Shown one piece after another: positions 1-64,000 of a stretch of DNA of 64,000 nucleotides. Each line of letters starts with the position of its first letter. The stretch's first letter is position 1. A program made the translations under genes and the position numbers. The notes below the pieces were generated by a model. That model ran no database searches. It worked only from the letters and a program-made list of their open reading frames with translations, and was not told the DNA's origin. Source of the DNA: Taiwanofungus camphoratus (taxonomy: Eukaryota; Basidiomycota; Agaricomycetes; Polyporales; Taiwanofungaceae); the NCBI GenBank assembly GCA_003999685.1, contig CP021224.1:2728001-2792000 (forward strand), written 5' to 3'.

Positions 1-348
1 GAAGAGAACGAGTCCCAGTAGGAGATGCGCGGTGACTTGCTTGAAGATAGTATATTAGTCCAGTATGTCCGAGGGTAATGGAGAGTACTGATTGTACGTA
101 TAAAGGTAGTACTACTAGTATGCAATGTGCACCGTTATGATTGTAGCGACCGCTATCGATCCTTTACTTACGGGACGATGCCAAATTCAATCATATGATA
201 TCACTTGCTCACTTGGACTCAAGCTAGCTCAGCGCTTTCGTTTATTGAAAACTTTCTCCACAAGGCTTCCCTCTAATGGCACCCACGGTAGCAATACACT
301 AACCAAGGACGCGGGAAATTCTCCTCGATATTTTCATCATCCTCACCC
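1..348. other. 5' flank of the PX gene, no gene recognised
   Basis: This stretch ahead of the PX-domain gene holds only a short open frame with no recognisable domain or codon pattern. It probably contains the PX gene promoter, but no clear TATA box stands out. Confidence 0.4.
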
Positions 349-1183
349 ATGGCGTCTGCTGCGTCAGCGTCAGGGCAGCCATTGTCGCCCCCTGACTTAC
401 CATCACACCCGTTTGAGAATGCCAAAGGTTTGCTGGTCATACTGCCCGATAAAATTGATGTTGAGGAAGAGTCCCGACTCTACGAGGAGCTTTGTGAGGT
501 GAGTCATGAGGTACTGGTAAATGGGCTCAGAAACGAGGTGTTTGAGCATTCTTCAGAGTCCAGACGACAATTCGTTTGCACCTCCACAATCTCCTCCACG
601 CTCTTCTCGAGGGACTCCCTCAGTCTTCTCGCGCGATATCTGGTTGGGAGACAACTCTGGCGAAAGTCAGACGTTCGCTCGTGACATCGAAATTGTTGGA
701 TGGACCAGCGTCGGCGACAGACGGGGTGGCGCATATATAGGTAACCTGTTTTCCTGCCCGTCTGTGTGCTTGACGGGAGCTGAGTAGCAAGAAACAGTAT
801 ATGACTGTGCAATACGGACTAAGGAGGTACGGTGGTTGGCATAACTCTTAACTCTGGGTGCTGAGACTGTCACGATAGGGCACCATCATACACGTACACA
901 AGCGATACAGCGCTTTTTCTCAATTGTATGCTAGGCTCCGTGCGACGCTTCCTGTCAGCCTTTTCCTTCCTCCCCTCCCGCCCCGTGCTGATGATAGCCG
1001 TGTGGACAGGAACATCAGCAGCATTTCATCCCCACCCTGCCTCCGAAATATCCCCTGGCAAAGTTTCGTCCAACTTTCCTTGATCGTCGGCGACGGCTTC
1101 TTCAGCATTGGCTTTCCTCAGTCCTATTACATCCGGATATTGGTGGATGCCAGGCAGTTAGGGAGTGGGTGATAGACCAGTGA
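349..1183 (+). CDS. PX-domain (phosphoinositide-binding) protein, sorting-nexin/Ypt35-like
   Basis: Five exons join into a continuous frame of about 200 residues: 349-498, 557-740, 798-826, 879-953 and 1019-1183. Each junction has GT...AG ends and keeps phase. The spliced protein has a short Ser/Pro-rich N-terminus, then a PX-like domain: IEIVGWTSVGDRRGGAYI-type first strands, VYDCAIRTKE, the KRYSAF motif that carries the canonical phosphoinositide-binding Arg-Tyr, a LRATLP...LPPK proline loop, and FRPTFLDRRRRLLQHWL before the final helix. PX domains bind phosphatidylinositol 3-phosphate on endosomal or vacuolar membranes. The small size and lone PX domain resemble Ypt35-like adaptors rather than BAR-containing sorting nexins; that assignment is inference. 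It is unrelated to the kinase array that follows. Confidence 0.85.
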
Positions 1184-1270
1184 TATATGTTCGCTCAATA
1201 TGCAACACATTGCCATCGAGGTATCATGGTCACGCAGGCCGTGCACACAAGCTTTGGCCCTTGACTACTT

Positions 1271-1276
1271 TATAAG
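1271..1276 (+). promoter_or_regulatory. TATA box of the first FunK1 copy
   Basis: TATAAG follows the string TTGACTACT, which is also found just before the TATA box of the second FunK1 copy near 4643. The two promoters therefore appear to descend from one sequence. Confidence 0.5.
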
Positions 1277-2114
1277 GCGGAAAATCAAATTGTATCTTTA
1301 TTCTGTTGTCCCCAGATTCACTACCGCGACGGTTCCTCTCCTCAAATTACAGTGATATCATGATGAATGATACCTCTTATGACTTAGCAGATGGAGCGCA
1401 CCACAACTAATCTGCAGAAACGGCGGTGGTCGATGCACATGTCGGAGGTGGATAGCACCAAAGCACCGCCTAAAAAGATTCGCTGGTCAGCAGGTAAGCG
1501 AGAACAACCCATGCAACAACTTCGAGTCTCATTGTGGTGATAATTACACAGCTGCCGCATCTCAGACAACTCCTCTCAATTTAAGGGATATCCACCATGC
1601 TTTGGAAGAGGATGACGCAGCTCAGGATGAAGTTGCAAAGCGTTATGTACAGGCGCATTTTGAAGACAAGGTTCTCCGCCAATTGCCTGTCCGCGAGTTC
1701 GTTCGCGCAGTTTGGAACTTCACCGCAGCAGACATGCCTGACTTAGATATTGCGTGCTATACGCTTCCAATCGATACCCTGAACAGGTATCTGCAGTGTC
1801 AATGGAAAAGTTACAGCTGTCAGCCCTTGATGGAAATTATACATCACGTACTCAGCCAAATATCATTTAGTGACCGCCCTGAACCAAAGCAAAAGCGTCT
1901 TGGAAAACGGAAGTGCTTTCGCCTACGCAAACACACGCTGAAAGGAGATTACAGTTGGGGATTGAAGTCGGACTTGGCATGGGGTACTGCCAAGTGCGAT
2001 CAATGCCTCCCTTGGGAATGGTGCCCTGGCTTTATCGAAGTTAAGAAGGTACCTTGGAAACCTTTGAAGCGTAAGACTGATGTTGAGGTGCTGTAAAAAT
2101 TTTGTGAGATTGTA

Positions 2115-2528
2115 AGATATGCCCATCTCATTTTCGACTACTATCATCACAGTGTGACCATCACGTGTAACAGCCGGACAAGTGTTTGTTAAGGCATTAG
2201 TTACATGATAGGTACTGAATATAAACATAATTAATGCAGTTGCTCGAACGCTACCTTCAAACTAAAATGATTGTAACATGCTTATCTAAGCAAACATGTT
2301 CAATTCCATACAAGATGGTCTTATAACTATCTAAGAAGGCTTTTAATAAGAATCGGCCACCATCAAACTGTAGAGAGGTCATTTCCGCACAGTTTGATGG
2401 TCGCGGAATTTTGAGTTATGTGCTATGTCTTTAGCCTATAGATTTTTTCGTATTTCTCTCTGCCAAATTGCTGTAAGCGTGACAGACAATGGTCACGTGA
2501 TGTAGTCGAGAATGAGATAGGCATATCT
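2115..2528. mobile_element. MITE-like non-autonomous DNA transposon, TA target site
   Basis: The 414-bp segment has terminal inverted repeats of about 45-50 bases with a few mismatches. The left end reads AGATATGCCCATCTCATTTT and the complement of the right end reads AGATATGCCTATCTCATTCT; similarity continues through CGACTAC and a TGACCAT block. TA lies at 2113-2114 and at 2529-2530, as expected of a TA target duplication in Tc1/mariner-type or Stowaway-like elements. There is no transposase gene inside. A 13-bp hairpin lies near its middle. It sits at the exon 2/intron 2 border of FunK1 copy 1, a site that in copy 2 holds only a 65-bp intron. Confidence 0.85.
2359..2401. repeat. Hairpin (inverted repeat) inside the MITE
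   Basis: ACCATCAAACTGT (2359-2371) and ACAGTTTGATGGT (2389-2401) form a perfect 13-bp stem with a 17-base loop. It lies near the centre of the inverted-repeat element and may be part of its fold-back structure. Confidence 0.8.
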
Positions 2529-3649
2529 TATGAGGACACAATAATCACGGTCGTTCGCATACACTGATATTCTTCTAACTGCTCTCGTTACAGCCAACTT
2601 CCCCTGCCTGCAAGTCAGGCAATGCTATATCTAGTTGAGCTGCAGCATGCACTAGCCCGTGTATGTTCTCTGGCATTAAACGCAAGGGACCTGCGACTAA
2701 TTCTGACGACGACGTCGAATCTCCGTCAAAGCGCTTTTGCTCTACCGATAATGACCATTCGGACGCGAAGGTTGGCTCAGCAGGACACATCAACGTCAAG
2801 TTGAGCCCCGATGAACAACCAGTGTCGACAGACAAAAACAGGGAGATACGTGATTGAGCTGTTGTCTCATGGTATGCGGTCCTACGCAACCGGATGCACC
2901 ATACAGTGCACGACTATAACACTGTGGTATGGAGATCGGATGGGACTCATCCAGTCGGAATCCCTTGACTTCAAGAAGGAGCCACATCTACTCTTTCTAT
3001 TACTCGCTGCATTGGATTCTGCCGACCATACGCACGGGCATCTGTCCTTTCCTCGAATTCCCGACGAGCGCTCATGACGCAATTCTGGTGTTCAGCTTGA
3101 GCTGGATGATCAACCGTGAACAAAATGGCAGTGGGGAAGTTGGTCTTTGACTTCGATGAAAGTCGCTCAGTGATCACCGAATTTGGAGTGGTCGGACGAG
3201 GGACTACGGTTGTGCCAGTCAAGGCTACTGGAAAAGTGAAGGTTTTGTTTGGCGAGGATGACCTTAGAGTAAAGGCGGCATGGCCTCCCAAGGAGCACTA
3301 TGCGGAAGACGGCTTCGTCAGGGCCATCCGGACGGGACTGGAGGAACGCGCACCACGGTGGCTTGATCATGTAGTCGATCTGAAATGTTCGGTCACTCGC
3401 AAGATGGGCGAAATGGATTTCCCCAGATCCCGCATGTCAAGCGTTTTGGGTTACGAGGAGCGGGTGTTCCGAGTCATAGTCATGAAGGTCCTCCAGATGG
3501 TGGATAGTGTTGATGAGTTTAAAAAGATATTCGTCGACGTTGTGAGCGGCAAGTCTGTTCGTATTATGTTGCGTGCGACGGTCACTAACTAGGATTTGGA
3601 TTAGCTCATCACTGGGTATGGAAGACCTCTGGTGTCTTGCATCGCGACA

Positions 3650-4647
3650 TAAGTCTGATTTCTGGTTTACGGATGGAAATATTATCCTTATGGTCGGACA
3701 TGCAGCGTTCAAAGTGCACCGCGGCCAGCTCGAGAGGCATTCCGACATTTTTAGAGATCTTTTTGCAATCCCACAGCCACCGGGCGAAGAACGTATCGAT
3801 GGATGCTTCTGGGTAGAGTTGTACGATTCTCCTTCTGACTTCTTACATCTCTTAGGTGCATTGTACGATGGGCTGTGAGTATTGCCTCTATTATACGATC
3901 GTTTTGATGTCTGACGGTCTCTGACGCAGCTATTTCAAGAAGTCATCTGCTAGTGATTTTCCTGCCGTAGCAGCAGTTTTGCGTCTCTCAACGAAATACT
4001 TTATTGAACATCTTCGTGATCGTTGCTTGGTTCGGCTCAAAGCAGATTGGCCAACTACTCTCGTCGGTTGGGATGATAGGGAAAAGCAAGCTACGGACAG
4101 CATTGGCCGCTATACGCCTCGCGAGACATTTCCACATCCGATTCTTGCCATTGAGCTTGCACAAGAACTCAAGCTTGATGATATTCTTGCTTCTGCTTTC
4201 TATGACCTGTCTCGCTATGGACCTCGGAAAATTGTATCTGGAACCACCTCTCCTCCCCTGGTGTTACCTCTACCTGCATCTCTGCCTTCCGCTTCCTGCA
4301 AAGCATCGATTGAAGAACACGCGGTGATCTGCCTTTCACAACAAGATTTATACATCACGCTTTTGGGGCGGGAAGCTGGGCAGCGCTATATGGCTACTTT
4401 CATCGACAAGGAAATTGCCAATCGCCCTATATCCTCCGACTGCACAAACAAGCTGAAGGAGGATGGAAGGGTCTGTCGGGAATCGTTTTACTTTATCATG
4501 CTCAACGTTTTGCGCTCTGTCGACTTACTTAACAAAGTAGATTCATCACGTGACAGTCACGTGTGTCGCGTTCCCATTGTTCTTCCCGGCCACGGAACGT
4601 CGATCGAAGCAAGCCACCCATTTGACCTGGCCTTTGACTACTTATAA
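3650..4647 (+). pseudogene. BTB/POZ-domain gene fragment, fused to FunK1 at both ends
   Basis: Two exons, about 3650-3874 and 3930-4647, are joined by a GTGAGT...GACGCAG intron. They encode most of a BTB protein of the same family as the intact gene at 56921-58258. Shared motifs are SRHKSDFWFTDGNIIL at the BTB start, FKVHRGQLERHSDIFRDLF, the YDG turn before the intron, and VLRLSTKYFIEHLRDRCL after it. The 5' end has no start codon of its own: it is joined to a FunK1 HRD motif at about 3650-3665. At the 3' end the frame runs into the promoter region of the next FunK1 and stops inside its TATA box. BTB proteins usually dimerise and can recruit cullin-3 ligases. This copy looks like a truncated chimera; whether it is transcribed is unknown. 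Confidence 0.8.
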
Positions 4648-4648
4648 A
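4643..4648 (+). promoter_or_regulatory. TATA box of FunK1 copy 2
   Basis: TATAAA lies 92 bases before the ATG at 4740 and follows TTTGACTACT, as in copy 1. The TAA at 4645-4647 inside it is also the stop codon of the upstream BTB-derived frame. Two CACGTG/CACGTGT boxes lie near 4547-4564. Confidence 0.6.
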
Positions 4649-4739
4649 TCAGGAGACTGAAGTCATGTCCTCATTCTTTCCTTTTTGAATTCGCTACTGC
4701 GATAGTTGCTCTCCATCTACTCAAAGCGACATTACCAGT

Positions 4740-7504
4740 ATGACTGACACTTCTTACACTTCAGAGACGGACGACACCGTTCCCGAGCTGCAAAAACGTC
4801 CGTGGTCTGTACCTACGTATATGTCTGAGGAGGATGGTCTCAAAACTCCGCCACCAAGGAACTGGTCCGTAGGTGAGCAGGAGTGAATATTGCCCATGAA
4901 ACAAGTCTCACTATGATTGTAACACACAGCTGCCGCATCTCAAGCAACTCCTCTCAAATTAAAGGGTATCTACGATGCCGCAGGAGAGGACGGAACAATT
5001 GTAGACGAAGGCGCGAAACGCTATGTACGAACGCACTTCAGAGATAAGGTGCATCGTGGGTTGTCTATCCACGAGTTCGTTCGCGCAGTCTGGAATTTTA
5101 CCTCCGCCGTCATGCCCAATGTTGCATTCTACACACTTCCAATCGATAGTGTGAACAAATATCTTCAGTGTCGGTGGGAAAAGAACAGCTATAAGCCCCT
5201 CGTGGAAATTCTACAACATGTACTCAGCCAAGCATCATCTAGTAATCGTCCAAACCTGAATCGAAAACGTCTTGGAAAACTCAGCTTCTTCCGTCTACGC
5301 GAGCGCACTGTAAAAGGACATTATGCTGAGGCACTGAAGCCAGATTTAGCATGGGGCACGGCCAAGTGCAGCCAGCGTCGGCACTGGGAGTGGTACCTTG
5401 GCTTCATCGAAGTCAAGAAAGGATCTCGAAAGCCTTTGAAGCGCAAGGTTGACATGCGTATCCTTCCAAGATCATTAAAAATGGTATGTAAAACCTCCAA
5501 TTGTAGTTATTTGTATGCACTAATCGTCTTCTAATTACCCTTTTTCAGCCAACTTCCCCGGTCTGCAAGCCAAGAGTTGCTACATCTAACAAAACTGTAG
5601 CATGCGCGAGCATACGAATGCCTTCGGGCGTAAAACGCAAGGGAACAGCAACTGTTTCTGAAGATATCGAACCTCCTCCCCCAAAACGCTCTCGTTCTAA
5701 CGCCAATGACGATATGGATACTAACATGGCCTCAGTAGAACACATTAACGTGGAACTCAATCCAGATGACCAGCCTGTGTTGACAGATGACGAAGTGCAG
5801 GCAGGGAAATACATGAACGAGTTGCTGTCTCATGGCATACGGTCCTATGCAACCGGATGCATGATAAGGGACACGACTGTAACCCTCTGGTATGGTGATC
5901 GAATGGGGATCGTTCAGTCGGAATCCTTCAACTTCCTTCAACAGCCGCATCTATTGGTTCTAATCCTCGCCGCGATGGATTCCGCTGATCATGAACACAT
6001 GGGGATCTGTCCTTTTATCACATTCCCAAGAACCTCTTACCACGAATACTCTGGTGCGAAGCTTGAACTGGACGATCAACTTGCGATAGACGTGAACGAA
6101 AACCCGCTAGAGAAGCTGGTCTTTGATATTGACACTGCTCGAAGAGTGATTACTGAATTCGGAGCAGTTGGCCGAGGAACGACAGTCGTACCAATCAAGG
6201 CCACTGGTACGGCGAAAATTATGTTTGGAAAAGATGATCTGGTAGCAAAGATGGCATGGCCTTCGAAGGACCGTGACGCGGAGGACAATTTCATCAGGGT
6301 CATCCGGACAGGACTCAAAGAGCATGCGCCACGCTGGGTTGATCACGTAGTCGATCTCAAATGTTCCGTGACTCGGCATATGGAGGAGATGGACTTTCCC
6401 AGAATTCACATGACAGGTCTCCTGAATTACGAAGAACGGTTATTCCGAATCATGATTATGAAGAAATACTAAGTCCTCCAAATGGTGGATAGTGTAGATG
6501 AGTTCAAAAAGATATTCGTCGACGTCGTGAGCGGTCAGTTTTCTTATATCGGTCCGCGTTCGATGATTGCTGACCAAACAGTTGCGTCAGCGCATCACTG
6601 GGTGTGGGAGACCACTGGTATCTTGCATCGCGACGTCAGTGTGAACAATATCATGTTCTATAGACATGAGAACGACGGCGTTAGGGGTGTCCTGTGTGAT
6701 TGGGACCTTGCGATGTTCAAACCCTCAGAGAAGGACTACAACGAGGATGATGATGAACTTTTTGAGGAGAACAAGGACGACGGCGGTAACGTACTTCAGG
6801 AGCCCCACGAGCCATACGAAGATAGGGCGGATGATAATACGGGATCACAGACCAAATCATCGGATTCCAAAGCACAAAAAGTGGATCAAGAAGAGGCTGA
6901 CTCAGCATCTGCGAGAGAGGACCCACGGTCGGGGGAAGAAAATGGCCAAGTGTCCAAGGAAGCCAACACAGCCCAAGAGCAATCGCGTAAACGACCGAGG
7001 TATCGCACTGGCACAGGACCATTTATGGCTCTCGATCTGTTGGCAAAGGGAAGGGCTCCCCTTCACCGTTACCGTCATGATCTAGAGTCATTTTTCTTTG
7101 TGCTAGCGTGGGTCTGTGCGGTGTTTGATCCTGTGGCGCACAAGTTCGGACATCTTCCAGAGTGGGAATCCAAGAATTTGTCCTCGATCGGCTCCCACAA
7201 GAAGGAATTCATTTTCCACGAGGAGGATTGTGTACAAGCTTTCCGTGCGGCACATAAGGACTACGCAATACTTGCTGAGACATGGGTCCGGTCGCTTAGG
7301 AGTCTATTTGTTCGCGTCGCAGATGCACGCAATTCAATTGAAATTCTTCGGGGCGATTGCAAACTCGCGATTGCAAGAGATGATTGGGAAGAGGTGCACA
7401 CAATGAAAGCAGCAATCATGCAAAAGAAGGCAGAAAGGAATACCATGGTGACGTACGAAAAATTTATGCAGCGCCTTGGTGTTCCCCCCTCAATTCCTCG
7501 ATGA
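4740..7504 (+). pseudogene. FunK1 fungal-type protein kinase, copy 2, with one in-frame stop
   Basis: Four exons (4740-4872, 4930-5483, 5549-6533, 6591-7504) give an 861-codon frame broken only by TAA at 6470-6472; the intact copy has Glu at that position. Motifs in order: EFVRAVWNFT, LAWGTAKC, RMGIVQSE, GRGTTVVPIKATG, LVAKMAWP with the likely ATP-binding Lys, the catalytic loop LHRDVSVNNIMF, DWDLA in the DFG position, a long acidic insert, then RTGTGPFMALDLL and the HRYRHDLESFFFVLAWVC helix. FunK1 kinases are a fungus-specific protein-kinase family, expanded in mushrooms, with mostly unknown substrates. If the stop is real, translation yields a product lacking the catalytic loop. It could also be a sequence error or a segregating allele, because the frame downstream is otherwise clean. 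Confidence 0.8.
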
Positions 7505-8140
7505 TGCCTGTTATTAACGAGACACCGACTCCCATCGTGTACCATTTTTAGCCTTAGCAAGCCACATAGATCTTCTCATGTACTGGCGTTCGTAATGGCA
7601 CAGCGGCGTGTCACACCGACAGGTGTATACCCAATGTATAATCGACCTTATACCATGAAATACTTCCGCAGAGCGATTCCAATTATCTTGTAACACGATA
7701 GGACCCGTACTTTAAAATCGCCGGCAAGCTAAACTGTAGAGCACACTCAGCAGCAAACTGTGTGAAAATCCTCGGCATGCTTGGAGACATGACAGCTTGT
7801 AAACACTATATATGCCAGGAGACGCGAGAGGCTTCATCTCAGACCACACCAATAGATGTTGGAAATTCCAGTTTCTATGCTCGGTACATACAGATCACAT
7901 GACCTAACGTAGTACCTGTTCATACGTACCTGATTCGGTACGTGTTTGCTGGCGGAGACCAGGTCAAACATGGTCTATTCTTCCTCTGTTGTGCGGTCTC
8001 AGCTAAACTACAACAATAGACGCTGCCTTTTTCATGAACACTCGGAAGTACAAGTTGAGAGGCAACTCGAGGGAGGGTCCGATGATCTACGAAGTCGAGG
8101 AGCAAAATAAGTTACCTGATGTTGTGAATGCTCTTGTCGT
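7505..8140. other. Spacer between FunK1 copy 2 and the F-box-like relic
   Basis: No gene was recognised. A short string near 7720-7765 (AAACTGTAGAG...AAACTGT) resembles the middle of the MITE at 2115-2528, but the match is too short to call a second copy. Confidence 0.4.
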
Positions 8141-9031
8141 AATATGAACCTTGACAAGAGACAGACCTTCAGCCCTACGCCGATGAGAGGTATGAAGCCC
8201 ATAATGAGCCTCCTCGAATTTCCGCCGGAGGTCTTGCTCGTTATGTAGGACCATATCCATATCCTGCGCGATGCTGTCTCTCTCGCAGTGGCACATCGCG
8301 CACTTCTAAGCGTCGGCTGGAAACACATCAAGCTCTTGATCGCGACCTCGTGGGCGGGCAACCGTGTCGTGTGTCTCGGTAGTTGTATGCACACAACAGA
8401 CTTGCCGCCCGGTATGCTCACGGATGCGGAGCAAAAGAAGCTAAGCTTGGATGCTGACTCGTCGAAGGACACCGATCTAGACTCGGTTTCATACTCGTGT
8501 TCGGACTTGGACTAGGTGTAGGACTGGGTGCCATGTTCGCGCTTAGGCACAGTTTTGAACGTCGTCTCGGACGTGCAGTGCCGAACTAAGAGGCGTATGA
8601 GTGAGTACACATCTTTGTGGAAGGTCGCCCAGAGGACTTACAAGGAAGTCGGGGGGCGCGGTGATACTGGCATCGAGGAACTATACATGCGTAGGATGCG
8701 TCGCCGCGATCACTGGATGTTCATGCAGTTAACCACGCCGCAGTATGGCGCTGTGAACATATCATGGGCGCTGTGCAATCTCTCTAAGCAAGAGTACATT
8801 CGTGCAGATGCAGTCGCGAAGCTCACGAAGGCTCCGCTGAACGGTCCGTTGATCAAAGGGTCGATCGGCCTCGGCGAAGTGCTCTTGTCGCAGATTTGTT
8901 GGTCTTCATATGCCAGTACTTTCTTTCGTATGACGGCGACCTTCATCGCAGAAATTGGGCTGGTGATCGCTTGGAGGATCAGCACGATGAACAGGCTGGA
9001 AGGAATGAAGACGCAAGTAACTGGCGTCTAA
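8141..9031 (+). pseudogene. F-box-like family member, decayed copy
   Basis: This is a relic of the family found intact at 24528-25853 and 26621-28070. A piece of the short second exon (N-L-D-K motif near 8147) is followed directly by the F-box-like segment LLEFPPEVLLVM, then a stop at about 8245, and HIHILRDAVSLAVAHRALL. Next come SWAGNRVVCLG and LPPGMLTDAEQKKL, then stops near 8512. The C-terminal domain is visible from 8597: YTSLWKVAQRTYKEVGGRG, YGAVNISWALCNLSKQEYI and IGLGEVLLSQICWSS. The frame then slips, so the final GDRFEIN-like part reads in another frame. Several stops and at least one frameshift make it non-functional. Confidence 0.8.
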
Positions 9032-9531
9032 GTTAATACCATTCGTATATACATCTCGGAAGGATAAGAGTATGTCTCGAGTTGATCAACTGGTATTGCA
9101 GAATTTCGTGAGAGCTGCCAAAGCATTCGGGTCAAATAAGGATGATAATACGCAATCATAGTAAAGAAACGAGGACGAACGTTAACTGCTGTTTGTTGAG
9201 GATGTCTCGCTGAGCGGTGAACATCGATGAATACCGAGCTTGATTGTCACATGCATCTTGATTTTGTCTTGCGCGCAACGGTTAGTACGGCGCACCCTTT
9301 ATTCACGTGTGTTGAGATACAGAAAGTAGCAAGTGCGACCGGTCAAGGCCATTATTTACTTCAACAACGTTCATCTAAATATCGATAGCAGTCTACACCT
9401 GATTTATGCTGAATGCTGGTCTCCTCCTGACCAATCGCTCTTGAAGCTAGTATCAGCTCCCACTGCCGCATTTCGTCGACCTTTTGGTTCAAGACCGCCG
9501 TTCTAGCTCGCTCTTCTCAGTTCCGTCTATT
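9032..9531. other. Spacer and probable promoter of the Rtc1/WDR24 gene
   Basis: Nothing coding was recognised. The stretch lies between the decayed F-box-like gene and the WD40 gene and probably holds the latter's promoter. Confidence 0.4.
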
Positions 9532-12500
9532 ATGTACTCTGATTCTCGTGAACATAGCTCCCAAGGTCCATCCCGCCATGTCCATTTGCCTAGAGCGACG
9601 TCCGGCGGAGGCGGTTCGATCGCAAAGAGTGAGGATGGGGTCAGGTGTGTTGTTGCGGGAAAAGAATGTACGTTCGAGGGCACCCAATTCATCCTGTAAT
9701 TCGTCTCCTCTCCTAGAGTACGCTCTTCGAGCTTGGAAAGTGCGCAGCTTCTTGACCCCTCTGAATAACGAATCCCGTCAATACAGCTCTACGGATTCTG
9801 CGCATCACGGAACCCTCTGCGCCAGGCTTTACTCCTCCGGCGGAGCACAGAACTGCGGTTGGACAGGGTGGGCATCGCATCGAGGCGTCACGCAATCTCT
9901 GGGAAGGAAGCGGCCTGAAGGTTGATAGTGCGAGTACGGATGTTGCTTGGGGCCATGGGAGTACGTCCTTATGTCTTCTGCAGTCGTGTATATATAATTA
10001 CATGATGTGCATATTGTTTCATTGTCCTTTCCAAGCTTTCAGCAATAAAATATTGACGAGCGCGCGGAACGGAGAGCTCATCATGTGGGATTTGAATAAG
10101 TCTGGATCGTCCAAGTACGGTACGTGGTACTCATTCTTGTCGGCTTCCATGTAAAGATGCCTGTCCCATCTGGATATCTTCGAACTCCATGTTAGACTAT
10201 TTGTGTATGTTCGAATTCTGAGTATCTCTCATCACTAGAGCGTAGAACGCGAGATCACACACGCTCAATCCATGCATTGTCATATTCGCCCATTCTTGGT
10301 TACTACTGCATGACTGGCTCTGCGGACGGTGATCTTCGTATATGGGTGCGTGCTCGTCATCAGTGTTTCCAGAACAGATCTATACCGCATTCGTTTTCAT
10401 TTGTATAAGGACCTGCGCGACCTCTCGAAATCTATTATGCGCATACACCACGCTTCTTCGGTACGAGCAGTCGTCTGTTCTCCTGTTCACTGGCAGCCGC
10501 TTCAGGCCATCACTGCATCAGATAATGGCAGTATACATAGGTGAGGTACCTTCGCTACTTTTCTAGCTGCAGTATATCCGACTTCTAGCTCGTCATATTA
10601 TATATTATGGTCTCTCTCCGTTCTTCACTTCCTATCCGGTTCTGACGCTGCCATCTGGCGCACACACTTTGCTCATTTATAGATGGGATCTTAAGGTGGG
10701 CCAGCGTGGACAGCTAGATCGTATACCTGCCGCACATTCGGGCCCTATCTTGACACTTGATTGGTCACTCCCCTCGTCATCAACTCTCTTGTCGGCCCCT
10801 ATACGCCAAAGCGCTCAAGGTAGCTGGTATAGCGGCTCAAATGTAGGGTTGGGGTCTCTGGATGATATTATGCCCGGCTCTGGGGGTATTCCTGAAAGCG
10901 CTGGTGGGGCCGATTGGGAGGGAACTGGCGCAGGATGGCTCGCAAGTGGAGGGATGGATAAATCCGTCAAGGTCGGTCTGCCAGAGGTCATCCTTTGCGC
11001 AGTTGTGGTATTGATGGTCTTCATATTCAGGTGTGGGACCTAACCGTGCCGACGACTAGATCTCATATTTCTCACACTCCAACTTACACATTGCACACTG
11101 CTTTTCCTGTGCGGCGTGTGCTCTGGAGGCCTGGGTACGAATGCGAGCTTGCCGTGGTATCGAACGCGGATTTTGGCACCACTTCTAACACGGATGCACT
11201 CAGCGCAGTGTCTAATGTGACGACTGCCTCAAATGCCGGTGTTGTAGCGGGTCTGGTGAGCGCGATCTCGAGCCCGCGCATTGGGACAGTCCCCATTGGG
11301 GCAGGGGAGGATGGCCCCGGAATGGAAGGGCGGGCGCCATCAGTGGCACGAGATGGCGGAAGCGACCCTATCGAGATATGGGATGTCCGGAGGGGCTACA
11401 TTGCAAAATGGGTCGTGAACAAGAGTGCGGTTGAAGGCGGTATAACTGGTATATTTTTAAATATCTTCCTGCTTTTCACATGCTCAGTTAAAAGTTTCGA
11501 TCGTAGACATTGCCTTTGCGGACTCGCACGCTATATGGGCGCAGCACCCTTCGGGGACATTCTCACAGTTAGACCTGCGACACTCTAGCAGGCCGCTGGA
11601 CGCCATCTCACGAACAGCGTTGTCATGGGACGCTGCAGGTACTCTTGCATTCGTGAACGACAATCCAAGCCGATGGGATATCCCATATGATGACACGCAC
11701 GTATCTCCACTTCCTTGCATTGGTCCAAAAATTGATACAGGATATCGTGGCTCAGCAGACCTGAAAAAAGACGCAACATACAAGATAGGCAAGGCAAAAT
11801 CAAATCTCTGGGTGATATGCATTATGTCCCTACTTCGCAGACGCTGGGCATGATTGCACAAGGGAGCTCTGATGACTTCAAAATGTTCGCGAAGCTCGCG
11901 AAAGGTTACATTTATGAGGGTACTGATAAAAGGCGTATATGCTCGCATAACGCTGAAGTCGGTTCTACCACTTCTTCTCCTATTGTGGACATTGATCATT
12001 ACTCTAATCTAGATAGCAGTTGAGGCAGGAAAATATGAAGCTGCTGAGGCTTGGTTGATGCTTGAGAGTCTTTTAACGGACCTCGCAGCTGATGTTTTTC
12101 CGACAACGCTGCCATCGCTACGGTACGCGAGCCCTGGCTTGTCACATTCGGTATCTGCTCCTGCTGCTGTTCCAACTGTGAAGACGCTACCGGCATCTAC
12201 TCCGCACCCACCACGGTCATTATCGTCAGACGCCGATATTCTTAATAAAAGAAAAAACAACAGTCCTGGATCCAGATCGAAACTCAGTGATGGTAGACCT
12301 GAGACGTCGTGCCAACAGTCCCCGCACAGGATCACGCCCACTTCATCTACCACTTCATCGCCACGTCGGTCTGGCAGTGGCCTGCCTCAAGTCCCTGCAT
12401 CAATTTTCTCGAGCCGTGAATCAAATGCGGGGCTCTCAATGCCTATGCTCCCGAGACTTTCTTCCTCCTACCGCCGAACATCGTTCACAAGTCCCAGTAT

Positions 12501-14213
12501 TCGTAGCACCCATAGCGAAAGTCCGAGTGACAGTATCAAGAGTCATGTCAGCTTTCGACATGCAGGCGAAGGGGTGCTAAGCGATTCAGATTCGTCTGGA
12601 AGCGATAAGGGAGATGGGAGCGGTAGTGAGAGCTCGAAGAGTGAGGAAGGGACTTCTGTTCGCCATCCCGTATCACAAAATCCACATCCGCGTAACAATA
12701 CCGCTCACCCTAGTCCCCTGTCCCAAATAGCGGTGCAGGAGACATGGACAGAGGATGAAAAAGAAGATGAAGATTCACCCTCCCCTGCATCCACCGACTC
12801 GGAGTCTAGTGGCGCTTCTTCGAGACGCAAGTTTTCACATTCTGCGAAACGTGGACCGAGGCGCGGCAAGACTCGAAGTCGCAGTTCCACAGTAGCATCT
12901 TTGGCTGTTTCCTCTCCGTGTCGTACTTTGACGAAGCAAGGATCGCACAGCAGTATCCGTACAGTGACTGCTGTGACCACTCCAGGCCTGGACAGTAGTC
13001 ATGACGGAGCTCTCAGAAAGGATGATACTGCGTGTGACCTTGTTCAACAGCGCCCGGATGTGTACAAGTCATCCCTGCATCACCATCGGGCTCGGTCGGA
13101 GGCCCTTTCCAGCGAATTCTTGCTGGATGCGGACAGGTCAGCTGCAGGGGAAGCCGCACCCTCACTGAAAAATGGTTGCATCAATAGCGATGATGTCAGA
13201 GCCATAATAGAAAAGGAGCAGAAATTGCACGCGCTCGGGTGGGAGGCCTTGAGAGACGCGTTTGAGTCGTTCGCCGATGAGGTTTGGCTTTCTGTCAGTT
13301 GTTAGGATCTCATTTCTTATTTTGGTATCAGGGTGATGTTCAAATATGTGCATTTCTGTCAGTTGTGGCTCCAGACGAGTTGAAGGTCAGCAAATGGCGA
13401 GCTAGACAGTTTCTAGAGAGTTACATTGGTGCGCCATTCACGCACCGCGTACACCTCCGCTATTGACGAAAGGTTTCAGAGATTCTAAGTCGGTTACGTC
13501 TTCATGCTTCGGCTGCATACATGCGCAGATTCGTTGAGGCTGACGAGATTCGTACCACTACCACAGTAAGTGTAGATGACTTTGATGTAACTCCTATTCC
13601 TAACCTCATGAGTAGTTGCACACGACGGTCTATACTTCTTGTAGTCGATGTCGAAAACCGATCGTAGTGCCTGCGAGGAGAGTAAGCCGCGCAGAAAAGA
13701 TCTCAGGTAGTTATGCATATTGTCGAGCATGCAGAAGTAATCCGACATGTTGCTCTATCTGGTGAGTGTGGTGCGATTTAGAGGAACACATGACTTATGA
13801 CTGTTTGTGTTTAAAAATATAGTCATATGCCTGTGCGAGCACTCCTATTCAAATGTTCTATTTGTATGCATGGTGGTCACCAAGAATGTTACAGCAAGTT
13901 TTACAGGAAGACACGAGTGGCTGTAGAAATATCGACCCCTCCTTCCTCTCCTCATCGTCGCCCACATGCCAGCCCAAATCCAGGAGCTGTACCCGAAAGA
14001 GCCCGAGGACGTGCGACATCGAGGAGTGGTTCGACCATAGGTGGAGATAGTGATGGTGGGTCCGATGACAGTGCAGGCCTCCGCTACGGTGACAGCAGGT
14101 TTGGCGAAGACAATGGACTGTTCATAGGACCCATGCATGTACTTCGTGGGTATCCCTGTGCAGCGGGGTGTGGCCATTATTGCTGGATCACGAACGAAAT
14201 ACCTAAGAGCTGA
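9532..14213 (+). CDS. SEACAT/GATOR2 subunit Rtc1/WDR24-like (WD40 plus RING)
   Basis: About fourteen exons, each fixed by splice sites and phase: 9532-9667, 9787-9960, 10036-10119, 10239-10345, 10410-10540, 10683-10971, 11031-11448, 11507-11722, 11794-11957, 12013-13281, 13332-13428, 13480-13565, 13616-13761, 13823-14213. The N-terminal half is a WD40 propeller beginning GVRCVVAGKESLRILRIT, with repeats ending in MWDL, RIW, RWDL, VWDL and IWDV. A long Ser-rich, charged linker (exon 10) follows. After this come a helical part (LRLHASAAYMRRF) and a C-terminal RING-like zinc domain with YTSCSRC, CRACRSN, CSICMHGGHQECY and GYPCAAGCGHYC. WDR24/Rtc1 belongs to the complex that activates TORC1 in response to amino acids on the vacuole or lysosome. 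The exon 8/9 junction is the least certain. Confidence 0.88.
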
Positions 14214-14788
14214 CATTGTTCGTTCCCCGTCCCGATGTCTGGTAGATAGTTCACCAGAGGATAGACATTTTATACCAAATCGTCTAAGAAGGAATGCCAG
14301 TATGTCTGTCGCAGCGACGAGGAGGTTACGATTGGCACCTTGTTAGGCGGGAAAAGTGCTGTGTCATCCTCCTTTTTCAATACACAACATCCGCGGCTGT
14401 CTCGGAAGTTGAGTCTCTTACAGCACATACGGCGAGGCTCCGATCACTGCTACCGCTATTGAATTGATGTGCGCCGCCTCGGGATGACACGTTACTCCTT
14501 ATCTATACATCTCCAGAAGCAATCAATTCAACAGGACGGGAGTTTTTCACGAATGGCTAGGAAAACAGGCAGGAACTTGATTACATATGGCCAACATAAC
14601 ACAAGGCAATCAACACAGACTATAAGAGAAGATATTTTAGGGTGTGAATGATCATGTGTGAGAGGGTAGGGTTGCCAGTTTCCACTGAAAATAGTCTCTG
14701 AAGTCCAAGGTTTCTGTCTAAGTATTTCATGAAGCCTCCAATGTTACAGACGGGTTGGAAACATATTGCTGTCCAGTGCAAAGCATAC
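14214..14788. other. Convergent spacer, no gene recognised
   Basis: This stretch lies between the 3' ends of the WDR24-like gene and the GH16 gene. Small open frames inside have no recognisable domain and probably reflect chance. Confidence 0.4.
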
Positions 14789-15824
14789 CTAGTACGGACA
14801 TTCCACGGAGACAGACTTGAACGTGGCGGTCATTTTTTTAGGGGCAGATGACCAGTCGATAGGACCCTTTGCCCACTGTGCAGTGCCCGCAGGCGCGCTT
14901 GCGTCCCAGATTCCGAGCTGAATGCGAGTGGGGTGAGAGGGGAAGTGCAGCGCGCCATTCTTCTGAGTCTGATCTACACGGGCCATCAAATATCTCTGTT
15001 TACATACAAAGCGCTTGGAAAGGAGAGATGAGTTCCGAGGCTCACCTTTCTTGAGCGTGCGCACCTGCACACCATCTACACTCCAAATTATGCGCTCATC
15101 GTTCCAATCAACTGTATATTCATGTGCGCCTTGTACTGAGCCTCCGTGCGCGTAGTCCTCAATCTCCCCAAAGACTCCCCAAAGAGGTTGTTTGTCTTGG
15201 GGACTTGGGGCATAGACGTTCGTCTGCCAGTGTGATGGGTCCCCGCCGAGTAATTCGACATCAATTTCGTCATGTTGGTCGGCTAAAACGGAGTGCGAAT
15301 AGAGAATTCACTGGAGAATGTATTGCGCAGTCAGAACTCTGAGCATACCAATAAGAATTGCTGCAGTAACAACTCCAGGGACAAGAGGACCAGATACAGT
15401 GAAGGTGACCTTCCCATACCTGGCAAGAAATCGTGATTACAAGATTCGCACGTTTCATAAGCAAGACGCCAAATTAGGCTCACAGTACAGTGAAGGTGGA
15501 ATTAATCGTAGCGCCGTCGCCGAGTCTGTCATTAATGCCATCCTTCGTAGTGATGGTCCCGTTTGGCCTCTCCAAGATCAATTGCAGTCCATCTTGAGCG
15601 AAATTATAGGACTCCTGCGGGCTGATGGCAGTGAAGGGTGTATTTAACTCTGTCGAGACATCAGCTGGGTCAAAGGTGCATTGAAAGGGTTGGCATTGGG
15701 AGACTGATCGCCTCGCTTGAGGGTGGAGGCGCCTATTGGAAGTACGATTCAGAGTAGCATAGGTCTGGGAGGTCTGACAGAAGAAGGAATTTAAGAGTAG
15801 AATAGACAAAAGTAAGGTAATCAT
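14789..15824 (-). CDS. GH16 family Crh-type transglycosylase (cell-wall chitin-glucan crosslinking)
   Basis: Four exons on the minus strand (15824-15484, 15419-15349, 15282-15046, 14973-14789) join to 277 residues. The N-terminus is a signal peptide (MITLLLSILLLNSFFC). Next comes the jelly-roll fold with YGKVTFTVSGPLVPGVVTAA, the catalytic motif DEIDVE (nucleophile and acid/base glutamates around Asp), HWQTNVYAP, YTVDWNDERIIWSVDG and IQLGIWDASAPAGTAQWAKG. The protein ends at VECPY. In Crh1/Utr2-type enzymes this fold links chitin to beta-glucan in the fungal wall. No C-terminal GPI signal is seen, so it may be secreted or soluble in the wall. It is divergent from the LRR gene across a promoter region of about 235 bp. 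Confidence 0.9.
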
Positions 15825-16059
15825 TATGGCGCGATTTTATTAACAGAGATGTACTATGCGATGGGATTGGTTTCAACGTGACCGTCGCGTCTTGCGACGC
15901 GCTATGTCCACGTGAGCAGCGGTGACCGAAAAAGGAAATAAGGCAGCAATGCGCGATCATGTGAGAATACACATAGCGCGCCCTTATAAGCTTTCCGCGA
16001 CACTTGTATGCTTTTCTCCCTTTTTTTTTTTCCTTCTTCCTGCATCTCTCCACCATCCC
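15825..16059. promoter_or_regulatory. Divergent promoter between the GH16 and LRR genes
   Basis: The 235-bp interval separates two genes read away from each other. It carries a pyrimidine-rich tract just before the LRR start, common in fungal leaders. No shared regulatory element was identified. Confidence 0.45.
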
Positions 16060-18402
16060 ATGTCGGTTACATCTCTTGACGATGCCTTTATGTCCACCTC
16101 CTCTCCTCCTTCCTCTCTATCATCTTCCCTAACCTGGTCATATGCTATTGACTCATCCCCGCCGTCCTCGCCTAGGATTGTGCCCGTCGTGACACCGCCT
16201 GAGTCTCCCGGTCTTTCACATCCATTCGCAGCCTCTACAAAAGCCAATAAACCTCCTCATCTTTATGAGAAACATGATAGCGCCTCCGCATGTGCCTCGT
16301 CATATGTCTATGACGGAGTCAGCTATGTGGCACACGACCACCTGTATGCTGTGGAGCTCAATGATCCGCAGACGGAACGTGTACATGTTCGTACACGCTC
16401 CGGAGAGTACCCCCACGTGGGCATTACTCATCCGTATGCTGCGTATGCGAAGGCCCGACAAAGGGAGGATAAGGTGTCTTATATGGACTCTCACCCGAGC
16501 TTACAGCCTTGCCCCTTCTCTCACGAAGAAATGTATGAACCTGACTTGGAAGATATGCAACGACAGGCTTGGGATGATGCCATAACTACAGCGATCGATA
16601 CTGCGAACGGGATCATTGATTTAGCGTGCGTTTGCGTTGTATGATTTCACCTTTCGCAACCTTGACTGCCATCCATATGTCCTCCACTCAGCATTTGGGG
16701 CACTTCGAGTAGTCCCTTGACTTCCATCCCGCCCTCTATCGCTGACCTGGCAGATCTGGTGGTCCTCCCATCTCAGTATCAACAGCGACTCCAAGAACCT
16801 CCTTTACCTTCACCTGTACCCCGTACTTTAACACGTGCTCATACCATCCAAACCTCGTCCGACTCGTTCTGGGTTTCCACACAGTCCCCTGCTTCGGCTT
16901 GGGGAGGGAAGCCACTCGGAAAGGCCGCGTCGTACTCATTTGTCCAGGCTGCGGCTGCACCAAACAGGAATGAGATCCAGATATACCTTGCTAACAACAA
17001 GATCTGTATGCTTCCTCAGGAGCTTTTTCAACTGTCGGGATTGACAGTCCTAAGTCTGCGTCCGTATTTGCTCTTTTTTTTTAGCGTGTTTCATGAGATT
17101 CTTTGTCCTTTCCTTTATTTGATTAACTCGCTCTGAGTGATCGAGACGCTAAGCAGCGAGACGTCGACTGATGACTCTGCTCCCTTCCATGAAGTATCCC
17201 ATATCATTCGGGACTGTTAGCTGAGCAATGATGCGAGCAATGGTGGACGAGACTTTTATGACGCTAAGATCTCTAACTGGTGTTGAGGTCTAACTTCTCG
17301 TGTTCTCGTTAGCTGTCTCTAAGCAAGATCAGACTCCGATCGGTAGCAAACGCTACAATCGGGATCGCAAGGCTTCAGTGCGTGAGCCGTACTATTCGAA
17401 GCAAATCTTATCTGTGGTTATTATTAAACGCTGCAAATCTGGAAATGCCATCGTTTTATCTCTCCTCTGGATACTCAGACTACAACTGACTATTCAATTT
17501 TTGTAGGCTCAAATGCACTTCGGACGTTGCCACCACAAATCGCGAAACTCTCAAACCTCCGCGAGCTCAATATTGCGTACAATAAGCTGCGTTGGCTTCC
17601 TGCTGAGATGCTTGACATGCACCTTGAGAAGCTACTCGTCGTCGGCAATCCGTGGATAATGCCGTCCGTGAATTTCACCGCATCTGCCCAAGCAAAGAGT
17701 GGCAAGCATGTCTCTCCCACAAGTGTGCGCTTTACCATCCCTTCGCTGACCGAGCTCTGTCTGCGCCGTCTCCTCGCCCCCTTCGACTCTCTCGCGAACT
17801 CTCAAGCGTCAAGCGGTGAAAGGAAAAGTGAGACAGTGCTCGAGGCACTGTACGTGCTGCCGCTATCCGGGACTGATCGCTATCCTCCTGAAATTCTCGA
17901 GACACTGCGCGCGTGCATCCCTAGGGCGGTCGCGAAGCCCGCTTCTTTTACCTCTTCGTACAAAATACCGCGGAGCTATCACGAGGAAGATGTTCATGCG
18001 CACCCGCGCCACTCTTCTTCTGCGCCTGCCCAGCGGCCGGATGCAGTTGGGGTAGACGAGGAAACGCGGCTTGGGATTGGAATTTGTCCTAGTCTTGCTC
18101 ACCACGTGTCTGGAGACCGCAAGACTCCTGTTTTCGTGCAGCATGCAGAGGAGCGCTTCACGTGGGAAAGGATAGTGGCCGGTCTTAATGTCGGCGCAGG
18201 GGGTGGAGCAGGTGTACCGATACGATGGAGAGGGTGTGAGAAGGGATGTTTAGAGTTCCTGTACAACGAAGACAAAGAAGAACCGGGTAAGGCAGACGAT
18301 GAGGACTTGCAAATGGAGTTAGATGACGGCGACGATGAAGATGGCATCCAGGTGGTTGACCTGGGCAATGGCGGGCTCAGCGACTTGGAAGACTTTGAGT
18401 AA
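16060..18402 (+). CDS. Leucine-rich-repeat protein of unknown function
   Basis: Three exons (16060-16625, about 16692-17059, 17507-18402) give about 609 residues. The N-terminus is Ser/Pro-rich. Middle and later parts have LRR motifs: IPPSIADLADLVVLP, IYLANNKICMLPQELF, LRTLPPQIAKLSNLRELNI and YNKLRWLPAEML, with phase kept across the long second intron. A proline/charged segment and a Cys-containing IRWRGCEKGCLEFLYN follow, and the tail is very acidic. No catalytic domain is visible. Proteins of this layout are conserved in mushrooms, usually as hypothetical LRR proteins; a protein-interaction role is inferred only from the repeats. The second intron is 447 bp, unusually long compared with its neighbours. 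Confidence 0.75.
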
Positions 18403-19561
18403 AGTTCGGTAGGTCATTGGCACATCATCGTTCACGTTCACTTATTTTTTCTGTCACTCAGCTAAGCATCAACTATGTAGCATATAATGTTTGTTGTACA
18501 GATATTCTACAACTGTACGTGCATTGTCTAAATCAATTCACTTCAAATGAATGCGTTGTAATATTCGATGAACGAGCGATTTGGACATCATCCTGCTGCC
18601 AGTGCACTAGTGAGTGCCCAGCTCGGATGTGCTCTTTCCGTGAACAATATTTCAATCTTTAAGCTTCAAGCTTCCAGTTCTCGTAGCTTCCTATGGCACG
18701 GGAGCATCTAGAAGTGATACTGGCTTTTGTTTTTCAGACTAAGATTGTCATTCGATGCCTCCTTGGTTCTATTAGGCCTCATTGTCCTGTGACCAACGCC
18801 GTCAACAGCCACAACGTATTCCTCTATCTCCAAAGTGCGTCGTCCAACTTGGCCCCCTCCTCGGACCTCTTTACTTCCAGCTGTCGCTTACGGCATTGTT
18901 GATGTTTTCAATGTGGCTAATCCGTTGACGAAAGTTGTCGGTCGAGCCTGGCATCAATTCTAGAATTTCACTTGTATTAGGATGACTAGGATGCTGACAT
19001 TCAAATCAAACTATGGTTCAATTCTCGAACATGCGATACGGCGTGTGAGCTTGATATCTGCAGGTGTCTCTCTCCTATTGCTGTGGTCTTATCCAATGCT
19101 GATATAACGACCCAGTTCTCAGATAAGCCCAGTATGCGGATGCAACACGCCGACATAAATCTGTCCCGCCTTTGATGTCTCACCATCACTGCAATTACGA
19201 CCACCCCCCCTTATTCACAACACTGTCTCGCAAGATGAATAGCACATTTTTGCCGGGTTTTGGGGAGTCAAAAGACAAATTAGTTGTGACAGGGTATCGA
19301 ATTGACAGGCTCAAACTTAGTATAAGATCATCTATACATTAGATATTCCACCCCTCCATCACTCTTCAATAAAAGGGATGAATGTGCATGTCAACGTTCC
19401 ACAATCATCATCAAATGCCGGTACGGTGGAGATGCCTGATACCGCCCAAGACAACATTTGCTGAAAAGACCGACGACTGAATCTGAAGAGATCTATTACA
19501 GATATAGATAATTTTCAGAATCTTGGGGTGGACGTACTCTGTGTCCATGGATGTCAGGACA
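18403..19561. other. Gene-poor spacer
   Basis: About 1.1 kb between the LRR gene and the 3' end of the minus-strand FunK1. Only short, unsupported open frames are present. A short C run lies near 19203-19210. Confidence 0.4.
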
Positions 19562-22271
19562 CTATTGCGAAATAGAAGTAGGCGCTACGCCGAGGCACTG
19601 CATGAAAGCCTCGTAAGTGACCATCGTGTTCCTGCGCACTTTCCTCTGCGTAATTTCATCATTGATAGAATCAATTCGGTTCAGATGTCCTTTTCGCCTT
19701 GTCAGCTTACGTTCGACACGAAGATCTAGTATTTCCTCGGATTCCTTGAGAATACGGAGAAACTCCCATCTGAGAGGCAGGACCCAATTCTCCGCAAGCG
19801 CCGCATAGTCAGGATGTGCAGAAGAAAACATCTTCTGCCATTCCTGCTCTACACGCAGGAATGCCCTCTTGTTTCGGCCTATCGTTATTAAATTGGAGCT
19901 TTCCCAATCTGGGAAATGTCCAAACTTATGTCTCACGGGATCAAATACAGCGCAGACCCAAGCGAGGACATAAAAGAAAGACTCTAGATCGTGACGGTAG
20001 CGATGAAGGGGAGCTTTGCCTTCGGACAACAGATCGAGAGCCATGAATGGACCCGTGCCAGTACGATACCTAGGTCGTTTATGAGGTTGTTCTTGGGCAC
20101 CGTTAGTGTCATCGGGCCCATCTGTCTGATCGTGCCTTTCGAAGCTTCCCTGGGGCACCGTAAGTTCTGCGCGCTTGGTAGCTGTGCGTGCGGTTATCAA
20201 AATATCGCCGTCGTTGTCTGCGTGAGCATTCTCGTCATATTCATTGTCATCTTCCTCGAACTCTTCTTTTGAAGGCCTGAACATTGCTAGGTCCCAGTCG
20301 CACAGTATTCCAATGGCACAGCCGTTCTCGTCCCTGTAGAACATGATATTGCCCACACTAATGTCACGATGCAGGACTCCAGCGGTCTGCCACACCCAAT
20401 GATGAGCTAGCAAACGTAAATTACTGCTCGTCGGTAGCTCGTATGATGGTGGCAGGATACTTACCGCTCACGACATCAACGAAGATCTGTTTGAACTCTT
20501 CGGCACCATCCACAAGCTGAAGCGCCTCGTATTTCTTCATAACCATGATTTTGAACACTCTATCTTCATGATCGAGAAGTTTTTGCATATGAACCCTGGG
20601 GAAATTCATCTCGTCCATGCGGCGGGTTATTGAGCACTTCAGATCAACTATATGCCTGAGCCACCGCGGACCTTGTTGTTGGATTTTTTGCTTGATCACC
20701 CTGATGAACTTATCTTCAGGTTGACACTTTTTAGGCGGCCATGCCATCTTGGCCACAAGATCATCCTGACCGAATAAAGTTGCCGCGGCCCCAGTCGCCT
20801 TTATGGGTACAATTGTAGTTCCTCGGCCGACCGCCCCAAATTCGGCGCTGATTCTTTGTATGTTGTCGACGTCGAATATCAGCTTTTGCAGCGGTCTCCC
20901 ATCAGCATCGAAGGCAAGTTTGTCATCTACCTCGAGCTTCACATTAGAATAGCTGTCGTAAGCACCCGAAGGGAACTTGAGAAACGGGCAGATACCCAGG
21001 TGTGCATGATTAGCGGATGTTATGGCCGCGATGGCAAGCAGTAGCATGTGCGGTTCTTCCATGAAGTCGAAAGGTTTTGACAGCACTATTCCCATACGAT
21101 CCCCGTACCAAAGTGTCACGATGGTATTATCAATCATGAAGCCGGATGCGTAAGAACGTATGCCATGAGACAACATGTCGTTGATATACTTTGCTGCCTG
21201 CACTTCGTTGCCCGTCAACCTTGGTTGATCAGAAAGATTGAGGCCCGTATTGGTGTGTTTTGCGAAGCCGCCTCGAAGGTCTGGGTGGGCGCCTGAGCGG
21301 AATCGTTTCTGTGGAGGCTCAACAGCTTCTGATACGGTCGGTGGTCCTTTGCGCTTATTGCCCCCAGAAGCCAACTGAGCACTGGAAGATACGTTCGAGG
21401 GGTTATATGGAGCGCTCTCAGACTGCAGGGAGTGGATACTCATGGGCTAACAGAGATAAGGAATCAGAACATGATGAGTACGAGATAGTCCTAAGATTCT
21501 TACTTTATTGAGCGCCGCTGTCGAAAAGGGAATGTCTAATATATAATCAAGGGGATTCTCCTCGTGCTTTTTGATTTCCATAGAGCTGAGATGCCAATCC
21601 CAGCATAGAGTATCATTGCCTGTGGTGGTACCCCATCCCAAGTCTGGCTTGAATACCGCGTTATAGTTTCCTCGTAGTAGACGTTCTTGCATGTTTCGTA
21701 CTTTGATTTCAACTTGGGATTCTCGTTCACTGATTGAAAACTTTCGTTTCCACGGCGTAGGACTGTTGCCAAGCGACACCTGCCTTTGCAAATGTTGAAG
21801 GATAGCAACGAGATACGGATAGCCGTCCGATTCCTTGGCACATCTCAAGTACATGCTAAGAGGTAGAATAGGAATGGTATAGCTCTTAATCCCTGGTGTT
21901 GGAACGACAGGAATATCGTCAGGCGTAAAGTCCCAAACAGCGTGAACGAATTTGCGAACGGGCAGTCCACGATAGACCTTGTCTCTAAAATGCTCTTGGA
22001 CCCAAAGTGTCATAGCTTCGTTCCTGACAGCACCACATTTTTCGGTAACATCCTCTATTTCCCTAGATTTGAGAGGGATTATGTGCAATACAGGAGCCGC
22101 GCACGTTGAGACAACAACAGTGTTTGGGCATAACTTGTCAGTTGATATATGTTTAGGTGGAGGCGGCTTCTTGTTTCGATCATGAGGAGTGGGGTTCCAA
22201 GGTCTTACTACAGAGAGGGAAGGTACGTTGTCTGCCAACTCTGGCTCGTGTATGTCGTAGCTGTCAGTCAT
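19562..22271 (-). CDS. FunK1 fungal-type protein kinase, intact copy 3
   Basis: Three exons on the minus strand (22271-21504, 21446-20465, 20406-19562) join with phase kept into 864 residues. The N-terminal region has VRKFVHAVWDFTPDD and FKPDLGWGTT. The kinase part shows RMGIVLSKPF, GRGTTIVPIKATG, LVAKMAWPP (likely ATP-binding Lys), VLHRDISVGNIMF (catalytic Asp and Asn), CDWDLAMF in place of DFG, an acidic insert of about 90 residues, KRPRYRTGTGPFMALDLL and HRYRHDLESFFYVLAWVC. It matches copies 1 and 2 along its length but lies on the other strand about 12 kb away. It appears to lack the first intron of copies 1 and 2. All key kinase residues are present, so activity is plausible; the substrate is unknown. 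Confidence 0.9.
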
Positions 22272-22366
22272 TGGCCGCGTGTAACACCGGATTCGATAGA
22301 TGCTAGTATATGAGGGCTATCGCAGTAGCAAAATGGGGAAACGAGTTCATGGTCGGTGTTCCTCGC

Positions 22367-22372
22367 TTTATA
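22367..22372 (-). promoter_or_regulatory. TATA box of FunK1 copy 3
   Basis: TATAAA on the minus strand lies about 95 bases before the ATG at 22271, a spacing like that in the other FunK1 copies. Confidence 0.5.
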
Positions 22373-22379
22373 AAAACGA

Positions 22380-22787
22380 TTAACGGTGGCCAAGTTGTGT
22401 GGCCAGGTCAAGATAGTGGCTCACCTCGATCAGCGCGTGGATAATGAGAACACGGTCCACGTGACCGTGTTTAGCTTCCATTTCAACAGTTGCTTCAGCT
22501 TCCTCAAGCTTCAAATTCTCTAAAAGTACCTGAAAACATACAGTTTGGTGACTCATTGAAATGATATACTGCGTCTCTGGATGTGTACGCAAAGAGTTTG
22601 ATAAGGGCGGACCAATGTCGAGACTGCGCATTCCTTCACTCACACCACCTTTTCCCGTAAGAGCACTCCTAATCAGAGATTCTGTGCTTCTCATAATGAT
22701 GATTGTCCTGCAACTTCCTATGGAAACCCGTGTCCTGTCTTTCCAGTCTCGATTATGAGAAAGATATGGTATTTCATGATGGTTCAT
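22380..22787 (-). CDS. Small open frame of unknown function
   Basis: A 135-residue frame on the minus strand, just upstream of FunK1 copy 3. Its second half has a helical, Glu-rich look (VLLENLKLEEAEATVEMEAK). No family was recognised, and a shadow frame lies on the plus strand. It may be a relic or a chance frame. Confidence 0.2.
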   Translation of the reverse strand: MNHHEIPYLSHNRDWKDRTRVSIGSCRTIIIMRSTESLIRSALTGKGGVSEGMRSLDIGPPLSNSLRTHPETQYIISMSHQTVCFQVLLENLKLEEAEATVEMEAKHGHVDRVLIIHALIEVSHYLDLATQLGHR

Positions 22788-24527
22788 TCGTCACTGATAA
22801 AACATTACCTACACTGGTTCTGCCTAGTGGGTTTTGTGATCAATATTGTGAAGGAAAATCTCCAGGTAGGGTGAAAGGTATCGCTTGACCGATATCTCTC
22901 TCTCGGGTTTTTAGTATTTTTTTAGTCTCAATAAAGGACGGCTCGGATGTTGTCGCTAATATATCAGTACCAAGGCGGACCACAAGCAAGGGGAGTCGCC
23001 GTAAAATGAGGGTTTTCGGGAGCTAATGGGGGGGGGGCAAGTTACCTACAGAGCCATGTAGACACCACACGTGGGAAATGGTGGAAAGACTCTCACGCTT
23101 TAACAAAGGATCATTGGATCATAAAGTGTAAGCCCGCACAAGCTAAGCTGAGTGTACTATACCGCTGAGTTCGCAAGTCCAGAGGTGTTGCCAACCCCAG
23201 CTCATTTGTCTGAGGTTACATAATATCTGTAAGCATATCTTCAAGCTTTGAGACTCAGGCGTTTTGAGCCTATCATGATATCGCGGACAGGAAAACGGCG
23301 GTGAATAGGATAGAAGTGATAAAATTCTGTCATAGTATGAATAAAGTAGGTCCAGAAGAACAATCGGCCTAACATACACCTGTTTCGACTTTCGAAAGTG
23401 GGCGGGCGTGCCTACAACACGGAGAGGAATAAATAAAGGGCTTGAGGCCGCATACAGAATGGGAAAATCCATTGGCAAGAGAAGCGATTCACAACATGAG
23501 ACCAAATGAACGTAGCAGTGATGGCAATCTTCGGAGCTGCGAAGAAACGGATCTGCGACAGTACTGGCTACTGGAGCCGACGAGCAAAGCTAATTCGGCA
23601 GTAGTCTCCAAGATAGGGTTAGGGTTAGGGCTGGGATATACGAAGTTCCTCCAAATTAGAAGACGATCTGCTGTCCAACGTCTCTTTGGTATGTGATATT
23701 GTGGGGCAATCTCGAGCTCAACTGGAGCTCTTTGTTAACGATTTTTTACGACCACATGCCCCAAGCACGATAGCGATACATATAGTTTCGTGCGGCGTGT
23801 GGTCTCGAAAAGTCCGGTGGTAACGGTATGTATATGCACCGAAAGAAATTCATGGACTGATTTTCCAGCATCGAAAGCTCATCAGGCTTGTCTGAGGGGT
23901 CGAAACTAAAACCGAAAACAGTTCAGCCTTTACTGAGAACGGGTCGGAGACTGCCCTGTATGAGCCTAACAGCAGGACGACCTTCACGTCTCCGTCATAG
24001 TTGCCGTTACCCATCCATAGCTGTAAAAATCGGGCGTGATCAATTTTCGAAGATGTGGCATCACAGGCGGTCGCCTCAAATCAATACAAGGACTGAAGAA
24101 AACGGACACGAGGACATCACCGAGCCGGACGAGGTAAGGAAACATGAGGGCTATCGATTGGCGCAACATGTGAGCACATATAGCATTCATGTCCTGCACT
24201 GCCTCCTACGCTTTGTATGGATCCGGGCATCCGAATGCACTCTACAGCGAATACATTATAAACCGCCACTGTTTCGCCAACGTCAGTATTCATTCATGAC
24301 ACTACACAGGAGGACAATAAGAGCTCGCTGGACAAAGAATCGCGGAAAGATATTCCGACGATTTGCTTAGTCGAGATTGATCGATCGGTTTCGCATATCT
24401 GGATAGTAGCCACTTGCTAGATTGGTCTCGGTGGCCACTGCATGCTTTGACGGGATATATGAGAGGGAATCGTGGTACCCGCTCTCTCGTCAGTCCCACT
24501 ACGGCGAAAGCACCAAATACTGATACA
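22788..24527. other. Gene-poor spacer with a short telomere-like repeat
   Basis: About 1.7 kb with no recognised gene. It includes a G run near 23029-23038 and a short TTAGGG-type tract at about 23615-23632. A 160-codon open frame at 23888-24370 shows no domain and has a composition unlike the nearby genes. Confidence 0.4.
23615..23632 (+). repeat. Short interstitial telomere-like repeat
   Basis: TAGGGTTAGGGTTAGGGC contains almost three units of the TTAGGG fungal telomere motif. It is too short to be a telomere and may be a repair scar or chance. Confidence 0.5.
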
Positions 24528-25853
24528 ATGGGTCAATATTGGGACATGTAAGCTGCACGTTTGTCTTCGGAGCGCTGTTGACACGACTGGTGCCTCTGCC
24601 GCAGCATAAATCTTGACAAGAAGCAGACACAGGGGCCTGGAAAAGTTCTGGGTAAAGTCATGTTCGACGCCTCACCCTGCCGCCTTGTGAACATGCTCGC
24701 CGTGCCGCAATATGCACCGCTCCCTCTTGACACGTCGAACAAGGCCCAGGTACGTAGCACTCTTCACCGAATTGCCTGGTTTCGGCTCAACTCACAGGGC
24801 GGCTTGTTCACGTCTCCGCGCGTAATCCAGTCCGCCCTCGGCGCGCTCGAGCTCCCTCCAGAGCTGCTGTACGTGATCTTCGACCAGGTTGACACCCTAT
24901 GCGATGCCGCGTCGCTCTGCTTGGCGAACACACTCCTCTTCGCCATCGGCCAGCGACGCGTGCACGAGCTCATGGTTGCGAACTCGTGGGCGGGCGATCG
25001 CGTCATTTGTCTAGGCGAATATATGTGCACGCGAAGCTTGCCCAGGGGGCTGCTCACAAAAGCCGAGCGGCGGGTGTTGAGAGTGAGAAAGGGAGAGAAG
25101 CTAAGCATGGAGGAGGCGTGGTACACGTATGGGAATTTGAGTAGGACATTTATGCTTGAAGATACCGAGGACGACGATGAGGACGACGACGACGACGACA
25201 AGAAGGATGATGCGGAGGGCGTGCGCGCGAATGAGGAAGCGGATGATAGAAACGAAGATGAGCTCAAAAATGGCCCGAAACTTGACAAATACACCGGCGT
25301 GGATAACGACAAGGATGAGCCACGCAGGGTTCGCGCTCGTACTGTGATCCATTATCGGTCCTTGTGGAGGCAGGCAAGGAGTTCGTACGAGAAAGTGGGC
25401 TACGAAGGTGATCCCGGTGTGACGAGCTCGTTCCTACAACAGATGTGCGACTCGGAGCGCAAGGCATTTACAGAGCTGATCAAACCAGCATACGGCACCA
25501 CCGATGCATCGTGGGCGCTGTATAACCTGTCGAAGCGGGAGTATATCCGGGCGGACGCGGTCGCGGAGCTCACTAACGCGCCGCCAAATGGGCCGTTTGT
25601 CAGGGGCAGGGTGGGCCTCGGGGAGGTGCTCCTGGCGCGGATTTGCTGGTCGTCACGCAATAACACTGCCATGGCGTACAGAGGCGAGCTGCACCAGGGA
25701 ACATGGGCGGGAGACCGCTTCGAGATCAACAAAATGGAGAGGCTGGAGGAGTTGGAGAGGAGAGGAGATTGGACCGACGTCACCCGAGAGGCGCTGGAGG
25801 AAGTGGTAGCGATTTGGAATTGCGAGTGGGAAGGCAGTGATTGGCGTAAGTAA
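24528..25853 (+). CDS. F-box-like family protein, member A
   Basis: Three exons: a 20-base exon 1 (24528-24547, MGQYWD), a 145-base exon 2 (24605-24749) and exon 3 (24798-25853), giving 406 residues. Exon 2 encodes IINLDKKQTQGPGK and the MFDASPCRLVNMLAVP segment. Exon 3 opens with an F-box-like helix set (LELPPELLYVIFDQVDTL, then CLANTLLFAIGQRRVHELM). Then come SWAGDRVICLGEYM, a very acidic, Asp-rich linker, and a conserved C-terminal domain with YRSLWRQARSSYEKVGYEG, YIRADAVAELTNAPPNGP, VGLGEVLLARICWSS and WAGDRFEINKMERLEEL. F-box proteins recruit substrates to SCF ubiquitin ligases, but that role is only inferred here. The family looks mushroom-specific, and the function of its C-terminal domain is unknown. 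Confidence 0.8.
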
Positions 25854-26543
25854 CAAACGGTGTTCCCAAGTATGTATCGGTTGTAACTGAGCACCATCAT
25901 ATGATGTCGTCTGGCGCGAAAAAAATATTATTATAAAAAAGATTAGGAAGGGAATACTCTCAGAGCCTCTCAAGTTGTACTGGGGAACATATGTATGGTT
26001 GATGCGTCAGTGTGCCATCAGCTAGCGTTAATCAAGCTCCCGCGAAGTGCATGTAGGCTACGAGGAAGGAAAATTGATGTGTATTGTTCGACATTATAGC
26101 AGGATGTCCCGTGTATGGACCTCTGACGTGATGCACAGTTTGATTTAGACAGAACGGTCACTGTTGCAACCCTCTTGTACATAGCTCACTGTGGATTGGT
26201 CTGGCAGGACTAGTCGCACTCATGATTGTGCTCCAGGAGGGTGACTGTGCAAAGTGAACGGTTTTCGCAGATGGTGGGATTGAACGGTTCGCTTAAATGA
26301 AGGGAAAAGGGTCGGTGAATGGCGAGACATCAGATCAAATGAGCTGGATAATACCAAATAACAATGTGCGAATCAAGCGCTGAGCCTCGGTCACATAACG
26401 AGAAGACGCTCGGGCATGGACCCTTGTAGCAAACAGGTCACGAGAAAGTGACGTCACGTAAAATGTCATGTCACAGCCGACAATGGACAACGCTTTGTGT
26501 GGCTTTGGTCGATCGGCTGCGCCCAGTGGCCACCGAAAAACTG
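25854..26543. other. Spacer between F-box-like members A and B
   Basis: No coding sequence was recognised. Its right end holds the promoter of member B, which is closely matched upstream of member C. Confidence 0.4.
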
Positions 26544-26549
26544 TATAAA
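26544..26549 (+). promoter_or_regulatory. TATA box of F-box-like member B
   Basis: TATAAA lies 77 bases before the ATG at 26621. It sits in a block (CTGCGCCCAGTG...ACAGTGGC...CTCACGGGCTTCATCTGTC) that is repeated before member C. Confidence 0.6.
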
Positions 26550-26620
26550 CAGTGGCCCTCACGGGCTTCATCTGTCAACCACATCGCTGCAAACCAATTT
26601 ACCGCATACCTGTAGTGACA

Positions 26621-28070
26621 ATGGGTCAATATTGGGACATGTGAGTCATGCCCTCTGTGCCATGCCCTTGGCGACGGCTTGTAGCTCACATCTTTTAATC
26701 GCAGCATAAACCTTGACAAGAAAGAGACGCGGGGCCCCGGGAGCAAACTCGGCGAGTTCATGTTCGACAGATCGCCCGAGACCCTCGTCAACGTTTTCGC
26801 CGTGCCGCTGTGCCCGCCAGACCCTCCTAACACGCCAGCAAAGAACCAGGTACGTGGCACGTCTCGTCGCTTGGCTCTACGCTCGGGCTCAATTGGTTCC
26901 TGCCCACAGCGCGAGTCGTTCACGCCTCCGCGCGGAATGAAACCCGCTCTCGGGGTGCTTGATCTCCCGCCGGAGCTGCTGGGCATGATCTTCGTCCAGA
27001 TCCACGTCCTGCGCGATGTCGCGTCATTCTGCGTGACAAACACTGTTCTGTATGCCATTGGCCGGCGACGCGTGCACGAGCTCATGGTCGCGAAAACATG
27101 GGTGGGAGACCGCGTCGTGTGTCTGGGCGACTATTCGCGCACACCCGACCTACCAAAGGGCATGCTCACAGATGCAGAGATGGAGGCATTGAGAGTAAAG
27201 GAAGGGGAGGTGCTCAGTAGGGAGGAGAGGTGGAATTTAGATGAGAGTGACGACGACAATATTGATGGGGATGAGGATATTGACGGTGACGGCAACGGCG
27301 GCGGCGACGACATTCATGGGGACATAATCATAAATTTGGACTACTTTAAGGATGCAGACGAAGACCAGGCTCAAGATGTGGACAAGGGAGAAGAACCACG
27401 AGCCGAAGGCAAAGAATCCACCGAAACCTCAGAGCCTACTAAGCGGGTGGACCACGACACAGATAAGAAAACCGACGAGGACGCGGAGGAGCGACCAGGC
27501 ACGAGCCAAGACGCGGAAGACGCAGCAGGCACCGAAGCTCCGGTTAGGCCCAATCGCCGCCCTAGAAACCTGTACCGATCCCTGTGGCATCACGCAACGA
27601 GTGAGTACAAGGAGGTGGGCTATAGCACCCGCTTGCCATACGAGTTTATGTACAGGATGCGCAGTGCGGAGCGCAAGGCATTCGAGCAGCTGATCACCCC
27701 GAATTACGGCCCCAAGGACTTGTCTTGGGCTCTGCTCAACCGGACCAAGCGCGAGTACGTGCGCGCGGATGCTGTGGCAGAGCTGACGAACGCGCCGCGG
27801 AATGGGCCGTTCATCGAGGGCAGGGTGGGCCTGGGAGAGGTGCTCCTTTCGCGGATCTGCTGGTCCTCGGATGATGAGACTGGTACTCCGTTCATAGAGG
27901 GGCTTCACCGGGGGAAATGGGCGGGCGACCGGTTTGAGATTAATACGATGGAGAGGCTGGACGAGTTGAGGGCAAGGGAGACCTGGACTGACATGACCAA
28001 GGAGGTGCTCGATGAGGTGGTGACTATTTGGGATTGCGTATTCGACGACGATAGCTGGCGTAAGACGTAG
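26621..28070 (+). CDS. F-box-like family protein, member B
   Basis: It has the same gene plan as member A: a 20-base exon 1 (26621-26640), a 145-base exon 2 (26705-26849) and a long exon 3 (26910-28070), 441 residues in all. Exon 2 gives IINLDKKETRGPGSKLGEFM. Exon 3 holds the F-box-like LDLPPELLGMIFVQIHVLRD, the TWVGDRVVCLGDY strand, a linker of about 110 residues rich in Asp, Glu and Gly, and the conserved C-terminal domain from NLYRSLWHHATSEYKEVGY to WAGDRFEINTMERLDEL. The C-terminal part is almost identical to member C, while the acidic linkers differ. It is the best-preserved of the four copies. Function unknown; an SCF-adaptor role is inference. Confidence 0.82.
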
Positions 28071-28220
28071 AGAGGACTTGTGCCCATGAAATATATGCAT
28101 TTACCGTTTGTTGATCAAGTACAATGTGATCTGGAGATGAGCATAGGTGGCACTGGTAAGAGTCGCTGTGTACGACTACTGTACTGCTAGGTGTGGTGAG
28201 GGGTAATTACCTTAGGGGGC

Positions 28221-28460
28221 GGGGGTCCGGTGGTGAAGGGGTTAAACCACCTGGAGGGCACCATGGCACTTGCTTGGGAGACTCCCGGGTTCGATTCCCG
28301 GAGCCCCACCTCTGTTCTTACCCCACCCAACCATTTATATTCCCCCCTTAAATTATTCTTTAAACCGATTGCGTAACCCCACCTAAACCCGGCCAAGCAC
28401 CTTCGACGCTGTCGCGTTCGGAGATTCAACTCGCCGGGCCTCGGCAGCCCTAGTCCGGGT
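28221..28460 (+). repeat. tRNA-derived SINE-like repeat, copy 1 (with tRNA-like head)
   Basis: The head (28221-28309) looks like a tRNA: an A-box-like GGTGGTGAAGGGG, and a perfect T-arm with the B box, CCGGG-TTCGATT-CCCGG, followed by AGCCCCACC. The non-tRNA body (TCTGTTCTTACCCCACCC...ACCCCACCTAAACCC...GGAGATTCAACTC) is repeated at 28735-28892. A tRNA-like head joined to a shared unrelated body is the usual plan of a SINE. No good anticodon arm can be drawn, so it is unlikely to be a working tRNA. Confidence 0.7.
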
Positions 28461-28683
28461 ATTGCGGAGCGATCTTCAAACGGCATGGGCCGAGACCATA
28501 TCTCAGTAACCGTTACCCTTCGACGGCACGGGCCGAGGGTAGCAACCGTTTGGGCAAACGTTAGAAGGAGTTGGGGCGAAAAGTGGCATCGCATGATTCA
28601 AATTAGTGAAAATCCGGTTGTTTGTAGACTCCACCATAAGCATATAGTTGCTTGAAGGAGGATAATTGAATACACACACACAC

Positions 28684-28895
28684 CTTAAGGGGCGTCAGGG
28701 CATCTTGCACTTGCTGAGCGTGAATAATATTCCCACGGCCCATCTCTGTTCTGTCCCCATCCAAATTTCTATCCTCCCCTTCCTCTCTTCTTTACATTGA
28801 TTGCATAACCCCACCTAAACCCAGCGAGGCTAACAACCCACCTCCGATGCTGTCACATTTGGAGATTCAACTTGGCCTCCGAGTCCTACAGCAAA
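28684..28895 (+). repeat. SINE-like repeat, copy 2 (head mostly lost)
   Basis: It aligns with copy 1 over the end of the head (CAGGGCATCTTGCACTTGCT against GAGGGCACCATGGCACTTGC) and the whole body, with scattered changes. The B box is degraded. A CA repeat (28673-28683) lies just before it. Confidence 0.65.
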
Positions 28896-29096
28896 AATGT
28901 ACAAAGTTGGTGGTCTTCCAAGTATCTCCGAAGTGCTCTGAACCTGATCTGCATTGATCTTGGAAGTAATGCGGCGAAAGAGTAGAAGACAAGTCATTCA
29001 GATAGCACCAGCGCGGCAGTTCCCGAGCACACTAACCTAGACGTCCGTTCTAAAGGACGCGGCTTTGGTCAATCGGACTGCGCCCAGTGTTCAGCA

Positions 29097-29102
29097 TATA
29101 AA
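29097..29102 (+). promoter_or_regulatory. TATA box of F-box-like member C
   Basis: TATAAA lies 73 bases before the ATG at 29170, in a region nearly identical to the promoter of member B. This shows that the duplication included the promoter. Confidence 0.6.
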
Positions 29103-29169
29103 CAGTGGCACTCACGGGCTTCATCTGTCAACCATATCGCTGCACGCCGATTTACCGTACATCTTTACA

Positions 29170-30567
29170 ATGGGTCAATGGTGGCAAAGGTGAGTCACGC
29201 CCTCTGTGGACGGTCCTTATCGACGGCTTGTAACTCATCTCTTTTTGTCGCAGCATAAACCTTGACAAGAAAGAGACGCCGGGCCACATGGGCGGACTCG
29301 ACGAGTTCATGTTCAACACCTGGCCTAGCACCCTCGTCAACATGTTCGCCATGCCGATGTACCCGCCAGACCTTCCTAGCACACCAGAAAAAGACCATGT
29401 ATGTGGCACATCTCGTCGCTTCGCTCTACGCTCGGGCTCAATGTGTTCCTGCCCACAGCGCGAGTCATTCACGCCTCCGCGCGGAATGAAACCCGCTCTC
29501 GGGGTGCTTGATCTCCCGCCGGAGCTGCTGGGGATGATTTTCGACCATATCCACGTCCTGCGCGATGCCGTGTCGTTCTGTGTGGCAAACCCTGTTCTTT
29601 GCACCATTGGCCGCACAAGCTCATAGTCGCGAAAACATGGGTGGGAGACCGCATCGTATGTCTAGGCGACTATATGCGCATGCACGACCTACCAAGGGAC
29701 ATGCTCACAGATGCAGAGATGGAGGCATTGAGAGTAAAGGAAGGGGAGGTGCTCAACAGCGAGGAGGCGTCGCATATATATGGGCCCTGGGATATAGGTG
29801 AACGTAACGATGACGACGTTTATGACTATATATGTGTGGAGGACAGTGACGACGAAGACCAGGCTCAAGATGTGGACAAGGGAGAAGCCCCGCAAACCGA
29901 AGACAAAGAATTCACCGAAACCTCAGAGCCTACTAAGCGGGTGGACCACGACAGAGACGAGAAAATCGGCAGCGACGCAGAGGAACAACCAGATAAGAGC
30001 CAAGACGCAGCAGGCACTGACACTCCGGCTAGGTGCAGTCGCCCCCCTCTAACCCTGTACCGATCCCTGTGGCATCACGCAACGAGCGAGTACAAGGAGG
30101 TGGGCTATAGCATGACCACCCGCTTGCCGTACAAGTTTATGTACAGGATGCGCAGTGCGGAGCGCAAGGCATTCGAGCAGCTGATCACGCCGAATTACGG
30201 CCCCAAGGACTTGTCTTGGGCACTGCTCAACCGGACCAAGCGCGAGTACGTACGCGCGGACGCTGTAGCACAGCTGACGAACGCGCCGCAGAATGGGCCG
30301 TTCATCGAGGGCAGGGTGGGCCTCGGGGAGGTGCTCCTTTCGCGAATCTGCTGGTCCTCGGATGATGAGACTGGTACTCCGTTCATAGAGGATCTTGAGC
30401 TTCACCGGGGGAAATGGGCGGGCGACCGGTGTGAGATCAATACGATGGAGAGGTTGGACGAGTTGAGGGCAAGGGAGACCTGGACTGACATGACCAAGGA
30501 GGTGCTCGATGAGGTGGTGACTATTTGGGATTGCATATTCGACGACAATAGCTGGCGTAAGACGTAG
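29170..30567 (+). pseudogene. F-box-like family member C, 10-bp deletion
   Basis: Exon plan is as in the other members: 29170-29189, 29254-29398 and 29459-30567. Exon 2 encodes INLDKKETPGHMGG and exon 3 the F-box-like LDLPPELLGMIFDHIHVLRD. Compared with member B, ten bases (GCGACGCGTG) are missing after 29613, in the segment that encodes RRRVHELM. This shifts the frame so that the first part ends at 29626. The remaining 300-odd codons stay open from 29599, with the acidic linker and the full conserved C-terminal domain (YVRADAVAQLTNAP, GRVGLGEVLLSRICWSS, WAGDRCEINTMERLDEL). The loss looks recent. A shortened C-terminal protein might still be made, but that is not shown. Confidence 0.8.
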
Positions 30568-32194
30568 AGAGGACTTGTAACCACGATATATGTATGAACT
30601 ATGAATCGTTTGTTGACAAGTGCAATGTGATCTGGAAATGAGCATACCGTGACTGTAAGAGACGCGACGCGTCCGACTACGATGGCCAGAACTGATTTGG
30701 CGCCAGCGGCTGTAGCGGCCTATGTACAATCGATGATTGCCTGGAGACCTTCTGGTGCATTGTTAAACGACGTCTGTTTAGCAAACACGCATATAGGATC
30801 ACAGTTCACGACTCTCAGTCTTAAGGGTATGTTGCCCGTGGGTTTTTTCTCTTCGAGTTCCCCTTCTGGTCGTGGATATCTAAATGTATCCTGCCAACGC
30901 CCCAGCCTGAGTGGCTCATACAGCTATCAATATGGTCTACCAAGTTTTGAGGATGCTTCAATGGTTACATCATGTCCTCCTTCGGGTTCTCCTCCTCAAT
31001 TTCGCCATCGTATGGTCTTGAGGCTGCTGATACAATAGTCTCCACTTATATCAAGCAACGCGACGCTCAACTAAGCGGACAACGACCATTAGACCTTCTG
31101 GATTTGGATACCGTCTCCGCATTCTCCGACTCGGTAGAGCTCGTACATGCTTGACTGAAATTCACACATAGCTGATAGCATTGGCTGTTCATTATGCATG
31201 CGGATGGCATTCTGCGCATAATACCCTACTTCGAAGATCCCGAGTGTATTCTGCCATTCTAGGTATGATGTGGCGTACCCCTCCTAAAGTTTATTTCTGC
31301 CCAGAACCATGGTCCCTCAAAGTCTTGTCCGTGAGGCGAGTGCATGTCACGGCAAGCGACAGGTTATTTAGGACTAGTACTGCGGGATGTGCTGCGGTGT
31401 GCATGATTCCCAGAATGCCTCAATTATCGACGAGACGATGCGAATTAACCTGTCATCAGCCGGACTAAAGGCGTGTCTCTCTTTCCATCACTGTTCCGTT
31501 CCTAACATGCGCTCAAGAGACTGCGCAATCTTGCCATCTATGCAGCACCATTACGTAGCTCGGTCTTGCGCTTCTGATGTTGCAGAATTCTCCAGCCATT
31601 TCTGCTTCGCTGTCACGATGACAGTGCATCTGGGGTGCTGTTCAAGAAGACAACTTTTCCAAAGTGTATCACAAAGGGCAGGCCTATAGCTCGCAAGTGG
31701 CACGACCCACTTTCGAATGCGACAATAACTATTGACCTGCCTTTTCGGGTCCTTAGTCTTTTGCAGCGCCCCACTCCCTCGCGGTAGCGCGTTCTTCGAT
31801 AGAGGAACGACTCAGCCCTGATAACACGAAGATTCCTTTATTGGCGCCTTTTTCCCCAAAGACAAGGCAGCGCGATCGTACTGCAAGTCATCCGGTGTGT
31901 CTTCCAATGGAAACATACTTAGCCTGCAATCGTCATGTCTGTGCGCCATGCGGCTGTCTTCCGTAACTAAGCTTCAGTCTTCCTGGTATCTTCGCATAAC
32001 ACGTTCCTAGACCAACGCTTGTATAGGAAATATACGATCTGTCTAGAGACCGACTGTCTTTTGCACCCACAATCGCCGACACTTCTTGAACGAATTTCTG
32101 ATGCAACGAGGCCTCTGTCCTAGGATCCTAAGACTTTTTTGATCGTAGACGGTAAGGGCATGCCGCAAGGGCTGGTGCAAGCAGAATCAGAACA
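30568..32194. other. Gene-poor stretch before the dynamin gene
   Basis: About 1.6 kb with no recognised family. A frame at 30972-31154 (ending LDLLDLDTVSAFSDSVELV) looks protein-like but has no clear start or partner exons. It may be an exon of an unrecognised small gene or a relic. Confidence 0.35.
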
Positions 32195-32200
32195 TATAAA
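32195..32200 (+). promoter_or_regulatory. TATA box of the dynamin-like gene
   Basis: TATAAA lies 88 bases before the ATG at 32288. Confidence 0.5.
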
Positions 32201-32287
32201 GATGCCGTTCTGCGATCCCTGAACCCCTCAGTCCCACTAGTTGAAGTACCGCGTTTATTTACCTAGTACTACCTGCATTTCCCCACA

Positions 32288-35269
32288 ATGCTTTCGACGC
32301 CGTCAGACTCTGCGAACAATCTCGCTGACAACCCTAGCAGTCCGCATGGTGGGGTTGGCCTGTCCGATCCCTCGTATTCTCAAAGTAGAAGGAAGATGCT
32401 CGACCTCATTAACCGCTTACACGGCACTGGGTATGTACGTCCTATGCTTATGGGCAAGACGGTGACTGACCAATCTTGTGCCAAAGTGTGCAAAAGGACA
32501 TCGATCTTCCCGTCATCGCTGTTATTGGCCAACAGAGTGCGGGAAAATCTTCTCTCATCGAGTCCATGTCTGGAATCACTCTTCCAAGAGCGAGCGGAAC
32601 GTGTACCAGGTTTTTATTTTAATTTTTACCTGTCTACCCTGTTCTCAAGTTGCCGCAGGTGTCCCACGGAATGTCGACTGTCTTATTCTACACAGCCATG
32701 GAAGTGTCTCGTCTACCTGCAGCACATAACGGATGAGCGTGGTCAAACTCTGGGTCAAGCTCGTAAAGAGCCGTTCGGCGAAGCAATTTTCGACAAGGCG
32801 GAGGTAGAAGAGAGGATCAGACGCGCGCAGCGGGCGATTCTCAACCCAAGCCGGGATGCCCGTCACTTCCTGACTGGCCAAGACGAAGATCCATCTGTGC
32901 CAGACCTATCGTTCTCCATGAGCTACGTGTCGCTTCATATCAGCAGTAGCGACGTCGAAGACTTATCCTTTGTGGACTTGCCGGGTAATTGTTTTCAATC
33001 GCCAGTTACTCTAATACTACGTGTTGATGACACTTCACAGGATTGATTGCTAGTGTAGGGGAAGGCGGCAATTCTGGAGACATTGACCTCGTCAAGAGAC
33101 TTGTAACAACCTACATATCCAAACCGAGCTGCATAATATTACTGACTGTTGCCTGCGAGAGTGAGTCTTTTGTCCCCTCACGCTCCTGCTATACCCACTT
33201 TACTGATGTCCGGGACAGCGGATTTTGAGAATCAAGCGGCACATCATCTCGCAAAGGTTCACGATCCGAGTGGGAAGCGGACGATCGGTCAGTCTTATCA
33301 AGTTAATGTCTAGCTCGACATATTCCTGATGTCGCAATCCTGAAGGAGTTCTGACGAAACCCGACCGTATTCCTCCTGGCGAAGAGGATCGCTGGTTACG
33401 CTTCATCAAGAATGAATATGAGCCGCTCGACAATGGTTGGTTCAGTGTCAAACAGCCAGATTCGCGAGCGCTTTCGGCTGGCATTTCCTGGGCAGATGCA
33501 CGCCGACAGGAGCAGGAGTACTTCTTGGCAACGTCCCCGTGGTCGGACCTGGATTCCGGTTATCAGCGCTTTTTAGGGACTGCTAGACTCACTGAATGTT
33601 TGAGCGCTGTCTTGTCTGATCTGATCGCGAAGAGGTTCGTTCCAGTACAGGCTATTGCCTTACTTTCCGTGATAATCTGACTTCGGAATAGGCTTCCTAA
33701 GTTACAGGACGAGCTCCAGGAGTTACTCCAGAAAACCGAAAACGACATTCGCTCGCTCCCGAAGCCCCCTTCTGCTGACCCGTTTGCGGAGATTCTGTAC
33801 ATGCTGTCCCAATTTTCCCGCGATTTGTCGAAGCACCTTGAAGGAATACCGTCAAAAGATGGTCTCTTACAAGCGATTAAACCAGAGCAACAGAAGTTCA
33901 AGAAAGCGATCAGAGATACTGCACCGGTCTTCGTGCCATATACTCTTCGTAACCAGGTGAATACGGATATTCCAGATTACCAACATAAAAATGGAAAAGA
34001 AGCCGAGGAAGATCTACTGTATAATGATAGTTCGATAGCACCGGCTTCTATGCCATATACCCTTCGTAACCAGGCGGATGCGGATTTTACAGATCACCAA
34101 CCTGTAAACGAGGAACAAGCCGAGGAAGATCTAGTGTATGATGATAGTTCGACGGCATTGCCTTCACCAGACTTTCTAGCACACGAAGAAGATACCTCTG
34201 GTACCTTCGTTGGGAAAAATGAAATCTATATCAACCAAGTCATGGACCAGGCCGAAATGTGCGTATTAACCGTTGCCCCAAACTCTACGGCTGACTGTTC
34301 TCGCCCTTCTCTTTATTCAGGGCAATTGCACGAGAGTTGCCCGGACACTATCCCTTCGTTGTTTGTATCACTTATATCAACTCGTTCACTTCCAAGTGGC
34401 GTACTCCTACCCAAAATTTATTTGATTCGATCAAGAGAATCCTCACAATTTACGTCAAGGGCTTGACAAAGAAACACTTTGACAAGTTCTCGCACGGAGG
34501 ATTGCTCAACAATGTGACGTGAGTGACCTCAATTATTCCTGGAGACTCCGAAGATGAAGCAGTATGTTGTAGAATTGTGGTGGCCGACTATATAGAGTCA
34601 TGCTGCAAGACCGCGAACTCCCGCGTCTTATGGCTACTCGAGCTGGAAAAAAGTCCATCAACGCTCAATACTCATTATCATATGAATTACAAGGATAATT
34701 TTTTGGCTTACTATCGAGGACACCGACAGAGCGATACTAGCGGGCACTTGACGTCTAAATTGAAGCGGTACAATGCCTATTGTACTGTGACGAAGGGTGA
34801 AACTAAACCAAAATCAACGGCGTTCGATCAGAGTGTCTCGAAGGTGCTTTCGGGCCTCAGCGAATTGGGCATCAACGGCGCGAAACCAACTGACCTTTAC
34901 AAGCTCCTCCCCTCTGACCCATACGAGCCTGCCCTGGACATCATGGCGACTGTGCGTGCGTACTTTCAAGGTGCGCATCCGTTTCTAAAGGCCTCACTTT
35001 TGGCTTAATGATGTCAATCAGTGGCATATAAGCGGTTCGTCGATAACGTTTCGATGGCTATTGATTACGAGCTCGTGCTTGGCCTGAATCGCGACGGAGC
35101 ACTAGAAAATGCGCTACGCGAAGGTCTTGGTATTATTGGGCCTGATGGACATCGTCGCTCTAGAGAATATCTTCAAGAACATCGGGACGTTGTCACTAGG
35201 CGTCAGGAGTTGGAGAAGCGACGGGAACGACTTGACAAGGCAAAAACGGAGCTTATGGATCTTTTCTGA
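32288..35269 (+). CDS. Dynamin-family large GTPase (Mx/dynamin-like)
   Basis: About ten exons. The first begins [11 protein letters not shown]. The GTPase domain shows G1 [14 protein letters not shown], the conserved [10 protein letters not shown] switch region (across an intron at about 32611-32658), G3 DLPG, and G4 LTKPD. The stalk follows with [50 protein letters not shown] and a GED-like C-terminus ([18 protein letters not shown]...). There is no PH or proline-rich domain, so it resembles the short dynamins expanded in mushrooms, or Mx-like proteins, rather than endocytic dynamin. Such proteins oligomerise on membranes and hydrolyse GTP to remodel them. The stalk carries a 39-residue tandem duplication. 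The gene is convergent with the acyltransferase gene. Confidence 0.85.
33927..34160 (+). repeat. 117-bp in-frame tandem duplication in the dynamin stalk
   Basis: Two adjacent units of exactly 117 bases (39 codons) lie at 33927-34043 and 34044-34160. Both contain PYTLRNQ near the start and EAEEDL/QAEEDL plus Y(N/D)DSS near the end, with diverged middles. The duplication keeps the frame. Confidence 0.85.
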
Positions 35270-35607
35270 TACTTTCATCTATCGAGTCGGTGCTTGTATT
35301 ACCAGTAGCACTATTGTACGCTTGGTCACTGTACGATTCTTGTAGAAAATGCACGAGCCGAAGATCATTCTGTCATTGTAAACCATATCGTTGTTGACCA
35401 GGAGCAGTTATACAGAGATTGTCCAGTGGACGGTCGTAGTGAATCTACGACTCAAATGGAATGCGCGTATAGACGTGTCGCGGCGCGCTTTGAATTCTCT
35501 TGAATGTCAGGCATGACTATTTGTCTGGCATCCGTAGAGACAACGGACAGAGCCTCATAGCAGGTGAATTTTGTAACACCTTCCCAACGATCATAGCCCC
35601 TTTCGAC
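35270..35607. other. Convergent spacer
   Basis: Between the ends of the dynamin and acyltransferase genes; nothing recognised. Confidence 0.4.
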
Positions 35608-38192
35608 TCATTCGTATTTGCTCAACACCTCTCTAGCCCTGATCACATAGAATTCAAAACGTTCTTCAAAGCCCTCGCAAATCCTGCGAGCAACACCCCG
35701 AGATATGGGCACCCGGTCCGCCGCGACGGCTATCGAGATACCACCCGCGTACGAGATGATACCCATTCCAATCGTACCTGTGCAACCCTCAGTTACCCGT
35801 TGTATATTGGTGTTGGATGTGAGGAGGGTATGTAGGTGAGGATGTGCGCACCTTTGCCTGCCTGAGGGGGAAGCGCGGTCCATTTGATCACTTCGACGCC
35901 ACCGAGCGTGACAGGCTTCTTTGCGGGGCCAGGAACGCTAGTTTAATGCCAGGTTCCGTTGAAATCAGTCCATACTCTATGAATGGAAGACACGAATGTC
36001 ACATACTTCGTGAGGACCACAGGAACTGGCAACGCGAGTCAGCTACACGGTAGCGACTTACACTTGAGCGCTTAAGGACACTCACACGACTGCAACGCTA
36101 GCTCGAACACTGGCTTCGTGATCCATCTCTTTACGATTGCCTTGAGACGCCCCGCCGAGTGCGCGAGCAGCGACATGCGCAGGAGCACGGGTGCCTGGCC
36201 CGTCAGCTGAATAATGTGGAAGATAATTCGCGGCCAGAGGCTGTGCTTGAGCAACGACAGCTCCCCGCGGCACCGGTGTATGTGTGCGTGCAGCTCGCTA
36301 ACGGATGCAGTGCGCGCCAGATCGGGAGCTGGGTCCAGGTAGACCAGCGAGCCCGTGGACAGATTGCGCATAGACCAGTCCCCTGGCGCACGGATGCTGA
36401 TCGGTCTGTAGTCGCCGAGGCGTCAGGGACGATAAACAAGGAAAGCCAATCGATATCAACAATGAAACATACATGAAGAATCCAATGGGCGACGGGAGAT
36501 ATTTCCTCAGCCAGCGCTTTATGCGCGTCCATGGTCCTTTTAGCTGGTTGCCTGGCTTCTGTGCAATCTCCCGCGCAAGTACGTCCGCCATCACTGCGCA
36601 CACCACGTCGTTCAGTGTGACGTGTCCTGCCTTGTTGCGTGCCTTGTCGCGCTCCGCACGCGGCACGCCCGCGATAGCGCTTCCAGGCTCGGCACCCGAG
36701 AATGCCTGTTGGCACGCGCGCACATCGGCCATACTGAACGTGCGCGAGCTCGAGAATTCTCTCTCGGACACACGCGGACCTGGCTGGTACCCACTGAGCA
36801 TGTCGACACGCCACCAGGTGAGCAAGAAGAGTATAGCTTGGTGCGCCGCCTGGTACGTACTCCAGAAGAGCGAGATGATTGTAGAAGTAGCATAAGCAAG
36901 CCAGAAGAGGGCGAAGAGGAAAAACTCGAGGAGCGGCGCGGTGAGGACGTTTTCAGAGAACGGATCGAGGACACGCAATGAATGATGTAGCTGCGAGGGA
37001 AGGAGCTGCCCTCGGCGGGCGGCGTGGAGCTTGCGTGCGGACTTGGACATCATTTCGACGAGATCATCGTGATAGGAAGTCATATAGAGCTGACTGATCA
37101 CAAAACCTTGAGCAATGACATGCATCCAATGAATTCAATCTGGTCCAAATGTCCCTGTCTCACAATGGCTTTGTTTACCTTGTCCGTCTGCAAGTGAATG
37201 ATGACTAAACAAAGGTGAGTCAATGACAATACAGCAGCGAACGGGTGGAACAACCCTCTAGTAATAATGGCACATTCTGCGCCGTCTTCATCATGGTAGT
37301 TACTGACGAGCACCATCTCCCACAACGGCCTTTCAAAATCCCAATCTTGAGCAATAAATTTGCCCATCTAGAAATTCGATAGCCTGAATAAAGTAAATCT
37401 GGCCTTGTGTTAATCTGTCCGCTTACCAACTCATCTAATTCACGCCTCCCAGCCGGCTCTGGAAGGGTGGCGGTGTGGATATGATTCCTGCTGTCGAATG
37501 TGGGATCGTCCTCGAAGCGCGCACCGTGGAAATTACGACCAAGAGATGTAAGCCTTTGTCGGTATTTTGGGAACTTGTTTGTCTGACGCTCCGTAGACTA
37601 AAAGGCCTCAACTTCACTTCACTAGCGATTCGGAAGTTGGATGGAAGCGACGTACGTCACGGAGCTGCTCTATGGGTAGTTTCCCTCGCAGAGTATACGT
37701 GCAGGCACATACCTTCATGAGAGAGAATTGGTGAATTACGGGTTTCCCACAAGGATGCAAAAATCATACCGGGTTGAAATCTGCTGCGTCAGTCAGGAGC
37801 AGCCAAAGGTTGTCCATGCCACCAATGGTCTGCCGCCGTTCATCCAACTCGCGCTCAATCCAATCTCCTGCGGAAAGCAACTTCCTAGCTACCCAGCCTG
37901 TAACGCCGCTGGTACGTTCGAAGTCGACAAGCGACCATTGATGTTTCTGCTCAACATTGGCCGGCAACTGAAGTTCGCCGTCTTCGTCGAGATCATATTC
38001 GAAAGTGCCCAGAATGGTATTCAAGTCATCTTCTGACATGTTGAGAGGGGGGTACTGTGAGTTGTGTATTGAAAGTGCGGCAGACGAGTCGGGCGCCATG
38101 ATTGGTGTGGCGTGCTTGCCCGACGCGTCGCGACGCGTGTCGAAACGCGCGCCTTCCAGAGTGTTGGGTATCGCAAGCAGCGCAGATAACAT
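35608..38192 (-). CDS. WSD1-type O-acyltransferase (wax ester/diacylglycerol acyltransferase family)
   Basis: About nine exons on the minus strand. The first (38192-37770) carries IGGMDNLWLLLTDAADFNP, the usual beginning of the acyltransferase fold. Later exons give FPKYRQRLTSLGRNFHGARF, WDFERPLWEMVLVSNY and the catalytic motif HHSLADG (HHxxxDG), which is split from ITRG by an intron at about 37203-37254. Then come LNDVVCAVMADVL, SIRAPGDWSMRN, SVPGPAKKPVTLGG and the ending GMGIISYAGGISIAVAADR. A hydrophobic stretch (FFLFALFWLAYATSTIISLF) probably anchors it in the ER or lipid-droplet membrane. Enzymes of this family join acyl-CoA to a fatty alcohol or diacylglycerol; the actual substrate cannot be read from the sequence. 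The start codon is uncertain; a later Met at 38101 is possible. Confidence 0.85.
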
Positions 38193-38367
38193 TCGATAGT
38201 CTATGGCAACAAGTAGAGAAAAAGAGCTGATATAGTAGAGTGGCGCGACTATGATGGCATGATCCGACGTTTCAATCTCGTACTCAATGAAGTGAACCCA
38301 TATCCCAATTGCAAATCATATCCTGGTTCTCCAATTCTCATCTCCTCTCATTCATCATCGTGATCCC

Positions 38368-41300
38368 TCAAGCCCCTGGCACAAACGGCCCCAGACCCGC
38401 CGCCTGCACCTTGCCTGGATCCTCCGCATTCAGCGCACCGACCAGCCTAATCAGCTCCCGGCGAAGGTCCTCCCCGACTTGTTCAGGCCCCGTCGGGTCC
38501 AGCACGAATGCAAGTACCTGCAGAAGTCGGTCCATGTACGGATGCAACACAGCAGGATTTGTTCTGAAGAGGTGGAAGATCGCCATGAACACCGGTCGGT
38601 TCTCCAGGTAGTCGTTCTTGAGCGGCAGCGCCTCGAAGAAGACCGGTAACACCTGGTCCAGCGGCATCGCCGCCGTGTTCTTCGTCAACATGCGAGCAAC
38701 AGCACCGACCGCGTTGTCGCGTGCATTGAGCCTCGCTGGAGGTGCATCGGGTGCCACTTGGAAGAATGGACGAAGAGCCGCGAGTAGGTTGAGATACTGT
38801 CCGGAAAGGTCGATATCCGAGTGCTCAACGAGAAGACCAGAGGCAAAAGCAGCGTTGCATTGTACTTCGGCTTCTTCATCAGTCAGGGCACGATAGAACA
38901 GTTCCAAAAGCGGTTCTGTCATGGGCGTCACCGAGTTCTTCATGCCTGCGATGATCTCCGATAGGCATCCAATGGCGGCCGAGCGATCGCTGAGTGACCG
39001 CGACTTTTTCTACACGCGCGTCGACGAATGAATTCCCTGATCAGTCATTGACATGTTGCACACTTACATAGTACTTTGAAATCAAGGGGAAAAACGTCTT
39101 AAATGCAGGAACGAACTCCGCTCCAAGGGCGTTTGCCAAAGACGATACAAGATCGCCCGCAGACGAGATAAGCATCGAGTCAAACTCGGCCTGATCTTCT
39201 GGTGCCTCATCGTTATCATCTTGGTCAGGATCTTGCTGGCAAATAGCCTTCTGGTCTAGGATTTGGGTGGCAATCTTGCCGATGTGATCCAATTCTATCG
39301 ATGAAGAAAGATGCTATCGAGCTGATTAAAGACATGACTATGATGACAGCTTACTGTTTTCCAAAAAGGCAGGCCCTACTTTGTTGATAGTTTCTGCGAG
39401 ACCTACACACAGGCCCGAAACCACCTTTCTGTAGATTGAAAACAAGAGGTTATAATCAGAGAAGGAATAAATTGACACTATACGCACTTGTTATCCTCTG
39501 ACTCGTACATCTCCAAGATGGGAAAAGAGATGTGGCCAATGAGAGTCTTCACTTGGGGAGCTAAGGGCGGCACCTATAGGACAAGCGGGGAAGATGTTAA
39601 GCTGACAATTAAACCCCATAGCTGAGCAGTGTGGCTCACATTAATCAAGCCAGGTTGCCAATCTGGAGGGTTACTGAGCTCGTAGAAAGTCCTCACGATC
39701 TCCAAAAGTGAATCGATCGCGGCCTTCCTGATCCCATCGTAATAGTGTGGGAGCATCCCAACCAGTTCCAGGGTGCATTGCTCGACATAAGGCAGGAAAT
39801 GACTCCGCGTCGCTGCGAAAATTGTGCCAATAGTGTCCGCAGCAATCTCCTTCTCGATGCAGATGGTGCTGTTAACCTCCAGCATTTTATCGATGTCGAT
39901 GTCCTCGAGCTCGTCCACATTGCCGTTTGCATCGTCCGTCACCTTGATGGCATTAGCAGGCGACGATCCAGATGCGAAGCTAGCGGCGGCTTCGGGATTC
40001 GTGACTGTCAGCGAGGAGCAATGCCTTAATGTTGAGTCAGTTCATGAGACGTGTAAATTGAACGTACTGTCGAGGCCTTGCTCCTCGCCATGCTCAGCCT
40101 GCTGGCAGCTCGCAATGAGGGCAGGGACGACATTGGGAAGGTACGGTGCAAACTCGTCCTCGAAGACCCTCGACATGACACCGAAGAATAGGAAGCTGCA
40201 CTCTCGAAGGCGCGCGCTGCCCATCCCAATTCCGTCGAAGGCCTGCTTCATCATGTCGCCGAAATATGGGCGGAACACATCTTTACCCACAGCTTCCGCG
40301 AACGTGCCCACCGCGTCCATCGTGATGCCGCGGAGCTCCTGTTCCTCGCCCTCACCGCGGAGAACAAGGAAGTGCTTGAAACGCTCCATCGTCGGCTGGA
40401 AGTACGGAAGGAACTTCTCCTTGGAGGCATGAGCAGCACTTCCCACCGCACCGATGACGACAGACTTGACGGGGTTGGGGGCGGTCTCAAGTAGGCCCAC
40501 GAGGCGTTCCATGATAAGTTGCATGTACTGGTCGATCGTATCACCCAGGATTTCCAAGAGTGCGTCCAGCGCAGTGCATGCTGAGCGCTGCGTCATAGGA
40601 TCGTTGACGAGCTGCATGATAGTCTAAAAGCGATGTCAGGGTATGCTAGTGTAGGACACTAACGAGACGTTCTACATACCGGGACGAGGACAGCGTGTTT
40701 AGAAACGCACTCGTCTTCCACCCATTCGCACAAGCAGCTGACTGCAATGCAGCTCGCTTTTCGAACAGAAGGATCTGGGTCAGTCAGCCCAGCTTCGATG
40801 ATGGGCCACACTTGGTTCATCAAAGGTGTCATGAATTCGCTACAGCCTTCGACGGACACGCCCAAGGCAAGCATTGCACCCCGGCGATGAGAAGGATCCG
40901 GAGAAGAGAAATATTGCTGAATGAGCTGTCTAAGGGCAGGGAAAACCTGCGAAGGGGGCAGGCTTGTCGCAAGACAATCGACGATGCGGAGCGCAGACTG
41001 CGAATGACCGGGCGACCGTCACTGAGGTGTTAGATGTAAGAGCGATGCGAGCGACTTACGCGAGAAGGCGCATCGTCGTCGATGTCCTCCGGCTCCTCTT
41101 CCGTAGCAATGGGCATCAAGCCCTCAAGGATGGCCGGAGCAAGACCGTGGGCCTGTACCTTCGATTTTTTGCTGCATGATGATTCACTGATCAACGCAAT
41201 GGTCGTACAAATGACGGGAAATACACACTATTGCACAGTCCAGTTGAGTGCATTGAGTGAAAGAATGCGCAAATCGGACTCAAAATTGCGGTTGGATCCA

Positions 41301-42493
41301 CATGCCAAAAGGAACTGAGCTAATTGCGGGATGTGTTGACCAAGGAGAGGGATTTCCTGTTTACGAGATATGTCAGCTTCAATCCTAGCGCGAGTTCTGA
41401 ATCATACTTGCCAAGATGAGCAGCGTTTCGAGTACATCGAAGAGTTGGCGTGCTCCCGTTTCATTACCAGCCTCGACACACTGGCCAATGACGGTAATCA
41501 TCGCCGGAAGGAGGTCTTGGAATGATTTCTGGATTCAATATGAGGAGCGCATATCGAGATTTATAATGTAGAACTCACAATGTCTTTCTTGTCGTCTGAG
41601 TCGATGTATTGCGCAATAACACCTAATGCTCTGGAAAAAAATATGAATTGCAGAGTAAATCAAGCACGACGTCATGTTTACCTGACGGTCGTAATCCTGA
41701 CCTCCGCGCTCTCGGGATCGTTAAGCAGCACTTCGAACAGTTTAAAGAAGCTCTGAAGATGTGACTCGAAGCCCTCCACAATATTTTCGAGAACAGTATA
41801 GAAAATATAAATGCCAACTTCGCGATGCACTGCTGTTCCTGACTGACATGTTTGCTGGAGGAAAGGCAGAAGCTGAGGCCACTGGCCGAGAGGGACTTCG
41901 ATGGCTGCGATTGCTGCAAGTACGCGGGCGGTAGAATGGCGGACAAGGTTGCTACAAAGAGTTCAGTCACAATGTGCCCTAGGCGAGCACGATTAACTAT
42001 ACCTTGGATCAGCAAGTACAAGTTCCGGAAGTTTTGCTTTGATCTGTTCGCGTTCGTCCTGAGGAACTACAACCCAGAGCTCGCCACTGTTCTGAGATAT
42101 ACGCTTGCGGAGTTCCACTGCCGCAAGTTGTCGAATCTGATATATGAAGAGACAAAACACTGAGGAAATGGTTAATGCGCGCGACGAAATCAGACTCACA
42201 GCTTGATCAGGTGAGCTCGCGATAATGCTCGTGAGTGCGGGAATACATGCCGCAGTTTTATAATATTCTTTGTTGAGCTGGGCAGTTGCCTGAAGTATGT
42301 TGTCTAGTCAGGAAAAAGACGCGACGAGACAGGATCGACTTGATCGGCTTACCGCCTTCAGCTGGACAGTGTCATTAGAAGTGGATTGGACTAGGAGATT
42401 GTGCAGACCCTGGACAAAGTTGGGCTACGGCAAGGGTGACTTTGATTAGAAGGATAACACAAAGAACGCGCGAAACTAGCAAACACACATCCA
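38368..42493 (-). CDS. Importin-beta family nuclear import receptor, Kap123/importin-4 type
   Basis: A multi-exon gene (about fifteen exons) read on the minus strand. The likely first exon is only six bases (ATGGAT at 42493-42488), followed by PNFVQGLHNLLVQST. The importin N-terminal part has VRQLAAVELRKRISQNSGE, which helps bind Ran-GTP. HEAT repeats follow throughout, for example DPDPSVRKASCIAVSCLCEW, YMQLIMERLVGLLETAPNPV, LRECSFLFFGVMSRVFEDE and YVEQCTLELVGMLPHYYDG, and an acidic loop (ELEDIDIDKML region). The protein ends near GLGPFVPGA. The length, about a thousand residues, fits the family. Kap123 and importin-4 carry histones and ribosomal proteins into the nucleus; assignment to this branch over Kap121/importin-5 is by resemblance only. 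Confidence 0.85.
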
Positions 42494-44593
42494 TGGCCGC
42501 TGAATTCGAGGGAAGAGGGCAAAAGAGAATCTGGACGCAGAGCTGAGACGCGGGAGCTTTTCAAGTCCAAGCCGTCTAGTCAAAATTTTGGCTGAGTTCG
42601 ATTTCCTTTGCACTTGATCACCACGTGCTCCTGATCGCATCGCATCGTTCTCGCTCGTTTCCTTCAAGCTGCACTTGACCTCTTGTTTTCATTGTCTATA
42701 ATCAACTATTCATGTCCTGACTATTCGCTACAGCCTTCATGGATACCAAGGCTCTTGTTTTACTAGTGTCTTTGTTGCACATAACTCGCGCACCTCGAAG
42801 TTTGTGCGGAGAACCACTGGTGCGACAGACACATGGACTGGGCACCAGGCTTCCTCATTCCCCCCAGCTTGACTATTGAGTGATGGTATTTTGACAAATG
42901 TCAAGCACGGCACTGATATCTGGGCACTCTAAATGTGCTCCCACCATGGATGGTTCGGCCATTCGCGGGCTACGTGCATCGATTTCATCCGCCTGTACGT
43001 GATTGCATTGTGTGTGTCTAAGCTTTTATCTATTTCGGTACATGTAAGCAATGAAACGGGGGAGCGTGCTTATCAAGCGGGTTGAACCGAAGCAACATGT
43101 ACCCCATCATGCCAAATGCCATTGGGCCAATACACTCTGCCTATCGCTAGCCTTACGTTTCTGTCCTCGTTATATGCGCATTCAGTGTAGGATACTAGGT
43201 ATACTGTACTGACTGCAAGACTAAGCTTGACGGCGCGGAGCCGAATTCAAAGGTGACATTCGCTTCACTTAGATCATACATGGAAAGCGAGTTGACTTCG
43301 CGAACAATAGATTTGCGCTATGGCCGTGACCCGCAGACTATGAGCCAAGAAGCTCATTGTCTATTCTGCGCAAGAATATATGAGCATGTGATACGGTTTG
43401 TTGCCAGTCTCCTTGATGCTACCACGCTTGTGCGGTATTCGATATGCATCACTCTAGTTCTGTCTCTGCTGTCCAATCGCACCATTCACTGCCCATATCA
43501 ATGGCATCTTCTCAACACCAAGGCCCCTCTAGACCACTGTCCTTGCGTCCCATCACCAAGCTTAGACGGTGAGCCTCAATCTCGGCAGGTCGCATCACTC
43601 CAATCGTTCCAATTCGCCTTTGGGTTATTCGCAGACTGTTCAGACTACCATACTTCAAGCACATTAAACTTCGTCGATCAATCACTGTGCGGTGGAAGTC
43701 CATTACAGCGATTATGCATAGTTCAAACCCGGACTCTGTATCACTCGATGGCTTTGTGTTGGTCACGGTGCCTCCATCAGAACACCATGAGTTGGCGGAA
43801 AACCTGGTGGACAAACGACTGCATTGACTTTGCAGAAGTCTGGCAAGCCTATCCACTCTCCGTGAAATGATCTCCCCCTAATGGCGTATGGCCATGATTT
43901 CGACCCTTTATGCGCGTGTATATCATTTGTTACTTGAGATCTAATTTATCACTTGGTGGCCCATTGTTATACTAGGGAGAGCGTGTCCTCTGTCGATTCT
44001 ACCATCCGGTCGTTGTCATCACAGGGCCAACCGATGTGCATCTCCTTCCCCCATGTGTTTGGGTCGACATAATCTTTCGAATGTCACCACTGGGATTATA
44101 CCCTTGGGCTTGCCGTATGCGTATTCATGCGTATGCTTAACTTCAAGGTCCATTCCTCTTACTCTATAGATCTGGAGCGCCAAAACTGGCTATAGCACAG
44201 GTCTGAATCCCCCACGAACGACAGTTGCGAACCCCATGTCTCTATTTACTCGGCACTGATCCCTTCGCTCTTTAACACCACTTCCATAACCACCTTGCAG
44301 ATAAGGCGCTAATAAACGCAGGTCGCGATTCTCGCGGCTTGTGTTGAAAATAAACAGTGGCCTTCATCTCTGAAGTCTGCGTCCTGTGATAGCTCTTGTG
44401 TTCCTCCAAGATATGCCGATAGGTGTCCCATATAGTGGCTTATGCGTGGAGCGCATGTTGCCATCTCGAACTGGCTGACAGAGTCTGTGCCGGGTAGGGG
44501 CCGCAATAATTGCCGAAATACGTCTAGAGATGTATGTCCCCACTGGAAAGTATGTTTCAGATTGATGATGATAATTCTCACCTCTTTCGGCAT
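42494..44593. other. Gene-poor stretch between the importin gene and tRNA-Leu
   Basis: About 2.1 kb. A 205-codon open frame (43253-43870, plus) has a shadow frame on the other strand (43512-43856); neither shows a known domain. I do not call a gene here. The left end probably contains the importin promoter. Confidence 0.35.
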
Positions 44594-44693
44594 GGTGAGA
44601 TGGCCGAGCGGTCTAAGGCGCCAGACTAAGGTTGTGGAGATCACTTACTAAATCTGGTCCGAAAGGGCGTGGGTTCGAATCCCACTCTCATCA
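44594..44693 (+). tRNA. tRNA-Leu (anticodon AAG) with an intron
   Basis: The acceptor strands GGTGAGA (44594-44600) and TCTCATC (44686-44692) pair with one G-U. The D-arm reads TGGCCGAGCGGTCTAAGGC. The anticodon stem CCAGA/TCTGG encloses CTAAGG and a short intron of about 19-20 bases starting right after the base 3' of the anticodon, as usual in nuclear tRNAs. A long variable arm (TCCGAAAGGGC) and the T-arm GTGGG-TTCGAAT-CCCAC confirm a type II tRNA-Leu. A TTTT run at 44697-44700 should stop RNA polymerase III. Confidence 0.93.
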
Positions 44694-46158
44694 GTCTTTT
44701 GGTTCCTTTTTACTCACTTTCGATGACTGATGAAATTAGTGCTGAGTGTAAGTATGAGCCTGAACTGGTCATCAAGGGAGATGATGACTTGTCAGACAAG
44801 AGTGCAAGGGGAGATCAGTTTTCAAGTGATAAGTGTGAGGTTGAATGAGTTTGCAAGTAAACCAGCATCAGGAAAAATGCAGGTAACTATGTAGCTGGAT
44901 TTGCCACATCCCCAATCTATAGCACTATATAATGCTACAGGTTTGGTTGTATTTGCCATAGCATTGGGAGCTACCCTGATTTTTTCTGATGAGCCTGACT
45001 TGGGGCATGATCATAAATGACTTTGTTGGCATTGTGCATTCTGGGAGAGTGGGAAATGACGAGCAGCCGGTACATGGAGTGGTGGTCTTTGCAGAAGATG
45101 AGAGTCATGGCAAGCACTCGGGGGTGATAGTCGGAATCGACGAGGATAAGGTGCGTGCCACAGGGAAGACGAAGCGTGATCGGTGTGGCGAGGTCGACTC
45201 GGAGAGTGTATAACAATAACCAATTGTGGGTGAGGCGGCTCTTCTTTTTGGATGACTACCACGCTGATCAGGCGGGTCGGCATGGAAGAGGGCTGCACGG
45301 AGGAGGATGCTGTGGCAGATCTCGGTGGGGAAGCCGGCGTTAGACAGCTCCCAGTCGATAGGGCCATGGTGGACAAAGTCGCCTTCGATGGGAGAGTTTG
45401 CTCCTCGCGCGGGCGGGCTGGTGTGAGGACTTGCGGCGGCGATATATGTAGCGAGCCTAGAGGGACGTCCGAAGGATAATGAAAGGGGAGGGGTGACGTT
45501 ACCTAGAGCGGGGGTATTTATACTCTCTGGGGCCGTCGTCGACTCACGATTCAAACCCGCCGCGGGCACCGACGGGCTTGCACAGCGCACAAAAAGACGG
45601 CCGGGGATGCCAACGTGGAAACGGTGCTCTTGTCACGATCCAACGTCTGGTTTCTGTCTATGGCAAGACGGTGAGTGAATACCGGTTTTCTTACTGAACG
45701 CAGTCGATAGCTCCATAGGCCAACATTGGAAATGTTCTCCGCAGAGGGCACAAATATCTGAGATAGTTCATTGATTCGCAGGAAAGCACAAGATTAGTCG
45801 GATTCATTTGCTCTGATGCTCGTAAGTAATCACATTACACAAGGGTGCTACATGTCCATCAATAACATATGTGGACTCTACTAATCAAACAGGCAACGCA
45901 CGTCTACTCTGAACCCGTCACCTTGCAATAATCCTAGAGAGTTGATCAGTCACCATCGCTCGGATCCGCGGCTAAACGACGTACCGCGTTCCCAACAGGA
46001 TTCAGTGCCCAGCTTTGGGCGAGAAGACGTCATTCAGACGCGCGTTGACAAGATAGCAATTTTACCACACTCACTTTGGAAATGCCACCGTGCGGCCTCC
46101 GGCCCCACCAAGCGCAAACTGTCGATAGGGTCAGTGAACACCCGCACGTCAGATGTCA
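44694..46158. other. Stretch with overlapping open frames, no gene assigned
   Basis: From 44989 to 45590 both strands hold long open frames (for example plus 44989-45213 and minus 45590-45105). None has a recognised domain. A real exon may lie here, but strand and structure cannot be decided from the sequence alone. Confidence 0.35.
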
Positions 46159-49100
46159 TCACGGAGCTAGACCCACCGAGAAGATGAACACGAAGATTTG
46201 GGCCCCCTGCAAAGACCAGTGTCAGTCAGTGCTCGCACCGTTATTACATACATGAGATACGCACTCCATCTACTCCAGCACCGAAGAGGTACTGCAAAAC
46301 ATCACGTATCAAGGTCAGCGTGCGAAGAGGAGCAGTCACACGGGGAACGCACGTTGTATTTTCGGAACCAGCCAGCGCGGTATTTTCGGATGTAGAAGTG
46401 GGAAGTCAGGCCGATCACCATCCAGGTGTTGATGTAGCCATTCGTGCCACCCGCAAGATCACCAATGTAGGCTGAGAGGCAGACAGTCAGATGCGCGACC
46501 GCGGGAGACGTCGCAAGTACGAACATGAAAGCACTGCCATGTTGACGAGCGGCAGCCACGACCAACCAAATTTCTTGTAAAGCAGCCAGGGTAGAACGGG
46601 CAAAACGAGACCAATGACGATGCATAGAGGAACAATGAAGTATGGGCCGTGGGGACCGTCTGGACCCATCATGAGTATTTAGGCGACATGGAAGTCACGG
46701 GCCCACGTACAGATCTCTTTTCCGAGGGCTCCCCACAGAATAGCTGCAGTGTCATGTTAGTCTTACAGTCGATTTAGATGCACAATGGCATATACCATTC
46801 GCGTTATACGACTGGATCTGCTGTCCGCTCCATACACGAGTCCCCTCGTTGCTCAGCTGTGCAAGTTTGGTGTCAGCGATATATAATTGATGAAGGAAAG
46901 TGCAAACAACGGACTAGAATAGTGCGTTCGTTACGAACGACGGTTTGCATAATGACATCTGAACAGCACAAGTCAGTGTTATAAGCGCAATGCTCGACGA
47001 GAGACGCACAGTTAAGCATGGCGCCGACAACGGTACCCGCCATCTGCACGGCGAAGGTTGTCTGGATAAACTCCAGTTCAGCCAGTGAACGAAGACCGAT
47101 AAGCCATGACGACACGTACACGAGGAGGCACTATGTAGCGGCAAGTCAGACAACTACTACGTGATCAATCACGATGGCTACTCACGCTTAGTATATTGAC
47201 CAAGCTTGAGGTCAGACAACATTCCCGAGGCTTGTGTAAGCGCCTGACTTGAGTAGAGCTCGAAGTACTATCGAGGACGGAACCATTGTCAGCGACAACA
47301 TTCTCAGTAGAGAGAGGCTTTCGTGTTACCATGTTGGCTTGCGATGATCCAGGAATGAGCGCAGAGCCGAACATCTGGAACAAGTTCGTCATGAAGGGCG
47401 TCCAGCTGGTGAACGATGTCTCAGCGAACGCCTTGGATATTGACTTGACAGGGATACGCACGCTGTGATAGCATAGATGGCGCCATAGAAGGGCAAAATC
47501 AGGGCAGCGGCGAGCAGCGCGACGATCAGCGCCCACCAAGGCAGCCTAGAAATGTTATCAGAAATAAGCCATTGGAGGCAGAGTTGACGAGACGTACTGG
47601 GAGTGTTCCGTGTAGATGCAGACCACTTCAATCAGGGTCAGCAAGTCAAATAGCACCTGCCAATCGTGGCTTTTACGCACTTGCCGTGATGAAAGCTGCA
47701 AGGATTGACGGTCAGACTCCAAGCAAACAGAACGAGTGCATTGTGCATACCACAAACGGTGATACAAGCATACCACCACATTGGAACTAGAGGCAGGACG
47801 ATTCAATCTCGAGTCCTTGGTGCACCCTTCAAGCAGCACCCACCTTCTTTGTATGCCTAGTAATGAAATCAGCATCGGACACGGCAGGAGCGGCAGGGCT
47901 ATACTTACATCCATCTTGCGGAAATGGGCATCGTGGACTGGTTTGCCCTTCAAGCTGAGATTTCACATGAGATCATTGGAAATCTAATAGTACGTATTAT
48001 ATGGAGAGCCTTACTATTGGACAAATGCCGTGTACATCTACGCCCAGACTGATGAGCAGCGTAGGAAGACAGTGAGACTGGACCTGGCTCCTTACCTCCT
48101 TGCCATGCCAGAGCCCGATATGCACAAATGTGGCGCCAATGGAGAGGTTGAGTCCGATGTTGTAGATCTAGGGAAGAGTCAGCAAACGCGGCCCTGTGAA
48201 AGTGTGTATCGACCGAGGGGACTTGCCACAGTAGACCCGCTCTGCCACGGCTGGCCTACGAGCTCGTATGCGGTCTTGTTGAGGCCATTGTCGCTGATGA
48301 ATGAAAAGGGAATGAGAGAGTAACAATAGCTGTGGAGACAGCTGCGACTTACGGGGTGAGGATCAAGCTCTGGTCGTAGATCGTACCATTCTCAACTGCA
48401 GTCAGAATGCATTATCGGTCGGATGCTCACGCGAATAGATGAACGACAACTCACAGAACCTAGGAAGACGTTGGATCAATATCGGACTCGTTTAGCACTC
48501 AAGCCAGAAGTAAGATTTTACGTACAGGTTCTGTAGATCAACGGTTTGGAGGACGTCAATGACGCAGACCGCGACGATATGCTCAGTGAGAGGCTTACCT
48601 GCGAGATAAATGGAAAGTTCTTCGAATGCCTGTCATCTCTCGTGAGCTGCTAGCGAGCGGTGGACACATCCCCGACGACTTACCAGACGTTCCTAGTGAA
48701 CACGGCCGGCAGGATGATGTAGTTGAGCGCCCAACCGATATAGGCTGCGCAGCAGATCGTCAATGCGCAGTCAGGAACGTGGATGTCAACGTACTGGAGA
48801 TCTGCGTGGTGAGTGGCTGATAGAAGGGCGCGCTCGTGATGTCTGCGCCGCGGGAGTAAGTCAATCCTACACACGGGTGGCTATAACAGGAAATGCGCGA
48901 CGCACTGGCCCAATCGAGTCCGAAACCGAGAAGGCCCATGCCCTCGTTACCTTCTGCCCCGCCGAAGATGTAGGTGACCCAATCCGAATGGCGTGCGGCG
49001 AGGCAGACAATGTTGAAGGAACCTAGGAGAGGAGCAATGTACTACGCGAAGACGAGACCGTCAGCTGTTGCACTGGGACCGGGCTAAGCATACCACTCAC

Positions 49101-50429
49101 TTCGGGGAACCACTGGCGGTGCAGGAGAGGGCCTGGTGAACGAGCGGCGTCTGGGACTGAGGCCAAACTGGGACATTACCTCGTAGATGAACCTGCAAAA
49201 GTCCACGACATCAATACGTATATGACCAGGATATGGGCGAAAAGGGGACTCACACGCCGATAACGACGAACCAGAAGAAGCGGAATCTGCGGAAATGCGG
49301 CGTCAGATTGCGCACGATCTCCAAATATAGGAAAAGCCGCACCGTTTTCCCTGGAGCATCTGGCCCTTTGAGCGATGGAGGACATCGAAAAGGTTGACGT
49401 AGATCAAGTTTGTCGGGTACAGCATGATCGTCGGGTACACAAGGAATGCTCCTAAAGAGGCGCACGCCACGCGACGTCATCGATCGACGTACGTGCAGAC
49501 GCAGAAGACTAAGTAAGTAATGCGCACGGTACATCCCCGCAAAGCCGTAGCCGACCAGCTGCGACGCGAGCAAGGTGAAGATCGCGTTCCCAGGCTGATT
49601 GGGACCGAGTCTGTCAGCGCCGCCACCGCCACGAGCGAACCCAGACTCACGTTGACGGTGATGTTGTAGAAAAGATCATCAGAGGCAAACACAAAGCATG
49701 CCTGGGCTGCAGTCCTATAGTCGGAACGTCGTTAATTCACGTCGGAATCCCTTGCCAGGCGTACGCACGCAGCAGTATTAGCGAGGATCTGAGCCGCGAC
49801 ATGCTCCTTGATGTCTGTCGTGCGATCGTCAACTTGGCCATTCTCCTATGCGTCAGGAGAGCACGCACTGAATGGTCCGGGGTTCAGAAAATTCCAAAAC
49901 TTGCTGCCGGTATGCAGGCGGCTCCCGGGGCCAGGGATGATAAACTCAAATCCGCGTCCAAGCATGTACGCAAGCAGCTGCAGGAACAAGGCAGAGACCG
50001 TGATCACTTGTGGCCGGAATTGCTACACAAACCCGTCAAGCTCATCGCAGAGGAAATAAACTCGCCGCAGATCCTTACGAAGAGCATGCCGAGGACAGAA
50101 CCAAAGACGGCGAGACCGACGCCCGTGAACCACATGCGGAAGGTGTGGATCGGGAGGGTAGGGTCGTCGTCCATACTCACGAGCGCCCTGCTAAAGTCGT
50201 CCGCGGTCTCGAGCACCTTTTCCTTGCCGTTTTCGTCGTAGAGCTCGTCGTCTACATCGAGCTCGTCGGCGCCCTCGCCGCTAGAGCTGGAGCCGAGTTT
50301 GTCGAGCTTCTCGTCGGAGGGGTAGTCCGCCTTTTCGTCCGTGTCGTGCTTGATGTGCGGGAGCTGGTCGACGACCTCGGCGGCCTCGCGGCCGTCGACG
50401 GGCGCGAGCTCTGGATCCTGGCGGGTCAT
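46159..50429 (-). CDS. OPT-family oligopeptide transporter
   Basis: A gene of many small exons on the minus strand. It begins MTRQDPELAPVDG and has a Ser/Asp/Glu-rich cytosolic head. The first membrane span is in HTFRMWFTGVGLAVFGSVLG. Further marks of the OPT family are ACFVFASDDLFYNITVN, FRFFWFVVIGVFIYE, the segment around GGAEGNEGMGLLGFGLDW, LTICCAAYIGWALNYIILP, MMGPDGPHGPYFIVPLCIVI, YIGDLAGGTNGYINTWMVIG and HFYIRKYRAGWFRKYN. The end is IFVFIFSVGLAP. OPT proteins are plasma-membrane proton-coupled importers of small peptides or glutathione, with some members moving metal chelates. Substrate cannot be predicted. No stop or frameshift was noticed in the parts read, but not every exon border was resolved. 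Confidence 0.85.
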
Positions 50430-51703
50430 GAGCGGATGCTCTGGGTACTACTGGACGGCTGCTGCTGCAGGCGACTGCAGGTGAGGGAGCGTAGGAGCAG
50501 AGACGGGAGAGCGTCGAGGAGGAGCCTCGGAGAAAGTGGGGGAGGGGGTTGATAACGGTTCTGGGGCCAGATAGAGATCACAGACACCATGTCGGTTCCC
50601 GGAAGTTCCTAGTGGAACGGGTGAGAGATGGCATATGCAGATGCCATGCCACCGGTATCATATGGCTGCAGGTTCTGGGTGGATTAGTAGTGTCACTGCA
50701 GGAAAAGGCAAGCAATCATAGACGGACCGCATGCTCACCCCACGGCCACAAGAATAGCGTGCACCGGGGTTCTATTGCGTGCTAGAAGGGTGCAGATGAG
50801 TTAATTCCCTGGTCAGAACCATTGGATGGGATCCGAAGGGTCCGAGAGATCCACGGGCGTGCCACATCTCGAGGCCACCGATAACTGTAGGTGGGCCGCT
50901 CATGCGGGCGCGGATGCCCATTTACTATCACTCCAGACTCTACATGTACCTACGCTATATGGAGTATAGACCCGGTGAACTTAAAGTAAACAAAATAAAA
51001 AGAGACCCACGGGAACATGGCGGGAAACCATCTCTGCCAGGCGTCTTCTTCGACTTCGCCTGCCATCAGCTCGTCGCCCAGAATTCCGCACCTTGCCGCG
51101 GGTGATCGTCCGTAATACGTATCAGTCTCTGGCGAGCACATGGCCAGAAGATGTTCTCCTGGCTCTCGGCAGACATCCGCCCTCCTGAGCCCTCCACTAC
51201 AGGCTGTAAATATTATTTCTGTTTCCAAGATTGAATTCATCTCCGACATTAGACATTTGCTGTCTCGCTCGCGTGTGCATCGCGTGGACCACCGTGATCT
51301 TCAAATTCACAGATCCTGCGTGCCAGTGGGTCCTGCTCTCGCGGCAGCACCTCCGAGCTCGCATCCAATGTGACAACGATTTGATGCGTGATGGCGTGTA
51401 TTACCCCCACCCTCATGCCTGCTACTTATCCTGCCCGGCGGTCATCATATTGGGCCATTCCACCCAAGTTCTGCATTTGTGATCATCAGAGCCTCCGCCC
51501 GCCCCACCCAGCCCGGTCACACCTCAATGCCGTCCCTCTCCAGCCGTGCTGGCAGTTAGCACCTGCTCCATGGGACCCTCAAACTGTCAAGGCGTATCTG
51601 TTCCTTGATCCGCACCGACACAACAAAACACACGACGCAACAGTCCACAGAAAAGGCACCTGGCACACGACCAATTTAAATGTACTGATGGCTCTTATCA
51701 TCC
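50430..51703. other. Spacer upstream of the OPT gene
   Basis: About 1.3 kb between the OPT start and the dihydroorotate dehydrogenase stop; both genes are on the minus strand. It should contain the OPT promoter. No gene was recognised. Confidence 0.4.
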
Positions 51704-53823
51704 CTATGAGATCGCAGGTGCGACAGGGGCTACACTATCGTCCACCGCCACAGCACCCATCTCCTCCCCCAATCTGTCCAGCATCCTCTTCAGCTCCTCC
51801 GCTTCCGCGACCAGCTGGCTAACAGTCGTCTCTTCTGCGGTGGGTTTTGACACGGGTGGCTCCTCCTTCAGACTCAACTCGGCCGTCGCCTTGCGCACGA
51901 CCTCGGCCCACGTCGTGCCTTCACTTTTCAGCGTGTCGGCGATCTCGTCCTTGATGCGTCGGCACGCACCGGGCCCGTCGTAACCGAAGCTGGTATACAC
52001 CTGCACCGCGGCCGCACCCGCCCTCGCAAACTCAAGGGCATCAGCGCCCGTCGAGATACCGCCGCACCCGATAACAGGCACGCTCGCCGGCAGATGCGCT
52101 CGCAGCGTCCGAAGCGTCGCGAGGGCGTACGGCTTGACGGGAGGCCCGGACAGCCCGCCCGCCTCCGTTTTGTTTGCTGCAGCGGAGACAGCGCCACAGA
52201 TAAGCGTCATCGTCATATCGGGGAGCCGAACACGGGGCACGCACCGTCCATCAGGCTTTGCGGCCGACGAACCGTGGTGTTGCTCACGATAACGCCGTCG
52301 ACGCCGCTGCTCCGCACCGCGGCAGCGATATCAGCAACCTCGGATTCATCCAGGTCAGGGGCAATTTTAAGCACCAGCTTCGGTCTCCGTGCCTCGTCAT
52401 CGGTGGGAACGAGCTCATTTCGTGCGCATGTGACACCAGTCAGCAGCTCCTCGAGCAGCGTTCCATTCTGCAGTCCCCTGTCAGCATGCCGTCAGCGGCA
52501 GGCACCAGACCTCATGCAGATTCAACTCGAATAGACTCAGTATCAGAATATCCAGGCACCGGTCTGAACCCAACAGAAATACGATAAGGTCTCGGTCCTG
52601 TTACAGCAAGCTCAAAGACAACTGTCAGACGGGGACCTGCTTCAGCGATGCTCATGCATGGAATTTGCGGGCCGTTTGGGATCGAGATCATAATTTGAGT
52701 TCGAAATCGAGCAGCTTGCAAGGAACGATACCAAATTGCACGTGATGATGGGCTTACCTAAGTCCAGGAGTGTTTGGGCTGGAAACATTTACGACCAGCA
52801 CGTCAGCGTACGGGCCAAAGGTGCGTACTCCGGCGACGAAGTCGTCAACAGCCTCCAGCGGCGAGGCCTTGTTCTTGCCGAGATTGACAGCGAGAAGCGC
52901 GCCGGGTCGGAGAGACGCCGGTGTCGGGTCGTCTGCCTCATGGAAGGCTGGAATGCGCGCCCGCACGCGCGCAAGGACAGAGGCGTGTCCGTCTGAGGGA
53001 AAGCCATAGCGGTTAATCACGGCGGAGTCGGTGACGAGGTGGAACACACGAGGGCGTGGATTCCCAGGCTGACAGAACGTACATAAAGTCAGCGGACCAA
53101 GTGCGGAGGCATGGACAGTAAATGAACGTGTAGTTGAAGATAGTTCGCGAACTCATTCGGGGCGACACTAAGGCCGTATGATATGGTGGCATGATGCGAA
53201 CAGAAAGCAAAGATGTGTCTGATAGTACGTACTTGTGGTTTGGGCGTCACGCTACCGATCTCCACCCAGCTGAAGCCAAGATCAAAGAGTCCTGTGCCAA
53301 TAACACTTCTCTTCTACATAAAAGTTTTGAGCCGCCTTACCGTCAACCGCCTCGCCATTCTTGTCAAAACCAGCCGCTAGTCCGACAGGGTTGGATATCT
53401 CTTGTCCCCAGAGCTATGAGAGTGCGCGTGTCGCACGTTTGTGAGGCCGTGTGGTCGTCGTCATCAAACTCAATATCTTACCTCTACCTTTAGCCTCTCG
53501 TCATCGGTCTGAGTGTCGCGCGGACCCAGTCCACTCCTGATAACCTTGACAGCGAGTTTATGGCTAGACTCCGCGTCCAGTGCGTACCGTAGTAGCGGTG
53601 TGAAAAAATAGCGGTGTATCGCGGACCGAGAGTCAAAGTAGTACACAGCAAGGAGACCAGTTGAGATGACCGCTGCTGGTAGAGCTAGCCAGAGTCCCCA
53701 GCGCGAAGCAGATGCCAGGCCAGTTTCCGACGACGAGGATGCATAACGGCGAGGGTGGCGAAAGTGAAATATTCGCGGGCAAAACTTAAGCGTACGACTC
53801 GGAACGAGGCGCAGAGTCGCCAT
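51704..53823 (-). CDS. Dihydroorotate dehydrogenase, class 2, mitochondrial
   Basis: Several exons on the minus strand. From ATG at 53823 the N-terminus is Arg-rich (mitochondrial targeting), followed by a membrane span ([20 protein letters not shown]), as in class-2 enzymes of the inner membrane. Then come [20 protein letters not shown] (FMN contacts), [37 protein letters not shown], and [16 protein letters not shown] with the catalytic serine. [16 protein letters not shown] and [18 protein letters not shown] bind FMN. It oxidises dihydroorotate to orotate with ubiquinone, the fourth step of pyrimidine synthesis. The open frame upstream to 54129 lacks family features, so the 53823 start was chosen. 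After the normal end (TWAEVVRKA) there is an extra C-terminal tail of about 55 residues. Intron 52482-52753 is long. Confidence 0.93.
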
Positions 53824-56800
53824 ACGTGGGTGAAAACGCCCAATGTAGGTAGGCCGACCGACAGTCGGGGTCGAGGTTAAGAGCTTTAGGGACAGTCGAT
53901 GAGCGTGACCGAGTACGACTTTGACCGACTCGTGACGCCGACCCGCGACAGCCTGCGCGTCCGTGATGCCAGCAGTATCCAAATGTTTAATACTTTTGTT
54001 CTGATCTTTCATACATTGCGCCAGGACATAATGGTTATCCACTCTTAAACATACTCTTTCCGAATTTACAGGGTCGGACAAACCGACGAAGTCTGCTTGC
54101 ATTTCGCCGGTGCACCGTAGTCGATGCAACTTGATAGTTCTGAATCTGGGAAATTCTTCTTTCTTTTTGGGCCTTTGAACTCACCAGGAGTATTTTTGGG
54201 CTCAGGCGGAGAATCATCGTGTCTCGAGACCTGTATCAGCATGAGGAATATTTCACAAGACCATAGCCTTCTGCTGCTCCCCAAATTGATCACAGGAAAT
54301 GCTGCAAATTCAACAGCAATGCATGATGCATTTGATGATGCTGCCATACAGACCGGTCCTGTATCGTCACATAGGACCGTTCCTCATATGACAGGTGTTC
54401 TTTGGGTGTTCAGAGCAGTCAGGTGGATTTTGTCCATTTTTGTGGCAATATCCACGGACTCGAGTTGCACCCAAGATTGGATTGATCTAGCGTAGCGATT
54501 GTTCTTGGTCCATGAATAAGTGTGGAACGTGGTCTGGCCTCGATTGTTTGCAGGTCCCGCGTCTGCATTCTACAGAAGCCTGGCCATAGCGATGGCATTA
54601 TTTGGCTGTGCAGTGTTCTGGCATCCGTGCAATCCCTACTCGCAAATGGAAGAATCTTCCCTGGCTGCTACGTCAATCGACAGAAGATGATCTCAAAGCG
54701 TCTGCACCTTGAAATTCTTGCGATATTCCTCGGTTAGAACCAGCATAAACGGATCGAGGAAGCCACCCTCTGTTAGTAGTGTTACTCGTGGCATCCACGG
54801 CTTGTACTAACTACTACCTCAAGCCAGTCCGTTGCTTATGGCGGACTTGATCACATTTTTCGTTAGGTACATCTTTCAACCAGTGACTGTCAACCATCTG
54901 TTTCGCGCTTTAATATCTGACACCAGAATTTCATCACGGGTTTAGGAATGCTCATAGTCCGAGCAGGGACATGATTTATCTACCTCCAATCAACATTCTC
55001 GGTGACAGCATTGTGGAAGACTACTGCCAGATAGCGACGGCATTGGCGCTGGCGGTCATTAATATATTTGAAGTCCTTTCTTTGCAACGGCCCGTATATC
55101 TTCGATTATTTGCCCAGATCTTCCAAGTCACATTGTTTGCAGAGGTCCGCAAGCTTTTCGTTTATACTGACTTTTTTTCCCAAATGTGCATTTAGTTGCA
55201 AAGTCATAGTCATAGGAGTGATACCAAACATCCTCCAGGTGATATCCTTTTCCGTCTGGGCAGGTGAGTTACACCACCTCCTCGAGCGTTATTTCTCAGA
55301 AAATTTGTGGCATGAAAGCCTTTTGCGCTCTGCGCGCACACGCTATCAGTTGAAGCCACTGGCGTCTCACCTCGTCCACTTTGGCGATTGGCTTAGTACC
55401 TGCTGCCACTAATATTGTAAGTAAGGGGGCTGGTGCGCTTGGGCTGACGCGGTATAACTATAGCAAGACATCATATGAACGCGGTGCCAGTCTTCTGCAG
55501 CTCTTGCTGGACTACATCTGATATTTCGACTGTGGCTAGTCGAAAGTTAGTGACAGACTTTAGCTTATTGACAACTAACGCCAGACAGTTTAATACGGAT
55601 GTAGAACAACTTTCTCCGTATGGTTGCAAATCTCTCTCTGAAATCATTCACTGTCCTGATCGCCACCCTTATTTAGGTGGTTTTGTTGGATGGCATTGTT
55701 TTCATCGTTATTGGATCCGCTCATGTGATCTTATGAAAGTCGGTGGCCATGCCAATTTGCGCTTAGGAGATCTTATAACGGTGCTCCTATGAAATGGTAC
55801 TCAGGTCCTAGCTATCTGGAATCGTCGTTACTTACAGAACCTTGTCATATCCAGGCACTCTCTATTTTATGCGGGTCAGGCCAGTGGATCAGAACGATAA
55901 TGCTAACCATCTGGCCTCAGAACACTTCTACTTCTCCACAACACGCAGATGTTTTTCATCACCAAGATCTGCCTTGTTCATCGGCAGAATCATATTCAGC
56001 AGATACATTATGCCTTTTAAATTATACTTTAGTCTTCCATCTGTGTGATCTCTGGTTTCAATTTGTAATGATCACTGACATCTGGTTAGATTATCATCTA
56101 TTGCCATCTCTCACTTTCTGTGTGATCTTCGTCAACCCCTCCTCCTCATTATGTTCAAGGAGGAGCATATCACCTATCTTTCGTTTGTCCCGACCCTTGT
56201 CTGCCTTCCCGGTCACGAACATTAGAACGGACAATATGTCAACCATTATTGACAGTGTAGGTAAAACTTTTAGCCATAGGACGTTCCGATCTACGACTGC
56301 CACCTCTGAGAGCTTTTCGGTGCAAATAAATAGTATAATACGCGCTATGCAGGAAGGAACGTCAGCGGGATCGTCTTGAAAATGTCGAGCTTCCTTGAAT
56401 ATTGATAAGTGCCTTTGGATTGTCTGAGGACGGACCAAGACCTGACAATGTATATTGTGCCGAGCTGAATGCCACTTGTCAGACTAGCTGTACCTATAGA
56501 GAATCCAGCAATACTCGTATAGATGTTCTATGGCCCAACAGACTCGGACACAATAGGCCGTCAATTATTGATAGGTTTGGCGGTTGCATGCAACGTATAT
56601 CAGATTGATTCGACCTATCTTGCCCTTCTGTCTCACATCATGTTCATCAACATATGACTTTGTAAAGCGGCAGGAAGGGCCATAAATATAGAAGGGTTAG
56701 ACAAATAGAGAATTCGGGAGACCTTATGTCTAAATACTGTTTCGCATATTTAACAGAGTGTACGCACACCATAGTTCCAGACAGTGTCAAATCTCACACT

Positions 56801-56920
56801 GCTGTTGTCCAATGTCCACCATGCTACTGATCTGAGAGTACATATCGTCTGCCGGTAAATTGAATGCTAGTTGGAAACATCTACGAGAGACGTCACGTAT
56901 ACTCTCGCTAGCACGGGTAC
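53824..56920. other. Three-kilobase gene-poor stretch
   Basis: No family was recognised on either strand. The longest frames are 55789-56379 (plus, 196 codons) and 56094-56438 (minus, 114 codons). They overlap on opposite strands and have no known motif. The base composition looks more AT-rich than neighbouring genes. It may hold relics of genes or of unknown repeats. Confidence 0.35.
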
Positions 56921-58258
56921 CTAGGCTGTATAGTGCCGCATGGAATCCCACGTTTCCAGTCGAAACCATGACGGGATGAGCCTCCACATGCGTTCCCGCT
57001 CACGCGCAGCCCATGTCTCGAGCGAATTGGAACATGCCTTGCACTCTGAGAACTCCGCGCTCTTCAGCTGGCCCAGCTCCTCCGCGACATATAGCGGGTC
57101 CGAGCATCCCCGCTCCCGGTCAATTAGGTAGTGCTGCGAGGCCAACTCGACCAGTTCTGAGAAGTCTTTGCGACATGCTGCGGCAGATACGCATATCTGT
57201 CCAGAGGACTTCTGCCGGTGTCGCGAGACCATCCTAGATTGTGATGAACTCGCGTTTTCGCGGTGAGAACCGCTCGCCATGCCTTGTATGAGGCTTGTAA
57301 CGATGTTCTGCGAAGTTTCCTTACCCAAGGCGAGTTTCACCATATCCGATGAAGATAATGAATGAGGTTCCAGCATTGATCGAAGGGGTTCGTCTTCGCT
57401 TGGCTCGTATATTTGTGTATAATGATATCGTGAAAGATCATAAAATGCGGATGGGAGCAGTTCTGGCGCATGTATTTCTCTAGCAAGGCTGATGATCGCC
57501 TGACCAGAGGGGGACGTATGTTGGCATTCCACGGTACATCTCAAAAGGGTAAGAGGAAGGAATTGCTCACGATTGGTGAAGGAAAACGGTAACCGCGGTG
57601 TGCTGTCCTCTCCATTTCATAGGCACGAGCTAGGTCCTCCCTAGCGTCCCAGCCTCTCAAAGTAGATGGCCATGCTGTGCAGAGGTGGGCTAATGCCTTT
57701 GCACGCAGGGAGTCAACAAGGTACTTGGTAGACAAACGAAGGATTCCGGACACCACACGGAAGTCTTCGCGGTCGTTGTTCCCGAATATTCTGAACCCAT
57801 GTCAACGAACATGTACTTGATAAGATATTTTACAATACGTCTACTTACGGACCGTCGTATATCCCTCTCAATAGATTGATGAGATCCTCGGCAGCATCGT
57901 GCAACTGTATAACAGGACAACCTTCGATTGTAGAATGGTAATCATCCCCGTTGGAGGACGATTCCGTATTGCAGCCATGCGACGTGTTTGTAACAGGCTG
58001 TGGCAGTGAAAACAAGTCGCGAAAGAAGCCAGATTGTCGAGACAGTTGGGACATATGGACACGAAAGAGTATGTTCTCTGCACGCAGAACGACAGAACCA
58101 TCTAGGAACCATAGATCGTGATGTCGTATTAGACAGTCATTGTATCCTTCCTCCTTCACTGTAGATGCTCCGTCGTCTTTCACTGTACCGGAATCATCTT
58201 GAATCGACGAATTAGAATTAAAATCACTGAAATCCCTGCTGAGGTCAGTATCTGCCAT
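56921..58258 (-). CDS. BTB/POZ-domain protein, intact
   Basis: Three exons on the minus strand (58258-57849, 57790-57571, 57499-56921) give 402 residues with phase kept. An acidic N-terminal leader precedes the BTB fold: HHDLWFLDGSVVLRAENILF, FRVHMSQLSRQSGFFRDLF, VIQLHDAAEDLINLLRGIYDG, then ILRLSTKYLVDSLRAKAL. The C-terminal half includes FPSPIAIISLAREIHAPELL and SAFYDLSRY, a layout typical of the BTB gene family of mushrooms, and Cys-rich pieces. BTB domains dimerise and may bind cullin-3, but partners are unknown. The truncated BTB piece at 3650-4647 belongs to the same family (same intron after YDG). It is divergent from the secreted-protein gene. Confidence 0.85.
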
Positions 58259-58733
58259 TTTATCAGAAAAGGTCGTCGGGAAAAATAGTTAGTAATAACA
58301 TGTTACAAAAGACAGAGAAACGCCCTTCCAATGCGTGTGCTGCAGAGCTGGATAGTTGAGCCTTCGCGGCTTGAGAAGGCCAGACGCAGTGATACGATAA
58401 GATAAGATGGAAAGATCTAATCTCTCGAGCGTTGCTAACTTGAGTTGCCATTGTTACGAGGACCACAAGGTTCCATATATTGTCCTCCTGCTTTGTCTCC
58501 AAAGTTTGCAACTCGCATGCCCTCTTCCTTCTGCAAACAGCTCTATTGACTTTGATTGACCAATGACCAATCACAATGACTTGTTTGTTGTGGCCCATGT
58601 GCTCCCCAGCCGGCATAGACGAATACGGATCCGAGTTGCTTTGCTGGAAGAATAGATATTTGTCTTTCTAGACCTTTGGGCTTTGTGGTGGTTCAAAATG
58701 TCAAAGTTGGTCTCGACGGTCTCCCGGCTTGGG
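58259..58733. promoter_or_regulatory. Divergent promoter region between the BTB and secreted-protein genes
   Basis: The interval between the two starts (BTB at 58258, secreted protein at 58925) contains the promoters of both genes. No coding sequence was recognised. Confidence 0.4.
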
Positions 58734-58740
58734 TATATAA
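58734..58740 (+). promoter_or_regulatory. TATA box of the secreted-protein gene
   Basis: TATATAA lies 191 bases before the ATG at 58925, followed by a pyrimidine-rich leader. Confidence 0.55.
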
Positions 58741-58924
58741 GCATCAATTTCTTCCATCATCATCTCCCCCACTTTGCTAAGACCACTGTTCTTCACTTGT
58801 GCCCGAGCAGTGCTCGTTGATCTCCTTCCTTCAAGTTTATTGAATCTTGCACTTGGTTGCATTCCGCTCTCTGTTCATCAACATTCACGCACTTTCAGCA
58901 CAAGTGTTCTCCTTCACTTTCAAG

Positions 58925-60184
58925 ATGGTTCAGCTTTCCACAACCTTCCTTCTTGTTCTTTCCGCCGTTGCAGTTCATGTACACGGTCTACCCTTCACGA
59001 AACGTATCGCTCAAACCATTTCCGCTTCCACCCAACAATGGGAGCAAGCTTGCGTAAGTTTTGGGCGTTTCCCAAACCGCATCAGTCTCACCTCTACTTG
59101 TGCGTTATGTACAGGACGCCGCTGGTGGAGGCCAGCAATGCAACACTATCTCGGTCAACTCATTCTCCACTCTACTCGCAGCTGCCGGGCCTTGTGATCA
59201 GCAGAACGCTGCGGACACCATGATCAATCTGGCCAAGCAACTTAACAACAACGCTCAGATGATCACGTTTGCGCAGATATTTGCGCAGCAGCCGCGCAAC
59301 TCGGTGAGATCTGCACATTGAAACCGCTCTTAAATATGCTTACTTTTGATTCTGTATCGTAGCCAACGTCTCAGGCTGTGCCTTATTGCCAGTCTGCCCC
59401 CAACAATACGGAGCTCAATGGTCTATTTCAGTGTCAGTTCCAGAGCGCCAATGAGCAGACGTTCGTAGGAGGCCTATCTGCTGGATCGTCTGGTACCATT
59501 CCCTTTGGAATGTCGTCTCCAGTATCCCCAGCTGGATCTTGTCCCGCCAACCCATCTGGCCCTATTCCTGATGGTCAGCAGCTCGTCGACATCACACAGA
59601 ACCCGGGCGTCGGTTCCACTGGTACCGGTGCTGGTAACAACACTGCAAGCGGTGTTGCATCCGGCACTTCCTCCGCCTCTGCGACTGTCTCGGCTTCTGC
59701 TTCCGAACCCTCTGCCACGGAAGACTCATGTGATGATGGTGAGGATGGGGCTGCTACCTCCTCGGTTGCCATTACTACCTCAGCGGCTTCTCCCTCTACT
59801 TCCGCATCTGCACCAACCAGCAGCAGCAGCAGCAGCAGCGGCGGCTTCCTGTTGCAGAACGGACAGGATGCCCAGAAACTCAATGGACAGTTTGCGAGTC
59901 TCACTAACAGCTCGAGCTGCAATGGTTAGTACCAGTTCATCCTTTAGGAGTCCTGTTGATCTCAAATCTCCTTTGCAGAGGGCGACAATGCCTGCGTTGG
60001 GGGCGGTTTCGCGCAATGTGTCGGTGGGCAATACGTTGTCGAAGGATGCGCTTCCGGTTTGAGCTGCTTTGCGCTCCCGCTGGTCAACAAACAGGGAACT
60101 TCGCTCGCGTGCACGACTCAGTCCGACGCGCTTTCCCGCATTCAGGCTACAGGTGCCCAGGGAGGCATCGCTGGTAGCAACTGA
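58925..60184 (+). CDS. Secreted Ser/Thr-rich protein with a Cys-rich, CBM19-like C-terminal module
   Basis: Four exons (58925-59053, 59115-59303, 59363-59924, 59979-60184) give 361 residues. A signal peptide (MVQLSTTFLLVLSAVAVHVHG) is followed by a likely Lys-Arg processing site. Next is a conserved domain with paired cysteines (QCNTISVNSFSTLLAAAGPC, VPYCQSAPNNTELNGLFQCQ). A long Ser/Thr/Ala-rich, probably O-glycosylated linker includes a run of serines from an AGC repeat. The C-terminal module has ACVGGGFAQCVGGQYVVEGC and LSCFALPL, a cysteine pattern resembling chitin-binding CBM19 modules. It is probably exported to the cell wall or medium. The CBM19 match is tentative, and no enzyme active site is seen. 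Confidence 0.78.
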
Positions 60185-60748
60185 TTACTTTGAAGTTCTT
60201 CCGGTGAATCAAAGTCTGAAGTCTCCTGTATCACTGGCTGGTATACAATCGCTTGCTGTGACCTCGTACATGTGGCAAATGTATATTAACATTATCACGC
60301 CCATCTAGTTAATGATTGCTATTATTTCGTGACTGTCTAATTCTAAGCTAGTTCAACAATTTTCCAGAAAGCCTTTGAGTTTGCAGTAGGTATAAGGGAA
60401 ATCTGCAGCAGTAAAGGTCACCACCCTGATGTGCCGATCTTCGTCGCAAGGATGACACTCATCTCTTTGTAATTTGCCTGAGCAGCAGCGGATGAGCAAG
60501 ATCCAAGGATGTAAGGTAATGAATAATTATGAATTGTGAATCGAATTTTGAATAATGTTATGTCACATAGTCAAATTGTGTGAGCTGAAAGCATGATGCA
60601 TGAAATTACATTGGGAATACATTCGTAAGCACCCAGAGGCAAAGCATCATGCACATTAGCATAGTGTATGTGGAACGGACCGCAATAGAAAATGGACGAT
60701 GCGAAGAATTTAGTAGCCAGGAGTGTCACCTAACAAACTCACGTAGAG
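60185..60748. other. Convergent spacer
   Basis: Between the ends of the secreted-protein gene and the next minus-strand gene. No gene was recognised; sequence near 60500-60620 is AT-rich. Confidence 0.4.
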
Positions 60749-62188
60749 CTACGGGAGCCTCGACATTCCATTCACACTGCTAGTCCCGCTCAACCCTAGA
60801 GCACCGGACGTAGAACCAATACTAGAGACACTGAACGACGATCTGCTCGTTAGAGTAGGGCGAGCAGATCCCCCGGGAAGTAAAGATGGAGATTGTGCCA
60901 GTACGTTACGATACGACTGCGTCGATGAACCGTGGGACGACCAAAACGCGTCATACGTAAGCCCCGAACCAGAGCTTGTGAGTGAAGCAGACGAGGTCTG
61001 GTAAGCGACTGGTGTAGGGAGTGGTAGTGACGTTGACGGCATCGAGTGGGTGGCGCCAGCAGAAGGGTCGAACTGGGAATGTGTTTGTGTTTGTGGGAAC
61101 AGCTGAGAGGGATATGGAGGATATACCGTTTCTCGACGCTGAGATGGAGGACCCGTGTGACTGCTGTTGGATGGTGTACTACTAAATTGAGAAAATGGTG
61201 GGTTATGTGTTGGCGGAGGGGGTATTGTCTCTTGTCTGGAAGGAAAAGAGGAGCCTTCGTTGACGTCGTGACTGACGGACCTCGGTGTTGAACTGGGCCG
61301 GTAGTTGGAGGCAATTGCCGATGGAGGGACTTGATGTGAGGCTAATGGATGTGGCACAACAGTAGCAGTTTTTTCATCTTGTCCCGCTTGCAGGGGCAAA
61401 AGTTCATTGTTGCGATGATGGGAGCCTCGGACAAAGGTGAGAGGGTCATTCATGATAGTGTCTCCGTTCGTGGGCGATGTAACCGTGCTGTACACTTTAA
61501 TGAAGTCAACAAATGTGATTCTTTATAGGGTACAAGAGCCTACTTGCGGCATGCACAACGCTTGAGGACGAGTCTTGTATTCCCGACCCAGAATGGCCAT
61601 TGATGTGATCGCTGTTCAAAATCTGCTCACTGGTGTTCATGTCCTGTTCCAGCTTGCCTTCGGTCAGAGAAGCGTACGGGACCGATGTAGATGTGGAGGC
61701 TACAATGAGACTAGCTGTATGTGCATTGTTGACCCGACGTCCGCCAGTAGAGATCGAAGGTGGTGGGCGATGCATTTGAGTGTGACGGAAGTAGAGGTTC
61801 TCGACCTCATTAAGATTTTGTCTTTGCTGGATATATTGTTTCAGTATCTTCATATATCATTAATCAGAGCAACAATGTAGAACCCACCCAGCCATGTTCT
61901 ACTTTTAGTTTCGCGTATTGAAGACGGAGACGAAGCTGGCCGCAGAGCTATATAATGTCACGGTTAGACAGAGTAAATTTTAGGGGCGAGGTCGAGGTAA
62001 GTCAATTGATATGATGCAAGAAACATCCAAGTGCAGCCGGAATAAAACCGAGCGGCACGAGAAAAAAGGAGACATGTACGAACATAGTTTGCTCTTGCCC
62101 TGTCTGGGGTGAGCCTGCGGCGTTTCTGGTCAACCTGAAATACGCTTGTCTGAGGAAATGGCGCGGAGTCGGCCATAGATGCGGACAA
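60749..62188 (-). CDS. Conserved basidiomycete protein of unknown function
   Basis: About four exons on the minus strand. The first (from 62188 or the Met at 62176) has FQVDQKRRRLTPDRARANYV. A short second exon, near 61948-61890, reads LCGQLRLRLQYAKLKVEHGW. The third (about 61829-61556) starts QRQNLNEVENLYFRHTQMH. The last (61497-60749) is Ser/Pro/Thr-rich and looks disordered. The joined N-terminal part forms a compact, charged helical motif that spans two introns, a strong sign that it is real. The basic KRRR run could be a nuclear signal. A regulatory role is possible, but I do not recognise the family and give no function. Confidence 0.65.
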
Positions 62189-63700
62189 AGTGGGTGTCAG
62201 GAGAAACGGGAGGCCGCTGTGAGCACTTGGCCCGGTGAGATGACTCTTGAGTTAGTTAGCACGCGGGCGGTAATTGCCCTGCAAAAACACCTCGATTCAG
62301 GCGGGCGTGTCTTGTCACCTGATTTGCCGATCGGCTTGTCATATGATACAACCGCGAATCCCGAGCGTACGAGCAAGGCATGTACTTCCTGAATATTTTG
62401 AAAAGGTTCGCAAGTTCATGAGTATACGTAAACCAGGAATCCGCATCGCAGCATGTTGATGAAGCCGTAAATCGTCAATTCTTGCTTGTGTTTAATGTAT
62501 CCTGAGAAAAGCAAAAAGCTTTCATCCCATGGCCGCCTAATTATCGAGCATCGGAATGCATCTGGCGACGGGAATCAAAACTTCAAATAGTCCTTGGTGA
62601 GTAACGTCAAATATTGTTAGTGAGGCGATGCCTCAGGGCGCCTTCTTTGACCCAGACTCTAGATCAGAGTTGATTACTCAAGCTTACGACTGAAATGGAT
62701 TGATATCTCGCCGTTGAGACAAATACCAGATTCAACTTCACTTCCCCACACGAACGTGCAGAGAATTATCTGCAATTGTTATGTTAAAACATTATATATC
62801 AAGACTGTCACCGTGAAGGAATACATTGACTATAAAGCGCATACTACAATGGTATATATTGCATCTTACCACGGTGACCATTCTCCAACATCAGCCTTGT
62901 CGTTACCACAGTACCTGTCCTCTTCGACTTCTTGATAAGTCCATGCAATGCTGATTTCTCGGTCACCAGCTGTATAGGGCCCACATGTCCTTATTGCTAA
63001 ATTGCATTTTCCTGTTGCTCCCTGAACTGACTTCATGTAGGACTTGCTCTCCAGCCCAAGTGAGAAGGTTAATTCATCTTTCCACAGTTGAATCTTGTTA
63101 ATGGCAGTCTGAACATTGCAAATTTGGTGAGCGCCTGAACATAGTAGGATTCACGATGCAAAGCAAGGGTAATTCAGTCGTTCCAGAATAACTACGGTTT
63201 GTCATACAAATCAGACACAAGCAACATTGAGTTTCAAATCGCAGCATGCAGATCCGTTTCCACCCCAGTAAGCGAGAAAATGAGCTATTATGATGTTCGC
63301 TCACCCCAGGGACGCTTGCAGCATCGTCAATTCGACTCTCAAGGATGTCCCTAATACACGCAGAGTCGTTTATGCCGAATTAGACTGTCACGAGGTGTTA
63401 GGAATGCAACTAGTCCACATCACTAGTCGAAACCGCATCTCGATCGTCAGTAACGTTCAATACAAAATACCGGCTTGGTCGATTCGTACCGCAGCGTGCG
63501 CAGGCCACCAGTGGACTCGTTGAAGACACATCTCATTATTCTGATCAGCTTCGCTGTCCACAGATGATTTCCAACGTATTCGTCAAAACTACGGAGCACG
63601 TTATATATATGGCATCATGCTACAGCGTTACTATACAGAGTTCAATTAACCGCAGATGCTAATATATGTGCGTCCTTGCCAAGAATAAGAAGGTGACCCC
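62189..63700. other. Gene-poor stretch before the Con-6 gene end
   Basis: About 1.5 kb with only short, unsupported open frames. It includes the promoter side of the unknown-function gene at its left end. Confidence 0.4.
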
Positions 63701-63980
63701 TCACAAAGCACCCTTGTCTCCTAGGACATCGCGGGCGTGCTCTTTGGCCTGCTGGCTGACGTTCGGGTCTACATGAAGATCAATCAAGGAGTCAGACGAT
63801 GCGAATACTATGCTAACTCTTCATTGTTGCCTTATATCCGGCGTTGACGCGTGTTTCATCTTTGTCCTCATTGTAGCCCTGACGGGTCCGCTGCGTCTCG
63901 GGTTCTCTCTCGAGTTCGTCAATGGCTTGACGAGCATGCTCCTTTGCCTCGTCAGAGACTCGAGGATTGTGAGTGGCCGC
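63701..63980 (-). CDS. Con-6 family (conidiation-specific protein 6-like), partial
   Basis: The last two exons on the minus strand: 63980-63818 and 63768-63701, split by a 49-bp intron. They encode two Con-6 repeats, THNPRVSDEAKEHARQAI and NPNVSQQAKEHARDVL, ending DKGAL and stop. The acceptor AG at 63982-63981 shows that more exons lie beyond the window. Con-6 proteins are small, hydrophilic and abundant in spores or under stress in fungi; their molecular role is not well known. Confidence 0.85.
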
Positions 63981-64000
63981 CTAAATCTCCGAATATAAGC

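Follow-up and report, generated by a model that had tools for sequence, protein, structure and literature searches.

A FunK1–BTB mosaic in Taiwanofungus camphoratus as a probable scar of birth-and-death evolution

BTB genes are expanded in mushrooms, and one member of this group is found in Taiwanofungus camphoratus next to kinase sequence. In the stretch of 64,000 nucleotides analysed here (hereafter the window), a FunK1 kinase sequence breaks off within its catalytic loop and gives way to BTB sequence, which in turn runs into the promoter of a second FunK1 gene on the same strand. An earlier note on this DNA saw in the arrangement the fusion of two gene families into a new combination. Does the locus hold such a fused gene, or the remains of two genes that were brought together while being lost? 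FunK1 kinases were first described in Coprinopsis cinerea, and their expansion by lineage-specific duplication is reported for Paracoccidioides and Coccidioides (PMC3203195).

The FunK1 copies and the decay of FunK1-A

Three FunK1 copies are present in the 64-kb window. FunK1-C (19562..22271, minus strand) is intact and serves as the reference gene, with three exons coding for 864 amino acids. FunK1-B (4740..7504, plus strand) is a full-length gene by its spliced translation, apart from one in-frame stop codon, and the two pieces of it that were scanned match the Pfam family PF17667 (Pkinase_fungal) with E values of 5.9e-19 and 1.1e-25. Both genes carry this domain and share the HRD-x-S loop, with serine where other kinases have lysine, which PMC3203195 describes for FunK1. 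The stop of FunK1-B is a TAA at 6470-6472, where FunK1-C reads GAG and where FunK1-A lacks exactly nine bases, in frame.

FunK1-A (1363..3654, plus strand) lies directly upstream of FunK1-B in the same orientation. The three-way alignment with FunK1-B and FunK1-C, together with Pfam PF17667, reveals a pseudogene reduced to the 5' two thirds of the family's usual gene, which aligns with both relatives from the start region to the catalytic loop and ends at HRDIS. The position homologous to the FunK1-B start is 1363. The earlier note had placed the start at 1391, an ATG shortly after a +1 insertion (position 1388). The same alignment identified two in-frame stops (TAA at 2094-2096 and TGA at 2636-2638) and four deletions: 8 nt are missing after position 2835, 2 after 3029, 1 after 3081 and 10 after 3114. 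Besides the joint, seven disabling changes are thus counted, five frameshifting indels and two stops, and FunK1-A has no uninterrupted reading frame. The donor of its last intron is GC instead of GT, which need not disable a gene by itself. The kinase domain is likewise incomplete, as homology ends at 3654-3658 and no part following HRD (DFG/DWD, C lobe) is present. With PF17667, the piece 2829-3074 is recognized at E 3.8e-7 over profile positions 58-107 of 387, the piece 3110-3589 stays below threshold (E 0.098), and the scan of three other pieces gave no match.

The pattern of substitutions leads in the same direction. Since the split from FunK1-B, the A branch has received 51, 50 and 72 substitutions at codon positions 1, 2 and 3 (of 507, 506 and 509 sites) and the B branch 37, 25 and 72, a difference with a Fisher p of 0.038. 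FunK1-C was the sole outgroup for these counts, which left out 110 three-way differences and the sites where the codon phases of FunK1-B and FunK1-C disagree. Compared with a uniform distribution, the B branch is constrained (p = 2e-6), whereas no clear constraint appears on the A branch (p = 0.07). This contrast and the seven disabling changes are what is expected of a gene that evolved without constraint during part of its past and, on a rough reading, suggest that FunK1-A was such a gene. Judged from its sequence, FunK1-A is a dead copy, old and decayed, and not a near-identical duplicate.

FunK1-A also houses a MITE-like element of about 416 nt (2113-2528 with the flanking TA, 2115..2528 for the unstranded element itself). 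It is delimited by 27-nt terminal inverted repeats at 2115-2141 and 2502-2528, with TA at each side, and the three-way alignment finds no insertion at this site in FunK1-B and FunK1-C. The TA at which the element entered falls exactly within the 5' splice site of an intron in FunK1-A; as read from the sequence, the first bases of the element, AGAT, recreate, after GTA, a donor-like GTAAGA. A search of the 64-kb window located the terminal sequence at these two repeats only.

A few other features of the window can be recorded here. No tandem repeats were found in 1-9000. A glycosyl hydrolase family 16 exon lies at 14792-15307 on the minus strand (PF00722, E 6.2e-24). The stretches 26501-28179 and 29061-30680 are direct repeats of each other (about 1.7 kb, 83% identity), and a diverged third copy occupies 24600-25824; the three main ORFs of these duplicates have no Pfam match. 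A dynamin-like piece at 33681-34463 (PF01031, E 4.7e-5, below the curated cut-off) includes a 128-nt direct repeat, 81% identical, at 33921-34165.

Two joints around a BTB piece

The left joint is well delimited on its FunK1 side. By blastn within the window, 2559-3658 aligns with FunK1-B 5515-6644 at 71% nucleotide identity and 2860-3657 with FunK1-C 21175-20354 (minus) at 64%. Both alignments end at the same place, just past the HRDIS codons at 3640-3654, which agrees with the observation in the earlier note that this FunK1 follows its relatives up to the catalytic loop. In the FunK1 frame these codons form the joint zone CATCGCGACATAAGT (3640..3654, plus strand), the end of FunK1 homology, of which 13 of 15 bases are found in FunK1-B and also in FunK1-C. 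On the BTB side, tblastx detects homology from 3657 with the reference gene BTB-2 at 58117 on the minus strand (51% over 41 aa), and the tblastn match to BTB-2 starts at 3633. These comparisons place the changeover from FunK1 to BTB at 3645-3657, the parental sequences being deduced from one BTB and two FunK1 relatives only, at 64-71% nucleotide identity or less. The previously proposed interval, 3650-3665, was right to about 10 bases.

BTB-2 (56924..58258, minus strand; 402 aa in this splice model) is the nearest relative in the window of the piece beyond the joint, BTB-1. The latter is a 324-codon ORF at 3618..4647 on the plus strand, with exons at 3618-3874 and 3930-4647 (stop codon 4645-4647 included) and an intron at 3875-3929 in the same place as the intron of BTB-2. 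The ORF from 3618 reaches 23.4 bits with the Pfam BTB/POZ profile PF00651 (cut-off 20.5, E 7.2e-5), covering positions 13-106 of 110, while BTB-2 itself falls below the cut-off with 17.6 bits. Weak PDB matches to human BTB proteins were also obtained for BTB-1, with a best E of 0.02 (profile A1). BTB homology to the right of the joint, without which the earlier reading would have fallen, is therefore confirmed by the tblastx match and by the Pfam score. In comparison with BTB-2, BTB-1 lacks the N-terminus and the last part. Residues 1-41 and 314-402 of BTB-2 have no tblastn match at the BTB-1 locus, which falls short of full length, and residues 314-402 have no tblastn counterpart at E <1 in the rest of the window either. 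Searches for BTB and FunK1 relatives in viral contigs and for BTB in prokaryotic contigs confirmed none, a result uninformative about fungi.

The right joint follows from the loss of this last part. The tblastn match to BTB-2 stops at residue 313 of 402, at position 4476, leaving 89 of the 402 residues unmatched. The FunK1-B promoter region (4553..4739, plus strand) shares homology with the FunK1-C promoter from 4553 onward (score 75, against a mean of 23 and a maximum of 45 in 200 shuffles) and with the FunK1-A promoter from 4628 onward (score 63, shuffle maximum 36); the upstream regions of FunK1-A and FunK1-C, compared with each other, do no better than shuffles (33 against a maximum of 36). 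The end of the BTB-2 match and the start of promoter homology set the changeover between 4477 and 4552, and the BTB piece does end, as had been noticed before, in the promoter of the next FunK1. The BTB-1 frame is consequently composite: its codons before about 3645-3657 are FunK1 sequence read in a shifted frame, and those after about 4477-4552 belong to the FunK1-B promoter.

No kinase–BTB protein is encoded here, since the HRD frame differs from the BTB frame. No single reading frame crosses the joint, and the FunK1 frame, which stays open after HRDIS until a stop codon at 3814-3816, has no BTB or Pfam match there. A kinase–BTB fusion protein is rejected on this ground, and the fusion into a new combination advanced in the earlier note fails both on the mismatched frames and on the seven other disabling changes of FunK1-A.

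A short string at the left joint had also been put forward as shared microhomology. This role is rejected for the 15-base CATCGCGACATAAGT, which is FunK1 sequence and whose best match in BTB-2, 10 of 15 bases, is no better than chance (in 67% of 500 trials shuffled BTB-2 scored as high). An ungapped comparison at the joint leaves next to nothing in common between FunK1 and BTB-2, the single BTB relative. The six bases CGACAT could be common to both parents, but only in an alignment of BTB-1 RHKSDFWF with BTB-2 RHH-DLWF that includes a one-codon gap. In 20000 draws, random cut pairs showed a shared run of at least six bases in 0.18% of cases when no slack was allowed, and in 0.54% when one codon was.

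Origin of the mosaic

In tandem multigene families that evolve by birth and death, chimeric and truncated pseudogenes present adjacent copies on the same strand, abrupt ends of homology and a mixture of nonsense and frameshift changes. The same traits are met at this locus. The partners here come from different families; otherwise nothing sets the case apart. Our searches of open-licence PMC papers brought up no report of a mosaic of this kind between FunK1 and BTB. The most probable account, which we hold with reasonable though far from full confidence, is that the mosaic is a birth-and-death scar, ordinary wreckage in two gene families and not a new fused gene.

In the ancestral state, a BTB gene would have separated the two members of a tandem FunK1 pair. 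One deletion or two, or a comparable illegitimate rejoining, would then have brought the start of the BTB domain up against the middle of FunK1-A and, at the other end, the FunK1-B promoter up against the 3' part of the BTB gene. FunK1-A, BTB-1 and FunK1-B share one orientation. Introns are kept in both FunK1-A and BTB-1, so the event took place at the DNA level and retroposition is rejected. We infer the deletion as the event, the previous presence of the BTB gene at this place and the order of events; deletion between neighbours is preferred because it needs no further pieces. The account is weakened by the A-branch test against uniformity, which taken alone gives p = 0.07, and by the small set of relatives, one BTB and two FunK1, behind the parents proposed for the joint.

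The earlier note proposed instead that a BTB–FunK1 block had been inserted or exchanged into an older FunK1, a BTB–FunK1-B segment from elsewhere replacing the 3' part of FunK1-A. The two joints of this proposal stand, and they bracket a BTB–FunK1-B unit; the similarity of the FunK1-A and FunK1-B promoters also speaks in its favour. A simple insertion, however, requires a displaced 3' half of FunK1-A, and none is present between 7504 and 64000. A tblastn search of the window with the FunK1-C protein recovered the FunK1 3' half (after HRDIS) from FunK1-B and from the query gene, and from no other place; the next match, at E 0.36, is antisense in FunK1-C. The absence of this half from the window speaks against a simple block insertion, and an exchange would need an unseen donor. 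The locus may nevertheless derive from an exchange, or from an insertion that extends beyond the window, and we regard this origin as unlikely, with roughly one chance in several on its side.

Somewhat less likely still, BTB-1 would be a living, truncated BTB gene whose start codon is supplied by the dead FunK1-A, read in another frame, and whose final codons are FunK1-B promoter sequence. Its 324 codons are open and its intron is kept, whereas stops interrupt the other two frames of its exons, 2 and 4 of them in exon 1, 15 and 4 in exon 2. The start ATG at 3618 lies in FunK1-derived sequence and exists only in FunK1-A, the same place being GTG in FunK1-B and FunK1-C. Over about 817 nt, BTB-1 has no disabling change, against 3.4 expected at the FunK1-A rate, which was taken from seven changes and 1690 nt, a length that leaves position 1388 outside. 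The corresponding probability is 0.034, or 0.043 with the uncertainty of the rate; if the change at 1388 is left out, a hand calculation gives 2.9 expected changes and a probability of about 0.055. This range, about 0.03-0.055, counts for a living gene and against the scar, and weakly suggests that the BTB piece is either younger than the decay of FunK1-A or constrained. A recent joint, however, accounts equally well for the open frame, and the 3' part is lost relative to BTB-2. The more specific proposal, a live truncated BTB gene that would have acquired its start codon through a base change (GTG in FunK1-B and FunK1-C, GTA in FunK1-A) within the exon of the catalytic loop, with a kinase remnant supplying its 5' end, seems improbable.

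That the joint is an assembly chimera, uniting sequences that lie apart on the chromosome, is quite improbable: the involvement of two multi-copy families would favour misassembly, but the joints lie between unrelated sequences with no long common repeat (at most 6-10 nt), and FunK1-A is too decayed to be taken for a near-identical duplicate.

Read as a scar of birth and death, the mosaic offers a clear and datable example of the remnants that fast-turnover gene families leave behind in a fungus. Automatic annotation may call such a mosaic a kinase–BTB fusion. Expression of the BTB frame, if it occurred, would illustrate how an unrelated pseudogene can furnish a gene with a new 5' end.
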